The position numbers and the translations under genes were made by a program. The notes under the pieces were generated by a model. The model ran no database searches. It was not told the origin of the DNA and saw only the letters and a program-made list of their open reading frames with translations. DNA of 64,000 nt, from contig JAFQCK010000068.1 of assembly GCA_017416465.1 (NCBI GenBank), forward strand, positions 1 through 64,000, read 5' to 3'. The stretch is from Lachnospiraceae bacterium. GTDB taxonomy: Bacteria; Bacillota; Clostridia; Lachnospirales; Lachnospiraceae. Below are positions 1 to 64,000 of this stretch, piece after piece; position 1 is the first letter of the stretch; each line of letters opens with the position of its first letter.

Positions 1-41
1 GCACAGCACAGCACAGCACAGGCTGAGTATGCCTTTTATTT
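1..41. repeat. GCACA tandem repeat and small hairpin at the window edge
   Basis: The first 20 bases are four copies of the 5-mer GCACA, and the run may continue left of the window. It is followed by AGGC-TGAGTAT-GCC and a T-rich stretch, a weak terminator-like hairpin at about 20-40. The rest of 42-172 is AT-rich leader in front of the large exoprotein, with no gene seen. Confidence 0.5.
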
Positions 42-172
42 TGATGTCTTTTATTTTATAAAAAGCACATGCATGGTTAAATGATATATTCATTTTACTG
101 TGTATGTGTTTTTTTATTATAGAGTATCTACAGATATATCAATTTGAAGTAGGATAACGAGGAGGAATAAAA

Positions 173-3100
173 GTGAAAAAAGTAAAAACAAACAAACTCG
201 GAAGGAGAATACTAAGCTTCATGCTGACCGTAGCCTTAATGGTAGGACTAATGCCGGGGAATGTGATGACTGTAAGGGCAGAAGAAAGCAGTTCTACTGA
301 GTTAAGCGTGACAGCCTTTGCTACACCGGAGCAGTTGATGAGCAGTGATAACTTTGCTCTGCATACCGATACAGGAAGAGGTACGGCACAGAAGGTATAC
401 TTCGGAACCAATGGAAGCAATAAGCAGACATGGTACATCGCAGGTTCAGATGCAACTTACAGTATCGTACTGTTGTGTGACCCGTCACTTCCGATGGCAA
501 CCGGTACTATGTTTGAGGATGATTGGGAAAATAACAAAACATATAGTGCAGATTGGAGATGTACCTATGAAACAGCCCCAAATGAGGTCTATCCAAACCA
601 CTACGGAGCAAGTGATTTAAGGGGAGTGTTACAGGGGTATACCAGTAATGATAATACCGGGAAATTTTCAGCGGCCGAAAAAGGGCTGATGCAGTCAACC
701 AAGGTTTATACAGATGATGATAAGCGAAAAGATGAGGGTGAAACGGACTATACCTATTATACAGAGGATGTGCTGTATCCGGCATACGGAGACTTTGACG
801 ATGACCAATATATCACGGTAGGAGCAAACAGCGAAGAAAGCTTAAATGGCGGACTAAAAGTAAGCCTGAAATCAGCACCTTACAATAGCGGAGATGATTT
901 CTGGCTGCGGGCGCCGTATATCAATAGTTACGTTGCGCTCGTTGCGACTCCGGGCGGTTACGTGGGCAGCTACCGTGTATTCAATGTGGACTCGGTTGTG
1001 CCCGCTTTTCGATTAAATCTGTCATCTGTTCTCTTTGCATCTGCTGCGACAGCAGCAACATCTGATGCAAGCCTGACAGATACCATGACCTTCCGTGTGG
1101 ATGGAGATGATAAGATAACAAGCCAAGCATCTTACAGCACAGACAATGTGATAGTGGATGCGGCAGAAGAAGAAACGGTATATCTCTATGTACAGGGGAA
1201 GAACGGAACTACTGACTGGGTATATTCTCAGGAAGTAAGTGCAGATACTACCATAGCTACAGGCACCATTAAGTCTGGTGCGAAGGATAGCAATGGAAGT
1301 GCTGTCAGTCTGACAAGTGTTGATTTAAGCCAGTGCGAGATTTGGATTGAAAAGAAGGTAACAGATGATAATCTGGTATATGCAGTGATGGCAAAGGAGT
1401 TTGAAACTATAGCAACGGTAGCGGTAACGGATATTACTGCACCGGTAGCAGGGGCTGAGCTTGATGTGGTTGCTACATGCAATACCACAGGCGTAAGCAC
1501 TACAACACCGACTGTCAGCTATACAAAGAATGGCGAGTCTGTTTCCGGTAATGCAGCAGGATATCTGGCAGGTTATACAGCTACCGTAGAGTTGGGAGCT
1601 GCTGTAGGTTATAAATTTACTAACGAAACCACCGCTACCATTAATGGTAATGAAGCAAGCGTTTCTTACGATGCTGATACAGGCAAGCTTACCGTAAGCT
1701 ATACCTTTGATAAGACTGCTAAGCTTCCTCTTGGGAATGCATATTATGTAACGAAAGACGAGCTGATGAGTAGCTTTGATTTGGACGGAACGGATGATAC
1801 TGTAGGAAAGGTATACTTCGGAACCAATGGAAGCAATAAGCAGACATGGTACATCGCAGGTTCAGATGCATCTGACAGTATCGTACTGTTGTGTGACCCG
1901 TCACTTCCGATGGCAACCGGTACTATGTTTGAGGATAATAGGAATAATAACAAAACATATAGTGCAGATTGGAGATGTACCTATGAAACAGCCCCAAATA
2001 AGGTCTATCCAAACCACTACGGAGCAAGTGATCTGCGTCTGATTACCTTACCAAGTTTGGAAAGCAGTGCATTTTCCACAAGTGAACAGGATATGATGCT
2101 GGCAACCAAGGTTTATACAGATGATGATAAGCGAAAAGATGAGAGTGAAACGGACTATACTTATTATACAGAGGATGTGCTGTATCCGGCATACGGAGAC
2201 ATTAACGATAAGCAATATATCACGGTAGGAGCAAACAGCGAAGAAAGCTTAAATGGCGGACTAAAAGTAAGCCTGAAATCAGCACCTTACAATAGCGGAG
2301 ATTATTTCTGGCTGCGGGCGCCGTCCTCTGACTATAGTAACTATGCGCACGTTGTGAATCCGGGCTATTACGTGCTCCTCAACTATGTCAACAATGCTCG
2401 CTCGGTTGTGCCCGCTTTTCGCTTAAATCTGTCATCTGTTCTCTTTGCATCTGCTGCGACAGCAGCAACATCTGATGCAAGCCTGACAGATACCCTGACC
2501 TTCCGTGTGGACGATACAGAAAAGATTAAATCAAAAGCTGCTTATACCACATGCGGTGTGACAGTAAATTATGATGAAGGTGATGGAAATGTATTCCTCT
2601 ATGTGCAGGATGCAGACAGTGTGTATTCTGTGAAAATCACAGAGGATACTATAGTGGCATTGTCTGATATGACAGGAATTAATAATCTGACTGATGAAAG
2701 CACCAAGATTTGGCTGGAAAAGTCAGAGGATAATGTAGCGTATGCGGTAATGGCAGAAGCGTTACTTACAGAGCATATACCAAATGCAGATGACGGAGAT
2801 TGCACAACAGCAATAACTTGTAGTAGTTGTGGAACAGTAACCACAGAGGCAAAGGAAAACCATATTGATGACAATGGTGATGGAATTTGTGATAATTGTG
2901 ACTATCTTGTAGCACCGGCACGTGTAGATGAATATTATCAGATTGCAAATGCAAATAATTTGATGTGGTTTGCCCAGCAGGTAAATGAAGGACGGACTAC
3001 TATCAACGCAAAGCTTACAGCGGATATTGATATGAAAGATATCGACTGGACGACTATGAGTAGCTTTGCAGGTACATTTGATGGTGATGGACATACGATT

Positions 3101-5167
3101 TTATATTTGTGTGCAGATGAAAATGGCGGAGATGACGATATTGCAAATGGAAGCAGATGTGGATTGTTCCAGACATTGTCAGTAGGAGGTACAGTTACCA
3201 ATCTTACAATATCAGGAGCACAATTGTGGTCTGCTCACAGTGCAGGTGCAATTGCAGCTGTAAATAATGGTACAATTTCAAAGTGTATTGTGAAAGATTC
3301 AACGATAGAGCTTGGAGCAAGTCATGGTCTTGCGGCGATAGCAGGAACAAATACCGGAACTGTTACGGATTGCGGAGTAGTGAATTGTTTCTTGCAGAGA
3401 AGATGGGGGGCAGCAAATAGTAGCGATTATGCAATAGGTGTTATTGTAGAGGATAATAGTGGTACAGTAAGTAACTGTTTCAGTTATGGATGTACATTCA
3501 GCAATTCGTCTAACTTATTTGCAATTGTTGAAAGCGGTAATGCTCCTGTTAATTGTTATTACTATACAGCGGCTACAGTATCAGATACAGCAGCAACATC
3601 AAAGACAGTAGAAGCGTTTGAAAACGGTGAGGTTGCATATCTCTTAAACGGCTCTTCAAGCGAAAATGTGACTTGGTATCAGACATTGGAAACAGATACC
3701 TATCCGGTACCGGATAATACACATGGTATGGTATATTACGGCTATGTAGATTGTCAGAGCCAAGACAAGATATATGCAAATACAGAACTTTCAAAAGATA
3801 AACCAGAGCATATTCCGAATGAAGATGATGGAAACTGTACAACACCTGTAACTTGTAGTGTATGTGGAAAAGTTACGACAGAAGCGAAGCCACATACAGA
3901 TGAAAATTCCGATAATAAGTGCGATGAATGTGGTTCGGATATAGTTGTATGTACAGAGCATATCCCGAATGCAGATGATGGAGATTGTACAACAGCAATA
4001 ACCTGTAGCGTATGTGGAGAAGTAACCACAGAAGCAAAGGCAACCCATACACCAAATGAAGATGATGGAGATTGTACGACAGCAATAACCTGTAGTGTGT
4101 GTGGCAAAGTAACGACAGCGGCGAAGGCAACCCATACACCGAATGCAGACGATGGAGACTGTACAACAGCGGTAACTTGTAGTGTATGTGGAAAAGTAAC
4201 AACAGAAGCAGGTCATGTAGATGCAAATTCCGATGGAAAGTGTGATGTTTGTGGTTTATTTACAGATGGTATCGGAGCGAATTTGGCAGGATACACAATC
4301 AGCTTAAATGGTAACATCGGTGTAAACTTCTATATGGAACTTGACACAGAGGTAGTGGGTGATACCGGAGCATACATGCTCTTTACATTGCCAAATGGCG
4401 ATACAGAGCAGGTAGCTATTGCAGATGCAACCCAAAATACAACACTTGTAGAAGGCAAGACTTATTATATATTCTCCTGCGAAGTAGCTTCTTATGAGAT
4501 GGCACAGAGCATTAAGGCTCAGATGTTTGACGGAAACGGAAACGGTGGTAAGGAATACAGCTACACCGTAAGAGATTACGCAGAGTATATCATTAACAAT
4601 ACAGCAAGCTATTCTACTGATGGTGTGGCTTTTGCAAAGGCTTTGTTGAACTATGGAGCTTGCTCACAGACATATTTTGAAGTAGAAACAGGCAATCTTG
4701 CCAATAAGAACCTTGATGCAGCAGACCAAACGGTAACAACGCTTATAGCGAGTGACCTTGAAACATACAAGGTATCTGCTACAAGTAATGAATTAGGTAC
4801 ATTTGCCGGATATAGTCTTACATTAAAGTCTGAAACTACATTAAAGGCATATTTCAAGCCGGCTGAGGGTGTGGATGTAAGTAATTTGACATTTACAGCT
4901 AATGGACAAACAGTAACACCTACTAAATCCGGAGATTATTATGTGTTGTCTTTGGAGAACATCAAGGCTTGGGATTTGGATACAAGTTATGCATTTAAGG
5001 TATCTAATGGCAGTGTAGAATTAGAATTTTCTTGCAGCGCATTGTCTTATGGATATAGTGTCTTGAATAAGGGAAACAGCACTTATCCGGACACATTGAT
5101 ACAGTTGATTTCAGCACTTCGTGTATATCAGCAGAAGTCTGAGGTTTATGTTTCGGGTAACAATTAA
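173..5167 (+). CDS. Large secreted multidomain protein with two DUF6273 modules, probable DGR target
   Basis: This 1664-residue protein has a Sec signal peptide (residues 1-36, Lys/Arg-rich start, hydrophobic core, VRAEE cleavage area). Two near-identical DUF6273-type modules follow, at about 75-304 and 547-775 (WYIAGSD, FWLRAP and VVPAFRLNL landmarks). There are five Cys-rich repeats of the form HxPNxDDGxC...CSxCG at about 866-910 and 1212-1360, a GLUG-like segment at 920-1000, and a C-terminal domain from about 1364. No LPXTG anchor is visible, so it is probably released or held non-covalently. The start ATG follows GAGGAGG. Within the two modules only a stretch of about 95 bp differs strongly, and there the codons are NNY; this resembles DGR variable repeats in a C-type-lectin-like fold. 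It lies just upstream of the RiPP-like cassette inside the mobile element. The ligand is unknown. Confidence 0.85.
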   Translation: MKKVKTNKLGRRILSFMLTVALMVGLMPGNVMTVRAEESSSTELSVTAFATPEQLMSSDNFALHTDTGRGTAQKVYFGTNGSNKQTWYIAGSDATYSIVLLCDPSLPMATGTMFEDDWENNKTYSADWRCTYETAPNEVYPNHYGASDLRGVLQGYTSNDNTGKFSAAEKGLMQSTKVYTDDDKRKDEGETDYTYYTEDVLYPAYGDFDDDQYITVGANSEESLNGGLKVSLKSAPYNSGDDFWLRAPYINSYVALVATPGGYVGSYRVFNVDSVVPAFRLNLSSVLFASAATAATSDASLTDTMTFRVDGDDKITSQASYSTDNVIVDAAEEETVYLYVQGKNGTTDWVYSQEVSADTTIATGTIKSGAKDSNGSAVSLTSVDLSQCEIWIEKKVTDDNLVYAVMAKEFETIATVAVTDITAPVAGAELDVVATCNTTGVSTTTPTVSYTKNGESVSGNAAGYLAGYTATVELGAAVGYKFTNETTATINGNEASVSYDADTGKLTVSYTFDKTAKLPLGNAYYVTKDELMSSFDLDGTDDTVGKVYFGTNGSNKQTWYIAGSDASDSIVLLCDPSLPMATGTMFEDNRNNNKTYSADWRCTYETAPNKVYPNHYGASDLRLITLPSLESSAFSTSEQDMMLATKVYTDDDKRKDESETDYTYYTEDVLYPAYGDINDKQYITVGANSEESLNGGLKVSLKSAPYNSGDYFWLRAPSSDYSNYAHVVNPGYYVLLNYVNNARSVVPAFRLNLSSVLFASAATAATSDASLTDTLTFRVDDTEKIKSKAAYTTCGVTVNYDEGDGNVFLYVQDADSVYSVKITEDTIVALSDMTGINNLTDESTKIWLEKSEDNVAYAVMAEALLTEHIPNADDGDCTTAITCSSCGTVTTEAKENHIDDNGDGICDNCDYLVAPARVDEYYQIANANNLMWFAQQVNEGRTTINAKLTADIDMKDIDWTTMSSFAGTFDGDGHTILYLCADENGGDDDIANGSRCGLFQTLSVGGTVTNLTISGAQLWSAHSAGAIAAVNNGTISKCIVKDSTIELGASHGLAAIAGTNTGTVTDCGVVNCFLQRRWGAANSSDYAIGVIVEDNSGTVSNCFSYGCTFSNSSNLFAIVESGNAPVNCYYYTAATVSDTAATSKTVEAFENGEVAYLLNGSSSENVTWYQTLETDTYPVPDNTHGMVYYGYVDCQSQDKIYANTELSKDKPEHIPNEDDGNCTTPVTCSVCGKVTTEAKPHTDENSDNKCDECGSDIVVCTEHIPNADDGDCTTAITCSVCGEVTTEAKATHTPNEDDGDCTTAITCSVCGKVTTAAKATHTPNADDGDCTTAVTCSVCGKVTTEAGHVDANSDGKCDVCGLFTDGIGANLAGYTISLNGNIGVNFYMELDTEVVGDTGAYMLFTLPNGDTEQVAIADATQNTTLVEGKTYYIFSCEVASYEMAQSIKAQMFDGNGNGGKEYSYTVRDYAEYIINNTASYSTDGVAFAKALLNYGACSQTYFEVETGNLANKNLDAADQTVTTLIASDLETYKVSATSNELGTFAGYSLTLKSETTLKAYFKPAEGVDVSNLTFTANGQTVTPTKSGDYYVLSLENIKAWDLDTSYAFKVSNGSVELEFSCSALSYGYSVLNKGNSTYPDTLIQLISALRVYQQKSEVYVSGNN
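902..1012 (+). repeat. Candidate DGR variable region 1
   Basis: Residues 244-280 of the exoprotein. The segment is bounded by the constant TGGCTGCGGGCGCCG on the left and TCGGTTGTGCCCGCTTTTCG on the right. Most codons between these that differ from the second copy end in T or C and vary in their first two bases, as expected from mutagenesis of AAY template codons. A CTGCTG-CGA-CAGCAG hairpin sits 29 bp downstream (1041-1055); downstream hairpins are known at several DGR variable repeats. Confidence 0.65.
2309..2422 (+). repeat. Candidate DGR variable region 2
   Basis: Residues 713-750, the counterpart of variable region 1, with one extra codon. By eye there are about 27 substitutions against region 1, all but about three in first or second codon positions. 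The roughly 95 bases before have one mismatch and the roughly 70 bases after have none. The same CTGCTG/CAGCAG hairpin follows at 2451-2465. The segment is richer in G+C than the surrounding gene. Confidence 0.65.
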
Positions 5168-5196
5168 TTTTTCATAGAAGAGAATGGAGGATGACA

Positions 5197-5301
5197 ATGA
5201 AAGAAGTATATGAGACACCGGAAATGGAAGTAGTAGAGTTCGAGACAGAGGACATTATTACTGCAAGTGGAGACACTCCTTTTGTTCCTGCTGAGCCGTA
5301 A
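5197..5301 (+). CDS. RiPP-like precursor peptide (34 aa)
   Basis: ATG preceded by GGAGG at 5186-5190 opens a 34-residue acidic peptide. Its N-terminus carries YETPEM, resembling the YxxPxL leader motif bound by RRE (PqqD/B1) proteins in lasso-type systems. It continues with EDIITASG and ends GDTPFVPAEP. It is directly followed by kinase, PqqD, peptidase and exporter genes, so I infer it is their substrate. A Gly-first core would place Glu at position 9, compatible with a macrolactam ring, but no asparagine-synthetase-like cyclase is in the window. The terminal PFVPA recurs at the C-terminus of the next gene. The cleavage site and modification are unknown. Confidence 0.6.
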   Translation: MKEVYETPEMEVVEFETEDIITASGDTPFVPAEP

Positions 5302-5343
5302 TATCTGTTAAGGATGCAAAATTGCATAAAAATGTAAGTGGGT

Positions 5344-5374
5344 GGCAGGTGTCATAATGATGCCTGCCGCTTTT
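5344..5374 (+). terminator. Attenuator-like hairpin after the precursor gene
   Basis: GGCAGG at 5344-5349 pairs with CCTGCC at 5363-5368, extended inward through two G-U pairs, and is followed by GCTTTTAG. Its place between the precursor and the maturation genes suggests partial termination giving excess precursor transcript. Confidence 0.5.
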
Positions 5375-5391
5375 AGAGAGAGGAAATTGGT

Positions 5392-5898
5392 ATGAAAAGA
5401 ATATATAGTCTTATTTTAGTATTAACCTTGATTGTTTGCCTTGTAGCTTGTGGTAAGCAGGAGCAGGCAAAGGAGACTTCAAACAACATCGTAGATAAAG
5501 AGTCTGTTTCGCAGACAGCTGAGCCTATGGAAACGGAAGAACCACGGAAGCAAAGTGAAGTAGTAGGAGATTTGCCTATAATTGGTCTTGAGGAGCCGAC
5601 TGCGACACAGGCGAGCGAGGGTACGCAAGCGGGTACAGCTATAGCAGTACCGACAGATGCCCCTACCGAAAAGCCTGTTGTAAAGCCTACAGAAGCACCG
5701 ACAAATGCACCAGCGGAAGAACCAACCGAGGAGCCGACTTCTGCACCAACGGAAAGACCGACAGAAACACCTACCACAGAGCCGACGGAGAGTCCAACTG
5801 AGGAGCCGACTACACCAACCACAGAAGCTCCAACCGAAGAACCTACTGAGGAGCCAACCGAAGCTCCGATAGAGTTACCTTTTGTTCCGGCATTTTAA
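5392..5898 (+). CDS. Pro/Thr/Glu-rich lipoprotein ending in a precursor-like tail
   Basis: This 168-residue lipoprotein has a type II signal peptide with lipobox LVAC (Cys at about 20). Residues 55-160 are low-complexity PTE/EEPT repeats, a likely extended stalk. It ends IELPFVPAF, sharing PFVPA with the C-terminus of the 34-residue peptide just upstream. It lies between the precursor and the kinase genes, probably in one transcript. No enzymatic domain is visible. It could be a surface-tethered variant of the peptide, an immunity or receptor lipoprotein, or a second substrate of the maturation enzymes; the sequence does not decide among these. Confidence 0.7.
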   Translation: MKRIYSLILVLTLIVCLVACGKQEQAKETSNNIVDKESVSQTAEPMETEEPRKQSEVVGDLPIIGLEEPTATQASEGTQAGTAIAVPTDAPTEKPVVKPTEAPTNAPAEEPTEEPTSAPTERPTETPTTEPTESPTEEPTTPTTEAPTEEPTEEPTEAPIELPFVPAF

Positions 5899-5922
5899 TT
5901 TATCAAGAAAAGATGTGAAGCT

Positions 5923-6684
5923 ATGGCAGAGAATAACAGGGCAATTCCTTTTTGTATCAAGCTGGCAGAAGTGGTTATCCGCATTGAGCCTATGTTTGAC
6001 TATATGAAAGAGTATTGTCAGGAATACATTACAGAAGAACAGGCTGCTTTTGCAGTCAGGACAGAACCGGAGGATATTGCCTTTGAGCGTGAGCGTTCCA
6101 GAAAGGAAGCAGAGAGAGAAGGAAGTCCTGTCATGGAATTTTCCGATGCCTATCTGGAAACATTGGCTGTGTACCGTCAGATTGCGGAACGATTACCTAT
6201 GCTTGATACTTTGCTGTTTCATGGCTCTGTGATTGCTGTGGACGGTGCAGGGTATCTGTTTACCGCTAAAAGTGGCACAGGCAAGTCCACCCACACAAGG
6301 CTGTGGAGAGAACAGTTCGGCAATCGTGCGGTTATGGTAAATGATGACAAGCCACTTTTGAAGATAACGGAAGATGGCGTTGCAGCCTATGGTACGCCCT
6401 GGAATGGAAAGCACAGGTTAAGTACCAACATATCAGTACCACTAAAGGCTATTTGTGTGCTGACAAGGGATACAGTCAACCATATAGAGGAAATCGGGCC
6501 GGGGGAAGCGTACCAGATGCTTTTACAGCAGACCTACCGCCCGATGGACAAGGCTTCTATGGTACAGACCTTGAAGCTGATTGATGGAATAATGAAGAAC
6601 ACGAGATTTTATAGGTTAGGATGCAACAGAAATAAGGAAGCTGCCAAGATAGCTTTTGAGGGAATGAATGGAGGATTAGCATGA
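5923..6684 (+). CDS. HPr-kinase/PEPCK-like kinase of a RiPP cassette
   Basis: A 253-residue protein with a P-loop AKSGTGKST at about 115-123, followed by HTRLWREQFG and VMVNDDKPLL. This is the HPrK/PEPCK-like arrangement seen in kinases that modify lasso-type precursors (paeninodin-type, ThcoK/PsmK). It is smaller than true HPr kinases and lacks their N-terminal domain. Its stop overlaps the next start by 4 bp (ATGA), indicating translational coupling to the PqqD gene. By family, the likely role is ATP-dependent phosphorylation of the precursor; the acceptor residue is not evident, since the peptide ends in Pro rather than Ser. Confidence 0.75.
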   Translation: MAENNRAIPFCIKLAEVVIRIEPMFDYMKEYCQEYITEEQAAFAVRTEPEDIAFERERSRKEAEREGSPVMEFSDAYLETLAVYRQIAERLPMLDTLLFHGSVIAVDGAGYLFTAKSGTGKSTHTRLWREQFGNRAVMVNDDKPLLKITEDGVAAYGTPWNGKHRLSTNISVPLKAICVLTRDTVNHIEEIGPGEAYQMLLQQTYRPMDKASMVQTLKLIDGIMKNTRFYRLGCNRNKEAAKIAFEGMNGGLA

Positions 6685-6941
6685 GATTAAGAGAAGGATT
6701 TATAACTCATGAGAGTGCAGGAGAGCATATCACGGTAACAGCCGGAAATACTGTCTTTAACGGAATGGTACGAAGCAATAAGACTGCCGGGTTTATCGTG
6801 GAGTGCTTAAAAGAAAATGTAACCAAAGAGGACATTATTGCAAAAATGCTTGAAAAATATGATGCCGAAAGAGAGCTGATTGAAAAGGATGTAGAGAAGA
6901 TTTTAGAGCAGCTGCAAGCAATAGGAGCCATTGATGATTAA
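6681..6941 (+). CDS. PqqD-family RiPP recognition element protein
   Basis: An 86-residue protein with the PqqD/RRE layout: a short beta-rich N-terminus, then a helical half typical of the family (GFIVECLKENVTKEDIIAKMLEKYDAE region). Stand-alone RREs bind the leader peptide and deliver it to partner enzymes; here the plausible ligand is the YETPEM leader at the start of the cassette. It overlaps the kinase gene by 4 bp and the peptidase gene by 8 bp. Confidence 0.75.
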   Translation: MRLREGFITHESAGEHITVTAGNTVFNGMVRSNKTAGFIVECLKENVTKEDIIAKMLEKYDAERELIEKDVEKILEQLQAIGAIDD

Positions 6942-7371
6942 AATCACTTACGAAGAGGAACTGAATAGAAAGGGAAAGTTTACCTATACCTGTAGCGGTG
7001 TCAGTATGCTTCCGCTTCTTCGTCAGCACAAAGACCTGTTTACCATTGAAAAGAAGCAGGGCAGATGTAAAAAGTACGATGTGGTTCTGTATAAAAGACC
7101 GCCAAAGTCCTTTGTGCTACACCGTGTAGTGGAAGTCCGGGAAAGGGATTATGTTATCCTTGGGGATAACTGCTTAAACAAGGAGTATGGCATTCGTGAT
7201 GAGGATATTTTAGGCGTGATGACTTCCTTTGTCAGAAATGGCAAGGAATATTTGGTAAACCACAAGGGGTATCGGTTGTATGCAGTGGTGTGGTATTTTT
7301 TATATCCGCTTCGGCGGGTTTTTATGAAATGCAAGATAAAGTGCAGAGGAATTTTGAGGAAAGACAGATAG
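6934..7371 (+). CDS. S24/S26-type serine peptidase, probable leader peptidase
   Basis: About 145 residues with the box SGVSMLPLL near the N-terminus (nucleophile Ser at about 24), then YDVVLYKR and FVLHRVVEV. His stands where bacterial signal peptidases have Lys, as in SipW/Sec11-type enzymes. ILGDNCLNKE matches the family's GDN motif. The C-terminus is basic and hydrophobic. I take ATG 6934 as start; an in-frame TTG lies one codon upstream. It probably removes the leader of the neighbouring peptide and would stand in for the transglutaminase-like protease of lasso systems. A role in processing the exoprotein is an alternative. Confidence 0.65.
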   Translation: MIKITYEEELNRKGKFTYTCSGVSMLPLLRQHKDLFTIEKKQGRCKKYDVVLYKRPPKSFVLHRVVEVRERDYVILGDNCLNKEYGIRDEDILGVMTSFVRNGKEYLVNHKGYRLYAVVWYFLYPLRRVFMKCKIKCRGILRKDR

Positions 7372-7372
7372 T

Positions 7373-9103
7373 ATGACGGATAAAAGAGCAATAGTATGGC
7401 TGCTTCGGACAGCCGGAAAGTACAAAGGATATATTATTCTTTTACTGCTTCTCCAGACTTTGGTAAACGGAGGAGCTGTTTGCTATGCTCTTGTAATGAA
7501 GAAAATGGTGGACTCAGCAGTAGGACAGGACAAGGAGGGCTTTTTTATTGGTCTGATTACCTTTGGTCTGCTGATGCTTTCCCTCATGTTAATCCGTGTG
7601 GTGCTAAGACAATTAGAGGAAGCAAACAGAAGCGGTATGGAGAACCGATTTAAGGAAAGGCTGTTTGAGAAACTTTTGCTTAAGGACTACGGACAGGTAA
7701 ATGCAGTCCATTCCGAGGAGTGGATGAACCGTATGACTTCGGATACTTCTGTCTGTGCAGGTGGCATGACGGATATTTTGCCGGGATTTACAGGGATGCT
7801 TGTGCGTATGGCAGGAGCACTCATTATGATGTTTGTGCTACAGCCAAAGCTCGCCTATATCCTGATTCCGGGTGGTGTTCTCTTTGTAGGGATTACGCTG
7901 ATACTGCGTAAGTATTTAAAGGGACATCATAATGCGGTACAGGAGAAGGACGGAGCTGTACGGGTGTATCTACAGGAGCGTATCAGCAGTATGCTTATTC
8001 TTCGTACCTTTGGAGTGGAGAAGCAGGCTATGTCCGGGGCAAAATCTAAATTCGTGGAGCATAAGGGAGCGAGAATGCGAAAAGCATTGATATCCAACCT
8101 GTGCAACACAGGCTTTTCCTTTGCAATCAACGGAATGTATCTGATTGGGATTGGGTACTGTGGATATGGCATATTGAATGGTGTGGTAAGCTACGGAACA
8201 CTTACCGCTATTATGCAGCTCATAGGACAGTTACAAGCTCCGTTATCCGGTATCAGCGGTTTTGTGCCGAGGTTTTATGCGATGATAGCAAGTGCAGAGC
8301 GTTTGATGGAGATTGAAAGCTACAGGGAAGCAAATATAGAGGATGTAAAGACAGCGAAAGAAGCAAAGGAGCTTTATGATAAGGCGGTAGAAGAAATCGC
8401 ATTTGATAAGGTGTCCTTTGATTACATAAAAGAAAATGATAAATGTCCGGTACTGCGTGAAGTCAGCTTATCGGTTCATAAAGGCGATTATGTTGCCATT
8501 ACCGGAACTTCCGGCTGTGGCAAGTCTACCCTGTTAAAGCTCTTAATGGGGGTGTATGAGCCATGTTCGGGTATGATAGATGTAGTGCTGCATGGTGGTA
8601 AAAAAGAGCCGATAGGAAGGCTTCGGCGGTTGTTTGCCTATGTTCCGCAAGGCAATTTCCTCATGGGCGGAAAGATAAGGGAAGTCATAACATTTGGTGT
8701 GGAAGGTGCTGATAAGACAGCTGATTCCACAAATATGGCTGTGGAAAGGGCACTTAAGCTTGCCTGTGGTGAGTTTGTGTTTGATTTGCCGGAGGGACTT
8801 GATACGGTGCTTGGAGAAAAGGGTGCAGGACTTTCCGAGGGACAGATGCAGAGAATAGCAATCGCAAGGGCATTGTATGCAAATGCTCCGGTGCTGATAC
8901 TTGATGAAGCAACTAGTGCATTGGATAGTGATACGGAAAGTAAGCTCCTGAATAACTTGAAGCAGCTTACGGATAAGACGGTGTTTATTGTAACACACAG
9001 ACCGGAAGCACTTAAGATATGCAACCGTAGGATTGAGTTTACAAAAGAGGGAATAATTACAGAGTGTCAGGAGGTGGCAGAAGTTGAAGAAAACACAGTA
9101 TGA
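7373..9103 (+). CDS. ABC exporter (fused permease and ATPase)
   Basis: A 576-residue type IV exporter half-transporter. Membrane segments occupy about residues 15-300 and the nucleotide-binding domain about 335-565. Visible are Walker A GTSGCGKST, the signature LSEGQMQR, and Walker B LILDEATSALD with the H-loop THRPEAL. No N-terminal C39 peptidase domain is present, in keeping with a separate peptidase gene directly upstream (1-base gap). The likely job is export of the matured peptide across the membrane, acting as a homodimer. Its 3' end overlaps the next gene by 20 bp. Confidence 0.9.
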   Translation: MTDKRAIVWLLRTAGKYKGYIILLLLLQTLVNGGAVCYALVMKKMVDSAVGQDKEGFFIGLITFGLLMLSLMLIRVVLRQLEEANRSGMENRFKERLFEKLLLKDYGQVNAVHSEEWMNRMTSDTSVCAGGMTDILPGFTGMLVRMAGALIMMFVLQPKLAYILIPGGVLFVGITLILRKYLKGHHNAVQEKDGAVRVYLQERISSMLILRTFGVEKQAMSGAKSKFVEHKGARMRKALISNLCNTGFSFAINGMYLIGIGYCGYGILNGVVSYGTLTAIMQLIGQLQAPLSGISGFVPRFYAMIASAERLMEIESYREANIEDVKTAKEAKELYDKAVEEIAFDKVSFDYIKENDKCPVLREVSLSVHKGDYVAITGTSGCGKSTLLKLLMGVYEPCSGMIDVVLHGGKKEPIGRLRRLFAYVPQGNFLMGGKIREVITFGVEGADKTADSTNMAVERALKLACGEFVFDLPEGLDTVLGEKGAGLSEGQMQRIAIARALYANAPVLILDEATSALDSDTESKLLNNLKQLTDKTVFIVTHRPEALKICNRRIEFTKEGIITECQEVAEVEENTV

Positions 9104-10229
9104 CATGATATATCTGGCAGCCTGTGGCGTGGATGGTGTCAGTCCTGAGAAAGAGTTTCTGAATGGATTGGATATGGAGAAGCTGTATCGGTTAAGTTAT
9201 AGCCACTTTATGGATGCACTTGTGGGTACGACATTAAAGCAGGCGGGAGTTGCTTTGCCTAAAGGGTGGAATGAGCATATTTCCAAGGCTGTCCGCAAAG
9301 TAGTCCTGTTTGATACAGAAAGAGCAAAGCTATTTTCCTTTATGGAGCAGAAGGGTATCTGGTATCTGCCACTAAAGGGAATTGTATTAAAGGATTATTA
9401 TCCGGCTGTGGGTATGAGACAAATGTCCGATAATGATATTCTGTTTGACTACAGCTATTGTGATGAAGTACAGGACTACATGGAGTCACAGGGGTATGAA
9501 GCTGTTTCCGTAGGTATTGGAAATCATGATGTGTATAAAAAAGAGCCTGTCTACAACTTTGAGCTGCACAGCACTTTGTATAGTGAATTACATCAGAACG
9601 GATGGGCAGAGTATTATGGGAATGTGAAGGACAGGCTGGCATTAAATAGTGGTTCTTCCTATGGGTATCATTTTGCGGATGAGGACTTTTATGTGTATAT
9701 CACATCCCACGCTTACAAGCATTATGCCGGAAGCGGTACGGGACTTCGTACATTGCTTGATTTCTATGTGTATCTGAAGGCAAAGCCGGAGATGGACTTT
9801 GCATACATAGAAAAGGAATGTGAAGTGCTTGGTATCCATAAGTTTGAACAGCAAAACAGAAGCCTTTGTAAGAAGGTTTTTGATGCAGCTGTATTAAATG
9901 GAATAGAAGATTTGGAACAGCGGTTATCAACAGAGGAAAAGGATATGCTTATCTATTACCTTTCTTCCGGTGTGTATGGCACGGTGGAGCGTGGTGTGGA
10001 AAATCGTGTGAAGAAGTTCCAGAAGAAAAGCGGTAGCAGGTCAAAAGTATGGTATCTGTTAAACAGGTTATTTCCGGGGATGGATACATATAAGCATTAT
10101 CCGTTTTTTTATAAACATAAATGGCTATTGCCCGTTTGCTGGCTATATCGTGTTTTTAGGGTGCTATTGAATAAAGGGCGCAGAAATCAGATGGTAAGGG
10201 AAATTAAGGTGGTTAAGAGAATAAAATAG
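9084..10229 (+). CDS. Nucleotidyltransferase-fold protein (NTP_transf_5-like)
   Basis: A 381-residue protein starting at TTG 9084, supported by GGAGG at 9070-9074. Residues around 95-125 read LPLKGIVLKDYYPAVGMRQMSDNDIL, the conserved core of the uncharacterised NTP_transf_5 family (substrate-binding KG plus acidic DxD-type metal site). This family recurs in PqqD/HPrK/ABC peptide cassettes, where its reaction is not established; nucleotidyl transfer to the peptide or to a carrier is a guess. The C-terminus is basic. It closes the cassette, and coupling to the exporter gene through overlap suggests a single operon from 5197. Confidence 0.7.
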   Translation: MKKTQYDMIYLAACGVDGVSPEKEFLNGLDMEKLYRLSYSHFMDALVGTTLKQAGVALPKGWNEHISKAVRKVVLFDTERAKLFSFMEQKGIWYLPLKGIVLKDYYPAVGMRQMSDNDILFDYSYCDEVQDYMESQGYEAVSVGIGNHDVYKKEPVYNFELHSTLYSELHQNGWAEYYGNVKDRLALNSGSSYGYHFADEDFYVYITSHAYKHYAGSGTGLRTLLDFYVYLKAKPEMDFAYIEKECEVLGIHKFEQQNRSLCKKVFDAAVLNGIEDLEQRLSTEEKDMLIYYLSSGVYGTVERGVENRVKKFQKKSGSRSKVWYLLNRLFPGMDTYKHYPFFYKHKWLLPVCWLYRVFRVLLNKGRRNQMVREIKVVKRIK

Positions 10230-10267
10230 GGAATAGGATTAAATACACCGTAAAGGAGTGTGGGAAT

Positions 10268-10561
10268 GTGTTATACGATAACAGGGATTATCAGTTTTAT
10301 GACTGTCATGTGGAAAGCATGGCATGGGATGAAAGTATAAAGACACTTATGCTTGTCTGTCAGTATATGGATAGAGGTATTACAAAGATATGTCTAAAAA
10401 ATGTGAATGGTTATGAATATATGGAGATAATGCAAAATCATACGATTGACTATGTTATTGCTTCTTATGACAGGGAGAAGGACGCCACTTGTTATGAGAT
10501 ACATTTCAAGGGGCTGGTAGAAGTGACAAGATTATGGGCAGAAAGTATGGCGTTTCAGTAA
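10268..10561 (+). CDS. Small hypothetical protein of the mobile element
   Basis: A 97-residue protein from GTG 10268, with AAAGGAG at 10253-10259 fixing the start. I do not recognise a domain. It has regularly alternating beta-strand-like segments and an acidic-neutral composition. Its place, between the cargo and the divergent XRE gene, matches orf6 of Tn916-type elements, but I see no clear sequence link. Confidence 0.55.
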   Translation: MLYDNRDYQFYDCHVESMAWDESIKTLMLVCQYMDRGITKICLKNVNGYEYMEIMQNHTIDYVIASYDREKDATCYEIHFKGLVEVTRLWAESMAFQ

Positions 10562-10607
10562 AAGCAAAAAGCCAAACAGCAAAAACCGTCTGGCTATGTA
10601 ACCGGAA

Positions 10608-10937
10608 TTACTCTTTCGTGTTTACCAATGCTTCGGCGGTGGATAATAAAACCGCAATGTCACGATGGTTGCACTTGTGACGGATCAGGTACAGTAATTG
10701 TTCCTGTTCCGGAGTAAGTTCACTTTCTGAAGAAGCAAGTATGCTATCTGCCGGAATGTTCAGGTAAGAGAGCATTCTGGAAAGCAAATCATAGCTTGGT
10801 GTTTTATTTTCGTTTTCAATTGCCTGCAGATGTCGAGGGGTAATACCCAGTTCTTCAGAAAGCTCCAGTTGTGTAAGTTGTTTGGTTTTGCGTGCTGCTT
10901 TGACAGCTGCACCTAAGTTAGTTGTGGTATTACGCAT
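10608..10937 (-). CDS. XRE-family repressor (Tn916 Orf9-like)
   Basis: A 109-residue protein with a canonical Cro/CI-type HTH at residues 15-70 (TQLELSEELGITPRHLQAIENENKTPS) and a helical C-terminal tail. It is transcribed against its neighbours, exactly as orf9 is in Tn916-type elements. The upstream region holds several TTCG/CGAA half-sites (about 10970-11030) that could be its operators. Probable role: repression of the downstream orf7/orf8-like regulatory genes and hence of transfer. Confidence 0.8.
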   Translation of the reverse strand: MRNTTTNLGAAVKAARKTKQLTQLELSEELGITPRHLQAIENENKTPSYDLLSRMLSYLNIPADSILASSESELTPEQEQLLYLIRHKCNHRDIAVLLSTAEALVNTKE

Positions 10938-11413
10938 TTTTATATCACCTCAATACTATTTTATAGTTCGTGTTTTGAATATGGAACGATATAAAAATTC
11001 GATATTAGACGATAAAATAATTCGTCATTTTTTATTTTGATTATAAGGATATATGGATGTATGGAAAAGAAAGTCTCATGGGTGTTATAGAAATACATCT
11101 ATGCAGGCTTTTCTTTTATGGCGGACTGCGTAGATGAGAAATGTTGTGTGTATAAGTGTACTCGGTACAAGTTTACCTTTGTATGCGAAACAGCAGTTCT
11201 TATCGAGATGAATTTTCATATCATATCACATAGGATTAAAAGAAGTATTTGTTGGGCAAAGTGCCTGATGAATACTTTTTTTGATATAGAGGGAAATTTT
11301 TTAAGAAAAGTTTTTCAATCTTTCTATAATTTCCTACCAAACCTCGTAGTAGGTAAGCGAAAGGGAAAAAGGTCTTTCGCTTCCTTGAAGGGTATGGAAG
11401 GAGGTGAACTCTT
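10938..11413. promoter_or_regulatory. Regulatory gap between repressor and sigma-like gene
   Basis: No convincing gene is seen in these 476 bases. Near the XRE gene are AT-rich promoter-like stretches with TTCGT, GAACGA, TTCGAT and AATTCGTC half-sites. A hairpin GCGAAAG/CTTTCGC lies at 11357-11380, followed by a strong AAGGAGGTG ribosome site for the next gene. It resembles the regulatory gap of Tn916 between orf9 and orf7. Confidence 0.45.
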
Positions 11414-11851
11414 ATGGAGCAATCTTCTTCCGGTAGGAATGAAACAAATCTGCACAGGTTTGATAGTTACTGCAAAAAAATTTTAAAGAACGAAGCCATA
11501 GACTGTTATCGTGAGATACAGAAGCACAGGCAAAGAGAAATCTTTTTTTCAGAACTTAGTGAGAAGGAGTGGAAACAGCTTTATATGGAAGATGAGTATG
11601 ATTTAGATACCTGTAATTTCCGTGTGCTAGGGTATGATGTTGAGGTTAAAGATGCCCTGATAGCAGAAGCGTTGAAGCTCTTGTCAGAAAAGAAGCGGGA
11701 AGTTGTGCTTATGTCCTATTATCTGGATATGTCAGATACGGAGATAGCCAGACTCTTAAAACTTAGGCAAAGCACTATCCACTATCACAGGACAAGCTCA
11801 TTAAAGACCTTGAAGCAATATCTGGAGGCTAAAGCAGATGAAGAAATGTAA
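11414..11851 (+). CDS. Sigma-70 region-4-like regulator (Tn916 Orf7-like)
   Basis: A 145-residue protein whose C-terminal half (about 85-138) is a sigma region 4 HTH: ALKLLSEKKREVVLMSYY, then DTEIARLLKLRQSTIHYHR. A perfect AAGGAGGTG lies upstream of the ATG. In Tn916-type elements this gene promotes transcription of excision/transfer functions. Its stop overlaps the next start, so the two are coupled. Confidence 0.8.
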   Translation: MEQSSSGRNETNLHRFDSYCKKILKNEAIDCYREIQKHRQREIFFSELSEKEWKQLYMEDEYDLDTCNFRVLGYDVEVKDALIAEALKLLSEKKREVVLMSYYLDMSDTEIARLLKLRQSTIHYHRTSSLKTLKQYLEAKADEEM

Positions 11852-12083
11852 GACTTGTAAGAATGGGAACTTGCTACCGTTCCCGGTAATACTTGCAGCT
11901 TCACAGGGAGATGCAGAAGCTATCGGCAAAGTGCTGGAGCATTATGACGGGTACATAATTACTTTGAGTACACGGACTCTCTATGACGAGAAGGGCGCAC
12001 CACATATCTGTGTGGATGAGGGCATTCGTCGAAGATTGCAAACCAAATTGATAGCAGCGGTTTTGAATTTTAATATCGCATAG
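11838..12083 (+). CDS. HTH protein of conjugative transposons (Tn916 Orf8-like)
   Basis: An 81-residue protein of the conjugative-transposon HTH type: a short Cys-rich start (CKTCKNG), then LPFPVILAASQGDAEAI and LEHYDGYIITLSTR, and an RRRLQTKLIAAV helix near the end. It overlaps the sigma-like gene by 14 bp. Together they regulate the element in Tn916 relatives. Confidence 0.75.
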   Translation: MKKCKTCKNGNLLPFPVILAASQGDAEAIGKVLEHYDGYIITLSTRTLYDEKGAPHICVDEGIRRRLQTKLIAAVLNFNIA

Positions 12084-12459
12084 GCATAATCGGTCAGCGT
12101 TGCCCCTTTCCATTCGCTGACCGGGTGCGTATGCACCTGTACCTTGACAACTGAATATTTTTGCATACAGGACATGAGGGTATGTGGAGCCACTAGGCAG
12201 ATTCGCCATGATATACCTGCTCTTTTTTGTGTAGAGTGAATGCGAGGAAATACTGAAAGAGTGTATTGAAGTTAAGGTATGGAGCGAGAAAATTTGGCAA
12301 AGTGTGTAGCGGTTACATGGGGCGATGAAGCATATCCGTAATAATGATACTTCCGGAGAAATCCGGTCAATTTTTTGACGGTGCAAGACCGATGTGGGCA
12401 GCGTAACGAACTGCCACCTGTATTGCAGTTTTTATTATATTAAGGAAAGGGAGTTGGTT
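12084..12459 (+). other. Structured non-coding leader between Orf8-like gene and recombinase operon
   Basis: These 376 bases lack a credible gene. They contain a perfect 9-bp stem CGGTCAGCG/CGCTGACCG (12089-12122), then a GGTGC-GTAT-GCACC hairpin, and further on a CCGG-AGAAAT-CCGG hairpin followed by TCAATTTTTTGAC. The block is GC-richer than most spacers here and may form an RNA structure controlling the downstream genes. I do not recognise a named RNA family. Confidence 0.4.
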
Positions 12460-12609
12460 ATGGAAGGCAGGAAATTGTTGAGATATAGTATGCAGCTATC
12501 CATGCTGAAGCAATTACTGACATTGAAATTGATAAATGAGCTGGAGTATCAGCTTATTGAGAAAAAGCTGAAAAAGGATTATGGAGTGGTGTCAAATATT
12601 ACCGCTTGA
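12460..12609 (+). CDS. SHOCT-like small protein upstream of the recombinase
   Basis: A 49-residue protein from ATG 12460, preceded by AAGGAAAGGGAG. It is helical and basic; LKQLLTLKLINELEYQLIEKKL resembles the SHOCT oligomerisation motif. Peptides like this commonly precede TndX-type serine recombinases and may assist excision, though that role is inferred from position. A longer reading from 12394 is possible but has no ribosome site. Confidence 0.6.
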   Translation: MEGRKLLRYSMQLSMLKQLLTLKLINELEYQLIEKKLKKDYGVVSNITA

Positions 12610-12675
12610 CTTATGAAGTGTTGCGTTGTAAAATTGTATTAACACTACGGTAGGAACACAAAAGGAGGTAACTAG

Positions 12676-14412
12676 ATGGAAGTTGAAATAATAAAAGCGA
12701 ATAATCCTTTTGATGAGTCTTCCAATGGAAGAAAGATAGAGCGTATGCGAGTAGCTGCGTATTGTCGTGTTAGTACGGATGACGAAGACCAGATAAAGAG
12801 TTATAATTCTATGGTCAGGTATTACACAGACCTAATAAAGAATAATAAGCAGTGGGCGTTTGCTGGTGTTTATGCGGATAAAGCTATTACAGGAACCAAA
12901 ACAGACAAGAGAGAGGAGTTTCAGAAACTTATTCAGGATTGTTTGGCGGGCAAAATTGATATGGTTATAGCTAAGAGTATTCCGAGATTTGCAAGAAATA
13001 CTCTGGATACGCTTAAATATGTCAGAATGCTAAAGGAAAGAAACATTGCAGTATATTTTGAAGTAGAGAAAATCAATACATTAAAAGATGGCGAATTTTT
13101 AATTACAATTTTGAGTTCTGTTGCACAGCAGGAAGTAGAAAATACATCTGCGTATGTAAAAAAAGGCTTGAAAATGAAGATGAAACGAGGAGAGCTTGTT
13201 GGTTTTCAAGGTTGCCTTGGATATGATTATGATGTGGTTACAAAATCGTTATCTATCAATGAAGAAGGTGCTAAAACTGTTAGATACATATTTGACAGAT
13301 ATGTAGCGGGAGCAGGTAGCACTATGATTGCACGAGAGTTGAATGAGCAGGGGATAATGACCATAAAGGGCAATCCTTGGAGTTCATCGAGTGTAATGGG
13401 TATCGTAAATAATGAGAAATATAAAGGCGATATTTTATTAGGAAAAACATTTACGGTAGACCCGATTTCAAAAAGAAGATTGGATAATTTAGGTGAGGAA
13501 GATAGATTTTATATTAGAAATCATCACGAACCGATTGTTTCAGAAGAAACCTTTGCAAGAGCTCAAGAGATAAGAGAGCGTAGAGGTGGTGGAAGAAAGT
13601 CGGTTACACCGGGGAAGCGTGAGAAGTTCAGCAGACAGTATGCTTTTAGTTGTTTGCTTGAGTGTGGCTTTTGCGGTGCGAGTTTATCAAGGAGAGCATG
13701 GCATAGCAGTTCCAAGTATAAAAAAACGATTTGGCAATGTGTGAAATCAACCAAACATGGAAAACGGTACTGTCCGGATAGCAAAGGGATACCGGAACAG
13801 GTTATTGAGGAAGCATTTATTGAGTCATACAAAATGCTGTGTGCCGATAATAAAGATGTTCTTGAGGAGTTCATTCGCAGAGTGGAAAAGACCTTGAGCG
13901 AGGACTCGATAGAAGATAAAATTATGAAATTGAATAAAAGTGCCGATAACATTCAATATAAGAGAAAAAAACTGCTAGACAATTATCTGAGTGGTGTTGT
14001 GGCACAAGATATTTATGAAGAAACTGATGTTAGCCTACAAAAGAAGCTGTCTGATGTTAGTGCCAAGCTTAAAATGCTGGAGCAGCAGATGGATGATGAA
14101 GATAGCTTGAAAAGAAGAATATCTGATTTCAAAAGAGCATTATCAAAAAATGAAGTTCTGGAGGAATTTGATAGAGGAATTTTTGAGAGCATAATCGAAA
14201 AGGTTATTGTTGGTGGATACGATGAAGATGGAAACAAAGACCCCTATAAAATTACTTTCATTTATAAGACAGGGTTTAGAAACGAAATTGGAAATGCAAA
14301 GATGCGTTATGGGAAGTCTGACAGTATAGTAGACAATGCGAAAAAATTGTGTTCCCATATCAAGGACGAGGTAGAAGATTTGTGTTCCTATGTGAGTGAC
14401 AACACACTGTGA
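12676..14412 (+). CDS. Large serine recombinase (TndX-like)
   Basis: A 578-residue protein with an N-terminal resolvase/invertase catalytic domain (residues 25-175): VAAYCRVSTDDEDQ holds the nucleophile Ser, and SIPRFARN the conserved Arg. A recombinase domain follows (about 190-300), then a zinc-ribbon segment with paired Cys (CGFCGASLS, CVKSTKHGKRYC) and a long coiled-coil (about 410-490), the standard layout of TndX/TnpX-type enzymes. AAAGGAGG sits before the ATG. It would catalyse excision and integration of the element, and its place at the end of the GC-richer block puts the element end just downstream. Confidence 0.9.
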   Translation: MEVEIIKANNPFDESSNGRKIERMRVAAYCRVSTDDEDQIKSYNSMVRYYTDLIKNNKQWAFAGVYADKAITGTKTDKREEFQKLIQDCLAGKIDMVIAKSIPRFARNTLDTLKYVRMLKERNIAVYFEVEKINTLKDGEFLITILSSVAQQEVENTSAYVKKGLKMKMKRGELVGFQGCLGYDYDVVTKSLSINEEGAKTVRYIFDRYVAGAGSTMIARELNEQGIMTIKGNPWSSSSVMGIVNNEKYKGDILLGKTFTVDPISKRRLDNLGEEDRFYIRNHHEPIVSEETFARAQEIRERRGGGRKSVTPGKREKFSRQYAFSCLLECGFCGASLSRRAWHSSSKYKKTIWQCVKSTKHGKRYCPDSKGIPEQVIEEAFIESYKMLCADNKDVLEEFIRRVEKTLSEDSIEDKIMKLNKSADNIQYKRKKLLDNYLSGVVAQDIYEETDVSLQKKLSDVSAKLKMLEQQMDDEDSLKRRISDFKRALSKNEVLEEFDRGIFESIIEKVIVGGYDEDGNKDPYKITFIYKTGFRNEIGNAKMRYGKSDSIVDNAKKLCSHIKDEVEDLCSYVSDNTL

Positions 14413-14494
14413 GACAATAGTTTTAATGTCAAAATATAATAGGATATGATACAGAAGGATTTAAACAAAGATAAAGGATAGAAGGAGAAATGGT
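14413..14494. other. Probable right end of the integrative element
   Basis: In Tn5397-like elements the recombinase gene lies next to the attachment site. Base composition drops from here on. The exact core (expected to centre on a dinucleotide) cannot be read from one end alone; the boundary could also lie past the next gene. Confidence 0.3.
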
Positions 14495-14854
14495 ATGTCG
14501 TTACAGGAATCGTTAAGAGAACAATTGATAAAACAATTTGATGCAGATGTATCAATAATAAAAGATGAGGCGGGGGTTATACATTATGCCTGCCCGTCAT
14601 GTCAAAGATATGTTGCAATAAGTAATAGAAAATGCTCAGTGTGTGACCAGACATTAAATTGGGAACATGTTCGTAATCATGAAATGGAATTACAGGGAAA
14701 GAGGATTGCTACAATTTCATTTGAAGTACCGGCGGATTTTACAAAATCATATTGTAGAAAATGTCCTATATCTTATATTGCAAAACAAGATAATGATAAA
14801 GTGTACGAGTGCCCATTGGGTCTAAGAAATAATTGTCCAATTGAAATAAAATAG
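14495..14854 (+). CDS. Small zinc-ribbon protein, unknown function
   Basis: A 119-residue protein with paired Cys motifs CPSCQRY and CSVCDQT (about 31-50) and further Cys at CRKCP and CPLG near the C-terminus, suggesting one or two zinc sites. Ribosome site GAAGGAG precedes ATG. I do not recognise a family. It sits between the recombinase and the two-component genes, so it could belong to either the element or the flank. Confidence 0.55.
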   Translation: MSLQESLREQLIKQFDADVSIIKDEAGVIHYACPSCQRYVAISNRKCSVCDQTLNWEHVRNHEMELQGKRIATISFEVPADFTKSYCRKCPISYIAKQDNDKVYECPLGLRNNCPIEIK

Positions 14855-14894
14855 TATGTTACAAATAAAAAGATAATTTAATAGGAGCAGAAAG

Positions 14895-15602
14895 ATGAAA
14901 ATTGCGATTTGTGATGATGAGATTATCTGTATTGATAGATTACGTCAATTATTGCAACCATATATGGAAAAAGAGTCTTTAGAAATTGATTCGTTTTTGT
15001 CAGGTGAAGAATTTTTGTATAATTCACATGGAATAGAACAATATGACATTATATTCTTAGATATTGAAATGTTTGATGTTTCAGGATTGGATGTAGCGGA
15101 AAGGTTAAGAAGTAAAGGGAGTAATGCTATAATCATTTTTATAACTAGTTATATTAACTATGTATCAGATACATTCAGGTTGGGAGCATTTCAATTTCTT
15201 GTTAAACCAATAGAGGAGAAAATATTTAAATATGATTTTGAAAGAGCTTTAAGGAGTTATAAAAGTACACATAGTATATATAAAATCAGATGGAAAGAAT
15301 CTAGCTATGTTGTAGAAAATGGAGATATTTATTATATTGAGGGATATAACAGACATTTATATGTATATACTTTTGACAAAGGATATGAATGTGTAGGGAA
15401 ATTACCGGAAGAAGAAAAGAAACTTAAACCTTATAATTTTGTAAGATGTCATCAAGGATATATTGTGAATATGTGTAAAATAAAGGAAATAAATAAAACA
15501 AGCATAATTCTTAATAATGATGTTGTGATTCCAATCGGAAGAAAATATAGAGAGAAATTATTAGAAACATTTAATTTGTATTTGGTAGGTAGAACAGTAT
15601 GA
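14895..15602 (+). CDS. LytTR response regulator (AgrA-like)
   Basis: A 235-residue protein. The N-terminal receiver domain (1-115) has acidic ICDDE, phospho-acceptor Asp in FLDIEM (about 56), ITSY and the Lys in LVKPI. The C-terminal LytTR DNA-binding domain (about 135-230) has YYIEGYNRHLYVY and FVRCHQGYIVN. It overlaps the kinase gene by 4 bp. LytTR regulators bind paired short direct repeats about 21 bp apart, and such a pair lies just past the kinase gene (16896-16931). Confidence 0.9.
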   Translation: MKIAICDDEIICIDRLRQLLQPYMEKESLEIDSFLSGEEFLYNSHGIEQYDIIFLDIEMFDVSGLDVAERLRSKGSNAIIIFITSYINYVSDTFRLGAFQFLVKPIEEKIFKYDFERALRSYKSTHSIYKIRWKESSYVVENGDIYYIEGYNRHLYVYTFDKGYECVGKLPEEEKKLKPYNFVRCHQGYIVNMCKIKEINKTSIILNNDVVIPIGRKYREKLLETFNLYLVGRTV

Positions 15603-16894
15603 ATAATCTTTTGGACATAACGAATGTTGTGAGTGTTATTTTTGAGATTTTAATAGCATTAAGTTTTTTTGAAATGATATCAAATAGAAAGTCAATTCCT
15701 AAATATATTGAAATAATAATTATCTTGGTTTTTATGTTTGTTCAGAGTATTATTATTGTTAATGTAAAGGAACAGGTGATAGTTACTTCAACATTTTTTA
15801 TAATGGTATTAGCAATATCTATGTTGTATAAACTTTCAATGTTTAAAAGAATTATTTTTTCGATAGTATTTATGCTTTTTTTTATGCTGTCTGAAATGGT
15901 AGTAGGATTAATACTTACTATGTTTTTACAAATACCAATAGAAAATCTTAGTAAAGAGATATTATACTATATACAAGGAGCATTAGTATCCAAACTTTTA
16001 ATGTTTGCGATAATTAAATTTGTTGGCTTTTTTAGTGTTAAATCAGAGTCTAAAGTTTTGAAATATGTTTACATACCATTTGCGGCGTTACCAATATCAA
16101 CTTTTTTGGTTGTATATATTATAACAGAGTATACTTATAAATCAGAAGATGAGAAACTATTAACTATGTCAGTTGTAGCTTCTATATTTTTGATAGTTGC
16201 TAATGTGTTAGTATTTTATCTTTTTGAATATCAGTTAAAAATTACAGAAATTCAGAAAGAAGAGCAGATGCTAAAACATCAGTTGGAGATTAAAGCACAA
16301 TATTATAAGGAATTATCTCGTAGACAGCAAATTACAAATAAGACAATGCATGATTTGAAAAATCAGTTATTTGCTCTTCATGAGATATACAAGAATAATC
16401 CTAAAGAAGGTATGGAAAAAATTGAAGTTATATGTGCAGATATTTTATCAGCATATACTTTAAAATTTACAGGTATTGAATCAATTGATGCTTTAATTAC
16501 TTCTAAGTTGTTGATAATGAAAGAAAATAATATAAAATTCTTCAATAATATATATATTTCTAAGGATTATAATGTTGACATAATGGATATGTGTATTTTG
16601 CTTGGGAATTTGCTAGACAACGCGATTGAAGCTAATAATGAAGTTAATGAGGAAAATAGATTTGTAAATCTTTTGATATTACAACAGAGGGATTATGTGA
16701 GTATTAATATTAGTAATCCTACCGGTAAAAAATTTAATTTAAATAAAGGAATGACAAGTACAAAGAAACATAAAGAACTACATGGATTTGGTTTAAAAAG
16801 TGTTAATGAGATAGTTGGTAAATATGATGGAAATTGTATTTTAAAACAGGAAGATGGAAATTTTGAAGTATTAATTATGTTAAAAGATAAGTAA
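15599..16894 (+). CDS. AgrC-like sensor histidine kinase (GHKL)
   Basis: A 431-residue protein with six or so N-terminal membrane helices (residues 5-215), a short coiled linker, the HPK10-type H-box MHDLKNQLFAL (about 252), N-box LGNLLDNAIEANNE and the G-box HGFGLKSVNEIVGKY. This is the layout of peptide-pheromone sensors such as AgrC. No agrB or agrD gene is visible nearby, so the signal may come from elsewhere or has been lost. Confidence 0.9.
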   Translation: MNNLLDITNVVSVIFEILIALSFFEMISNRKSIPKYIEIIIILVFMFVQSIIIVNVKEQVIVTSTFFIMVLAISMLYKLSMFKRIIFSIVFMLFFMLSEMVVGLILTMFLQIPIENLSKEILYYIQGALVSKLLMFAIIKFVGFFSVKSESKVLKYVYIPFAALPISTFLVVYIITEYTYKSEDEKLLTMSVVASIFLIVANVLVFYLFEYQLKITEIQKEEQMLKHQLEIKAQYYKELSRRQQITNKTMHDLKNQLFALHEIYKNNPKEGMEKIEVICADILSAYTLKFTGIESIDALITSKLLIMKENNIKFFNNIYISKDYNVDIMDMCILLGNLLDNAIEANNEVNEENRFVNLLILQQRDYVSINISNPTGKKFNLNKGMTSTKKHKELHGFGLKSVNEIVGKYDGNCILKQEDGNFEVLIMLKDK

Positions 16895-16895
16895 A

Positions 16896-16931
16896 AATGT
16901 CGAAGTTGCAGAAATAAATGTCGTTTTTGCA
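16896..16931 (+). promoter_or_regulatory. Candidate LytTR/AgrA operator: direct repeats 21 bp apart
   Basis: AATGTCGAAGTTGCA (16896-16910) and AATGTCGTTTTTGCA (16917-16931) start exactly 21 bp apart, two helical turns, as in AgrA/ComE-type sites. A weak promoter TTGATT-N17-TAGTTT follows. It lies directly after the kinase gene; the target transcript would run toward the toxin segment. Confidence 0.5.
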
Positions 16932-17047
16932 TGTGGGGTTGATTATTAAGATAAATAATGATAGTTTTGTAGATGGGCATCGAGTGTGAAAACTAGAGTT
17001 ATTTATATTAATATGTAGTTTTAGGGGAAATCATTTGATGTTTATAT

Positions 17048-17093
17048 AAAAAGCAGAATGAGTGAGTTGAGATTCACTTCATTCTGCTTTTTT
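17048..17093 (+). terminator. Hairpin terminator, copy A of the segment-boundary repeat
   Basis: AAAAAGCAGAATGA pairs with TCATTCTGCTTTTT, with an inner GTGA/TCAC stem and a T run. It shares sequence beyond the stem with copies at 18490 and 20068. Confidence 0.75.
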
Positions 17094-17100
17094 GTATTAA

Positions 17101-18456
17101 AAGTTCTGCAAGAGTAAATATGCTTGCATAAAGTTTATTTTAAATGATGGTGCAGATGGTCTTGTGGAAGATGTAAGATTTAATAAACCTGCAAAAGATG
17201 GCGAAGAATTTACTGATGAAGGAATATATACAATTACTGCAAGTAATAGATATACTAAGACAACTACTCAGAAGATTATTTATGTTGGAACAAATGATAT
17301 TTTGAAGGCATATGCGACAACCGGTTTGTCAATTAATGAAATCAAGAAAGCAGTAAATGGGGGTGCGACAATAGATGAAAAGGGATTTATAACATTGGCT
17401 AATAAGGAAGTAATTTCTTCGAAAGAGAATAATGTTAGTGAATATATTTCATTAGAAAAAGAAAGTATTAATGATAATGTAGAGACAGATATTGAAGAAA
17501 AAGATAAAACTGTAAATAGAAAATATATAGTTAAGGTTGTAGTAGCAATAATTATAGGTGTAGTAGCAGTTGTTTTAATTATAAGATGTAAAAGAGCTAA
17601 TAATAAAACATCAAATGACGAAATTGCTAGTAAAAATCAACAATTATCAATTGTATTTTTTGGATATACATTACAAGATATTGAAATGGCTTTCAATGAT
17701 GTAAAATATGTTTTTTCACTTGGAGAAGATGGAAGTACAATTGTTAGAGAAAGTGAATTATATGATGATACATTTGACAAAGTTATTAAAAATGTGTTAG
17801 TTGGTTCAGGGGTTATAGTTGTATGCGTTACAGTGTCTGCAGTTACAGCAGGAACAGCACCGGCAATAAGTATGATTTTTGCAGTATCAGCAAAGACAGC
17901 AACAGAATGTGCAGTATCAGGAGCGGTAATAAGTGGAGCAACTACTGTTGCTGTAAATGGAGTGCAAACAGGAGATTGGGATGAAGCATTAAAAGAGGGA
18001 GTTGTTGCAGCGAGTGAAGAATTTAAATGGGGCGCAATTGGAGGTGCAATTGGAGGAGGAGTGTTTGAAGCGGTTTCTTTAAAAGGAGCAACACTTAATG
18101 GATTGACTCCAACTAATGTAAATGGTAAGTCTACATTGATTAGAGATATAGATTTAGATTTTAAAAGTGAATTAGATGGAAAAACTGTTACTAATTTGGA
18201 GAGAATGAAAAAAGGAAGAGCAGCTGTAGATCCTTTAACGGGAAAACCATATGAATTGCATCATATGGGACAAGAAGCTGATTCTCCGTTAGCAATTCTT
18301 ACTCATACTGAACATATGGAAAATGGAAATAATCCAATACTTCATAATATAAAAAATAAAGAGGGAGAAGGAGTGCATTGTTTAATATCCGATTCAGTAT
18401 GGGGGAAACAAAGAGCTGATTATTGGAAGGAACTTGCAGAATTTTTGGAAAAATAA
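17101..18456 (+). pseudogene. 5'-truncated polymorphic toxin with C-terminal LHH nuclease domain
   Basis: The frame opens at 17101, right after terminator copy A. The first possible start is GTG 17164, with no ribosome site, so the 5' end of a longer gene seems to be missing. The remaining protein (430 residues from GTG) has an Ig-like fragment (EGIYTITASNRYTK), a membrane helix (about 125-142), a hydrophobic Gly/Ala-rich stretch (about 220-300) and a C-terminal domain with KGRAAVDPLTGKPYELHHMG, HTEHM and the closing WGKQRADYWKE. That matches the LHH branch of HNH-superfamily toxin nucleases. The nuclease residues look intact. It is probably a silent or displaced toxin tip; an intact gene with an unseen start is the alternative. 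Confidence 0.6.
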
Positions 18457-18489
18457 TATTAAGTAATGCTAGATATATTTTTTTTTTAG

Positions 18490-18527
18490 AAAACAGAATG
18501 ATTTGATTTGTGTCATTCTGTTTTTTT
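18490..18527 (+). terminator. Hairpin terminator, copy B
   Basis: AAAACAGAATGA pairs with TCATTCTGTTTT, followed by more T. It ends the toxin frame and is related to copies A and C. Confidence 0.75.
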
Positions 18528-18566
18528 GTGTTAAAAAATAAAAATGATAAAAAATACAAAAAGAGA

Positions 18567-18595
18567 TTGCAATATTCGTCAAAATATGATATTAT
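18567..18595 (+). promoter_or_regulatory. Sigma-A promoter for the downstream small genes
   Basis: TTGCAA, 17-bp spacer, TATTAT. It gives the possible immunity genes their own transcription, independent of the toxin frame. Confidence 0.6.
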
Positions 18596-18642
18596 ACGTA
18601 ATATGAAAGCTTGGTATATATGATTAGTAAGGAAGGGGATAA

Positions 18643-19122
18643 ATGGTTAAAATACTTAGAAAACTTGGTTATTACATAGGTGATGAAAACGGTCGGAATA
18701 ATTTTAAAGCTAATATTTTGGATACTATACTATTTACAACATATTTTATTATTTCCTTAATTAATTCATTAAAAGTAAATCCTTCTGTTTTTGTAATAAT
18801 ATTAAATATAATATCTATGGGAAGAATAATTATAAAAAATTATCTTGAACAGTATAGGATTGTTTCGAAGTCAATTGAAGATGAGAGATATCTATCTGCT
18901 AATATAACGAAAGTTCATTTTTTAAAGATTTCGTTTGAAGTATCATCATTGATTTTTTTGATATTTTTTATTTTTTGGAATCTTTATTATGATAATGTTT
19001 ATAGCATGGTTGTTTTTCTTATGATAGTTGTTCTTGTATTTACATGGTTGGAAAATATTTTATCTACAATTGAATGGTTATATGATGCGAAACCAATTGC
19101 TTTGTTGTTAAATAAAGAATAG
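18643..19122 (+). CDS. Membrane protein of unknown function, possible immunity protein
   Basis: A 159-residue protein with about four hydrophobic helices (residues 25-45, 48-65, 95-115, 117-135) and no recognised family. AAGGGGAT precedes ATG. It is first of three genes downstream of the truncated toxin. Membrane immunity proteins usually face membrane-active toxins rather than nucleases, so it may belong to a lost toxin or have another role. Confidence 0.55.
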   Translation: MVKILRKLGYYIGDENGRNNFKANILDTILFTTYFIISLINSLKVNPSVFVIILNIISMGRIIIKNYLEQYRIVSKSIEDERYLSANITKVHFLKISFEVSSLIFLIFFIFWNLYYDNVYSMVVFLMIVVLVFTWLENILSTIEWLYDAKPIALLLNKE

Positions 19123-19136
19123 AGAGGAGGATTTTT

Positions 19137-19403
19137 ATGTATGTATTATATATTATTTGTGGAAGTATAAGTATATGTGTTTATTTGATAATTTGGTATG
19201 AATCATATAAAAATTTTAAATTATTACATGAAAGATGTATTAGAAGTAAAATACTTGTTTGGTTACCTGAGTGTGAGAAAAATATAATAAGATCAAAAGA
19301 TTTTTTTTATATGAAAAATGACGGTACTAATCCATGTACAGAATTCAAGAGTATTGAATATGTTGATTATATTGAGAATTGCAGTATTTTTATGGAGAGA
19401 TAA
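19137..19403 (+). CDS. Small membrane-anchored protein, unknown function
   Basis: An 88-residue protein with an N-terminal helix (3-22) and a polar remainder. It has a strong AGAGGAGG ribosome site and a 14-base gap after the previous gene. No family recognised. Confidence 0.5.
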   Translation: MYVLYIICGSISICVYLIIWYESYKNFKLLHERCIRSKILVWLPECEKNIIRSKDFFYMKNDGTNPCTEFKSIEYVDYIENCSIFMER

Positions 19404-19405
19404 TT

Positions 19406-19954
19406 ATGAGACAAATGGTAGAAAAAATATGGGAGTTATTAGAATGCAATATTAAAGAAATGAATAAAAAATCACAAGATGTAATTCTTAATTATGAGGC
19501 GCATGATAGATTTTATGATTATTTTAAGGAATTATATGCTGAAATTAAAAAGAATTATATGAAAAATGAAGTTAAGAATCTTGATAGACATAAAGTTTCC
19601 GGAATTATTATAGTCACGATAATAAAATCAGATGTAATTCAATATAAAGGCAAAATGGAAGAAAATTATATATTTTTCGGAAAATATGTAATTGCTACAT
19701 CTGTTGCTATTACGTATATGCAAGATAGATTGAATGAAAAAATATTAGATAAGGGCGAGAAAATTATATATAAATTAAAATTTCCAAAAAATTTATCTTA
19801 TGAATATTCATACTTTGAAATGTTTTGTAGAAATCTCTATTTTGCAGATATTAATAATAAATGGGGACTTAATCCCTTGGATATAGCAGAAAAATTGTTT
19901 TTATTAGAATATATATCATTGATAGAAGATGGAAAAGAGAATATGTTGGTCTAA
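19406..19954 (+). CDS. Hypothetical soluble protein, possible immunity protein
   Basis: A 182-residue protein from ATG 19406 (GAGAGAT upstream); a TTG at 19379 is less likely. It is mostly helical and charged, without membrane segments. No family recognised. As a soluble cytoplasmic protein in the toxin locus it is the best candidate to neutralise an LHH nuclease, but this is inferred from position only. Confidence 0.5.
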   Translation: MRQMVEKIWELLECNIKEMNKKSQDVILNYEAHDRFYDYFKELYAEIKKNYMKNEVKNLDRHKVSGIIIVTIIKSDVIQYKGKMEENYIFFGKYVIATSVAITYMQDRLNEKILDKGEKIIYKLKFPKNLSYEYSYFEMFCRNLYFADINNKWGLNPLDIAEKLFLLEYISLIEDGKENMLV

Positions 19955-20045
19955 TGAAATACAGGAAGGAAAAACCAGTACGATTGATGAAGTAAGAGAA
20001 AAATTAATTCAGATAAGAAAAGAATGTAACAAAATAACAACGTAA
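19929..20045 (+). pseudogene. 38-codon orf, possible antitoxin-type gene remnant
   Basis: It overlaps the end of the previous gene in another frame. The peptide (SNEIQEGKTSTIDEVREKL region) resembles C-terminal ends of small type II antitoxins. The weak ribosome site and short length make a remnant more likely than a working gene. Confidence 0.25.
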
Positions 20046-20067
20046 GGTGTATTGTAGTATATATATT

Positions 20068-20111
20068 AAAAAGCAGAATGAGTGAATTAAGTTTACGTCA
20101 TTCTGCTTTTT
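20068..20111 (+). terminator. Hairpin terminator, copy C
   Basis: It shares AAAAAGCAGAATGAGTGA with copy A and pairs with TCATTCTGCTTTTT. It closes the toxin/immunity segment. The rest of 20046-20277 is AT-rich spacer with the next promoter. Confidence 0.75.
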
Positions 20112-20153
20112 GTGTCTAAAAAGTGAAATCTTTTTAAACCTTACCAAAAAAGT

Positions 20154-20181
20154 TTGTATTCTTCTAAAAGAGTGGTATAAT
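20154..20181 (+). promoter_or_regulatory. Promoter for the cupin gene
   Basis: TTGTAT, 16-bp spacer, TATAAT, about 95 bases before the start codon. Confidence 0.5.
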
Positions 20182-20277
20182 TTTTTGTTAGTAGAAAGTA
20201 TTACAACTGAAACAATTTATATAATCCTACATATATTGTTAGTAAATTAAATAAGACAATTTTATAAAAGGAGTTTT

Positions 20278-20706
20278 ATGAGTTGTAGTTGTAATTCTTA
20301 TACAACAGATAATGGTGCTAATCCTTATGTAACAAATGTTGAGAAGATGACTTTGCAAAATCTTAATTTTCGTACAGCGATATGGACAGGATGCAATATG
20401 CAAATGACTCTTATGTGTGTTCCTAAGGATGAGGAAATAGGACTTGAAATACATCCAAATACAGACCAGTTTATAAGGGTTGAACAGGGGAATGCAGTAG
20501 TTAGAATTGGAAAATATAAAAATAGAGTGGATTTTCAGCAAAAAATGTGCAAAGGTGAAGCGGTTTTTATACCAGCAAGAATGTGGCATAATGTGATTAA
20601 TATTGGTATGAATCCGTTAAAAGTATCTGTAATTTATGCACCACCTAATCATCCTAAAGGAACTGTGCATCATACAAAAATGGAAGCTGAGATGGAAGAA
20701 TATTGA
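20278..20706 (+). CDS. Cupin-domain protein
   Basis: A 142-residue single cupin (about 30-125). Metal-ligand-like motifs are HPNTDQFIRVEQG in the first half and GEAVFIPARMWHNVIN in the second. Start ATG follows AAAAGGAG. It belongs to the small stand-alone cupins, often annotated as mannose-6-phosphate isomerase-like; the substrate is unknown. N-terminal SCSCNS may bind metal. Confidence 0.8.
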   Translation: MSCSCNSYTTDNGANPYVTNVEKMTLQNLNFRTAIWTGCNMQMTLMCVPKDEEIGLEIHPNTDQFIRVEQGNAVVRIGKYKNRVDFQQKMCKGEAVFIPARMWHNVINIGMNPLKVSVIYAPPNHPKGTVHHTKMEAEMEEY

Positions 20707-20777
20707 GAGATAAAAAATCAGTTATTTAGAATTTATCAACGACTGATTGGGTAAGTTTTTAAAGGAGAATATAGTTA

Positions 20778-21482
20778 ATGAACGATAGAGTAGAAATTTT
20801 TTTGGATAAATACAAACAATTAGAAAATATAACTAAGATTGAATATAATCTGGATGAAAGGGATTCTGCAATTTATTTTTTAATGCAGAAAAAGTCTTTT
20901 AGAAATATAAAAAATGAATTGGATTTATGTAGAGAAACAAGAAACCTTCTTTCGCATAATCCTAGAATTAACAGTAAATATGCGGTTGAGCCAAGTGTTG
21001 AGTTGATTGAGTTATTAGACAAACTGATAGAGAAAATAAAGAATCCACTTAGAGCTAGTGATATAATGGTTAAAAGGGAAGATTTAAAATGGAGGAAACT
21101 GGAAGATTTTGTTAGAGAAACAATGATTTTGATGAATAAAGAAGCATACAACCATATTCCGATTATGGATGATAATGTTTTAGTTGGAGTATTTAGTCCT
21201 AATACTGTATTTTCAATGCAGGTTGATAAAGGTTTTACAGGAATTGATGAAAAATTACAATTTAAAGATATCAAAAGATTTATAGATTTTAAGGCGGATA
21301 GAACGCAATCATATAGATTTATACCACAAGATATGCTTGTTAGCGATATTGGAGAAATATTTAGTAAAGCCTCGGATAAAAATGATAGAATTGGAATGAT
21401 TTTTGTTACTCATAATGGAAAAGAAAAGGAAAAAATATTGGGAATAATAACGGCTTGGGATGTTGCATCAGAGGTAGATTAA
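20778..21482 (+). CDS. CBS-domain protein
   Basis: A 234-residue protein. Residues 1-90 are helical, with ETRNLLSHNPRI resembling an RN-rich HEPN-like helix. Residues 92-230 form a CBS pair (ASDIMVKREDLKW, YNHIPIMDDNVLVGVFS, and a second half ending KEKILGIITAWDV). CBS pairs sense adenine nucleotides. No effector domain is attached, so the output is unknown. AAAGGAG precedes ATG. Confidence 0.7.
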   Translation: MNDRVEIFLDKYKQLENITKIEYNLDERDSAIYFLMQKKSFRNIKNELDLCRETRNLLSHNPRINSKYAVEPSVELIELLDKLIEKIKNPLRASDIMVKREDLKWRKLEDFVRETMILMNKEAYNHIPIMDDNVLVGVFSPNTVFSMQVDKGFTGIDEKLQFKDIKRFIDFKADRTQSYRFIPQDMLVSDIGEIFSKASDKNDRIGMIFVTHNGKEKEKILGIITAWDVASEVD

Positions 21483-21532
21483 ATGAGTTAAAAGTTTTTG
21501 GTGATAAATTGCTTCAATATGAAAGGATTAAA

Positions 21533-23254
21533 ATGAACAAGTGGAAAAAATTAATATCATACTATAAACCATATAAGGGTGTATTCTTTGCAGACTTATT
21601 TTTTGCATTTGTATCTGCGGGAATAGCTCTTATAATTCCGATAATAACGAGATATATAACAGGAACGGTTATTTATTTTGAAAAAGATAAAGCAATAGAT
21701 GTAATTGGAGAATTGGCAATACTGCTTATGATTTTGATAATCATTGCGGTGATAAGTAATTTCTTTATAACTTATTGTGGTCATATGATGGGAGCGAGAA
21801 TGGAGGCAAATATGAGAAAAGAGATATTTTCTCATTATCAAAAGCTTTCATTTTCGTTCTATGATAATGAAAAAGTCGGACAACTTATGTCAAGGATAAC
21901 AAGCGATTTGTTCGATATATCGGAGCTTCTTCATCATGGACCTGAAGATATCATAATTTCAATTGTAAAGATTGTAGGTTCTTTTACGATTTTATTATGT
22001 ATAAATGTAAAACTTGCATTTTTAGCATGTGCAGTTATTCCGGTTATGCTTTTATATGCGCTCGTTTTAAATAGAAAAATGAAGAAAGCATTTAAAAGAA
22101 ACAGGGTAAAGTTGGCAGAAATTAATTCACAGATTGAAGACAATCTTTCGGGAATAAGAGTTGTAAAATCATTTGCTAACGAAGAAATTGAAGAGGGTAA
22201 GTTTGATGTTGGGAATCAGGGATTTTTAGATAGCAAGCAAAACAGTTACAGATATATGGGAACATATCATTCGGGTTTATCAGCATTTACTAATCTTATA
22301 ACTGTTATTGTGGTTACTTCCGGGGCAGTGTTAATTACAAAAGGGCAGGTTAACATTGCAGATTTGCTTGCATTTTTATTATATGTGAATAATTTTATTG
22401 AACCGGTAAATAAGTTGGTAAATTTTACGGAGCAGTTCCAAAATGGTATAACAGGATTTGAGAGATTTTTGGAAATTATTTCAATAAAACCAGAGATAAC
22501 GGATGATGAGGCAAAATATGAGCCGGAAGTCTTAAAGGGCGAAATTGAATTTGAAAATGTATCATTTAAGTATTCAGATTCTAATGAAAATGTACTAAGT
22601 AATGTAAATTTAAAGGTTAAAGAGGGAGAATATATTGCATTAGTTGGATTTTCGGGAGCAGGAAAGACAACACTTTGCAGTTTGATTCCAAGATTTTATG
22701 AAGCATCATCAGGTAGCATTAAAATAGATGGAATGAATATTAAAAATATCAGATTAAAGAATCTGAGAAATAATATAGGAATTGTTCAGCAGGATATATA
22801 TCTTTTTGCAGGTTCAGTGTATGAAAATATTTTATATGGAAAGCCTAATGCTACTAAAGATGAAGTTATAGAAGCGGCCAAGAGGGCAAATGCACATGAA
22901 TTTATAATGGAATTGCCGGATGGTTATGATACTTATATAGGACAACGTGGCGTTAAATTATCTGGTGGGCAAAAGCAAAGATTATCTATTGCAAGAGTAT
23001 TTTTGAAAAATCCACCTATACTTATTTTTGATGAAGCAACATCGGCACTTGATAATGAAAGTGAAAGAGTAGTTCAGGAATCACTTGAAACACTTGCTAA
23101 GAATAGAACAACATTTGTAATTGCACATAGATTATCAACTATTAGAAATGCAGAAAAGATAATAGTACTTACTGAGAATGGAATAGAAGAAGAAGGAAAA
23201 CATGGTGAATTGATAGAGAAAAAAGGCATTTATTATCAGTTGTACAATATGTAG
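21533..23254 (+). CDS. ABC exporter (fused permease and ATPase)
   Basis: A 573-residue protein from ATG 21533 (GAAAGGAT upstream); a longer reading from 21455 lacks a ribosome site. Six membrane helices occupy about 20-300. The ATPase domain has Walker A GFSGAGKTT, signature LSGGQKQRLS and Walker B ILIFDEATSALD. It belongs to the MsbA/LmrA-like exporters. The substrate is not apparent; the next gene encodes an extracytoplasmic lipoprotein but is set apart by a hairpin. Confidence 0.85.
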   Translation: MNKWKKLISYYKPYKGVFFADLFFAFVSAGIALIIPIITRYITGTVIYFEKDKAIDVIGELAILLMILIIIAVISNFFITYCGHMMGARMEANMRKEIFSHYQKLSFSFYDNEKVGQLMSRITSDLFDISELLHHGPEDIIISIVKIVGSFTILLCINVKLAFLACAVIPVMLLYALVLNRKMKKAFKRNRVKLAEINSQIEDNLSGIRVVKSFANEEIEEGKFDVGNQGFLDSKQNSYRYMGTYHSGLSAFTNLITVIVVTSGAVLITKGQVNIADLLAFLLYVNNFIEPVNKLVNFTEQFQNGITGFERFLEIISIKPEITDDEAKYEPEVLKGEIEFENVSFKYSDSNENVLSNVNLKVKEGEYIALVGFSGAGKTTLCSLIPRFYEASSGSIKIDGMNIKNIRLKNLRNNIGIVQQDIYLFAGSVYENILYGKPNATKDEVIEAAKRANAHEFIMELPDGYDTYIGQRGVKLSGGQKQRLSIARVFLKNPPILIFDEATSALDNESERVVQESLETLAKNRTTFVIAHRLSTIRNAEKIIVLTENGIEEEGKHGELIEKKGIYYQLYNM

Positions 23255-23278
23255 ATAGTCAATTATTAACCTCTTATT

Positions 23279-23319
23279 AATAGCACTTTGTGCATGCTCT
23301 CACTCCACAAAGTGCTATT
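23279..23319. repeat. 14-bp perfect inverted repeat
   Basis: AATAGCACTTTGTG (23279-23292) pairs fully with CACAAAGTGCTATT (23306-23319). It is followed by AAAGAGAG, not a T run, so it is a weak terminator at best; an operator or mRNA stabiliser is possible. Confidence 0.5.
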
Positions 23320-23369
23320 AAAGAGAGTTTAGCAATTACACAATTACATATACAAAAATGGAGGTTTTT

Positions 23370-25007
23370 ATGAAGAAGAGAATTGGTAAAAAGAATATAA
23401 AACAGTTAGTTGGAAAAGTATTAGTTATAGCACTTGCGCTTGGATTAATGGGATGCTCGGATAAAAAGGATTCAAAGAAGGAAACAAATGTGCCGGAAAC
23501 TCCTATAGTCAATGAAATGCCTAATGATTTTCCAGGCGGAAATCCAAATCTTCCGGGTGGAAACCCTAATAATCAGGGAACAACTGCTACCATAAATTAT
23601 AGTAGTCTTGATGGTTCTGCTATGTTTAAAGATAGAGATTTGGAAAGTGAATACAGTAGAGATGGTGCAGTTAATATTACTTTGAAAGAAAATGATATTA
23701 GTACAAGTTCAGACGTTGTTGCCATTTCTGATAATAAAGTTATTATAAGTGCTGAAGGAACATACATTGTTAAAGGTGATTTGAACGATGGACAGATTGT
23801 AGTTGAAGCAGATAAGACTGCTAAGATTAGAATTGTTTTTGAAGGAGTAAATATTAGTAATTCCGGAACTTCGCCACTGTTTATTAAACAGGCAGATAAA
23901 GTGTTTTTAACGATTGCAGAGGGGACTGATAATTCCCTTATAACAAAAGGCGAGTTTATAGAAACTGAAGATGGAATTGACGCGACATTGTTTTCTAAAG
24001 AGGACCTTACAATTAATGGAAGTGGAAGTTTGAAAATTGAATGTGAAAGTGGTATGGGAATAGCTTCAAAAGACGATTTGGTAATTGTAGAAAGTAATGT
24101 TCAGATAAATGCAGGTTCACATGGACTTGATTCAAATGACAGTATCAGATTAAAGGATTGTAATTTGAATATTAAGTCAGGAAAAGATGGTTTACATTCG
24201 GAAAATAATGATGATACGTCTCTTGGATATATTTATATAGCAAGTGGTGATATAAATATTAATGCGGAAGATGACGGAATTACAGCATTATCTAATCTTG
24301 TTATAGATGGAGGAAATATAAATATTGAAAGAAGTAATGAAGGCTTAGAGGGGGCAATTGTAGAAATTAATGGTGGAACAGTAAATTTAAAAGCGGATGA
24401 TGATGGAATAAATGCTACTTCACCTGATACTGATGAGGAAGATTTTTTTGGCGGCAGAGAAGATATGATGGGAGATTCAAGTCTCTATATAAGAATTAGT
24501 GGTGGTGTTACACATATAAATGCAGGTGGAGATGGAATTGATTCAAATGGAAATATATTTGTTACAGGTGGAGAAACATATGTAGCAGGACCTGAGAATA
24601 ATGGAAATGGAGCGCTTGATTATGCTATGGAAGCACACATAACAGGAGGAATATTCGTTGCAACCGGCGCTAGTGGAATGGCACAGAATTTTACTTATGC
24701 CGAAAATCAAGGAGCAATATTAGTAAACATTCAGGCAATGACAAATGAAAAAACGGTATTAAAAGATAGTGAAGGAAATGATGTGTTGGTATTCGAACCT
24801 GACAAATCATATAATTCGGCACTTATAAGCTGTCCGGAAATTGTGGATGGAAAGTCATATAAAGTTGATATAGGTGGAAATGAAACTGAAGTTACTATGA
24901 GTGGACTTATATATGGAAATTCAGGAATGGGCGGTATGCATGGTGGAATGCCGGGAGGCAGACCGGGAGGAAGACCTGATGGAATGGGACCGGATATGAT
25001 GAGATAG
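23370..25007 (+). CDS. DUF4353-type (carbohydrate-binding-annotated) lipoprotein
   Basis: The start is ATG 23370: the upstream ATGGAGG contains the ribosome site. The 545-residue product has a lipobox at LMGC (Cys about 28), a short Pro/Gly/Asn linker, and then repeating short beta elements of a right-handed helix (SNDSIRLKDCNLNIKSGKDGLHSEN, DDGINATSPD, GGDGIDSNG patterns, about 90-470). This matches DUF4353, annotated as carbohydrate-binding. The tail is Gly/Met/Pro-rich (GGMHGGMPGG and so on). It acts on the outer face of the membrane; its ligand is unknown. Confidence 0.75.
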   Translation: MKKRIGKKNIKQLVGKVLVIALALGLMGCSDKKDSKKETNVPETPIVNEMPNDFPGGNPNLPGGNPNNQGTTATINYSSLDGSAMFKDRDLESEYSRDGAVNITLKENDISTSSDVVAISDNKVIISAEGTYIVKGDLNDGQIVVEADKTAKIRIVFEGVNISNSGTSPLFIKQADKVFLTIAEGTDNSLITKGEFIETEDGIDATLFSKEDLTINGSGSLKIECESGMGIASKDDLVIVESNVQINAGSHGLDSNDSIRLKDCNLNIKSGKDGLHSENNDDTSLGYIYIASGDININAEDDGITALSNLVIDGGNINIERSNEGLEGAIVEINGGTVNLKADDDGINATSPDTDEEDFFGGREDMMGDSSLYIRISGGVTHINAGGDGIDSNGNIFVTGGETYVAGPENNGNGALDYAMEAHITGGIFVATGASGMAQNFTYAENQGAILVNIQAMTNEKTVLKDSEGNDVLVFEPDKSYNSALISCPEIVDGKSYKVDIGGNETEVTMSGLIYGNSGMGGMHGGMPGGRPGGRPDGMGPDMMR

Positions 25008-25094
25008 ATTTTAGGGAGAAACAAGATGTAATGATAAAATGCTTGAAAATATATTAATAGTATGTGAATAAAGCTGAAATATAGGCATTTTTCA

Positions 25095-25123
25095 TTGACG
25101 AAGTTCTATCAAAAAAGTATAAT
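25095..25123 (+). promoter_or_regulatory. Sigma-A promoter of the pilus genes
   Basis: TTGACG, 17-bp spacer, TATAAT, about 60 bases before the tip pilin gene. Confidence 0.7.
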
Positions 25124-25182
25124 AGTAATAATATGCAACTATATATTTTAAAATGAAGATGCTTAAAAAGGAATGATAAGAT

Positions 25183-28100
25183 ATGAAAAAAATAAAAAAG
25201 ATTGTCTTAGTGTTTCTTTTGATATTAGCATTGATAATACAATACTTTCATATTGCAGATGTGTTCAGGGTGTCTGGTTCGGGTACGAAACAACTGGCTA
25301 TTGGTGATTATTTGTATTTGAATCCTACATGGAGTAGCGATACTTGGAATCAATCTAGTCCGGATATATTTTTTCGCTATGACTATGATGGAACAACGAA
25401 TTGGAAATATTTACTAATGGAAAAGTGTACAGATAATAATGATAATGTATTGTTTAGGATAAAAATTCCTAATGACTTAAAAGGGAATTTCCAGTTTATT
25501 CGAGCAGCTAAAGGTGTAATTTCAAATGGATATGCAGGAGCATGGAATAGTAATTATTGGAATCAAACATATGCTTTGAGTTTATCTGCTGCACAAGCGA
25601 ATAGTTCAAATACATATAAATTAACTGGTTGGATGAATGATAATGAGAAACATTCTTCAGGTGAATGGGCAACAGGAGATGATGCTTGGACTATATTGAA
25701 CCATGCTGGAGAAACATTATATTTTTATAACACTGATTATAAAAGTACACTTATTACTGAAGTGAAAGCATTATTTTATGAGTCGGAAACATCTGCAGCA
25801 AATCAGGTTCAGATGAGTTTGGTATCAGATAACCTTTGGTCAGTAACTATTCCGGAAGGATATGATTATAATATGGTATCCTTCTATAATGCAAATAGTG
25901 AATTGTTAGCTGATGTTGAAATCATGAATGGTGATTTTGACCCGGGTGGAGATAACACTTACTATTACAACAGAACTATTATGGAGAATGGCAACACAAT
26001 AAGCAGTTTTGGAGAAAAAATAACTCAAACTACAAGTATTGATGGAAAAAAACTTTACTTTAATCGTTTTAGTTTTATGGTAGATATAGGAACGGCACCT
26101 ACCATACAGATAGGAAATGGAGATGTCATTACTTTAAGTAAAGATAGTTCGGATAGTACGGTTTATAGTTATACCATACCTTCAGGTATAGGAGCTACCA
26201 GCCAAACAGTTATTACCGTAAATTATAATGGCAATACGTATAATTTCTTTTGGACTGATCTTACATATAATTGTGTAAATCCGGTAGATAATATTGCAAG
26301 TGCTTCGCAGACCTATACTTCGGTGCAAAGTGGAATGAGAGCGGTGTATTTCGATGCTACATTATCAAAACTTCCATATTCAGATGCAGGAGATTATGGA
26401 ATTCCTAAGAAGTCGGGAACGATAAGGTATTATGCATATGATGGTTCAAGTAATGATTCAGAAGGCAATATGGAAAAGGTACCGGAATTTACCATAGATG
26501 GTAACACTTATTCAGATGTATATGTGGCATATGTACCACAAGCTTGTACAAAGATTGCGTTTTCCAATTTTGATATGTCAAGTGCAACGAATTACGGTGG
26601 GCATGGTGAATCTACTGAACAGGTGGATATTCCGACAGATATTTCCAGTCCATGTTTTTATGCTGATACAAGTGATACTTATATATATGATGGTGGAACA
26701 AGGAAAGGATACTGGGCAGGAATAGGAGAGATAAGAAATCCTGAAACAGAAGCAACGATAAAAGGAAATGAAGTGGTAAATATTCTTGAGGCAACGCAAA
26801 CAAGAGATTTAGATACGTTGTATTTAAATACTACTTTTTATGATTATTATACAGATTATGAATTAAATGGCAATAACAGAGATGATTACAATTTTAGTGG
26901 TCTTAGTCATAGACTTTATCAGCCATTTAGGCAGTTTAATCAGGCTTTAAGTTCTTATTATAGTAGTTTTAGGGCACAAGCCCCTTTATATTGGGGTAAT
27001 TTCCAAAATTATACAGGCGAAAATAGTTATCATTTTAATGAAATAAGTGGAGATTTGAATTTATATGGAAGTGATAATCCAAATGAATTTTTTTATATGA
27101 ACAACTCGGGATGGGGGCGTAATGGAGATGCACTTTCAATATTTACAGCAGCAACCCAAGGACTTGTAAGTGACACTCTTGTAAATGGAAATCTTATGAT
27201 AGAGTGTGGAAACTCAGGAACTGTAAATGCACCATATTTTGATGATGATTTCATACAGGGAGAAAATTCAAAAAATACAATACTTGGAAAAGTATATGAA
27301 AATGTATCATTTCCATTTAAGAAAAAAGCAATTTCAAGTAAAAGTGCTTCAGGAGTATCAGGTACGGTAGAGTATTGGTACTTTGACAGTAAGGAGACAG
27401 ATAATAATTTAAGATTAAAAAAAGATAGTACAACCGGAAGTTATTTCTTAAATCCATCTTCAGACCAGGTGCATGGTACGGTAACCAGTCAAGGAAATGC
27501 GGTATCAACTTCAGATGTGAATTTTTTTCCGTTTAATGGTAGTGGTCAGAATGCGAATGCGGGTAAATTAAATTATGGTTTTGGTACAAGATTTGATTTG
27601 AATTTCAGATTAACAGAAAATGGAACTGTAGTTAATTCTGATAGTAATGAAGTGCCTATAGAGTTTAACTTTTCGGGTGATGATGATATTTGGATATTTA
27701 TAGATGGTAAACTTGCTCTTGACCTAGGTGGTGACCATGGTGCTGCAACCGGATATTTGAATTTTGAAGATAAAACATGGCATGTTGAATATGTAAAAAA
27801 TAGTAATTCTTCAGGAACCACAGAAAAAGATAAAGCAATAGGTAACTTTTCATTGGAAGGGAGTAATACTGATGAGCATACTTTAACATTATTTTATATG
27901 GAACGTGGTTTATGGGAATCTAATATGTATATGAGTTTTAATTTCCCAGATGCAAACTATTTTGAAGTAGAGAAACAGATTGATGAATCTAATGTAAATC
28001 AGGAATTGTTTAGTGGTTTATTTGATAATTACAGTTTTGAATTTGACATAAGAAATTTGGCAACACATTTTGGGACAAAAGAAGTAACTTCGTCTGATGA

Positions 28101-29823
28101 GATTCTTACAGGATTTATTACTCCACAATATCAGATACCGGATTACGGTTCTGCGACTTCGGGACAATTAGAATATCCGGAAGGTGCAAAATATAAGATT
28201 GATAAAAACGATGGAACAAGTGAAAATGGTACGATTGATGAAACCGGAAAATTTAATTTATACAACCATGATAATATTTTGTTTGTTGACCAATTCAGGC
28301 GAGGTAGTTATATATCTGTCAGAGAAAAAACAGATGAATTATTTACTACAAGTTATACAATGTACGAAGATGGAGAGGCAGTAACTTATATGAGTGATGG
28401 TGATACTGTCAATCTGGGAGCAGGGGGTGTAGCTACATCTCTTGCAGGTGTTACAGGTCCGAATGTGGATGATGGACGAATTGAAGTATATCAGACAGGA
28501 ACAGTTGATGGTGTGGTAGTATCAAATAGCGGATATACTTCTACAGCAAAACCTAATGATAATACTATAGTTTTCAGGTCATATTTATCACCGGACAGCG
28601 AAACAATAAATACGAGATTAAAAGTAATATATACAAACAAAGTAAAGACAGGTTCGATAAGGATTACAAAAGATAGAGCTTATGACACAGACGTATTAAA
28701 TGGAGATTATACGTTTACAATTACGTTTGAAGACGTAGGTGGTCAAAATCTTGAAGGTGATTCGATTATACAAAAAACTGTTGTCTTGAAGTATGGAGAA
28801 ACTGTTGAGATTGCAGGTATACCAATAAATACAAAGTATACTATAACAGAAGTTGTTTCTGATGAATCAAAGCTATGCGAAGTAGTTGAAAGTACAGACA
28901 AGAGCTTTGAATATGATATTGGAACAGGTTTAACATCAGGAATGATAAATGAAGATGGAGAGGTATTTGATTTTATATTTAAAAATACATTAAAGCCGCT
29001 TAAAAATGTCATTGTTATTAAAAGATGGCAGGATACCATTGGAAATTCATTAACTAATAATTTACCGGAATCTGTTACAGTACAACTTCAAAGACGACAA
29101 GGTGATAATGAATTTGTGAAAGTAGATGAAGCACAAGATGTTATATTATCGGCTTCAAATGGATGGACTTATACATTTGCTAATTTGGATAAATATGTAG
29201 ATTATACAGTAAATCCACTTGTAGAATGGGAGTATAGAGTTGTTGAAATAAAGGATGATGTCGTAATAGAAAATGACGGATTATCAGGTGATTATAAAGT
29301 TACATATAATCAGACTGATACAGAAGGTGCATTGATTCAGACAATTATCAATACTTATATTCCAAGGACGATTATAAAGGTCGTTAAATCGGATGCAACT
29401 AATCCTGATTTGAAACTTGAAGGTGTTGAGTTTAAACTGGAAAAGTTGAATGATGATGATACCGTAGATACTACATTTACTGAGATTATACAGGCTACGG
29501 ATGTGTTAGGTGTAACAGAATTTATTAATCTTAAAGAAGGAAGGTATAGACTTACAGAGACTAATACTAATGAGGAATATATTCTGTTAAAAGAACCTAT
29601 TACGATAGTAATTAACAGAACCGGTGGAGATTCAACTATTAATGGAGAGGTTTGCACAGTTGACGATGATTCAATTACAGTCAATGTTGCAAATAGCAAA
29701 AAATTCGTATTCCCTGCGACAGGCGGATATGGAAGTACAATTTATTTTATGGCAGGCTTTATCCTTATATGGATGGCAGGCTTTACATATAAAATTTTGA
29801 GATTAAGGAGAAAAAAGCTATGA
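25183..29823 (+). CDS. Large surface adhesin / tip pilin with fibro-slime and Cna-B domains
   Basis: A 1546-residue secreted protein. The signal peptide (1-28) is followed by a long beta-rich head. A fibro-slime domain lies at about 780-930 (NFSGDDDIWIFIDGKLALDLGG), then Cna-B/SpaA-type repeats at about 1145-1235, 1270-1360 and 1390-1480 (LKLEGVEFKLEKL, GRYRLTET). The C-terminal sorting signal is FPATGG, with a hydrophobic helix and RLRRKKL. The layout is that of a sortase-linked tip adhesin. Its stop overlaps the major pilin start by 4 bp. Head ligand unknown. Confidence 0.8.
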   Translation: MKKIKKIVLVFLLILALIIQYFHIADVFRVSGSGTKQLAIGDYLYLNPTWSSDTWNQSSPDIFFRYDYDGTTNWKYLLMEKCTDNNDNVLFRIKIPNDLKGNFQFIRAAKGVISNGYAGAWNSNYWNQTYALSLSAAQANSSNTYKLTGWMNDNEKHSSGEWATGDDAWTILNHAGETLYFYNTDYKSTLITEVKALFYESETSAANQVQMSLVSDNLWSVTIPEGYDYNMVSFYNANSELLADVEIMNGDFDPGGDNTYYYNRTIMENGNTISSFGEKITQTTSIDGKKLYFNRFSFMVDIGTAPTIQIGNGDVITLSKDSSDSTVYSYTIPSGIGATSQTVITVNYNGNTYNFFWTDLTYNCVNPVDNIASASQTYTSVQSGMRAVYFDATLSKLPYSDAGDYGIPKKSGTIRYYAYDGSSNDSEGNMEKVPEFTIDGNTYSDVYVAYVPQACTKIAFSNFDMSSATNYGGHGESTEQVDIPTDISSPCFYADTSDTYIYDGGTRKGYWAGIGEIRNPETEATIKGNEVVNILEATQTRDLDTLYLNTTFYDYYTDYELNGNNRDDYNFSGLSHRLYQPFRQFNQALSSYYSSFRAQAPLYWGNFQNYTGENSYHFNEISGDLNLYGSDNPNEFFYMNNSGWGRNGDALSIFTAATQGLVSDTLVNGNLMIECGNSGTVNAPYFDDDFIQGENSKNTILGKVYENVSFPFKKKAISSKSASGVSGTVEYWYFDSKETDNNLRLKKDSTTGSYFLNPSSDQVHGTVTSQGNAVSTSDVNFFPFNGSGQNANAGKLNYGFGTRFDLNFRLTENGTVVNSDSNEVPIEFNFSGDDDIWIFIDGKLALDLGGDHGAATGYLNFEDKTWHVEYVKNSNSSGTTEKDKAIGNFSLEGSNTDEHTLTLFYMERGLWESNMYMSFNFPDANYFEVEKQIDESNVNQELFSGLFDNYSFEFDIRNLATHFGTKEVTSSDEILTGFITPQYQIPDYGSATSGQLEYPEGAKYKIDKNDGTSENGTIDETGKFNLYNHDNILFVDQFRRGSYISVREKTDELFTTSYTMYEDGEAVTYMSDGDTVNLGAGGVATSLAGVTGPNVDDGRIEVYQTGTVDGVVVSNSGYTSTAKPNDNTIVFRSYLSPDSETINTRLKVIYTNKVKTGSIRITKDRAYDTDVLNGDYTFTITFEDVGGQNLEGDSIIQKTVVLKYGETVEIAGIPINTKYTITEVVSDESKLCEVVESTDKSFEYDIGTGLTSGMINEDGEVFDFIFKNTLKPLKNVIVIKRWQDTIGNSLTNNLPESVTVQLQRRQGDNEFVKVDEAQDVILSASNGWTYTFANLDKYVDYTVNPLVEWEYRVVEIKDDVVIENDGLSGDYKVTYNQTDTEGALIQTIINTYIPRTIIKVVKSDATNPDLKLEGVEFKLEKLNDDDTVDTTFTEIIQATDVLGVTEFINLKEGRYRLTETNTNEEYILLKEPITIVINRTGGDSTINGEVCTVDDDSITVNVANSKKFVFPATGGYGSTIYFMAGFILIWMAGFTYKILRLRRKKL

Positions 29824-32003
29824 AGAAAAAGAATAATTTTAAAAGATTTATAGCCGGATTAGTGTCATCAGCGATGGTGATGGCATCATTTGTATTTCCG
29901 GTAACAAATGCGAAGGCGGATGATACTATTAATACAAGTACGGGTGTGTCGTTGACAATACATAAGTATGAGTATACATCACCGGGAGGAGTTGAAACAT
30001 CAGGTACAGGTTCAGCTTCAGATAGTGTTCCGGTTGGTGCAACAGGTTTAAATGGTGTGGAATTTACTGTTTATAAAATTGCAGATATTGAACAAGGTGT
30101 AGTAGATGGAAAAAATGTGATTAGATATAAGACATTATCAGATTTGGTTACTGCGGGTGCTTCTGATTATATTGATGGTGGAATGTCAGAAACAGCGATA
30201 AAAACAGCATTTATGGACAATGCAAGTGTTAATACAGCATTAAATGCAAGAGCTGATGGAACAAATAAAGTAAAAAAAGAAACAGAAACAGTTGGTGGTA
30301 AGGATGGTATAGCAGAATTTACGAACTCTGATTTAGATGGACAGGGATTATATCTTGTAGTTGAGACTAAAAAACCTGCGAAGGTTACACAGGCTATGGC
30401 GCCTTTCCTTGTATCATTACCAACAACTTTAGATAATGCAGGAGATTCAGAGTGGTTATATAATGTACATGCATTTCCAAAAAACTCTACAAAGACAAGT
30501 GCTATTACAATTAAGAAACAGGAAAAAGTAGCGGATTTAACTGATCCTGTAGCTATTGCTAATGCAAGTTTTTATTTACAAATGAAGGTTGGTTCTACAT
30601 GGGTAACTCAGACTAAAAATGCAAACAATGTAGCAATTGGAGTAGATGGATTAATAACTTTAACAAATGTAGCAGGTTATGAAGTATCAGATTTGGCACC
30701 GGGTGAGTACCGTTTTGTCGAGGCTTCGGCGCCGGATGATACTATAATTGAAAGTGATATTTCACATACATTTACAATTGATACAGATGGAGTTGTATGG
30801 ATTGGTGGTGTTGAAAACGCTACTTTAACAGTTGTTAATGATAAACCAAGTATTACAAAGAAGGTACTTAAAAAAGGTGGAGATATAGCTGTTGATAAAG
30901 ATTGGGTAGATTATGCTGATTATAGTACAGGAGAAGATGTTACTTACAAAGTATCAGTAAGTATTCCTGATAGTATAAAAAAATTAAGCACATATTATAT
31001 TGTAGATAAGTTTGATAGCGGGTTGTTTACAATTATTCCTTCAAGCTTTAGTTATGTTTTCTATACAGGTGCAGGTGTAACAAAAACACCAACCGGTGCA
31101 ATGACATCCCTTACAAATACGCCTGCTGTTGATCCTACAGGATGGACATTGGAATTGATTGATGATAAAACTGAATTATCAGATAATAATATTACAGCAA
31201 TTGATATTATATTTAAAGGTACATTGAGTAATACTGCAGTAACAGCGGGTAATGGTAATGTTAATACAGCAACTTTAGAATTTACAAATCAGGTTTTTGC
31301 AAATCCGGCAACGGATCCTGATAATCCTGTTGATCCCGACCCAACTGTTTCAGAAGAGACAACAACAATTATGGATAAAGCAGCAGTATATACTTTTGAG
31401 TTGAATTTAAATAAAACTTTCCAAGGTAATCCTGGTGGTAAGGAAGCTAAGTTTGATTTATATAAATATGATACTACATCAGGTACAACAATTAAAGTTA
31501 ATGGCTCAGATGTAAAGGTTACAAAGATAAATATTAATGCATTTGAAGTAACAGAAGGAACAACATTTGTATGGAATACTTCGGCAAGTGGTGAAGCTGA
31601 TTTAGGTCTTTCAAATGGAACATATTATTTGGTTGAAACAGATACTGATGAAGGATATAATTTATTAAAAGAGCCTGTAGAGGTAAATATCTTAAAATAT
31701 TATACAAAAACTTTTGAAACTATTACTACAGTTACAAAGTATGATGCCGGTGGAAATATTATTGGAACACCTGTAACAACAACTACAGGAACTGAGTCAT
31801 CAAAATTTTATTCTAATTCAGAAAAAACTGCAGAAATTACAGGTGATGCTGTGAAAACAATTGTTAATATTGAAAATAAAAAAGGTTTTGTTTTCCCTAC
31901 AACCGGTGGTAGAGGTACAATTATCTTCACAATCACAGGTTTAACATTAATGATAGTAGCAGTATGTATTTTTTTTACATCAAGAAAAAGAAAAACTAAC
32001 TAA
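29820..32003 (+). CDS. Major pilin subunit, isopeptide type
   Basis: A 727-residue protein with signal peptide (1-34, ending AKADD). The pilin-motif-like LYNVHAFPKN (about 217-226) has Phe where YPKN is usual; its Lys would be the polymerisation residue. SpaA/Cna-B domains follow (ASFYLQMKV, YRFVEASAPDD; GTYYLVETDTDEGYNLL is the E-box-like site). The sorting signal is FPTTGG, then a membrane helix and SRKRKTN. The class C sortase downstream would polymerise it. Confidence 0.85.
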   Translation: MKKKNNFKRFIAGLVSSAMVMASFVFPVTNAKADDTINTSTGVSLTIHKYEYTSPGGVETSGTGSASDSVPVGATGLNGVEFTVYKIADIEQGVVDGKNVIRYKTLSDLVTAGASDYIDGGMSETAIKTAFMDNASVNTALNARADGTNKVKKETETVGGKDGIAEFTNSDLDGQGLYLVVETKKPAKVTQAMAPFLVSLPTTLDNAGDSEWLYNVHAFPKNSTKTSAITIKKQEKVADLTDPVAIANASFYLQMKVGSTWVTQTKNANNVAIGVDGLITLTNVAGYEVSDLAPGEYRFVEASAPDDTIIESDISHTFTIDTDGVVWIGGVENATLTVVNDKPSITKKVLKKGGDIAVDKDWVDYADYSTGEDVTYKVSVSIPDSIKKLSTYYIVDKFDSGLFTIIPSSFSYVFYTGAGVTKTPTGAMTSLTNTPAVDPTGWTLELIDDKTELSDNNITAIDIIFKGTLSNTAVTAGNGNVNTATLEFTNQVFANPATDPDNPVDPDPTVSEETTTIMDKAAVYTFELNLNKTFQGNPGGKEAKFDLYKYDTTSGTTIKVNGSDVKVTKININAFEVTEGTTFVWNTSASGEADLGLSNGTYYLVETDTDEGYNLLKEPVEVNILKYYTKTFETITTVTKYDAGGNIIGTPVTTTTGTESSKFYSNSEKTAEITGDAVKTIVNIENKKGFVFPTTGGRGTIIFTITGLTLMIVAVCIFFTSRKRKTN

Positions 32004-32017
32004 TAAATAAAATGATT

Positions 32018-32060
32018 ATTTTGAAATGCAGGTTGAGTAATCAATCTGCATTTTCAAAAT
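32018..32060 (+). terminator. Terminator-like hairpin after the pilin gene
   Basis: A long stem built from ATTTTGAAATGCAG and CTGCATTTTCAAAAT with an inner TTGA/TCAA pair. It separates pilin from sortase transcription. Confidence 0.55.
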
Positions 32061-32069
32061 AGAAATTTT

Positions 32070-32098
32070 TTGCATAATGTACAGAAAACAATTATAAT
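32070..32098 (+). promoter_or_regulatory. Sigma-A promoter of the sortase-MoxR genes
   Basis: TTGCAT, 17-bp spacer, TATAAT, about 120 bases before the sortase start. Confidence 0.7.
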
Positions 32099-32219
32099 AA
32101 AGAACAGATTGTTGTCTGTAGATTATACAATTTGTCTGATTTTATGTAATTACTAAATGGTTGTATAATAATATTTTTACAAATACTTAATACAAATTTT
32201 TAAGAAAGGCAATTTTACT

Positions 32220-33059
32220 ATGCGTAAAGCAGTAACTATATTTTCCATAATTTTATTTTTATCAGGTTTAGCACTTATGTTATATCCTTTTATCAGTGAC
32301 CAAGTTAACAAAAGAAATGCAACTCAGGTTATTGATGATTTTGATAAAGAAATAGAAAATATGGATAAAGAAGAGATAGATGTAATAAAAGAAGCAGCTA
32401 AAAAATATAATGAACAGTTAAGTTCTGCTGTATCGGCAGATGAGCTTAAAGATTCTGTAAGCTATAAGGATATATATGGAGAAAATCAGGTTATTGGTTA
32501 CATTGTTATTCCTAAGATCAATGTTAATCTTCCTATATATAGTGGAACAGATGAAAAGGTGCTGAAAAAAGGTGTTGGTCATATGACACAGACATCTTAT
32601 CCGCTTGGTGGAGTTAGTACTCATTGTGCACTTACAGGACATAGAGGACTTCCAAGTGCAACGTTATTTACTGATTTGGATGAACTTGAGTTGGGAGATG
32701 AATTCTATCTTCATGTAATGGACGAGATACTTGCTTACAGAGTAGATAAGATAGATGTTGTTGAGCCTACCGAAGGAGATGGATTGCAGATTGTAGAAGG
32801 TCAGGATTATTGTACATTAGTAACCTGTACACCTTATGCAATTAATTCTCATAGATTGTTAGTAAGAGGAACAAGAACAGAATATATTGGAGAGCAGAAG
32901 CAGACAGTGAATAACCAACTGCAGTCAGGTTCGTTTACAAAGAGAGTTGTTGATGTGTGGCCATGGCTCTTAGTAGTATTTTCGATAATGGCGATTTGTG
33001 AAGGAACATTATTTATTTTAATTATCAGAAGAAAACGTAGGGACAAATTAGAAGAATAA
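32220..33059 (+). CDS. Class C (pilin-polymerising) sortase
   Basis: A 279-residue protein with an N-terminal helix (5-25), catalytic His in LTGHRG (about 140), Cys in TLVTCTPY, Arg in HRLLVRG, and a C-terminal membrane helix (about 245-268), typical of class C. IPKINVNLPIYSGT and TSYPLGG are family landmarks. It lies directly downstream of two FPxTG pilins, which are its likely substrates. Confidence 0.9.
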   Translation: MRKAVTIFSIILFLSGLALMLYPFISDQVNKRNATQVIDDFDKEIENMDKEEIDVIKEAAKKYNEQLSSAVSADELKDSVSYKDIYGENQVIGYIVIPKINVNLPIYSGTDEKVLKKGVGHMTQTSYPLGGVSTHCALTGHRGLPSATLFTDLDELELGDEFYLHVMDEILAYRVDKIDVVEPTEGDGLQIVEGQDYCTLVTCTPYAINSHRLLVRGTRTEYIGEQKQTVNNQLQSGSFTKRVVDVWPWLLVVFSIMAICEGTLFILIIRRKRRDKLEE

Positions 33060-33080
33060 ATTAGAAATTCAGGTAATTGC

Positions 33081-33122
33081 GAAATTATTATAATAAAACT
33101 TTGTGCACAAAGCATTATTAAT
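33081..33122. repeat. Imperfect palindrome centred on CTTTGTGCACAAAG
   Basis: A 14-bp perfect palindrome extended on both sides by AT-rich pairing arms. It lies between the sortase and MoxR genes with no clear T run. Confidence 0.4.
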
Positions 33123-33170
33123 TAGAGTTTCGTAAACAACAAGATAAGAATAAAATAGGAGGAAGATATC

Positions 33171-34115
33171 GTGAATTCAGGAGAAAAAGCTTTAAAAGTT
33201 ATAGAAGAAGTTGAAAAAGTAATACTTGGTAAAGATGATTGTGTAAAAAAAGTAATGGCAGCGATTTTAGCAGGTGGACATGTACTTATAGAAGATATAC
33301 CGGGAGTTGGAAAGACAAGCATGGCATTAGCATTTGCAAAGGCTATGGGTGTTATTCAGAATCGTGTGCAGTTTACACCTGACGTACTTCCAACTGATAT
33401 TGTTGGATTTTCAATGTACAGAAAAGAATTAGACAGATTTGAATATCAGCCGGGGGCAGTTATGTGTAATTTGTTCCTTGCGGATGAGATTAACAGAACT
33501 TCGCCAAAGACACAGTCGGCTCTTTTGGAGGTTATGGAGGAAGAAACTGTAACTGTAGATGGTATAACAAGAGAGGTTCCAAAGCCTTTCCATGTAATCG
33601 CAACAGAGAACCCGATTGGTTCAGTAGGAACACAGATGCTTCCGGAATCACAGCTTGACCGATTTTTAATATGTATTTATATTGGATATCCGAATAAAGA
33701 AGATGAATTACAGATTCTTATGACTCGTGACAATAATAATCCAATGGCTTATATAAAATCTGTAATTAATGCAAATGAGTTACAGAAAATGCAGGATGAA
33801 GTTAATAAGGTATTTATACATGAAGTAGTGTACAGATACATTATAGATTTGGTAAGTGCAACTCGTGAAAATGATATGGTTGAGCTTGGGATAAGTCCTC
33901 GTGGTTCTTTGGCACTTGCTAAGATGTCAAAGGCAATTGCATACCTTAGTGGAAGAAATTATGTGTTACCAAATGATGTGGAAGAAATATTTCCTGATGT
34001 TGCAATGCATAGAATACGTCTTGCTTCAAAAGGTAAATTAAATAATCTTACAGCAGTAGATGTGATTAATGAAGTGTTAAAAAGCGTCAAGAAACCAACT
34101 CCTGCTCATCAGTAA
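33171..34115 (+). CDS. MoxR-family AAA+ ATPase
   Basis: A 314-residue protein from GTG 33171 with GGAGGAAG upstream. Walker A DIPGVGKTS, Walker B LFLADEINRTSPK, sensor ATENPIGSVG and the AAA lid (SPRGSLALAKMSKA) are present. MoxR ATPases act as chaperones and usually sit beside DUF58 and transglutaminase-like genes, as here. Placement between two sortases suggests a role in surface-protein assembly or envelope quality control. Confidence 0.9.
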   Translation: MNSGEKALKVIEEVEKVILGKDDCVKKVMAAILAGGHVLIEDIPGVGKTSMALAFAKAMGVIQNRVQFTPDVLPTDIVGFSMYRKELDRFEYQPGAVMCNLFLADEINRTSPKTQSALLEVMEEETVTVDGITREVPKPFHVIATENPIGSVGTQMLPESQLDRFLICIYIGYPNKEDELQILMTRDNNNPMAYIKSVINANELQKMQDEVNKVFIHEVVYRYIIDLVSATRENDMVELGISPRGSLALAKMSKAIAYLSGRNYVLPNDVEEIFPDVAMHRIRLASKGKLNNLTAVDVINEVLKSVKKPTPAHQ

Positions 34116-34224
34116 AAACGGAGTTTAGTGCAATAAATTTAACTATCTGAAATTAATTTTATACGATTAATATAAAGCGAAGACTGATGTAAAACAATCA
34201 TGTTACAGTGGAGAATTATAATAC

Positions 34225-35328
34225 ATGAAAAATAGAATTTTATATGGATTGATAATAATAATAACATTTTTAATGTGTATTTTTTTTGATTCGTATGCAA
34301 TGAAATTTTTATTAGCATACGAACTGATTTTAATTCCTGTAGATTTGTTTTTTTTGTTATGCCATAGGGAAAAGATAAAAGCAGGAATAAAAATTCCATA
34401 TTATCATGCTGAAAAAAATAAGGATTTTGAAATACATGTTCATCTTAGGAATAATTCAGTATTTCCATTACCTTTTATTAGGATTCAATTAGAATATACA
34501 AATGAATTTTCGGGAAAGAAGACAATTGTAGAAGAAAATGTAATGCTTGACGGAAAAAGAGAATCAACTCTAAAACTTTTTATTAGCTCGTGTAGTTGTG
34601 GAAAATTCACAGTAAATATAATGCAGATTAGAATAATGGATTATTTAAGATTATTTGATGTGAAAGTAAAATCTGAAAAGTCTGCAGATGAATTTTTAGT
34701 ATTACCAACAATCAGACAAATTAATGTTAATGGTGCAAGTTTTAATAAAAACAAGCATGAATGGGAGAAGTACTCGCATACAAGCAGTGGAGAAGATACT
34801 TCAGAAGTGTTTGACGTTCATTCATTCAGGGATGGTGATACAATTCAGAAAATACATTGGAAATTATCTGCAAAGGCTAATGAATATCTTGTTAAAGAAT
34901 TCAGTATGCCGATTGAAAAAATGATTATTTTGTTTGTGGATATGTATGTAGAAGAGGGAAAAGAATATACGCAGGAGAAATATGATAACTTCTTAGAGGT
35001 ACTATCATCTCTTTCATGGTCAATGACGAATGGGCATATACATCATTCCGTTATATGGTATGATTCTAAAGATGGGTGTATGAATATGGCACCTATTGAG
35101 AATGAAAAAGATGTATATACAATGCTTGAAAATATTTGTAATAACAAGTTTTATGATGAAGATATTGATATAGCTAATCTCTATAATCATCAATATGGCC
35201 AGCCTGCTATGGGAAGCAGTCTTATGTTACAGTCAAATGGTAATCTTCTAAAAGATGGCAGACAGATAAAATCTTTTGATTATGAAGATTTAGAAAAGGA
35301 ATTAGTGGAATGGGAACTGGAAATCTAA
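34225..35328 (+). CDS. DUF58 membrane protein
   Basis: A 367-residue protein with two N-terminal helices (5-22, 28-44), a beta-rich middle and the DUF58 signature FRDGDTIQKIHWKLSAKAN (about 210), followed by a vWA-like region (MIILFVDMYVEEG). It is the usual partner of MoxR. Its end overlaps the next gene by 19 bp. Confidence 0.85.
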   Translation: MKNRILYGLIIIITFLMCIFFDSYAMKFLLAYELILIPVDLFFLLCHREKIKAGIKIPYYHAEKNKDFEIHVHLRNNSVFPLPFIRIQLEYTNEFSGKKTIVEENVMLDGKRESTLKLFISSCSCGKFTVNIMQIRIMDYLRLFDVKVKSEKSADEFLVLPTIRQINVNGASFNKNKHEWEKYSHTSSGEDTSEVFDVHSFRDGDTIQKIHWKLSAKANEYLVKEFSMPIEKMIILFVDMYVEEGKEYTQEKYDNFLEVLSSLSWSMTNGHIHHSVIWYDSKDGCMNMAPIENEKDVYTMLENICNNKFYDEDIDIANLYNHQYGQPAMGSSLMLQSNGNLLKDGRQIKSFDYEDLEKELVEWELEI

Positions 35329-37838
35329 AAAATAAAGAAATTACAGTTGTAAAAAGATATATAGAGCAAAAAGAGGATGGTATCCATACAAAAGAAATAT
35401 GGAAAACACCAATATTTTATACAGAAATTATTGCAATTTTTTTGACTATTTATTCTATCTGTAATATCTTTACAACGGCATTTGCTATAGCATTTAATAA
35501 TAGCATTTTATATATAGCTATATTGTTTTATTCAATATGGTTTGTTTTTTATTTTCAAAATGATTTTCTTGTGAAAAAACGATGGATGTTTTTTGCAGTG
35601 ATATGGTTTTCGTTCATTGGAATTTTAATATTTTTATGGAATCCGCTTGTGGGTGGAGGAGCAGAACTTGTTAATCAGGTAATAAATAGGATTAATAGGA
35701 CTTATAATGGTCAGATTGGGTATATTGAAACAAAAAGAGGAAGTATAACTTTTGCTTTGTGCATAATATTGTTTGTCATTACTTGGTTTATTACCAAAGG
35801 CATAGTTGAAAGAAGAGACAGTTATCATCTTCTGTTTGTAGGTTTTCCTATTTTAGTATGTTCCTTGCTAAGTGGAGGTACTATAAATGTTGAAACTATG
35901 TTTATATTATTTTTATGTATTCAACTTATTTTGGTAATTACAGCACTCAGAAAAAGAAGTGCATTTTGGGGTGGTAAAGGAACTACGCAGTATTTAATAA
36001 ATAGAATTATTGACGGGAAAATCAGGTTTAAAATGTTATTAATAATGGGGAGTTTAGTGATTGTATTGTCTTGTGTATCGTTTTATTTCCTGGGAAGGCA
36101 GATAGAAGAGCCTATTAACCGGATTTCTGATAATACAGTAACTATTAAGGCAAAAGGACTACGATTTTTACAAGATATTCTTCCTAAAATATCAGGAGGA
36201 AAGCTGAGCTTTTCGATTGATGGAGTTGGTGGTGGTATATCAGGTGGTGTGCTGGGTGAGTTAGAGGGTACTTATTATGGTAAACAGGAAACTTTAAAGA
36301 TTACATGTACTAAGCTACCGACTGAAACTATGTATCTTAAAGGATTTGTTGGTACTACTTATGAAGGTAACAGATGGAAAGAACGAGATGGTGAAAGATT
36401 TCTTGATGTAGTAAGTAATTGGGAAATTGAAGAAAAGCCTGAGTTGTATATTCAAAATCTTCCATTTTTAAGAATGATGTATGCTATGAATAGCGAAGTT
36501 ATGGAGGGCGAAAAGTATGAGCTTGCCTATCTTACGATAGAATATATGGGTGAGAATAGAAATTATACATATCTTCCGTATAATACTTATCTTGATGAAT
36601 ATTATAATATTGGGACAGGTGATGGTTCTGTAAACCCACAAACACATTATGATAATATTTTTCCGCTTTTTGAAAAGGCACAGTTTGAAGATATTATGGA
36701 AGAGTGGAATAAGAAAGATGATTTGCATGGTGTACTTGATGATGTTGAAATTTCATATAAATATTACGTTATAGGACAAGATACACAGACTGGCAGTGTT
36801 GATTTTAGCGAGCTTGAAAAGTTGTGTGTAGATAAGAAAAAAGAGTGGGATGATAAGTTTAAGTCAGGAATGACTGATGAACAGATTGATGATTTGACAA
36901 AGGAAAAATATGAGGATATAAAGAATTTTGTCAGAAGAACTTTACTTGAACGTTGCAAGTTTGAAGATAAGGCTACGAAAATTCCTGAGGGAAAAGATTT
37001 TATTAATTATTTTATGTTTGAAAGAAAAAAAGGTGATTCAACGGCATTTGCATCAACAGCAGTTATGATGTTCAGAATGTGTGGAATACCGGCAAGATAT
37101 GTTGAAGGGTATGTTGTTCCGACCAATATATTTACAAATACATCTGAGGGAAAATATACAGCAGTACTTCAAGATGATAATGCTCATGCATGGGCTGAAA
37201 TATATGTTCCGGGAATGGGATATACCTATGTTGAAACTACACCGGGATTTGATGGGACGTTAACTAATCTTGAGATGCCTAAGGAAGATGAGAAAGAATC
37301 CGAAAATGTTGAAGAAAATGAAGAAGAGCAAGATAAAGAAGTAACTAAAGAAAAAAAAGGATTTCTTGAGGAAATGTTAACAGAGTTATCAAAAGGAATA
37401 TCTGAAAGACTGGTGCAGATAATAGTGATTTCTTTGATGCTACTTTGTTTTGTGATTTTTAGATATATTTGGCTATTTAGGAATAGAAGAGGATTAATTA
37501 AAGGATATTCAGAAAAAGAAAAAATAAAGATTATTTTTTATAATTTTTATGAGCTTTTGGTGTTTGCAGGATTTGATAAAGATATAGATGTTACAACAAA
37601 AGAATTTGTAGATAAAGTTGCTAATAATTATATGAAAGCTGATAATTGTTTTGAATCAGAAATGACATCAGTGATGAAATATATGCAATTAGTATTAAAT
37701 GCTCATTATGGTTTTGAAAATGCTACTAAAACAGATGTGGATTATTCAAGAGAAATGTATGAAAAGTTGTCTCTAAATGTATATGGACAAGTATCAATAT
37801 GGAAAAAATGTATATTTAAATTCTGGAAGGCATATTAA
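35310..37838 (+). CDS. Transglutaminase-like membrane protein (TgpA type) with Ser at the Cys site
   Basis: An 842-residue protein with about seven membrane helices in residues 25-260, an extracytoplasmic transglutaminase-like domain (about 560-660), an acidic linker, another helix (about 705-725) and a cytoplasmic tail. In the core, KKGDSTAFAS stands where the family usually has G-x-C-x-x-F-A, so the nucleophile position is Ser. RMCGIPARYVEGY, the His in AHAWAEIY and YVETTPG are kept. It may have altered chemistry or act as a binding or structural protein. Substrate unknown. Confidence 0.8.
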   Translation: MGTGNLKNKEITVVKRYIEQKEDGIHTKEIWKTPIFYTEIIAIFLTIYSICNIFTTAFAIAFNNSILYIAILFYSIWFVFYFQNDFLVKKRWMFFAVIWFSFIGILIFLWNPLVGGGAELVNQVINRINRTYNGQIGYIETKRGSITFALCIILFVITWFITKGIVERRDSYHLLFVGFPILVCSLLSGGTINVETMFILFLCIQLILVITALRKRSAFWGGKGTTQYLINRIIDGKIRFKMLLIMGSLVIVLSCVSFYFLGRQIEEPINRISDNTVTIKAKGLRFLQDILPKISGGKLSFSIDGVGGGISGGVLGELEGTYYGKQETLKITCTKLPTETMYLKGFVGTTYEGNRWKERDGERFLDVVSNWEIEEKPELYIQNLPFLRMMYAMNSEVMEGEKYELAYLTIEYMGENRNYTYLPYNTYLDEYYNIGTGDGSVNPQTHYDNIFPLFEKAQFEDIMEEWNKKDDLHGVLDDVEISYKYYVIGQDTQTGSVDFSELEKLCVDKKKEWDDKFKSGMTDEQIDDLTKEKYEDIKNFVRRTLLERCKFEDKATKIPEGKDFINYFMFERKKGDSTAFASTAVMMFRMCGIPARYVEGYVVPTNIFTNTSEGKYTAVLQDDNAHAWAEIYVPGMGYTYVETTPGFDGTLTNLEMPKEDEKESENVEENEEEQDKEVTKEKKGFLEEMLTELSKGISERLVQIIVISLMLLCFVIFRYIWLFRNRRGLIKGYSEKEKIKIIFYNFYELLVFAGFDKDIDVTTKEFVDKVANNYMKADNCFESEMTSVMKYMQLVLNAHYGFENATKTDVDYSREMYEKLSLNVYGQVSIWKKCIFKFWKAY

Positions 37839-37875
37839 ACTGGGTATTAAATATTTTTAGAAAGGATTTATAACT

Positions 37876-38964
37876 ATGCAGGAAAAAAGTAATAAGAAAA
37901 ATACGTTTATAAAAGTATTTGCTGTAGCTTTGTTTTTATGTGGTGTAGCTTTTTTTATGTATCCTTATGCTACAAGGTGGTATGCAGGATATAGAAGTGA
38001 TAAAGTTATGGATTCTTTTGAAAAAGATTTAAAAGAAATGAAAGATTTACTTATAAATAATGAGCTCAAAGGTCAAATTATAGAAGATAGCAATTTGCAA
38101 GATAAAAATGATGAAAACGAAATCATAGCGGGTGAAGATTTAGAAAAAGAAAACTTGAATTCAGATGATTTAAAGAAACTTAATGATTTGAAAAGATTAT
38201 ATAAAGATATGTTACAATATAATGAACGATTATATAAAGATGGGCAGAAAGATTTGAAAGACCCATTTTCTTATGAAGTTCACAGTATTGATTTGACAGA
38301 GTATGGATTTAAAAATAATGTAGTAGGAATTATCAGTATTCCTAAGATTGATGTTAGTATGCCAATGTATTTGGGGGCGAATAAGAGTAATATGACAAAA
38401 GGTGCAGTTACTTTAGGAGAAACCTCTATGCCAACCGGTGGTAAAAATACTAACTGTGTGATAGCGGCTCATAGAGGATATAAAGGAATAAAGATGTTTA
38501 GGGATATTGAGGAGTTGTCAATTGGAGATAGGATAAAAATAACAACAGCATGGGAAGAACTTGAATATGAAGTTACAGAAATAGATATAGTTGAGAAAGA
38601 TGATATTGATAAGGTGTTTATAAGAACTGGAGAAGATATGATAACTTTACTTACCTGTCATCCTTATACTAAGAATACACATAGATATCTTGTTTTTGCT
38701 AAGAGAGTTAAAGGGGATATGGATGAAGGGAATGGTGATGTTGAAAATAATACTATTGAAGGGGAAGAAACAAATATTACAGATACAGAAAATAGTAATA
38801 AAAATATTGGGGATAACGAAAATAATAAAGATAATAGCGGTGAAAAGATAGAAAAGAGCTTTAGTTTGCAAATTTGGTTGGAAAAATATTTGCCAATTAT
38901 TGGTATTGGTGTTATTGTAATTTTAATTATAACAGGTGTAAAATGTAACTATTTAAAAAGATAA
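37876..38964 (+). CDS. Second sortase (class C-like)
   Basis: A 362-residue protein with an N-terminal helix (15-32), a charged insertion (55-110), catalytic His in AAHRGYKG, Cys in TLLTCHPY and Arg in HRYLVFAKR. A Glu/Asn-rich spacer and a C-terminal membrane helix (about 335-355) follow. It closes the operon. It may anchor finished pili or handle the TGD-type surface proteins further on; this is inferred. Confidence 0.85.
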   Translation: MQEKSNKKNTFIKVFAVALFLCGVAFFMYPYATRWYAGYRSDKVMDSFEKDLKEMKDLLINNELKGQIIEDSNLQDKNDENEIIAGEDLEKENLNSDDLKKLNDLKRLYKDMLQYNERLYKDGQKDLKDPFSYEVHSIDLTEYGFKNNVVGIISIPKIDVSMPMYLGANKSNMTKGAVTLGETSMPTGGKNTNCVIAAHRGYKGIKMFRDIEELSIGDRIKITTAWEELEYEVTEIDIVEKDDIDKVFIRTGEDMITLLTCHPYTKNTHRYLVFAKRVKGDMDEGNGDVENNTIEGEETNITDTENSNKNIGDNENNKDNSGEKIEKSFSLQIWLEKYLPIIGIGVIVILIITGVKCNYLKR

Positions 38965-38984
38965 AAATATAAATAAAAAAATAC

Positions 38985-39013
38985 TTTACAAAATCAAGAA
39001 GATGGAGTATTAT
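38985..39013 (+). promoter_or_regulatory. Orphan sigma-A promoter
   Basis: TTTACA, 17-bp spacer, TATTAT, with no gene for the next 360 bases. It would read through the dyad array into a hairpin at 39307. Confidence 0.5.
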
Positions 39014-39192
39014 ATGTGTAAATAATTAAATTAATAGGGCACTTTTGATATTAACATAAATTTATATGTATTATGATTGAATGGTATTTTATGCATAAGT
39101 TTTATTTGTGTAATCGAATTATTTTGTAGGTTTACAAATTAAGACAAATGCATATAATATAAATTAAGAAATCAATTTGATTTCTCCTTTCG

Positions 39193-39304
39193 CAATGTAG
39201 GACAAAAAACATTGCATTTTGTTTCAAAATTGTTTAACAATGTACAACAAAGAACATTGTATTATGACACAAGTTCCTTTCACAATGTAGGACAAAAAAC
39301 ATTG
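39193..39304 (+). repeat. Three 22-bp dyads with exact 45-bp period
   Basis: CAATGT-N10-ACATTG occurs at 39193-39214, 39238-39259 and 39283-39304. Copies 1 and 3 are identical (loop AGGACAAAAA); copy 2 has ACAACAAAGA. The 23-bp spacers are unrelated. Each can form a small hairpin. Three repeats are too few and too short to call CRISPR. Confidence 0.7.
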
Positions 39305-39306
39305 TA

Positions 39307-39338
39307 AGCCCTATATTTTTATATGGGGCTATTTTAGT
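39307..39338 (+). terminator. Hairpin ending the dyad region
   Basis: AGCCC...GGGCT with AT pairs inside, followed by ATTTTAG. With the promoter at 38985 it could bound a non-coding RNA of about 320 nt. Confidence 0.4.
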
Positions 39339-39373
39339 TGCAAAAGTTTAATGAGGAGAGATAATGAAAGAAC

Positions 39374-39622
39374 ATGGGATGTAATACGAATGAGAAGTCT
39401 ATATTTTTTATTAGCGATGTAGTTCCAATTATAGAAAAGTATATTGATAGAGAATATAAGAATAAAAGTAAGTAGATACATATTGTAAAGAATAAGGTGT
39501 TGTTATCAGAATTAGAATATAAATTAAGTAGAATATTGGAATTGGAAAATAGAAAACCTAATTATTTTAGGCAACATATTACAGATGTTAAGAATTGTTT
39601 ATTAGGAGAACTAAGAAAATAA
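39374..39622 (+). pseudogene. Small orf interrupted by an in-frame TAG
   Basis: ATG 39374 opens a frame of 33 codons ending in TAG (39473-39475); the same frame continues for another 48 codons of sensible helical protein to TAA at 39620-39622. A single changed codon would restore an 82-codon gene. No family recognised. Likely a decaying gene. Confidence 0.4.
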
Positions 39623-39741
39623 TAGTAGGATTGTCAAAATCTCCCCCTTGCAATTATCTTCATTAAACTATATAATGGTTGCTAATGATGTTTTAATGTT
39701 CTGCTAATGTTAAAGAAAATAATGAGAGGAAATGTATTGAG

Positions 39742-40092
39742 ATGAAGAGAGTACTATTAATTGGTAGTCCTGATTTAGGAATTGCATTTTTTAAAACAAG
39801 AACTTATACAGATGATATTAAGACTTATGTAATTTCGAATAGAGAAGTTCAGATTCGAATGAATGATAACATAGTTAAAATAGAAGCTGCTAACAAGATT
39901 ATTAAGGAGTTTAGTAAAGAAGAAATAGATATTATTGGTTATAATGAGCCGAAGATATTTATGTTTACTTATGACAATGAAGATTTATTGTTAAAGATTT
40001 TAAGTGATGGTGAGATGAATAAAGGCTTATTTATAGATGATTTTGGAACTTTGATAAAGTTGGAAGATTTTATTGGAAAATTAAATAAATAA
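39742..40092 (+). CDS. Hypothetical protein
   Basis: A 116-residue soluble protein, start ATG with GAGAGGAAATG upstream. The N-terminus MKRVLLIGSPDLGIAFFK looks like a beta strand with a loop; the rest alternates strands and helices with acidic patches. No family recognised. Confidence 0.55.
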   Translation: MKRVLLIGSPDLGIAFFKTRTYTDDIKTYVISNREVQIRMNDNIVKIEAANKIIKEFSKEEIDIIGYNEPKIFMFTYDNEDLLLKILSDGEMNKGLFIDDFGTLIKLEDFIGKLNK

Positions 40093-40123
40093 AAATTTAC
40101 TAAAAAATAGTATAATAAAATAT

Positions 40124-40166
40124 GGCAAATTGGAATACACACATTGGAATTTCGATTTGCCTTTTT
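40124..40166 (+). terminator. Terminator-like hairpin
   Basis: GGCAAAT pairs with ATTTGCC across a 24-base loop region, followed by TTTTT. It separates the hypothetical gene from bioY. Confidence 0.5.
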
Positions 40167-40191
40167 AAGTTTACATATATTGAGGTTGTTT

Positions 40192-40731
40192 ATGAGAGAA
40201 AGTAGTACTATAAAATATACTATGTGTGGATTATTTGTAGCTTTTATCTCTATTTGTTCACAAATAGCTATACATATCGGACCGGTTCCGGTTAGTATGT
40301 CATTACTCGCAATATTTATGGCGGGATTGATTCTCGGAATGAAGTATGGAACACTTTCGGTAATAGTATATATTTTACTTGGAATTACAGGGATACCTGT
40401 TTTTGCAGGTGCAAAGGGAGGATTTGCAGTAATATTAGGTCCAACGGGTGGTTTTCTGATAGGTTATATATTATGTATCTTTATTGTTGGATTTGTGGTA
40501 GAAAGATTTAATAATAAAAAGATATATATTGTGATAGGTATGGTAATTTCAGTTGTTGTATGTTACATACCGGGCGTATTATGGTATTGTTTTATAACAG
40601 GGAATACATTTGAAATGTCATTAAAATTATGTGTAATTCCGTTTATACCGGGAGATGTCATTAAGATTATTATAAGTCTGGCTTTATATTCTAAGATAAG
40701 TAAAAGACTTAATAGTATTATAAAAGCATAA
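40192..40731 (+). CDS. bioY: Biotin transporter substrate-binding component BioY
   Basis: 179 residues from ATG 40192; a longer frame from 40144 runs back through the upstream terminator and is unlikely. Six hydrophobic helices and BioY landmarks: IGPVPVSMSLLAIFMAGLILG, LLGITGIPVFAGAKGGF and ILGPTGGFLIGY. It is the S-component of an ECF-type biotin importer; no EcfA/T genes are adjacent, so it would share a general energising module. Confidence 0.9.
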   Translation: MRESSTIKYTMCGLFVAFISICSQIAIHIGPVPVSMSLLAIFMAGLILGMKYGTLSVIVYILLGITGIPVFAGAKGGFAVILGPTGGFLIGYILCIFIVGFVVERFNNKKIYIVIGMVISVVVCYIPGVLWYCFITGNTFEMSLKLCVIPFIPGDVIKIIISLALYSKISKRLNSIIKA

Positions 40732-40852
40732 ATAAATATTGTTAAATACATTAAATTCTGCTATATTTATTTAGAAACTTTGAGTTACTGGGAAATTATT
40801 TAATATGAACAAAGTAATATTAAATAAAAATATTAATGAAAGGAATATTATT

Positions 40853-42136
40853 ATGGCAACTATTCAGGAAAAAGCAAGAATGATAAAGCTTGACAGTTCT
40901 AAAATGGCTGCAACAAGTATAGAAGATAGAAATAATGCTTTAAAAGCTATAGTTCAGGCTTTATTAGATAACAAAGACAGAATTATAAAGGCTAATGAAG
41001 AAGATATTGATAAAGCAAAGGCAGACGGATTACAGGAAGCTGTTGTAAAAAGACTTAAGTTTGCTGATGAAAAAATAGATGGAGTAATTGAAGGTATAAA
41101 AGACCTTATTAATTTACCTGACCCATTGCAAAAGGTTCAGATGAAAAGGGAATTGGATTCGGATTTATTAATGATTAGGGAAACTTGTCCTATTGGAGTA
41201 ATTGGAGTTATATTTGAATCAAGACCCGATGCGTTGGTTCAGATTGCCACACTTTGTTTAAAAAGTGGAAATTGTCCAATTCTTAAAGGCGGAAGCGAAG
41301 CTCTTAATACCAATAGAGAAGTTTTTGGAATTATATATGAAGCGGCAGTAAAAGCAGGTATGCCGGAAAATTGTATGATGCAGATTGAAGCAAGAGAGGA
41401 TATAAACAGTCTTTTAGAGTGTCACGAATCTGTAGATTTATTAATTCCAAGAGGTTCAAATGCATTTGTACAGTATATTATGAGTAATACAAAGATACCG
41501 GTAATGGGACATGCAGATGGAATTTGTCACATATATGCAGATAAAGATATTGATATTGAAAAGGCTGTAAAAATAATAGTGGATTCAAAGACGCAGTATA
41601 CAGCAGTTTGTAATGCAACAGAGACGCTTTTGGTGCACAAGGATATAGTTGATAAGCTTATGCCGGTATTAAATGAAGCATTAAAAGAAAAGATGGTTGA
41701 AGTAAGAGGAACAGAAGAGATAATGAAGATTGTTGATTGTGTTCCAGCCACAGAAGAAGATTTTTCTACAGAATATCTTGATTTGATTATTTCAATTAAG
41801 ACTGTAGATGATATAGATGAAGCTATTTATCATATTAATAAATATGGCTCACATCATACAGACTGTATAATAACAGAGAATAAAGAAGAAGCATCAAAAT
41901 TTATGCAGTATGTTGATTCGGCGGGAGTATATCACAACTGTTCAACAAGATTTGCTGATGGTTACAGATATGGATTTGGTGCAGAAGTTGGAATCAGTAC
42001 AGGTAAGCTTCATGCAAGAGGACCGGTAGGTCTTGAGGGACTTTGTACTTACAAATATAAATTATTTGGAAATGGCAATATAGTTGATGATTATGCTTCA
42101 GGAAGAAAAAAATTTAATTTTAAAGATATAATGTAG
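40853..42136 (+). CDS. proA: Gamma-glutamyl phosphate reductase
   Basis: 427 residues from ATG 40853 (AAAGGA upstream); an ATG at 40805 lacks a ribosome site. Full-length ProA: NADPH-dependent reduction of gamma-glutamyl phosphate in proline synthesis. Catalytic Cys in AVCNATETLLVH; FESRPDALVQIA, KGGSEALNTN and the C-terminal RFADGYRYGFGAEVGIST are conserved. proB is not adjacent. Confidence 0.95.
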   Translation: MATIQEKARMIKLDSSKMAATSIEDRNNALKAIVQALLDNKDRIIKANEEDIDKAKADGLQEAVVKRLKFADEKIDGVIEGIKDLINLPDPLQKVQMKRELDSDLLMIRETCPIGVIGVIFESRPDALVQIATLCLKSGNCPILKGGSEALNTNREVFGIIYEAAVKAGMPENCMMQIEAREDINSLLECHESVDLLIPRGSNAFVQYIMSNTKIPVMGHADGICHIYADKDIDIEKAVKIIVDSKTQYTAVCNATETLLVHKDIVDKLMPVLNEALKEKMVEVRGTEEIMKIVDCVPATEEDFSTEYLDLIISIKTVDDIDEAIYHINKYGSHHTDCIITENKEEASKFMQYVDSAGVYHNCSTRFADGYRYGFGAEVGISTGKLHARGPVGLEGLCTYKYKLFGNGNIVDDYASGRKKFNFKDIM

Positions 42137-42163
42137 AATTAGTTAATGAAAGGAAGATGTGTT

Positions 42164-42919
42164 ATGAATGATTTTTTTGGAGATGACAACCAATTAGATA
42201 ACTGGGAAAATGATGTTTATGCAGATAACAATCCATTTGGCGGTTATAATATGTCTGTTTCTTACGAAGATACCGAGGCAAAGATAGTTACCAGGTCATT
42301 TTTAGTTATGTTTGTTGCTTTGTTAATTACAGCTTTTACGGCAACAATTGTAACAACGGATATTTATAAAATGAAAGCTATTGCGGATAATTTTGGAATA
42401 ATAGTAATAGCAGAAGTTTTGACTGTGATTTTGAGCTCTGCTTTTATTAAGAACAGAAATGTGATACTGAGTGCAGTAATGTTTAGTTTGTATGCTGTAA
42501 TTAATGGTTTGACTATGTCGTTTATCTTTTTTGCATATGAATTAGGTTCCGTACAAAGTATATTCCTTGTTACAGCCATACTATTTGGAGTTATGTCAGT
42601 AATTGGAATGTTTGCAAGAGTTGATTTATCATCAGTTGGTGGTATTTGTACAATGGCTTTAGTTGGTTTATTGTTAGTATCATTTGCAAATGTACTTTTT
42701 ATTCATGCTACAGGATTAGAATTGGTTATTGACTATTTGGTTGTATTGGTTTTTGTTGGTTTGACTGCTTATGATGCACAGAAATTAAGAGCAGTTGCAT
42801 GCTCGGCAAGCGAGAGTGATGTTAATATTGTTTCGATTTTTTGGGGAATGCAGTTATATCTTGATTTTATTAACTTATTTATAAGGTTGTTATCAATATT
42901 TGGAAATAGGAGGGATTAG
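42164..42919 (+). CDS. BAX inhibitor-1/YccA-family membrane protein
   Basis: 251 residues from ATG 42164 with AGGAAG upstream. A short acidic N-terminus is followed by seven hydrophobic helices. The C-terminal part (GLTAYDAQKLR, FWGMQLYLDFINLFIRLLSIFG) is the Bax1-I signature. Relatives act as pH-sensitive calcium leak channels; the role in bacteria is not settled. Confidence 0.85.
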   Translation: MNDFFGDDNQLDNWENDVYADNNPFGGYNMSVSYEDTEAKIVTRSFLVMFVALLITAFTATIVTTDIYKMKAIADNFGIIVIAEVLTVILSSAFIKNRNVILSAVMFSLYAVINGLTMSFIFFAYELGSVQSIFLVTAILFGVMSVIGMFARVDLSSVGGICTMALVGLLLVSFANVLFIHATGLELVIDYLVVLVFVGLTAYDAQKLRAVACSASESDVNIVSIFWGMQLYLDFINLFIRLLSIFGNRRD

Positions 42920-42930
42920 ATAGAATTATT

Positions 42931-43605
42931 ATGATACTTATATTGATTTCATATATTTTATTATTATTTGATCCTATGCCAAAGAATTTCTATTTTGATT
43001 TGCTTCCGGATTATTTTGGATATGTTTTTATAATAATTGGATATTATAGAATGACTAAGGTATTAAAAGAAAATAAAGAAGCAATTGGAAAGATAAAATA
43101 TGCTGTGCTTGTATCGATAGTAATGTTTATTTTTTCATATGCTTTCTGCTTATTTGGAATGTTTGGAAAATTAAATAATCTTTCAAAAATTTCGGCACTT
43201 GCAATTGATATTGCTTCGGATGTTGGTGAGATTGTATTTATATATTTCTATATTAATATTTTGGAAAAAATTCAGGAAGATAAAACTTATTTCCAAATAA
43301 AAAGTATGAAAATTATTTTATTGATAATAACATTCTGTGACTTATGTATGTATATTTCGTGTACAAAACCGCTTACTTATAGCGTGTTTTTGGTGTTTGA
43401 GTTGATGGCTTCCATGATGTTTATGGCATATTTGTTATCATCTCATATAACCTACAGGAATGTTTTTATAAAGAAGAAAATTATAGTTTCTGCAAATAAT
43501 AATAAAAATATTACAAAAAAAGCTACAGGATACTTTGGACAGAAAAAAGAAACTAATAATTTTAAAAATGTAAAAAATACGAAGAAAATAAAGAAAGGAA
43601 GATGA
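42931..43605 (+). CDS. Hypothetical membrane protein
   Basis: A 224-residue protein with about six hydrophobic helices in residues 1-180 and a Lys/Asn-rich cytoplasmic tail. No family recognised. It lies 11 bases after the Bax1-I gene and its stop falls in the ribosome-site region of the amylase gene, so co-transcription is likely. Confidence 0.6.
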   Translation: MILILISYILLLFDPMPKNFYFDLLPDYFGYVFIIIGYYRMTKVLKENKEAIGKIKYAVLVSIVMFIFSYAFCLFGMFGKLNNLSKISALAIDIASDVGEIVFIYFYINILEKIQEDKTYFQIKSMKIILLIITFCDLCMYISCTKPLTYSVFLVFELMASMMFMAYLLSSHITYRNVFIKKKIIVSANNNKNITKKATGYFGQKKETNNFKNVKNTKKIKKGR

Positions 43606-43607
43606 AA

Positions 43608-45323
43608 ATGAAGAAAAAAAATCTTGTTAAGAAGAATTGTGCAAGATTTCTTGCATTAACAATGGCAACAGCTCTTTTGTTCACAGGTTGTGGTAAGACA
43701 GAGAAGAAAGAGGAACAAACAACAAAAGAAACTGAGAAACAGACCGAAGAGTCTACTGAGATTCAAATTGAGGGAGAAAAGGTTGAGGCTCAGATTCAGA
43801 CTGAGCTTAATGTAATTGATGATAATTACAGAAATTATTATGAAATCTTTGTTGGTTCATTTTGTGACAGTGATGGAGATGGAATGGGAGACCTTCAGGG
43901 TGTTATAAGCAAGCTTGATTATATTAATGACGGTGACCCAACAACAGATACAGACCTTGGATGTAATGGTATTTGGTTTATGCCAATTTGTCCATCAGGT
44001 TCATATCATAAGTATGATGTACTTGATTATTGCAATATAGATAAAGCATATGGAACACTTGATGATTTTAAACAGCTTATTGCAGAATGCGATAAAAGAG
44101 GGATTAAAGTAGTAGTTGACCTTGTAATGAATCACTCAGCAGTTGGACATGAATGGTTTAAAACTGCAAGAAAATATCTTGAGGCTCTTCCTGAAGGACA
44201 GGAGCCAAATGTAGCAGAATGTAAATATGTAGATTATTATAATTTTGTAAAAGGCGAACAGGTTGGAAGCTATCACAGAGCAGGAACTTCTGATTACTAC
44301 TATGAAGCAACATTCTCGGTAAGTATGCCGGAAATGAATCTTGAAAATCCTGAGGTAAGAAAAGAATTTGAACAGATTGCTAAATTCTGGCTCGATTTAG
44401 GTGTAGGCGGATTCAGATTAGACGCAGCAAAAGAGTTTTATTCAGGAAATACAGAAAGAAGTACGGCTGTACTTAAATGGTTTAACGATTATGTTAAGAG
44501 TGTTGACCCTGAGGCTTATATTGTTGCCGAAACATGGACTATGGACTATGACAGATATCTTGAAAGTGGTATTAACAGTGCATTTGACTTTAGTTACACA
44601 CAGTTTGATGCTATTATTCCATCTGTAGCACATGGTAATTTACCTTCTTATGGTGGTTCATTCTTTGCAGATAGTTTAATAAGTACACAGGAATTATTAA
44701 GTGGTTATACAGAGTCTATGCCTGCAATATTTATTGGAAATCATGACATAGACAGAGTTGCTAATCTTTTAGCATTTACACCTGAAAAGATTAAATTTGC
44801 TCATGGACTTTTATGCCTTACTAATGGTTCACCATTTATTTACTATGGTGACGAGCTTGGAATGGGTGGTTCAGGTGCAGATGAGAATAAACGTTCACCA
44901 ATGATTTGGTCTGATACAGATAAGACAGGAATGACTAACGGTCCTGTTAATATGGATGACAAATATGTTATTATGAAATTTGAATCTGTAGAAAAACAGC
45001 TAGAGGACGAAACATCTATTCTTAATTATGTAAAGGATGCAATTAAGCTTAGAAATATCTTCCCAGAAATCGCAAGAGGAACAATTGAAAAGATTACAGA
45101 TGTTACTGACACGGATATTTGTGCAATTACAAAGACATATAATGATAGTAAGATAATAATTCTTGCAAATTCTAATAAAAAAGAATCAAAGGTTGTTGAA
45201 TTGTCAAGAGCAAATTATGGATATACATGTATTCAGGGAATGTTAACAGTAGGTGAGGCTGAGCCTTATCAGGTAGAGGATTCAATTGTGCTTCCTCCAA
45301 ATTCTATTGTAGTGCTTAAATAA
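43608..45323 (+). CDS. GH13 alpha-amylase-family lipoprotein
   Basis: 571 residues from ATG 43608 (ATG 43602 sits on the ribosome site). Lipobox LFTGC near residue 26, then a Glu/Thr-rich spacer. The GH13 barrel shows region I VVDLVMNHS, region II GGFRLDAAKEF (nucleophile Asp), region III YIVAETWT (acid/base Glu) and region IV IGNHDIDRV. SDGDGMGDLQGVISKLDYI suits oligo- or alpha-glucan-active members. It acts on the outer membrane face, on maltodextrins or starch, beside three probable starch-binding surface proteins. Confidence 0.9.
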   Translation: MKKKNLVKKNCARFLALTMATALLFTGCGKTEKKEEQTTKETEKQTEESTEIQIEGEKVEAQIQTELNVIDDNYRNYYEIFVGSFCDSDGDGMGDLQGVISKLDYINDGDPTTDTDLGCNGIWFMPICPSGSYHKYDVLDYCNIDKAYGTLDDFKQLIAECDKRGIKVVVDLVMNHSAVGHEWFKTARKYLEALPEGQEPNVAECKYVDYYNFVKGEQVGSYHRAGTSDYYYEATFSVSMPEMNLENPEVRKEFEQIAKFWLDLGVGGFRLDAAKEFYSGNTERSTAVLKWFNDYVKSVDPEAYIVAETWTMDYDRYLESGINSAFDFSYTQFDAIIPSVAHGNLPSYGGSFFADSLISTQELLSGYTESMPAIFIGNHDIDRVANLLAFTPEKIKFAHGLLCLTNGSPFIYYGDELGMGGSGADENKRSPMIWSDTDKTGMTNGPVNMDDKYVIMKFESVEKQLEDETSILNYVKDAIKLRNIFPEIARGTIEKITDVTDTDICAITKTYNDSKIIILANSNKKESKVVELSRANYGYTCIQGMLTVGEAEPYQVEDSIVLPPNSIVVLK

Positions 45324-45345
45324 TCTTTGGATTTATTGGTTTTCT

Positions 45346-45375
45346 AAAAAGAGTTGTGTAATGCAACTCTTTTTT
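45346..45375 (+). terminator. Terminator of the amylase gene
   Basis: AAAAAGAGTTG and CAACTCTTTTTT form an 11-bp stem with a T run. Confidence 0.85.
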
Positions 45376-45430
45376 AGTTTATTAATATATTTTTTTGAAA
45401 TATTGAAGAGATAAAATTTGACTAAAGAAT

Positions 45431-45461
45431 ACAGGGACTGAGAACAAAACTCAGTCCCTGT
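45431..45461 (-). terminator. Terminator of the minus-strand membrane gene
   Basis: ACAGGGACTGAG pairs perfectly with CTCAGTCCCTGT; on the minus strand a T-rich run follows. Confidence 0.65.
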
Positions 45462-45480
45462 ATAATAAAAATTTGTTGCA

Positions 45481-46302
45481 TTATTCTTCTAACAAAAAGA
45501 ATGCAAAATGTTTTGCTTCTTCTAAACGTCCTGCACAAGTAGGTACGCAGTATATTGGAGTTAAATCTCCTTCTAATACAGTGTTTCCGATTTTGAATTC
45601 ATATTTTGTATTGTCCATTAAAATTCCCATTGGAGTCTTTTCACCGTTTTTTTTATTAATAACGTATATGACACGCGAATCTAATTCTTTTAATTCATCT
45701 TCCGAAAATATCTTTGTCAAATCCATAAGTGCATTTTTTGAAGCATACCCATTAAATGTATCAGGATGAACTAAAAAAGCATCAAACACACCCTCGTCAA
45801 AGTAACCGTCAATTCTTGTTGTATCAATAATATCATTCTTGAAAGTAGGAATAAAAATTCTGTTTTTATCAGCTGTTTCTTCATAATCAGGATGTTCATT
45901 TAAATAATCAGTAAAATCTTTAGGCATATCTGATTGTGTCATATGCTCTAGGGCAATTCCGTTTAAGAAACCGCAGTAAAAAATATTTTCTTCTGTATCA
46001 CGACTGTTATTGATTAAGATAACACAGGTTACAAGAAGTGCAAGTACAACAATTGCAATAGTAATTGTTAAATAATATTCCTTGAAATGTATTACTTTGT
46101 CTTTGAAAGACATTTTTTTAAACTGACCTTTTACAATGTGGTCGGAACGTTCAGGATTATAAATCTCTGCATCTTTGGAAAGTCTTGATTTTTTAAATTC
46201 TTTATCATTATTTAAATTGGATTTATCTAAAGAATTATTTTTGATTAAATTATTACTGTTGTTTTTAGTGATATTTTTTGTTTTTTTATTCTTATTATTC
46301 AT
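45481..46302 (-). CDS. Hypothetical membrane protein
   Basis: A 273-residue protein with a long Asn/Lys-rich cytoplasmic N-terminus (1-70), one helix (about 77-98, TIAIVVLALLVTCVILI) and an outer domain of about 170 residues. I do not recognise the outer domain. Start ATG 46302 follows GAAAGG. Divergent from the starch-protein gene. Confidence 0.65.
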   Translation of the reverse strand: MNNKNKKTKNITKNNSNNLIKNNSLDKSNLNNDKEFKKSRLSKDAEIYNPERSDHIVKGQFKKMSFKDKVIHFKEYYLTITIAIVVLALLVTCVILINNSRDTEENIFYCGFLNGIALEHMTQSDMPKDFTDYLNEHPDYEETADKNRIFIPTFKNDIIDTTRIDGYFDEGVFDAFLVHPDTFNGYASKNALMDLTKIFSEDELKELDSRVIYVINKKNGEKTPMGILMDNTKYEFKIGNTVLEGDLTPIYCVPTCAGRLEEAKHFAFFLLEE

Positions 46303-46485
46303 GATAAGCCTTTCGTTATTTCATAATCAATATAATTTTTCTGTTCAAAAAATCTGTAAAACAGATAAAGCGATTTTATCATATTAAAATAATTGCAACA
46401 AGTAAATAATTTATTAAAAAAAGTAAAAGTGCATAAAAATATTACATTTTTTTTTATATGTTTTAAAAAAATGACAAAAAATAGC

Positions 46486-46514
46486 TTGCGATAGATTGAC
46501 AAATAATATATAAT
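46486..46514 (+). promoter_or_regulatory. Sigma-A promoter
   Basis: TTGCGA, 17-bp spacer, TATAAT, about 50 bases upstream of the repeat protein's start. Very like the promoters at 48562 and 49635. Confidence 0.7.
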
Positions 46515-46568
46515 GGTCATATTGACAACTATGTCAAAAAAAAATATAGAAAGGGATGGATTTGAAAA

Positions 46569-48464
46569 ATGAGAAAATCTATTAAGAAAATTGCTGCATC
46601 TATCTTAGCAGCAACAATGGTTCTCGGCTCAATGACATTTGCTAGTGCTGATGAAACTACATTCGAAGATGCAGATTGCGCAAACGGTGAAGTTTATTAC
46701 ACATTAGCAGGTGCTATGACAGGATGGGATCCTTTGGCAAAAGCTAACCAGTTAACTGAAACAATCTGGGATGGCGTTTATTCAATTAACATTGATCTTC
46801 CAGCATGGAATGAAGCTGAAGAATGGAACAGCAGATTCAAAATCTGTAAGATTGATGATGTAACAGTGGCAAGTGGTGGATGGACAGGCTCTCTTTGTCT
46901 TGGTACAACAACATATGATGATAACCAGACAACATTCAGAGTAGAATCTACTACAGAAGCAGTTACTGATGCAACAGTATACTTAGATGTTAACACAGGT
47001 GCAGTTGTAATTCTTAAAGATGGTGCTGCAATTGATTACAATTTAAGTTGGGTTGGTTATGAAGCAGAAGCTGGATACACAGATATCGAAAATTTCGCTA
47101 CATGTGGTATCGAATGGCCAGCAGAGAAAGTTAAAGTTGATGAAACTCCTGACCTTGCATCTAGTTATGCAGCTTTACTTGCAAAAGTAACAGGACAGGA
47201 TTTAGCTGACGAGTCTTTATATGCAGACGGAGCAGTTAAATATGTTGTAGCTGGTGGATGTTCACCATACGCTTGGGGAACAACATCTTCAGCTAACGAG
47301 ATGAAAGAAAATGCTATCTTTGATGGCGTTTATGAATTCACAATGGATGTTCCTGCATTTGATGAATCAACAGAATGGAATAACAGATTCAAAATCTGCC
47401 GTCTTGATGACATTACATGTGCAAACGGATGGTTAGGTTCACTTTGTCTTGGAACACAGACATATGATGACAACCAGACAACATTCAGACTTGAGAATGA
47501 AGAAGCTATGACAGCTACAGTTATCTTTGATTCAAACACAGGTGCTGTATATGTTAAAGATGCTGATGGCAATGCAGTTGATTACAAATTCAGCTGGGTT
47601 GGATATGATTCAGAAGTACAGTATACAACAGTTTCAGAATTTGCTGATTGCGGATATACATGGCCAGAAGATAAAGTTAAGACTGATGCTCCAGCTGATT
47701 TAGCAGATGCTCAGGCAGCTTTAATCGCTAAAGTTAATGGTACAGATTTATCAGATGAATCATTATATGCAGATGGCGTTGTTAAGTATGTAATCGCTGG
47801 TGGATGTTCACCATTTGCTTGGGGAACAACATCTTCAGCTAACGAAATGAAAGAATCAGACATCAAGGGTGTTTACACATTCAAGATGAACGTTCCAGCA
47901 TTCGACGAAGAAGCTGAATGGAACAACAGATTCAAAGTATTACGTCTTGATGACATCACATGTGCAAACGGATGGTTAGGTTCACTTTGTCTTGGAACAC
48001 AGACATATGATGACAACCAGACAACATTCAGACTTGAAATTGCAGAAGCTACAGAAGTTACAGTATACTTCCAGCCGGAAACAGGTGCAGTAGTTGTATT
48101 TGATGCTGATGGTAACGAAGTTGATTACAAGTTCAGCTGGGTTGGATATGATAACGAAGTACAGTACACAACAGTTTCAGGATTCGCTACATGTGGATAT
48201 ACATGGCCAGAAGATAAAGTTAAAACAGATGCTCCAGCAGATTTAGCTGATAAATATGCTGCATTAGTTAAACTTATCAAAGAAGGACCACAGGATGAAA
48301 CAACAACAACAGGTGCAACTAATGAAACAACAACAGCAGCTCCTACAACAACAGCTCAGAACCAGGCAACACAGACTGGTGATGCAGCTCCAGTTGCATT
48401 ATTATTCTTATTAGTTGCTGCAGTAGCAGTAGTTACAGTTGTAGCTAAGAAGAAAGAAGCTTAA
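46569..48464 (+). CDS. Surface protein with three tandem modules, probably starch-binding
   Basis: A 631-residue secreted protein: signal peptide (1-27, ASADE), three modules at about 35-190, 215-370 and 395-550, a Thr-rich linker and a C-terminal QTGDAAP, hydrophobic helix and KKKEA, a non-canonical sorting-signal-like end. Modules 2 and 3 share long nearly identical DNA (around 47403 and 47945). Each module has aromatic-rich strands (FKICRLDD, GSLCLGTQTYDDNQTTFR, FSWVGYD) suggesting a carbohydrate-binding beta sandwich. Function inferred from the neighbouring amylase and CBM26-like gene. Confidence 0.65.
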   Translation: MRKSIKKIAASILAATMVLGSMTFASADETTFEDADCANGEVYYTLAGAMTGWDPLAKANQLTETIWDGVYSINIDLPAWNEAEEWNSRFKICKIDDVTVASGGWTGSLCLGTTTYDDNQTTFRVESTTEAVTDATVYLDVNTGAVVILKDGAAIDYNLSWVGYEAEAGYTDIENFATCGIEWPAEKVKVDETPDLASSYAALLAKVTGQDLADESLYADGAVKYVVAGGCSPYAWGTTSSANEMKENAIFDGVYEFTMDVPAFDESTEWNNRFKICRLDDITCANGWLGSLCLGTQTYDDNQTTFRLENEEAMTATVIFDSNTGAVYVKDADGNAVDYKFSWVGYDSEVQYTTVSEFADCGYTWPEDKVKTDAPADLADAQAALIAKVNGTDLSDESLYADGVVKYVIAGGCSPFAWGTTSSANEMKESDIKGVYTFKMNVPAFDEEAEWNNRFKVLRLDDITCANGWLGSLCLGTQTYDDNQTTFRLEIAEATEVTVYFQPETGAVVVFDADGNEVDYKFSWVGYDNEVQYTTVSGFATCGYTWPEDKVKTDAPADLADKYAALVKLIKEGPQDETTTTGATNETTTAAPTTTAQNQATQTGDAAPVALLFLLVAAVAVVTVVAKKKEA

Positions 48465-48488
48465 TTAGAATTTAATTGAGTTTACATA

Positions 48489-48520
48489 GGAAGAGGCGCT
48501 TTATGTGTCTCTTCTTTTTG
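48489..48520 (+). terminator. Terminator of the three-module protein gene
   Basis: GAAGAG/CTCTTC stem with T run. Confidence 0.7.
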
Positions 48521-48561
48521 TTTTAAATTAATAAAATTTATATAAGAAATATAAAATAAGG

Positions 48562-48590
48562 TTGCAAAATATAGGACTTTAAGATATAAT
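48562..48590 (+). promoter_or_regulatory. Sigma-A promoter
   Basis: TTGCAA, 17-bp spacer, TATAAT, about 50 bases before the start. Confidence 0.7.
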
Positions 48591-48640
48591 ACAGATGAAA
48601 TTGTTACATAAATGTAACGAAATTTGAAAGGAGAAGAATT

Positions 48641-49498
48641 ATGAGAAAATTCGTAAAGAAAATTGCAACAGTAGTTGCATCACTTACAATGATTTCTGCA
48701 ATGGGAATCACAGCATTTGGTATTGAACCATATTCATTCGTAGGTAATCCAAATCTTTTTAATGAGCCTAACGCTGAAAGTACAGATGTAGGTTGGGTTA
48801 CAACTTCAGAGGATCAGATTATGACAGCTGTTGAAGGTATGACAGGTGTATATAAGTATACAAGTACTTATGTAACAGCAACAGATGATGCAGAAGTTGA
48901 TGATGCTAAAAAAGCAGAACGTAGACAGTTCAAAATCGTAGCAGAAGGTCCTGATATGGCTTGGAGTTATCAGATGAGTTTTGGTAATCCTGATCCTGTT
49001 TGGGCTGATAATATGACACAGTTCCAGATTGAAGGAATCAAAGACGGTGAATTCGTAGTTTATCTTAAACCATCTAATGGTTATGTTTGTGTAATTCAGG
49101 ATAAGCAGGCACTTGATTTACTTATCAGATTCCATTCAAGAGATGAGGATCCAAAGAACTTCGTTGAGCCTACAATAGCTAATATTGTAGCTGAAGGTTA
49201 TGCTGAAACTGATACAGGTTTAGTTGAAGCTGATTATGCAGCATTCGTTAATGAATGTGTAGTTGCAGAAGGTGGTACAGCAACAGATGCTCCTTCAACA
49301 GATGATAATAAAGAAGATGTAGGTAATGATGAGACACCAGCAGCTTCAGAAGAAAAAGAAGATGATACAACAGCAGCAGCTTCAGATGATAAAGAAGATG
49401 AAGAATCTGGTATTTCTCCAGTAGTTATCGTAGTTATCGTAGTAGCTGTAATCGCAGTTATCGGTATCATTGTTGTAGTTTCTAAAAAGAAAAACTAA
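48641..49498 (+). CDS. Membrane-anchored secreted protein, single module
   Basis: A 285-residue protein: signal peptide (1-27), one beta-rich domain (about 30-180), an acidic Asp/Glu/Ala linker and a C-terminal helix with KKKN. It lacks a TGD motif, so it is probably a plain membrane anchor. AAAGGAGAAG precedes ATG. Part of the same cluster by promoter and layout; ligand unknown. Confidence 0.6.
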   Translation: MRKFVKKIATVVASLTMISAMGITAFGIEPYSFVGNPNLFNEPNAESTDVGWVTTSEDQIMTAVEGMTGVYKYTSTYVTATDDAEVDDAKKAERRQFKIVAEGPDMAWSYQMSFGNPDPVWADNMTQFQIEGIKDGEFVVYLKPSNGYVCVIQDKQALDLLIRFHSRDEDPKNFVEPTIANIVAEGYAETDTGLVEADYAAFVNECVVAEGGTATDAPSTDDNKEDVGNDETPAASEEKEDDTTAAASDDKEDEESGISPVVIVVIVVAVIAVIGIIVVVSKKKN

Positions 49499-49511
49499 TT
49501 AATTTTTATAG

Positions 49512-49546
49512 AAAAAGGGACATAGCTAATATGTCTCTTTTTTTTG
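49512..49546 (+). terminator. Terminator
   Basis: AAAAAGGGACAT and ATGTCTCTTTTT with further T. Confidence 0.8.
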
Positions 49547-49634
49547 AAAATATAAAGTAAATTAAACGAATATAAAAAATTGTAAATTATTACTAAATCA
49601 TATAAATTTATTGCTTTTTTTTATAGTAAAACTA

Positions 49635-49663
49635 TTGCAAAAAAAAAGAGAGTGTTATATAAT
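49635..49663 (+). promoter_or_regulatory. Sigma-A promoter
   Basis: TTGCAA, 17-bp spacer, TATAAT. Confidence 0.7.
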
Positions 49664-49731
49664 AGCAATAATTGAATGGGGCAAGGTTTTGTCTGTTCAA
49701 AAAATTTAAATAATAAAGGAGAATGAAGAAA

Positions 49732-50583
49732 ATGAGAAAATTCAAAAAAGCTTTAGCAGTTGTTTCTGCTGCAGTTATGACAATGGCAATGAGCGTTACA
49801 GCTTTTGCTGATCAGACAGTTACATACCATTTCTACAATGCAAAGGGATGGGATAACGTAGGTGCATGGGTAAAACAGTCTATCGATTGGTCAGAAGATT
49901 GTATGCCAACAGACAAATGTATCTTAAAGGATACAACAGATGGTACAGAACCACATGAACCAATTTGGCCAGGTGCTATTATGGAAGCTGAAGGCGGAAA
50001 CTGGTACAAGATTACAGTTACTTACACAGCTCCAGAAAAAGGTTCTATGATGATTTTCAACAACTACGTTGGTGATTCTACACCAGGTGATACAACATCA
50101 GAAGCTGATATTCAGAAGTTAAAAGATGCAGGTGTTGTTCTTAATGACGTAGCTACAAAAGAGCAGACACAGAACATCATGATTAAGAAAAATGGTATCA
50201 CAGCTAATGCATACTGGATTAAATGGGATGGTGATTCAAAGGGTGCTCAGATTGTATTAGGTAAGAGTGATATGATTACAGATGTAGAACCAGCTGAATA
50301 CACAAACCGTAACGCAGGTTCATCAACAGATAGCAATGCAGGTTCGTCAACAGATAACAATGCAGGTTCATCAACAGATAACAACGCTGGTACAACAACA
50401 GGAACAACAAACAACAATGCTGGTACAACAACAGGAACAACAAACAACAATGCTGGTACAACAACAAACAACGCTGGTACAAAAGCTCCAACAACAGGAG
50501 ATTCAGCAGCAGTTTCAGTTGTATTACTTGGTCTTGCTTCAGCAGTAGCAGTAGTTGCAGCTAAGAAGAAAGTTAACGCTTAA
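49732..50583 (+). CDS. Starch-binding (CBM26-like) surface protein
   Basis: 283 residues from ATG 49732 (AAAGGAG at 49716; ATG 49723 is too close). Signal peptide (to AFADQ), then a CBM26-like domain (about 25-170: TVTYHFYNAKGWDNVGAW, WPGAIMEAEGGNWYKIT, MIFNNY). A short Asn/Ala/Gly/Ser/Thr repeat linker (NAGSSTDN, NNAGTTTGT) is followed by APTTGD, a hydrophobic helix and KKKVNA. The end resembles a sortase signal with an unusual first residue. It likely tethers starch at the surface for the amylase. Confidence 0.75.
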   Translation: MRKFKKALAVVSAAVMTMAMSVTAFADQTVTYHFYNAKGWDNVGAWVKQSIDWSEDCMPTDKCILKDTTDGTEPHEPIWPGAIMEAEGGNWYKITVTYTAPEKGSMMIFNNYVGDSTPGDTTSEADIQKLKDAGVVLNDVATKEQTQNIMIKKNGITANAYWIKWDGDSKGAQIVLGKSDMITDVEPAEYTNRNAGSSTDSNAGSSTDNNAGSSTDNNAGTTTGTTNNNAGTTTGTTNNNAGTTTNNAGTKAPTTGDSAAVSVVLLGLASAVAVVAAKKKVNA

Positions 50584-50607
50584 TTTTAAATTTAAGTAGT
50601 ATATTTT

Positions 50608-50635
50608 AGGAGAAGTCTTAGGACTTCTCCTTTTT
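50608..50635 (+). terminator. Terminator of the CBM26-like gene
   Basis: AGGAGAAGTC and GACTTCTCCT with TTTT. Confidence 0.85.
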
Positions 50636-50636
50636 G

Positions 50637-50791
50637 TGTTGACAATGAGCCAAGTTAATTTGTGCTTGCACAAGAATTAATTTGGCGAATGTACATCACT
50701 GAGTGGTATAACCACGAAGTGATGTGTCAACAGTATTGAGCAGGTACCTGCTCAATTGACAATGGGTGGGGTTAATTTGTGCTTGCACAAA
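50637..50791 (-). repeat. Branched structured repeat, copy 1, with partial second unit
   Basis: The outer stem TGTTGACA (50637-50644)/TGTCAACA (50725-50732) encloses a 12-bp hairpin (50649-50686, apex TGTGC-TT-GCACA) and a hairpin ACATCACT/AGTGATGT (50693-50725). A 22-bp perfect palindrome (50735-50756) and a partial repeat of the first arm (50757-50791) follow. Read on the minus strand it shares CGCCAAAT, TGCAAGCA and CTTGGCTC in the same order with the element upstream of glyA. No gene is seen in 50584-50891. Confidence 0.6.
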
Positions 50792-50891
50792 TTTTAGAAT
50801 TATTTTACTGGAATATTTTACTTGAATATGTTAGAATTTATTCTGTTGTAATTTGCGAATTAATAGAGTTGCTTGATTATGGAGGAGAATA

Positions 50892-51788
50892 TTGAGAAAT
50901 TTATTGTTTATATATAACCCTCATTCCGGCAAAGGAATGATAAAGGAAAAGTTATCAGATATTATTACGTGCTTTGTTAGGAATGGATATCAGGTAGGGG
51001 TTTATCCTACTCAAGGAAGATTGGATGCTAAAGAACAGGTCATTCATACTGCATATCAGTATGATATGATAGTATGCAGTGGTGGCGATGGAACGTTAAA
51101 TGAAGTAATATCAGGATTGATGGAATTGCCACAAAAGCCGGTATTGGGATATATTCCTTCGGGCTCGACTAATGATTTTTCGCAGGGAATGAGAATTCCT
51201 AAAGATATGTTAGATGCGGCAGCAGTTGCTATTAATGGAATGCCAATATCGGTTGATATCGGTGGATTTGGTAAGAAGAAATTTATATATATCGCAGCAT
51301 TTGGTGCATTTACTGATGTTTCCTATATGACACCTCAGGAGATGAAGAATATACTTGGACATCAGGCATATCTTATAGAAGCCGTAACAAAATTAACTAA
51401 TATAAGGTCGTACTATGTGAAGATTAAATACGATGCAGGAGTCTTAGAAGGAGATTTCCTTTATGGAATGATTACTAATTCTGTTTCGGTTGGTGGTTTT
51501 AAAGGAATTACAGGTAAGAATGTTGTTCTTGATGATGGATTATTTGAAGTTGTTCTTATTAAAAAACCAAAGAATGCAATTGAACTTAATATGGCATTAG
51601 GAGCGATGATAGGAATGGATATTAAGAGTGATGCAATTGTTTCATTTAAGACATCAAAGCTTATAATTGATGCAGACGAGAAGGTTCCATGGGTACTTGA
51701 TGGTGAGTATGGTGGTTCTCCAAAACATATAAAGATTATTAATTATAAAAAAGCTATTAAAATTATGTCGGGAATAGCGAAAAAATAG
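50892..51788 (+). CDS. Diacylglycerol kinase-family lipid kinase
   Basis: 298 residues from TTG 50892 (GGAGGAG upstream). DAGK catalytic domain: YNPHSGKG, CSGGDGTLNEV and IPSGSTNDFSQG. The C-terminal domain carries VSVGGFKGITGK. It phosphorylates diacylglycerol or a related lipid at the membrane, recycling it into phospholipid synthesis. Confidence 0.85.
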   Translation: MRNLLFIYNPHSGKGMIKEKLSDIITCFVRNGYQVGVYPTQGRLDAKEQVIHTAYQYDMIVCSGGDGTLNEVISGLMELPQKPVLGYIPSGSTNDFSQGMRIPKDMLDAAAVAINGMPISVDIGGFGKKKFIYIAAFGAFTDVSYMTPQEMKNILGHQAYLIEAVTKLTNIRSYYVKIKYDAGVLEGDFLYGMITNSVSVGGFKGITGKNVVLDDGLFEVVLIKKPKNAIELNMALGAMIGMDIKSDAIVSFKTSKLIIDADEKVPWVLDGEYGGSPKHIKIINYKKAIKIMSGIAKK

Positions 51789-51850
51789 ATATTTTTTTGA
51801 GATAAAATCGACAAAAAATTATGTTTTTTCACAAAATTTTAAAAAATATC

Positions 51851-51880
51851 AAATAGCTGGTTTACACCAGCTATTTTTTT
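51851..51880 (+). terminator. Terminator of the lipid kinase gene
   Basis: AAATAGCTGG and CCAGCTATTT with TTTT. The loop TTTACA doubles as the -35 of the next promoter. Confidence 0.8.
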
Positions 51881-51889
51881 GTGTATAAT
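51861..51889 (+). promoter_or_regulatory. Promoter of the sigma factor gene, nested in a terminator
   Basis: TTTACA (51861), 17-bp spacer, TATAAT (51884-51889). Confidence 0.55.
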
Positions 51890-51943
51890 GTTGCAACGGA
51901 TAAGAGATAATGTTAACTAGATAAAGAGAAAGGGACGATTCCT

Positions 51944-53098
51944 GTGGTTGAAGAATTCTTAACTAAACTTAATAAATTAATAGAAAAAGCTAAAACGAGT
52001 AATACAATAGAATTTAAAGAAATAGATGCCTTTTGTAAGGAGTCAAAACTTACAGGCGACCAGATGGATTTGGTTTATCAGTATTTAGAGGATAATAAGA
52101 TAGAGATTATTCATCCGATTGAAGATATTGAGCCTGAACCTGAGTTTTTAGAGGTTGAGGCACTATCTATAGGAGATGACTTGCTTCTTGAACCTACTGA
52201 TGAAGAATTAGAAGAGGAAGAAGACGATAAGATTGATTTAGATGCAATAGATTTGCTTGATGGTGTAGGTACAGAAGACCCGGTAAGAATGTATCTTAAG
52301 GAAATAGGAACTGTTCCGCTTTTGTCAGCTGAAGAAGAATTAAGACTAGCCAAGAGAAAAGCTGAGGGAGATCAGAAGGCTAAAGATAGATTAATAGAAG
52401 CTAATTTACGTCTTGTAGTTAGTATTGCAAAAAGATACACAGGAAGAGGAATGAGTTTCCTTGATTTAGTTCAAGAAGGTAATCTTGGACTTATTAAAGG
52501 TGTTGAAAAGTTTAATTATGATAAAGGTTTTAAACTGAGTACATATGCGACTTGGTGGATTAGACAGTCTGTTACTCGTGCGTTGGCAGATCAGGCTCGT
52601 ACTATACGTGTACCTGTGCATATGGTAGAAACTATAAATAGAATGTCAAAAATGCAGAGAAAGTTAACGCTTGAGTTGGGATATGAACCGTCAGCAGCTG
52701 AGCTTGCACAAGCTCTTGATATGTCTGAAGCTAAGGTTTTAGAGATAATGCAGATTGCCAGAGAACCTGCATCATTAGAGACTCCTATCGGTGAAGAGGA
52801 TGATTCGAATCTTGGTGATTTTGTAGCAGATAATAATACTGTTACACCTGAAGCTAATGTTGAATCTGTGATGTTAAGAGAACACATTGATAAATTACTT
52901 TTAGATTTAAAAGATAGAGAAAGACAGGTTATTGTACTTAGATTTGGTCTTGAAGACGGACACCCAAGAACTTTGGAAGAAGTTGGTAAGGCATTTAATG
53001 TTACAAGAGAAAGAATAAGACAGATTGAAGCAAAAGCACTTAGAAAGCTTCGTAATCCGGTGAGAAGTAAAAAGATAAAAGATTTCTTGCAGAATTAG
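51944..53098 (+). CDS. rpoD: Primary RNA polymerase sigma factor
   Basis: 384 residues from GTG 51944. Region 1.1-like helical start, an acidic spacer, region 1.2 ([11 protein letters not shown]), region 2 ([33 protein letters not shown]), region 3 and region 4 ([28 protein letters not shown]). Length fits Firmicutes SigA. dnaG is not upstream, unlike the common arrangement. Confidence 0.95.
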
Positions 53099-53161
53099 TC
53101 TGTTATTATTTTAAAAGTATGATATAATCTTAATAGTTTTATTGAGTCGGAGGACATATTT

Positions 53162-53809
53162 GTGAGTAATTTTCAAGATGAAGATATTGAGATTATATAC
53201 TGGGGTGAAGAAGAAGATAATAGTACGGTGGATGCAGAGAAGCATACTAAGTATAAAAAGAAAAAGAGAGAAGAAATTGATTGGAAGGAAGAAATTGTCA
53301 GTTGGATAAGATTGGTTATCTTAGCTGTAATTATTGCAATTGTAATTAATAATTTTATTATTATAAATGCAGAGGTTCCATCAGGTTCTATGTACCCTAC
53401 GATTAAAGAACATAGCAGAATGATTGGTTTTCGACTTGCGTATGTTTTTGATGAGCCTAAGATAGGTGATATAGTTATTTTTAAATTTCCGGATAATGAG
53501 GAGGAGAATTTTGTAAAAAGAGTTATAGCTAAGGAAGGCGATTATATAGAGATTAAGGCCGGAATAACATATGTTAATGATGAGAGAATTGATGAATCAG
53601 CATATATATATTATTTAAGTGGATTTCCGGATAGGAATGATAATTTCCCTAAGACACAGGTTCCTGAGGGATGTTATTTTGTTATGGGAGATAACAGAAA
53701 TAACTCAAACGATTCAAGAACCTGGAAGACAACTCATTTCGTTTCAAGAGATGAGATATTAGGAGAAGCTGTATTTAGTTATTATCCGGATTTAAAAGTT
53801 TTAAAATAG
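53162..53809 (+). CDS. lepB: Signal peptidase I
   Basis: 215 residues from GTG 53162. A charged N-terminus, one helix (about 47-65), nucleophile Ser in PSGSMYPTI, general-base Lys in FVKRVIAKEGD, and GDNRNNSNDSR. A type I signal peptidase cleaving Sec signal peptides at the outer membrane face. Confidence 0.93.
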   Translation: MSNFQDEDIEIIYWGEEEDNSTVDAEKHTKYKKKKREEIDWKEEIVSWIRLVILAVIIAIVINNFIIINAEVPSGSMYPTIKEHSRMIGFRLAYVFDEPKIGDIVIFKFPDNEEENFVKRVIAKEGDYIEIKAGITYVNDERIDESAYIYYLSGFPDRNDNFPKTQVPEGCYFVMGDNRNNSNDSRTWKTTHFVSRDEILGEAVFSYYPDLKVLK

Positions 53810-53819
53810 TAATAAATGT

Positions 53820-54605
53820 TTATATTTTTTTGATATATACACTTATTAGAGAAGAAATATTAAACCCGCAACTTATGTATAGGTTGTGGGCTTTTTTGTT
53901 TAATCCGCTAACGTGTAAGATTACATTTTTATAATTCATATATTTTAATTCTTTTAATATTAGAAAAAGTCCCAATTTTCCATATCCTTTACCCTGATAT
54001 TTTGATACTATTTCATAATCATAAATAGTTGCAAAGGAATTATCCTCTTCTGAAGAATAAATCATACATCCACCTATACAATTATCATTAATCCATAGCG
54101 TAAATTCTTGTATGGAATCATCATATATTACTTCTATTTCGTTTGATTTATTTTTTAAATGCGAATCTTCATATAAAGAATATGAAAGAAGATATTCTTT
54201 ATGTGAAAATTTAAAATTATAGTTATTAAGAAGAAATATTGCCGGGTTAAAAAAATTATTGTCTGTGCAAGGTAAATGGAATTCTAAATATTTATATGGA
54301 GAATCTGACGTTTTTAGATTCTTTTGGAGTATATCAAATAAATTAGAAAAAATATGATTATTTCTAAATTCAGGAGAAATCAAAGAGTAAATACATAGAG
54401 TGTCAATTGAGTATTCGCATATGCTTAGTACACCTAATATTTTGTTATTACCATAGCAAAAATATATTGAAGGTATTGTCAAAGGTTCAGATTCGTACTG
54501 AAAGTCATATGTGTAATTATCTATATTTGTGCAATAGTCTATAAAATTATTGATTTCTGATAGCTCATTATCAGAGATTATATCTTTGCAAATATATTTT
54601 AGCAT
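53820..54605 (-). CDS. GNAT-family acetyltransferase
   Basis: 261 residues from ATG 54605 (AAAGGA upstream); a 14-residue longer reading is less likely. The GNAT fold is at the C-terminus: VSKYQGKGYGKLGLFLILKEL is the acetyl-CoA-binding motif A, and LNKKAHNLYISCGF motif B. The N-terminal half may be a second, degenerate GNAT-like domain. Substrate unknown. Convergent with lepB. Confidence 0.75.
   Translation of the reverse strand: MLKYICKDIISDNELSEINNFIDYCTNIDNYTYDFQYESEPLTIPSIYFCYGNNKILGVLSICEYSIDTLCIYSLISPEFRNNHIFSNLFDILQKNLKTSDSPYKYLEFHLPCTDNNFFNPAIFLLNNYNFKFSHKEYLLSYSLYEDSHLKNKSNEIEVIYDDSIQEFTLWINDNCIGGCMIYSSEEDNSFATIYDYEIVSKYQGKGYGKLGLFLILKELKYMNYKNVILHVSGLNKKAHNLYISCGFNISSLISVYIKKI
53865..53897 (+). 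terminator. lepB terminator inside the convergent acetyltransferase gene
   Basis: CCCGCAAC and GTTGTGGG with CTTTTTT, on the plus strand. It overlaps codons for the KKAHNLYISCG motif on the minus strand. Confidence 0.7.
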
Positions 54606-54848
54606 AGAAATTTTAATCCTTTCGTTTATTTTGAATATTAGGAACAATATTTAAAATATTTATAAACCTAACCTAAATAAGTATAATATTATCGAGAGTA
54701 TTGTACAATATTATAATTGAATTATTGTTTTATAAAGTTTGTTTTAGGATATAAGTATTTGCAAATTTTGTTTAATAAAGATATAATTTCAATAGTTAGA
54801 TTTCTAATATAAATATATTAATGTGATTCAAAAAAGGAGTTTTTTGTG

Positions 54849-56651
54849 ATGGAAGTAAATATAAAAAATAGAAATGATATAAAAGATGAGTTTAAATGGA
54901 ATATGCAGGATGTATATTCTGATGAGAGTTTATGGGAAGAGGATTATAAAAAAGCAGAAGAGTTAATTGAAAAACTTCCTGCTTACAAAGGGAAAATATG
55001 TGAAGATGTGGATGTGTTTGAGGAAATTCTTACACTTATGACTAATATTGAGATGTTAGTTGAAAAATTATATTTTTATGCTAATCAGAAATATTATGAA
55101 AATTTAGGTGAAGGAAAATATCAGCTATTATCTGATAAAAGTGAAAAAATATTAACAGGTTTTTATACAGCTTCATCATTTGTTGAACCGGAGTTATTAG
55201 AGGAAACTGAAGAAAAAATATTTGAGTATTTAGAAACAAAAGATTCGCTAGGTGATTATAAACAATATTTTAATGATTTATTCAGACAGAAAAAGCATAT
55301 TTTGGATTCAGAAACGGAAGAACTTATTTCTAAGGTTAAAAAATTCTCAAGTGGAGCAAGCGAGATTTTTTCTGTGTTCAATAATGTTGATTTAAAGTTT
55401 CCAACTATTAAAGATGAAAAAGGAAATGAGGTTAAGCTTACACATAGTAAGTTTAGTTTATTTTTAGAAAGTAAGGATAGAAAAGTTCGAGAAAATGCAT
55501 TTAAGGCTTTATATAGCTCGTATTCTGAATTTAAGAATACTTTGGCGGCGGTTTATATAAATAACTTAAAAAAAGATAATTTTTATGCAGATGTAAGAAA
55601 ATTTAATTCTACGAGAGAGATGTTCTTAGAGGATTCGAATATACCAGGCGAGGTATATGATAACCTTATCAGTACAGTAAATGATAATTTGCATTTGCTT
55701 CACAGATATATGAAGATTAAAATGAAAATGCTCAAAGTATCGGAACTTCATTTGTATGATGTATATGTTCCGATGGTAGAGAGTGTTAAAAAGAGTATAT
55801 CTTATGAAATGGCAAAAATTATGGTACATGATGGACTTAAGCCAATGGGTGAAGAGTATCTTGATATTTTAAAAGAAGGATTTGAAAATGGTTGGATAGA
55901 TGTTTATGAGAATCAAGGAAAGAGAAGTGGAGCATATTCATGGACTACATATGGAGTGCATCCGTATGTACTGCTTAATTTTCAACCAAATTTAAATAAT
56001 GTATTTACGATTGCTCATGAAATGGGTCACGCGATTCATTCGTATTATTCAAATAAGTGCCAAAGTTATACGAATGCCGGATATAAGATTTTTGTTGCAG
56101 AGGTTGCATCTACATGTAATGAGTCTTTGCTTATTAATCATTTAATAAATAATAGTGATGATAAGTTGGAAAAAGCATATCTCATTAACCATTTCTTAGA
56201 ACAGTTTAGAACAACTTTATTTAGACAGACAATGTTTGCGGAGTTTGAAGATATTGTTCATAAGATGACAAATAATAATGAGTCATTAAATGCTGATAAA
56301 TTGTGTGAGATATATTATGATTTAAATAAAAAGTATTTTGGAAATGAAGTTGTAATTGATAAAGAGATTGAAATGGAGTGGGCAAGAATACCACATTTTT
56401 ATAATTCTTTTTATGTGTATCAGTATGCGACAGGATTTTCGGCAGCAGTTGCATTATCTAAAAAGATAATGGAAGAGGGAGAAAGTGCAGTAGAGGATTA
56501 TAAGAAGTTTTTGAAAGCCGGATGTAGTGATTATCCTATTGAGATATTAAAACTTGCGGGTGTTGATATGGCAAAAAAAGAACCAATAGAATTGGCTATG
56601 AAAATGTTTGAAAAATTATTAGATGAATTTGAAGAATTAATGGAGGGTTAG
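54849..56651 (+). CDS. pepF: Oligoendopeptidase F (M3 family)
   Basis: 600 residues from ATG 54849 (AGGAG upstream). Zinc site HEMGH in IAHEMGHAIHSYYS (about 397) with the third ligand in FVAEVASTCNE. Helical N-terminal domain and full family length. A cytoplasmic peptidase that degrades oligopeptides. Confidence 0.93.
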   Translation: MEVNIKNRNDIKDEFKWNMQDVYSDESLWEEDYKKAEELIEKLPAYKGKICEDVDVFEEILTLMTNIEMLVEKLYFYANQKYYENLGEGKYQLLSDKSEKILTGFYTASSFVEPELLEETEEKIFEYLETKDSLGDYKQYFNDLFRQKKHILDSETEELISKVKKFSSGASEIFSVFNNVDLKFPTIKDEKGNEVKLTHSKFSLFLESKDRKVRENAFKALYSSYSEFKNTLAAVYINNLKKDNFYADVRKFNSTREMFLEDSNIPGEVYDNLISTVNDNLHLLHRYMKIKMKMLKVSELHLYDVYVPMVESVKKSISYEMAKIMVHDGLKPMGEEYLDILKEGFENGWIDVYENQGKRSGAYSWTTYGVHPYVLLNFQPNLNNVFTIAHEMGHAIHSYYSNKCQSYTNAGYKIFVAEVASTCNESLLINHLINNSDDKLEKAYLINHFLEQFRTTLFRQTMFAEFEDIVHKMTNNNESLNADKLCEIYYDLNKKYFGNEVVIDKEIEMEWARIPHFYNSFYVYQYATGFSAAVALSKKIMEEGESAVEDYKKFLKAGCSDYPIEILKLAGVDMAKKEPIELAMKMFEKLLDEFEELMEG

Positions 56652-56655
56652 AAGT

Positions 56656-57414
56656 TTGAAGATAATAGATGCACTTTATAAAAGAAAGTCAACAAGACAA
56701 TTCTCGAAAATTGAGATAGAATCGGATGTTATTGAACGAATTAAAAAACGTCTTTCGGGAATAGAACCATTTTATAAAAAAGGAAGATATGAGGTGGTTG
56801 TTTCTGAATATCGCCAAAATTTAGATGTAGCACCTTATTCAGTTGGTATATATACTGATGGTTTAAAAGAATCTGAAATAAATGCAGGTTATATTCTTCA
56901 ACAGATTGCTATTTATTTATCCGCAATAGGTGTTGCAAGTTGTTTTAGGGCTAAAACGTTGATGTTGAATCAGTTTAACGACAAAGGATTGAAGCTTTCT
57001 GTTTCATTAGTTTTTGGCTATCCTAAGGAAGGAATGTACAGAGATGAAAATGATATAAAAAGACTTCCAATGAAAAAAATATGTGTAATAAAGGAAGAAA
57101 TGAATAAAAGAATAGAGAGTGTTATTGAAAGTGCCAGAATTGCACCGTCTTCATATAATGTTCAGCCATGGAGATTTGTTGTATATAATAATAGGATTCA
57201 TGTATTTTTAAAAAGGAAGCAAATAAAAAATATAGAAAAATATTCATACATCAATATAGGAACAATGCTTGGAAATATTGCAGTAGTTACTGATGAGATG
57301 TGGATTGATTTGAGATATAAAGTAATTCAGGGGATTAAAGAAAAGGATTATGGAGATAATGAATACATTGTGAGTATATATGATAGAAGTAGTGATGAAA
57401 ATATTTGGGTGTAA
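56656..57414 (+). CDS. Nitroreductase-family protein
   Basis: 252 residues from TTG 56656 with GGAGG upstream. N-terminal YKRKSTRQFSK is the FMN-binding start of the fold; IESARIAPSSYNVQPWRFVVY lies at about 155-175 rather than near the N-terminus, the rearranged order of TM1586-like members. Probably an FMN-dependent oxidoreductase; substrate unknown. Four bases after pepF, so likely co-transcribed. Confidence 0.75.
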   Translation: MKIIDALYKRKSTRQFSKIEIESDVIERIKKRLSGIEPFYKKGRYEVVVSEYRQNLDVAPYSVGIYTDGLKESEINAGYILQQIAIYLSAIGVASCFRAKTLMLNQFNDKGLKLSVSLVFGYPKEGMYRDENDIKRLPMKKICVIKEEMNKRIESVIESARIAPSSYNVQPWRFVVYNNRIHVFLKRKQIKNIEKYSYINIGTMLGNIAVVTDEMWIDLRYKVIQGIKEKDYGDNEYIVSIYDRSSDENIWV

Positions 57415-57460
57415 AAAAGAGATATGAAAGAATCCTCTTTATTCTTTCATATCTCTTTTT
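57413..57460 (+). terminator. Terminator of the pepF-nitroreductase unit
   Basis: A perfect stem of about 20 bp: AAAAAGAGATATGAAAGAAT against ATTCTTTCATATCTCTTTTT. Confidence 0.9.
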
Positions 57461-57474
57461 GGTTTGAGAGTAAC

Positions 57475-57502
57475 AAAAAATCCTAATCAAACGATTAGGA
57501 TT
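57475..57502 (-). terminator. Terminator of tRNA-Gly
   Basis: AATCCTAATC pairs with GATTAGGATT; on the minus strand six T follow. Confidence 0.8.
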
Positions 57503-57512
57503 AAATAAGAAG

Positions 57513-57584
57513 AGCGCGAGACGGGACTCGAACCCGCGACCCTCTCCTTGGCAAGGAGATGCTCCACCACTGAGCCACTCGCGC
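57513..57584 (-). tRNA. tRNA-Gly(GCC)
   Basis: On the minus strand the acceptor GCGCGAG pairs with CTCGCGC, the discriminator is T, the anticodon stem-loop is CTCCT-TGCCA-AGGAG with GCC, and GGTTCGAGTCC is the T arm. CCA is not encoded. 72 bases. Confidence 0.95.
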
Positions 57585-57789
57585 TTAAGTTATTGTTTTG
57601 TGCTCTCGTTGAGTACTTAGATAGTATACTAGGAGAATGGCATTTTGTCAACAAGAAAATATGCACAAAAATGTGACCAATATTTTATTATATTTGTGGA
57701 AAATGTCATATATTTTAAAGACTAAAAATGGTATAATCAAATGGATTGTAAATAACAAATGAAGAAATGCTTTGGAATGGAGAAAAAGG

Positions 57790-58686
57790 ATGGGTTTTAA
57801 GGTTAATCCAAATATTAAGGTTGTAACAAGAAATGATTTGTGCTTTTGTGGGAGTGGAAAGATTTATAATGAATGTCATAAGCATATTGATAAAAGATTG
57901 CTTGAATATAGGAGAAGAGGATATTTAGTTCCGGGGAGAAAGATTTTAAAATCTAAGACTGATATTGAAGGCATTAAAGAGAGTGCAAAGATTAATATAT
58001 CTGTGCTTGATTATGTGGCTGATAATATTAGAGAAGGAATGAGTACAGAAGATATTAACAGACTTGTTCATGAAAAAACATTGGAGATGGGTGGGATTCC
58101 TGCTCCTCTTAACTATGAGGGATTTCCCAAAAGTGTATGTACATCAGTTAATGCTCAGGTTTGTCATGGTATTCCGTCGAAGACTTGCATATTGAAGGAG
58201 GGCGATATAATTAATGTGGATTGCTCAACAATATATAACGGATATTTTTCGGACTCATCAAGAATGTTTTGTATTGGAAATGTAAGTGATGAGAATAGAA
58301 GATTAGTGGAAGTTGCAAAAAAAGCAGTTTATGTAGGGCTTGAACAGGTTAAACCGTGGAATTTTCTTGGTGATATGGGACAGGCTATAAACGATTTTGT
58401 AAAATCTAACGGATATTCTGTAGTTGAGGAAATTGGTGGTCATGGTATTGGACTTGCATTCCACGAAGAACCATTTGTGAGTTATGTAACTAAAAAGGGT
58501 ACTGATATGTTAATGGTTCCGGGAATGATATTTACTATTGAACCAATGGTCAATATGGGAAGAGCCAACGTATTTATGGATGATAATAATGGTTGGACAG
58601 TGTACACAGAAGATAAATTACCGTCAGCACAGTGGGAACTTCAGGTATTGGTTACAGAAGATGGACATGAGATAATTTCGTATTAA
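57790..58686 (+). CDS. map: Methionine aminopeptidase with SEC-C motif
   Basis: 298 residues from ATG 57790 (GGAG upstream; a TTG six codons earlier is less likely). The N-terminal SEC-C zinc motif CFCGSGKIYNECH precedes a type I catalytic domain: His in VCHGIP, Asp in NVDCSTIYNGYFSDSS, His in GHGIGLAFHEEP, Glu in TIEPMVNMG and WELQVLV. It removes N-terminal Met from new proteins; SEC-C may dock to the ribosome. Confidence 0.93.
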   Translation: MGFKVNPNIKVVTRNDLCFCGSGKIYNECHKHIDKRLLEYRRRGYLVPGRKILKSKTDIEGIKESAKINISVLDYVADNIREGMSTEDINRLVHEKTLEMGGIPAPLNYEGFPKSVCTSVNAQVCHGIPSKTCILKEGDIINVDCSTIYNGYFSDSSRMFCIGNVSDENRRLVEVAKKAVYVGLEQVKPWNFLGDMGQAINDFVKSNGYSVVEEIGGHGIGLAFHEEPFVSYVTKKGTDMLMVPGMIFTIEPMVNMGRANVFMDDNNGWTVYTEDKLPSAQWELQVLVTEDGHEIISY

Positions 58687-58834
58687 AACTTGCTATGATG
58701 AAATTTTATTATTAAATTGAAATGATTTATAAAACTAAATTTATAAAAAATTTATTAGTATTTTGGAAATTATTGTATTAAACTAGTAACGCACTATATA
58801 TGTGTTATGAATAAATTTGAAAGGAAATAATAAT

Positions 58835-61369
58835 ATGCTTGAGTTAAGTAATATTACAAAAGATTACGTAGCTGGCGATACAACCGTAAAAGCTTTAAAG
58901 GGTGTATCCATAAAGTTTAGAAAGAATGAATTTGTTTCTATTTTAGGTCAGTCGGGCTGCGGTAAGACAACACTGCTTAATATTATTGGTGGTCTTGATA
59001 GATATACTGATGGTGATTTGACTATTGATGATATTTCTACAAAACAATATAAGGACAAAGATTGGGATACATATAGAAATAATCGAATTGGTTTCGTATT
59101 TCAAAGTTATAACCTTATTCCACATCAAACTGTTTTATCTAACGTAGAGCTTGCACTTACTCTTTCTGGTGTGTCTAAGTCTGAGAGAAGGGAAAGAGCA
59201 ACTAAGGTGTTAGAGCAGGTTGGTCTTGGAGACCAGCTTCATAAGAAGCCTAATCAGATGTCTGGTGGTCAGATGCAAAGAGTAGCTATTGCAAGAGCAT
59301 TAGTTAATGATCCGGATATACTTTTAGCAGATGAGCCTACTGGCGCGCTTGATTCGGAAACAAGTATTCAGATTATGAATATTCTTAAAGATATTTCAAA
59401 TGATAAGTTAATCATTATGGTTACACATAATCCGGAGTTAGCAAAGGAATATTCTTCAAGAATTATTAAACTTTTAGATGGTAATGTTGTAGATGATTCA
59501 ATGCCTTATGATGGAGAGGAAGATAAGAAAACTGAATCTAAAACAAATGCTAAGAAGGAAAACGATAAATTAGACAAGAAAGCAGAGAAAAAAGCTAAAA
59601 AAGAAGAAAATAAAGCTAAGAAAAATATTAGAAAGAAGACTAGTATGTCATTCTTTACAGCTTTATCTCTTAGTTTAAATAACCTTATGACTAAGAAGAC
59701 AAGAACACTTCTTACTTCATTTGCAGGAAGTATTGGTATTATTGGTATTGCCCTTATCCTCTCATTGTCAAGTGGTATGCAGAATTATATTAACAGAGTT
59801 GAGCAGGATACATTATCAAGTTATCCTATTACAATAGAAAAAGCTACTGTTGATTACAGTATCTTTTTAACAGGTGGAGAAAAGAAAGAGATAGAGAATA
59901 AAGAGGATGGTTATATTTATTCTAATAATATTATGACAGATATGATTAATAGTATGATGACATCTATTTCTGTTAATAATCTTAAGGATTTTAAAGCGTT
60001 CCTTGATGATGACAAGAACAATCTTGATAAATATGTTAATGATATTCAATATTCGTATGCGTTGGATATATTGATATATAATGGAAATACTGAAGAAAAT
60101 ATTATTAAAACTAATCCAAGTACTGTTTTTGAAAGTATGGGAATGGCATCGACAGAAGGTAATAGTATGATGACTATGCAGGTTAATGTGTGGTCAGAGA
60201 TGATTGATAACGAAGAACTTATCAAATCACAGTATGATGTTATAGAAGGAAGAATGCCGGAAGCGTTTAATGAAGTGGTGATGGTTGTTGATGAAGATGA
60301 TATGATTGATGACTATACATTATATTCGCTTGGTTTACTTGATATTTCAGAAGTGCAGGAGATGTTTGCTAACATTGCAATGGGAACAATGCCGGAGGAT
60401 TCATTAACATCTGAGATGAAAAAGTTTAGTTTTGAAGAGATTATGAATCAGCCATACAAACTTGTTCTTAATACAGACCTTTATGAGAAAAACGGAAATG
60501 GATATGTTAACAAGAGTACAGACTATGATTATATGAAAAATGTTGTAGCGAATTCTGTAGATATTAAGATTGTTGGTATATTAAAACCTAATGAAGATGC
60601 TTCGAATTCGTCAATTTCAACATCACTTGCATATACACATGATTTGACAGAATATGTTGTTGAAAAGATTAATGAAACAGAGATTGCTAAAGCGCAGCTT
60701 GCTAATCCTACAATTGATGTATTAACAGGAAGTGAATTTTCTAATAATACATATGAGAATAATATTACTAATCTTGGCATTGTTGAAATCGATAATCCTA
60801 TGATGATAAATATTTATCCTAAAGATTTTGAATCTAAGGAAAAAATATGTGATATGATTGATGACTATAATAAAGATAAAGAAGATGCAGGAAAAGATGA
60901 AGATGTAATTCAGTATACTGATTATATTGGACTTATGATGTCATCTGTAAGTTCAATTATTGATGCAATTAGTTATATACTTATTGCTTTCGTAGCTATT
61001 TCACTTGTTGTTTCATCTATTATGATTGGTATTATTACATACATTTCAGTTCTTGAAAGAACAAAGGAAATTGGTATTTTAAGAAGTATTGGTGCTTCTA
61101 AGAGAGATATCTCAAGAGTATTTAATGCAGAGACGATTATTGTTGGTTTTACAGCAGGATTAATTGGTATACTTGTTACAATTTTACTTAATATTCCAAT
61201 TAATATGATTATTAAGAATATTACAGATATAGCAAATCTTTCAAAGCTACCAATGGGTGGAGGAGTAATACTTGTATTTATAAGTATGTTCCTTACATTT
61301 ATTGCGGGACTTATTCCTTCAAAAGTTGCTTCAAAGAAAGATCCTGTTGTGGCACTTCGTACAGATTAG
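58835..61369 (+). CDS. MacB/FtsX-type ABC transporter, ATPase-permease fusion
   Basis: 844 residues from ATG 58835 (AAAGGA upstream). ATPase at 1-220: GQSGCGKTTLLNIIGG, SGGQMQRVAIARAL, LLADEPTGALDSE. A Lys/Glu coiled linker (about 230-270), one helix (about 292-315), a large outer domain, then three C-terminal helices with the FtsX signature LERTKEIGILRSIGASKRDI. ATPase and permease are normally separate in LolCDE-like systems. MacB-type pumps work by mechanotransmission; the substrate is unknown. Confidence 0.88.
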   Translation: MLELSNITKDYVAGDTTVKALKGVSIKFRKNEFVSILGQSGCGKTTLLNIIGGLDRYTDGDLTIDDISTKQYKDKDWDTYRNNRIGFVFQSYNLIPHQTVLSNVELALTLSGVSKSERRERATKVLEQVGLGDQLHKKPNQMSGGQMQRVAIARALVNDPDILLADEPTGALDSETSIQIMNILKDISNDKLIIMVTHNPELAKEYSSRIIKLLDGNVVDDSMPYDGEEDKKTESKTNAKKENDKLDKKAEKKAKKEENKAKKNIRKKTSMSFFTALSLSLNNLMTKKTRTLLTSFAGSIGIIGIALILSLSSGMQNYINRVEQDTLSSYPITIEKATVDYSIFLTGGEKKEIENKEDGYIYSNNIMTDMINSMMTSISVNNLKDFKAFLDDDKNNLDKYVNDIQYSYALDILIYNGNTEENIIKTNPSTVFESMGMASTEGNSMMTMQVNVWSEMIDNEELIKSQYDVIEGRMPEAFNEVVMVVDEDDMIDDYTLYSLGLLDISEVQEMFANIAMGTMPEDSLTSEMKKFSFEEIMNQPYKLVLNTDLYEKNGNGYVNKSTDYDYMKNVVANSVDIKIVGILKPNEDASNSSISTSLAYTHDLTEYVVEKINETEIAKAQLANPTIDVLTGSEFSNNTYENNITNLGIVEIDNPMMINIYPKDFESKEKICDMIDDYNKDKEDAGKDEDVIQYTDYIGLMMSSVSSIIDAISYILIAFVAISLVVSSIMIGIITYISVLERTKEIGILRSIGASKRDISRVFNAETIIVGFTAGLIGILVTILLNIPINMIIKNITDIANLSKLPMGGGVILVFISMFLTFIAGLIPSKVASKKDPVVALRTD

Positions 61370-61427
61370 AATTAAAGTTAAGTTTGCGTCAGTCGCAAAA
61401 TAGCATTAAATAAAAAATAAAAGTGGT

Positions 61428-61455
61428 TTTATATTTCTAAAAATTATGATATACT
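61428..61455 (+). promoter_or_regulatory. Candidate promoter of the glyA leader
   Basis: TTTATA, 16-bp spacer, TATACT, about 250 bases before glyA. Confidence 0.4.
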
Positions 61456-61456
61456 A

Positions 61457-61502
61457 GGCACAAATGTGAAAAAATATTTCATATTTGTGCCTTTATATTT
61501 TT
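61457..61502 (+). terminator. Hairpin with T-rich tail in the glyA leader
   Basis: GGCACAAAT (61457-61465) pairs with ATTTGTGCC (61483-61491), with inner TGAAA/TTTCA, followed by TTTATATTTTT. It may be an attenuator or the end of an upstream transcript. Confidence 0.5.
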
Positions 61503-61534
61503 GGAATTAAATTTGACACAATATGAAAAATAAT

Positions 61535-61678
61535 GTAACTGTTCAGAGTCAAGCGAGAAAACACTACGCGTTTCCTCGCTGTGGCGTATCCGCCAAATAA
61601 ATTTTAATTAAAAAGTATTTATGAATGCAAGCATTCAACATACTTTTTATCAAAATCTGCTTGGCTCTGAACGGTTAC
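61535..61678 (+). repeat. Branched structured repeat, copy 2, upstream of glyA
   Basis: GTAACTGTTCAGAGTCAAGC (61535-61554) pairs with the arm at 61659-61678 over 20 positions; the two non-Watson-Crick positions are T opposite G, hence G-U in RNA. Inside are three hairpins: around 61555-61577, 61582-61595 (TGGCG/CGCCA) and 61610-61648 (apex AATGC-AA-GCATT). It ends 25 bases before the glyA start. Related to the element at 50637-50791 in the opposite direction. Confidence 0.65.
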
Positions 61679-61703
61679 AAATAATATACTATGGAGGTTT
61701 AAT

Positions 61704-62948
61704 ATGTTTTCATTTGATGATGTGAAATTATTTGATTCAGAAGTTGCAGTAGCAATGGAACAGGAGCTTGAGAGACAGAGAACTCATATTGAGCTTATTG
61801 CTTCAGAAAATTTAGTAAGTAAGGCTGTTATGGCAGCTATGGGAAGTCACCTTACTAATAAATATGCAGAAGGATATCCTGGAAAGAGATACTATGGTGG
61901 ATGTGAGTACGTTGATGTAGTTGAAACTCTTGCTATTGAAAGAGCTAAGAAATTATTTGGATGTGATTATGCTAATGTTCAGCCACATTCAGGTGCACAG
62001 GCTAATCTTGCAGCATTCTTTGCTATGGTTGAACCGGGTGATACAGTAATGGGTATGAATCTTGCTCATGGAGGACATCTTACACATGGAAGTCCTGTTA
62101 ATATTTCTGGTAAATATTTTAACATCGTTCCTTATGGAATTAATGACGATGGATTTATAGATTATGATGAAGTTAAGAAGATTGCATTAGAATGTAAACC
62201 AAAGCTTATTGTTTGTGGTGCAAGTGCATATCCAAGAGAAATTGACTTTAGTAAATTTAGAGAAATTGCAGATGCTTGTGGAGCTTACCTTATGGTTGAT
62301 ATGGCTCATATTGCAGGCCTTGTTGCAGCAGGATTACATATGAATCCGCTTCCTTATGCAGATGTTGTTACAACAACAACTCACAAGACACTTAGAGGAC
62401 CAAGAGGTGGTATGATTCTTTGTAATGAAGAAAGTGCTAAGAAGTTTAACTTTAATAAGGCTGTATTCCCAGGTATTCAGGGTGGACCTTTAATGCACGT
62501 TATTGCAGCAAAGGCAGTATGTTTCAAAGAAGCATTAGATGACAGCTTTAAGACATATATGAAGGGGGTTAAGGATAACGCTCAAGCATTGGCTAAAGGT
62601 CTTACAGACAGAGGATTTGACCTTATTTCAAATGGTACAGATAATCACCTTATGCTTGTTGACTTAAGAAGTAAGAATGTAACAGGTAAAGAGTGTGAAA
62701 AATTATTAGATGCTGCATACATTACATGTAATAAGAACACTATTCCAAATGACCCACAGTCACCATTTGTTACAAGTGGTATCAGACTTGGTACACCTGC
62801 TGTAACATCAAGAGGAATGGTTGTTGAAGATATGGATGTTATTGCTGAAGCTATTTCATTATTAGTTAATGATTGTGAAGCAAACAAAGATAAGGCTATG
62901 GCTTTAGTTAAGACATTAACAGACAAGTACCCATTATATGAGGACTAG
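61704..62948 (+). CDS. glyA: Serine hydroxymethyltransferase
   Basis: 414 residues, ATG with GGAGG upstream. PLP Lys in [40 protein letters not shown] and [14 protein letters not shown] are conserved. It interconverts serine and glycine with tetrahydrofolate, the main source of one-carbon units. Full family length. Confidence 0.97.
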
Positions 62949-62980
62949 TTGAAAATTACTCAGAAATGAGGGTTGATTAA

Positions 62981-64000
62981 ATGGCAGGTTCTATTTTTGG
63001 AAACATTTTTAAGATATCTACATGGGGGGAATCTCATGGTAAGGGCGTTGGTGTTGTAGTAGACGGTTGTCCGGCCGGAGTTCCTTTATGTGAAGAAGAT
63101 ATTCAGATATTTTTAAATAGAAGAAAACCCGGACAATCAAGATTCTCTACTCCGAGAGCAGAAGATGATGTTGTTGAGATATTATCAGGGGTTTTTGATG
63201 GTAAGACTACAGGTACACCAATATCTCTTGTAGTGTTCAATAAGACACAACGTTCTTCGGATTATTCTGAAATTGCTTCATATTACAGACCGGGTCATGC
63301 AGATTATACATTTGATATGAAGTATGGTTTTAGAGATTATAGAGGTGGTGGACGTTCTTCGGGAAGAGAGACTATTGCGAGAGTGGCTGCAGGCGCTATT
63401 GCCATTAAGATTCTTGGTATGCTTGGGATAAGTGTTATGGCATATACAAAATCAATTGGTGAAGTCGAGATTGATATGAATAACTTTGATGAAGCAGAGA
63501 TTCTAAAAAATATGCTTTATATGCCTGATAGAATTGCTGCTGAAAAAGCATCTGAACTAGTTGACGCTAAAAGAGCAGAATGTGACAGTGTAGGTGGCGT
63601 AGTAGAGTGTGTTGTTAAAGGATTGATGCCTGGTGTTGGAGAAACAGTTTTTAATAAACTGGATGCTAGTCTTGCAAAGGCCATTATGTCGATTGGAGCA
63701 GTAAAGGCTTTTGAAATAGGTGATGGAGTTAATGTTGCAAAAACATTAGGTTCTGATAATAATGATTCATTTATGATTAATGGAGCCGGTAAAGTGTGTA
63801 AGGAAACTAATCACGCAGGTGGAATACTAGGTGGTATGAGCGATGGTGATGATGTTATTCTTAGGGCATATTTTAAACCTACACCATCTATATTTAAGGA
63901 ACAGCATACTATTAATAAATCAGGTGAGAATATTGATATAAACATCAAAGGCCGTCATGACCCTATAATTGTCCCAAGAGCAGTAGTTGTGGTGGAAGCA
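62981..64000 (+). CDS. aroC: Chorismate synthase (3' end outside the window)
   Basis: ATG 62981 opens 340 codons that run to the window edge without a stop. [29 protein letters not shown] is the chorismate synthase start (first 20 residues or so), with [27 protein letters not shown] and the C-terminal IKGRHDP in sight. It converts EPSP to chorismate with reduced FMN. Only some 20-30 residues should be missing. Confidence 0.95.

Follow-up and report, generated by a model that had tools for sequence, protein, structure and literature searches.

The exoprotein gene at the left end of the analysed DNA very probably carries two variable regions (VRs) written by a diversity-generating retroelement (DGR), at 917-1012 and 2324-2422, as judged from where their substitutions fall. 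The window, meaning the whole analysed stretch of 64,000 nucleotides, starts at base 1 of contig C41 (JAFQCK010000068.1) in a Lachnospiraceae assembly (GCA_017416465.1) of 172 contigs and 3.71 Mb, which is 89.5% complete and 5.0% contaminated. With modest confidence, we regard the gene as an orphan target, whose DGR-made repertoire would now be fixed, or edited only when another element supplies a template and a reverse transcriptase (RT). The features of the gene are as follows.

173-5167, + strand: secreted-protein-like gene, a single open reading frame of 1664 amino acids with a long C-terminal part
395-1084, + strand: module 1, ending where the modules differ again (two-module alignment)
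917-1012, + strand: putative variable region 1 (VR1) including its constant 3' block, with 27 differences to copy 2
991-1005, + strand: constant block 1 (IMH-like), CTCGGTTGTGCCCGC, a 15-mer constant in both copies
1041-1055, + strand: hairpin CTGCTG-CGA-CAGCAG after VR1
1811-2494, + strand: module 2, extent as for module 1 (two-module alignment)
2324-2422, + strand: putative variable region 2 (VR2) including its constant 3' block, one codon longer than VR1
2401-2415, + strand: constant block 2 (IMH-like), CTCGGTTGTGCCCGC, the same 15-mer
2451-2465, + strand: hairpin CTGCTG-CGA-CAGCAG after VR2

Both DUF6273-like modules, predicted to be C-type-lectin-like, lie inside this one reading frame, and the start of the protein is signal-peptide-like by eye. 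The DUF6273 profile (PF19789) reached 26.5 bits against the whole 1664-residue protein, with a cut-off of 23.5, which is a weak match in which no single stretch passes alone. No PDB sequence matched the exoprotein at E<=1, that is, no solved homologue was found there. The modules had been described as almost identical; this holds around the variable segments and fails for a patch at 617-706, which is strongly diverged from its counterpart at about 2033-2106. This patch does not have the appearance of a DGR product. Outside the patch and the VRs, the module alignment contains 15 scattered substitutions (sites 455-896), 12 of them at first codon positions. We infer that each module would present a randomised binding face extracellularly.

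The original prediction had counted by eye about 27 substitutions and one codon indel between the copies, nearly all at first and second codon positions. The alignment gave 27 differing aligned bases and an extra codon in copy 2, and these differences were split 11/13/3 over the three codon positions. The third letter was kept in all 14 codon pairs that differ in amino acid and end in C or T in both copies. The near identity of the flanks was also confirmed, as 1 of 111 bases differed before the VR (up to a CCG codon) and 0 of 72 after it; the VRs differ by 26/78 (33%) and the flanks by about 1%. The same pattern was found in a set of seven VRs of the window type, whose pairwise differences by codon position were.415/.510/.182 inside the VR versus.073/.103/.152 in the upstream and.091/.131/.155 in the downstream flank. 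The usual third-position excess is thus inverted inside the VR in these seven sequences, and over all 21 pairs the third letter was kept in 287 of the 298 amino-acid-different codon pairs ending in C or T. VR2 and the VR of one relative, L052, have several codons in common, one of which (GTG for GCG) is not at a template adenine.

A homologous locus, L093, supplies a natural template with which these differences can be compared. This 6,037-base contig, which is also the source of L058, carries in order an Avd gene, a template repeat, an RT gene and a homologous exoprotein gene with one VR. The Avd was recognised by NF033474, at 7e-15 and under the cut-off of this profile, and by phrog_3206 'Avd protein of DGR'; the RT matches phrog_1423 and the BPP-1 RT (1e-49) and has the motifs GLPMGNQSSQ and YMDD. 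The VR of L093 mismatches its own template at 17/35 adenines and at 0/73 other bases. The adenines of this template hold 21 of the 26 comparable window differences versus 12 of the 79 unchanged sites (p=1.7e-9), and when only codon positions 1 and 2 are counted, they hold 21/24 differing versus 10/46 unchanged sites (p=1.2e-7). It had been claimed that all differences fit the adenines of a single template; 21/26 fit the homologous template of L093, 5/26 do not, and no template of the window itself was found in the assembled genome. This adenine enrichment is the main support for DGR authorship because it is independent of guessing the window's template. The two window VRs mismatch the L093 template at 16/72 and 18/73 non-adenines, which we would read as divergence between the templates.

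The template of another locus, L059, also predicted the window differences (p=9.8e-8), with 8/26 of them off its adenines. The fit of the L059 VR to its own template is imperfect (mismatches at 10/28 adenines and 6/77 others), and this pair was missed by our search for template and VR pairs, which detected one in 13 of 22 loci scanned. The VR of L057 fits the L059 template, which comes from a different genome, with mismatches at 17/30 adenines and 3/78 others. As a control, the search recovered the pair of the Bordetella phage BPP-1 DGR (AY029185), in which the mismatches are adenine-only (18 A and 0 other). BPP-1 has one VR with the RT and template adjacent, unlike the window.

A constant block and a hairpin had been noted after each copy, and both the 15-mer and the CTGCTG-CGA-CAGCAG hairpin were indeed located twice. 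A corresponding block ending in GTGCCCGC is common to the template and the VR in L093 and L059. A hairpin after the VR occurs in some DGRs and is not required of all; in BPP-1 it matters for homing. When the 55-base stretch was shuffled 300 times, 6 and 7 of the shuffled sequences equalled the window hairpins, and over the scored copies the number that equalled a single hairpin ranged from 3 to 30 of 300. A single hairpin is therefore weak evidence, and it is the recurrence that counts. A hairpin of 5-7 bp was found in 21 of the 24 VR copies scored, which do not include L048; in 18 of them it sits at offset 22 or 23 in the post-VR pattern, and in L050, L052 and L055 elsewhere; it was absent in three of the 24, namely L061, the second copy of L064, and L044. 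As evidence, this recurrence is weakened by the shared ancestry of the post-VR stretch.

It had further been proposed that a DGR acting in trans diversifies the two sites, and that a third copy of the flanks should stand beside a DGR-type RT. No such copy was found in the assembled 89.5% of the genome. A DNA search of the assembly for a third copy of the flanks or a template returned only the two VRs, and the constant 15-mer, with up to one mismatch, occurs there at only two places, both of them VRs. The four RVT_1 matches in the assembled genome are two intron-type RTs, one UG26 DRT and one fragment, none of DGR type, and the BPP-1 RT as query found only two intron-type genes. The two intron-type RTs and the UG26 RT were ruled out as the DGR source by motif and profile. 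No Avd match lies within the window. A genome search with PF19789 picked up a single other gene and missed the window gene itself, and therefore it is no test for further modules. Of the proposal, DGR authorship is supported by the L093 cassette and the adenine match; trans action is not, as neither a DGR-type RT nor a template was found in the assembled genome. The original prediction had also named what would speak against it, namely a genome with no template or DGR-type RT and variation not tied to template adenines. The former is what we found in the assembled 89.5%, while the latter is contradicted by the adenine enrichment. A missing cassette is nevertheless not proven, because the assembly reaches 89.5% completeness and its contig begins only 172 bp before the gene.

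Relatives of the gene show what may have happened to such a cassette. Among the other 8 genomes of the same genus none matched, and matches came from 14 of the 396 family genomes examined besides its own, mostly over the post-VR stretch, 57 bases of which are 95% identical between the window and G398, a genome of another genus. The post-VR DNA pattern was found at 17 loci in the reference genome collection, with titles of Lachnospiraceae, other Clostridia or Bacillota, and one Bacteroides. The VR skeleton of the window is carried by L052, L060, L064 (two VRs) and L065. At the start of L064 and in L065 (1344-2805), the exoprotein frame leaves the available stretch inside a repeated inter-module linker, which suggests tandem arrays of more than two modules.

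At least 1.9 kb of upstream sequence was available for 11 of the 17 pattern loci (the six with less were left out of the count). L058 has the full cassette and L059 a damaged one, and 9/11 have no RT or Avd match (1e-3) upstream. L059 keeps the Avd, the template and RT residues 1-102 and 300-341, and L067 keeps RT residues 233-342. In the closed genome of G398, which has no RVT_1 match, a two-VR homologue is preceded by a 29-residue RT remnant (residues 314-342). The two exoprotein copies of G398 lie in a 10,145-base block of 99.98% identity with an integrase and a MobA/MobL relaxase, and the VR codons are identical in both block copies. A search with the L093 RT found 31/397 family genomes at E<=1e-30, with 35 places listed, of which 17 were examined. 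Damaged RTs precede exoprotein-like frames in L132 and L134, the RT of L131 is internally deleted, L135 has an RT remnant without an adjoining exoprotein, and contig ends truncate L130 and L133. These relatives indicate that such exoproteins can outlive their cassette.

In an orphan target of this kind, the ancestral cassette would have stood directly upstream of the exoprotein gene. Avd and RT would turn the template RNA into cDNA, making errors at adenines, and this cDNA would replace the VR, starting from its constant 3' end, with the hairpin marking the target. The modules would have been duplicated or homogenised and VR1 and VR2 then rewritten separately, and the protein would show two randomised lectin-like faces outside the cell. 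It is unlikely, in our estimate, that a complete and active DGR elsewhere in the cell, on a contig or mobile element that the MAG lacks, rewrites both VRs in trans. The contrast between the VRs (26/78 different) and their nearly identical flanks suggests rewriting after the modules became alike, about 10% of the genome is missing from the assembly, and the available text on Thiohalocapsa (PMC10907252) infers in-trans diversification of incomplete loci from metagenomes. However, no DGR-type RT, template or further constant block was found in the assembled part. Among the 17 pattern-locus genomes, 12 have an RVT_1 match and three (G411, G412, G413) have an RT with both the DGR-type motif and BPP-1 similarity, two of these being prophage-like with other targets. 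A still smaller chance is given to an intact cassette in cis, just beyond position 1 and lost at the contig break, in the place it takes in L093, immediately before the target gene. In other assemblies, too, contigs break off inside DGR-like RT genes or no more than 40 bases from them (G025:C33, G085:C46, G065:C81), and therefore fragmented assemblies may hide cassettes. Against this, bases 1-172 of the window have no RT similarity, whereas in L093, L059, L067 and G398 the end of the RT, or what is left of it, adjoins or runs into the target frame; a cassette directly upstream is therefore less likely, and one could still lie beyond the contig edge. In the near relatives L052 and L060, the exoprotein is preceded by other genes.

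The explanation that dispenses with a retroelement is very improbable. It would have ordinary mutation under diversifying selection, or segments imported by recombination, make the VRs, and conversion keep the rest alike. The diverged patch at 617-706 and the mostly first-position substitutions elsewhere suggest that selection or mosaic exchange does act on the modules, and the GTG for GCG codon common to VR2 and L052 lies off the template adenines. But third letters kept in 14/14 pairs, and in 287/298 over seven VRs, argue against such a process, as do the coincidence of the differences with the adenines of an independent natural template and the fact that the homologous gene is a DGR target. 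A broader reading, which we offer as speculative and rather doubtful, is that a mobile-element-borne family of secreted lectin-like proteins uses DGRs intermittently. A cassette would seed random binding sites and be lost, and the fixed VR modules would spread, duplicate in tandem and recombine among gut Clostridia as a shared, inherited repertoire, which could be edited again when a compatible template and RT arrive. The hints for it are the codon sharing of VR2 and L052, the fit of the L057 VR to the template of another genome, and the duplicated two-VR block of G398 after RT loss.

Several other sources were considered and rejected. The prophage-like DGRs of the L059 and L060 genomes have other targets and were rejected as trans sources. 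The L094 template agrees with the VRs roughly as poorly as does the BPP-1 control (the L095 template was outside this comparison). The L083 RT of the L052 genome has an SQ-like motif, gave no BPP-1 match at 1e-3 and looks retron-like. Viral contigs queried with the VR skeleton, the post-VR pattern, the module protein and the L093 RT gave no confirmed match. Phage and plasmid DNA gave one short chance-level match each, and plasmids searched by protein gave none. The phage-labelled, unverified record MT836599.1 (L177) has a module homologue with no RT or Avd match; it looks bacterial, and its other frames are bacterial or plasmid-like by eye.

According to the available text of two reports, DUF6273 is known as a DGR target in phages (PMC11792537, PMC10743442). 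The phage 'tentaclin' DGRs nd4 and nd12 are described in part of PMC10743442 as likewise having an N-terminal DUF6273/C-type-lectin-like domain and a VR away from the 3' end of the gene; nd12 has the order Avd, RT, target1 as in L093, and its RT is 44% identical to that of L093. As described there, the tentaclin target is a phage structural protein with one VR, whereas the window encodes a bacterial exoprotein with two VRs, for which our searches found no cassette. In the available text on Faecalibacterium prophages (PMC11792537), the VR is at the C-terminus of DUF6273 as here, but the targets are prophage proteins with a local cassette and one VR each. Thiohalocapsa PB-PSB1, as presented in part of PMC10907252, resembles our case in having several VRs per target, degenerate loci, a proposed trans action and transposons damaging cassettes; it differs in the organism and its target proteins, in complete loci in the same genome and in observed population diversification. 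Remote variable proteins of cyanobacteria are, in the available text of PMC7517822, C-type-lectin VR proteins away from the cassette, as here, but there template similarity tied them to a DGR within the same genome. No published description of the exoprotein family was found in titles and abstract starts among the matches listed, a scope that mostly leaves out subscription journals. The single ingredients are precedented, and what is new is the tandem modules in secreted proteins near mobile-element genes.

It is reported, in the available text of PMC8144416, that surveys seeking an RT beside the target miss remote targets. Exoprotein genes such as this one are missed by RT-adjacency surveys, and should orphan VRs be widespread among gut Clostridia, DGR-made diversity reaches further in the gut than present estimates allow. 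Members of the family also form a graded natural series (complete cassette, damaged RT, bare target) in which the fate of a randomised binding site after hypermutation stops can be followed.

The surroundings of the gene gave further observations. In the window, 11414-14412 encodes a Sigma-70 region 4 protein and a large serine recombinase (12676-14412), which suggests an integrative element that may include the exoprotein. The L093 cassette is on the same contig as a TcpC conjugative-transposon gene; because of this gene and the serine recombinase, mobile carriage is likely. The region at 5923-10229 encodes a PqqD-like protein, an ABC exporter and an NTP_transf_5 nucleotidyltransferase, and looks like a peptide (lasso-like) maturation cluster adjoining the exoprotein. 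Pilin-type proteins (GramPos_pilinD1, SpaA, Cna_B) and a sortase are encoded at 25183-33059.

The first 21 bases of the window are a (GCACA)n repeat, through which no partner contig could be joined to position 1. G398 has an (ACAGC)12 tract about 220 bases before the homologous start codon. (CACAG)n tracts of at least 4 units occur in 7/397 family genomes, namely at the start of the window and at one or more places in G398, G214, G387, G326, G243 and G143. Several of these tracts directly follow promoter-like boxes (TTGACA, then a -10-like box; by eye), and the downstream genes differ. Because of this position, the pentamer tract may be a phase-variable leader.

The UG26-type defence RT of the own genome (G000:C151, L003, 1108-2385, - strand; PADLOC 2e-157) stands beside a TIR-like protein (3-1085, - strand; by eye), and RTs with the UG26-RT motif, by motif only, are found in several exoprotein-carrying genomes. 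Another protein of the own genome (G000:C51, L037, 1465-2934, - strand) combines an N-terminus that looks TIR-like by eye with a DUF6273 domain after it, and it is possibly a sensor form of the same domain.
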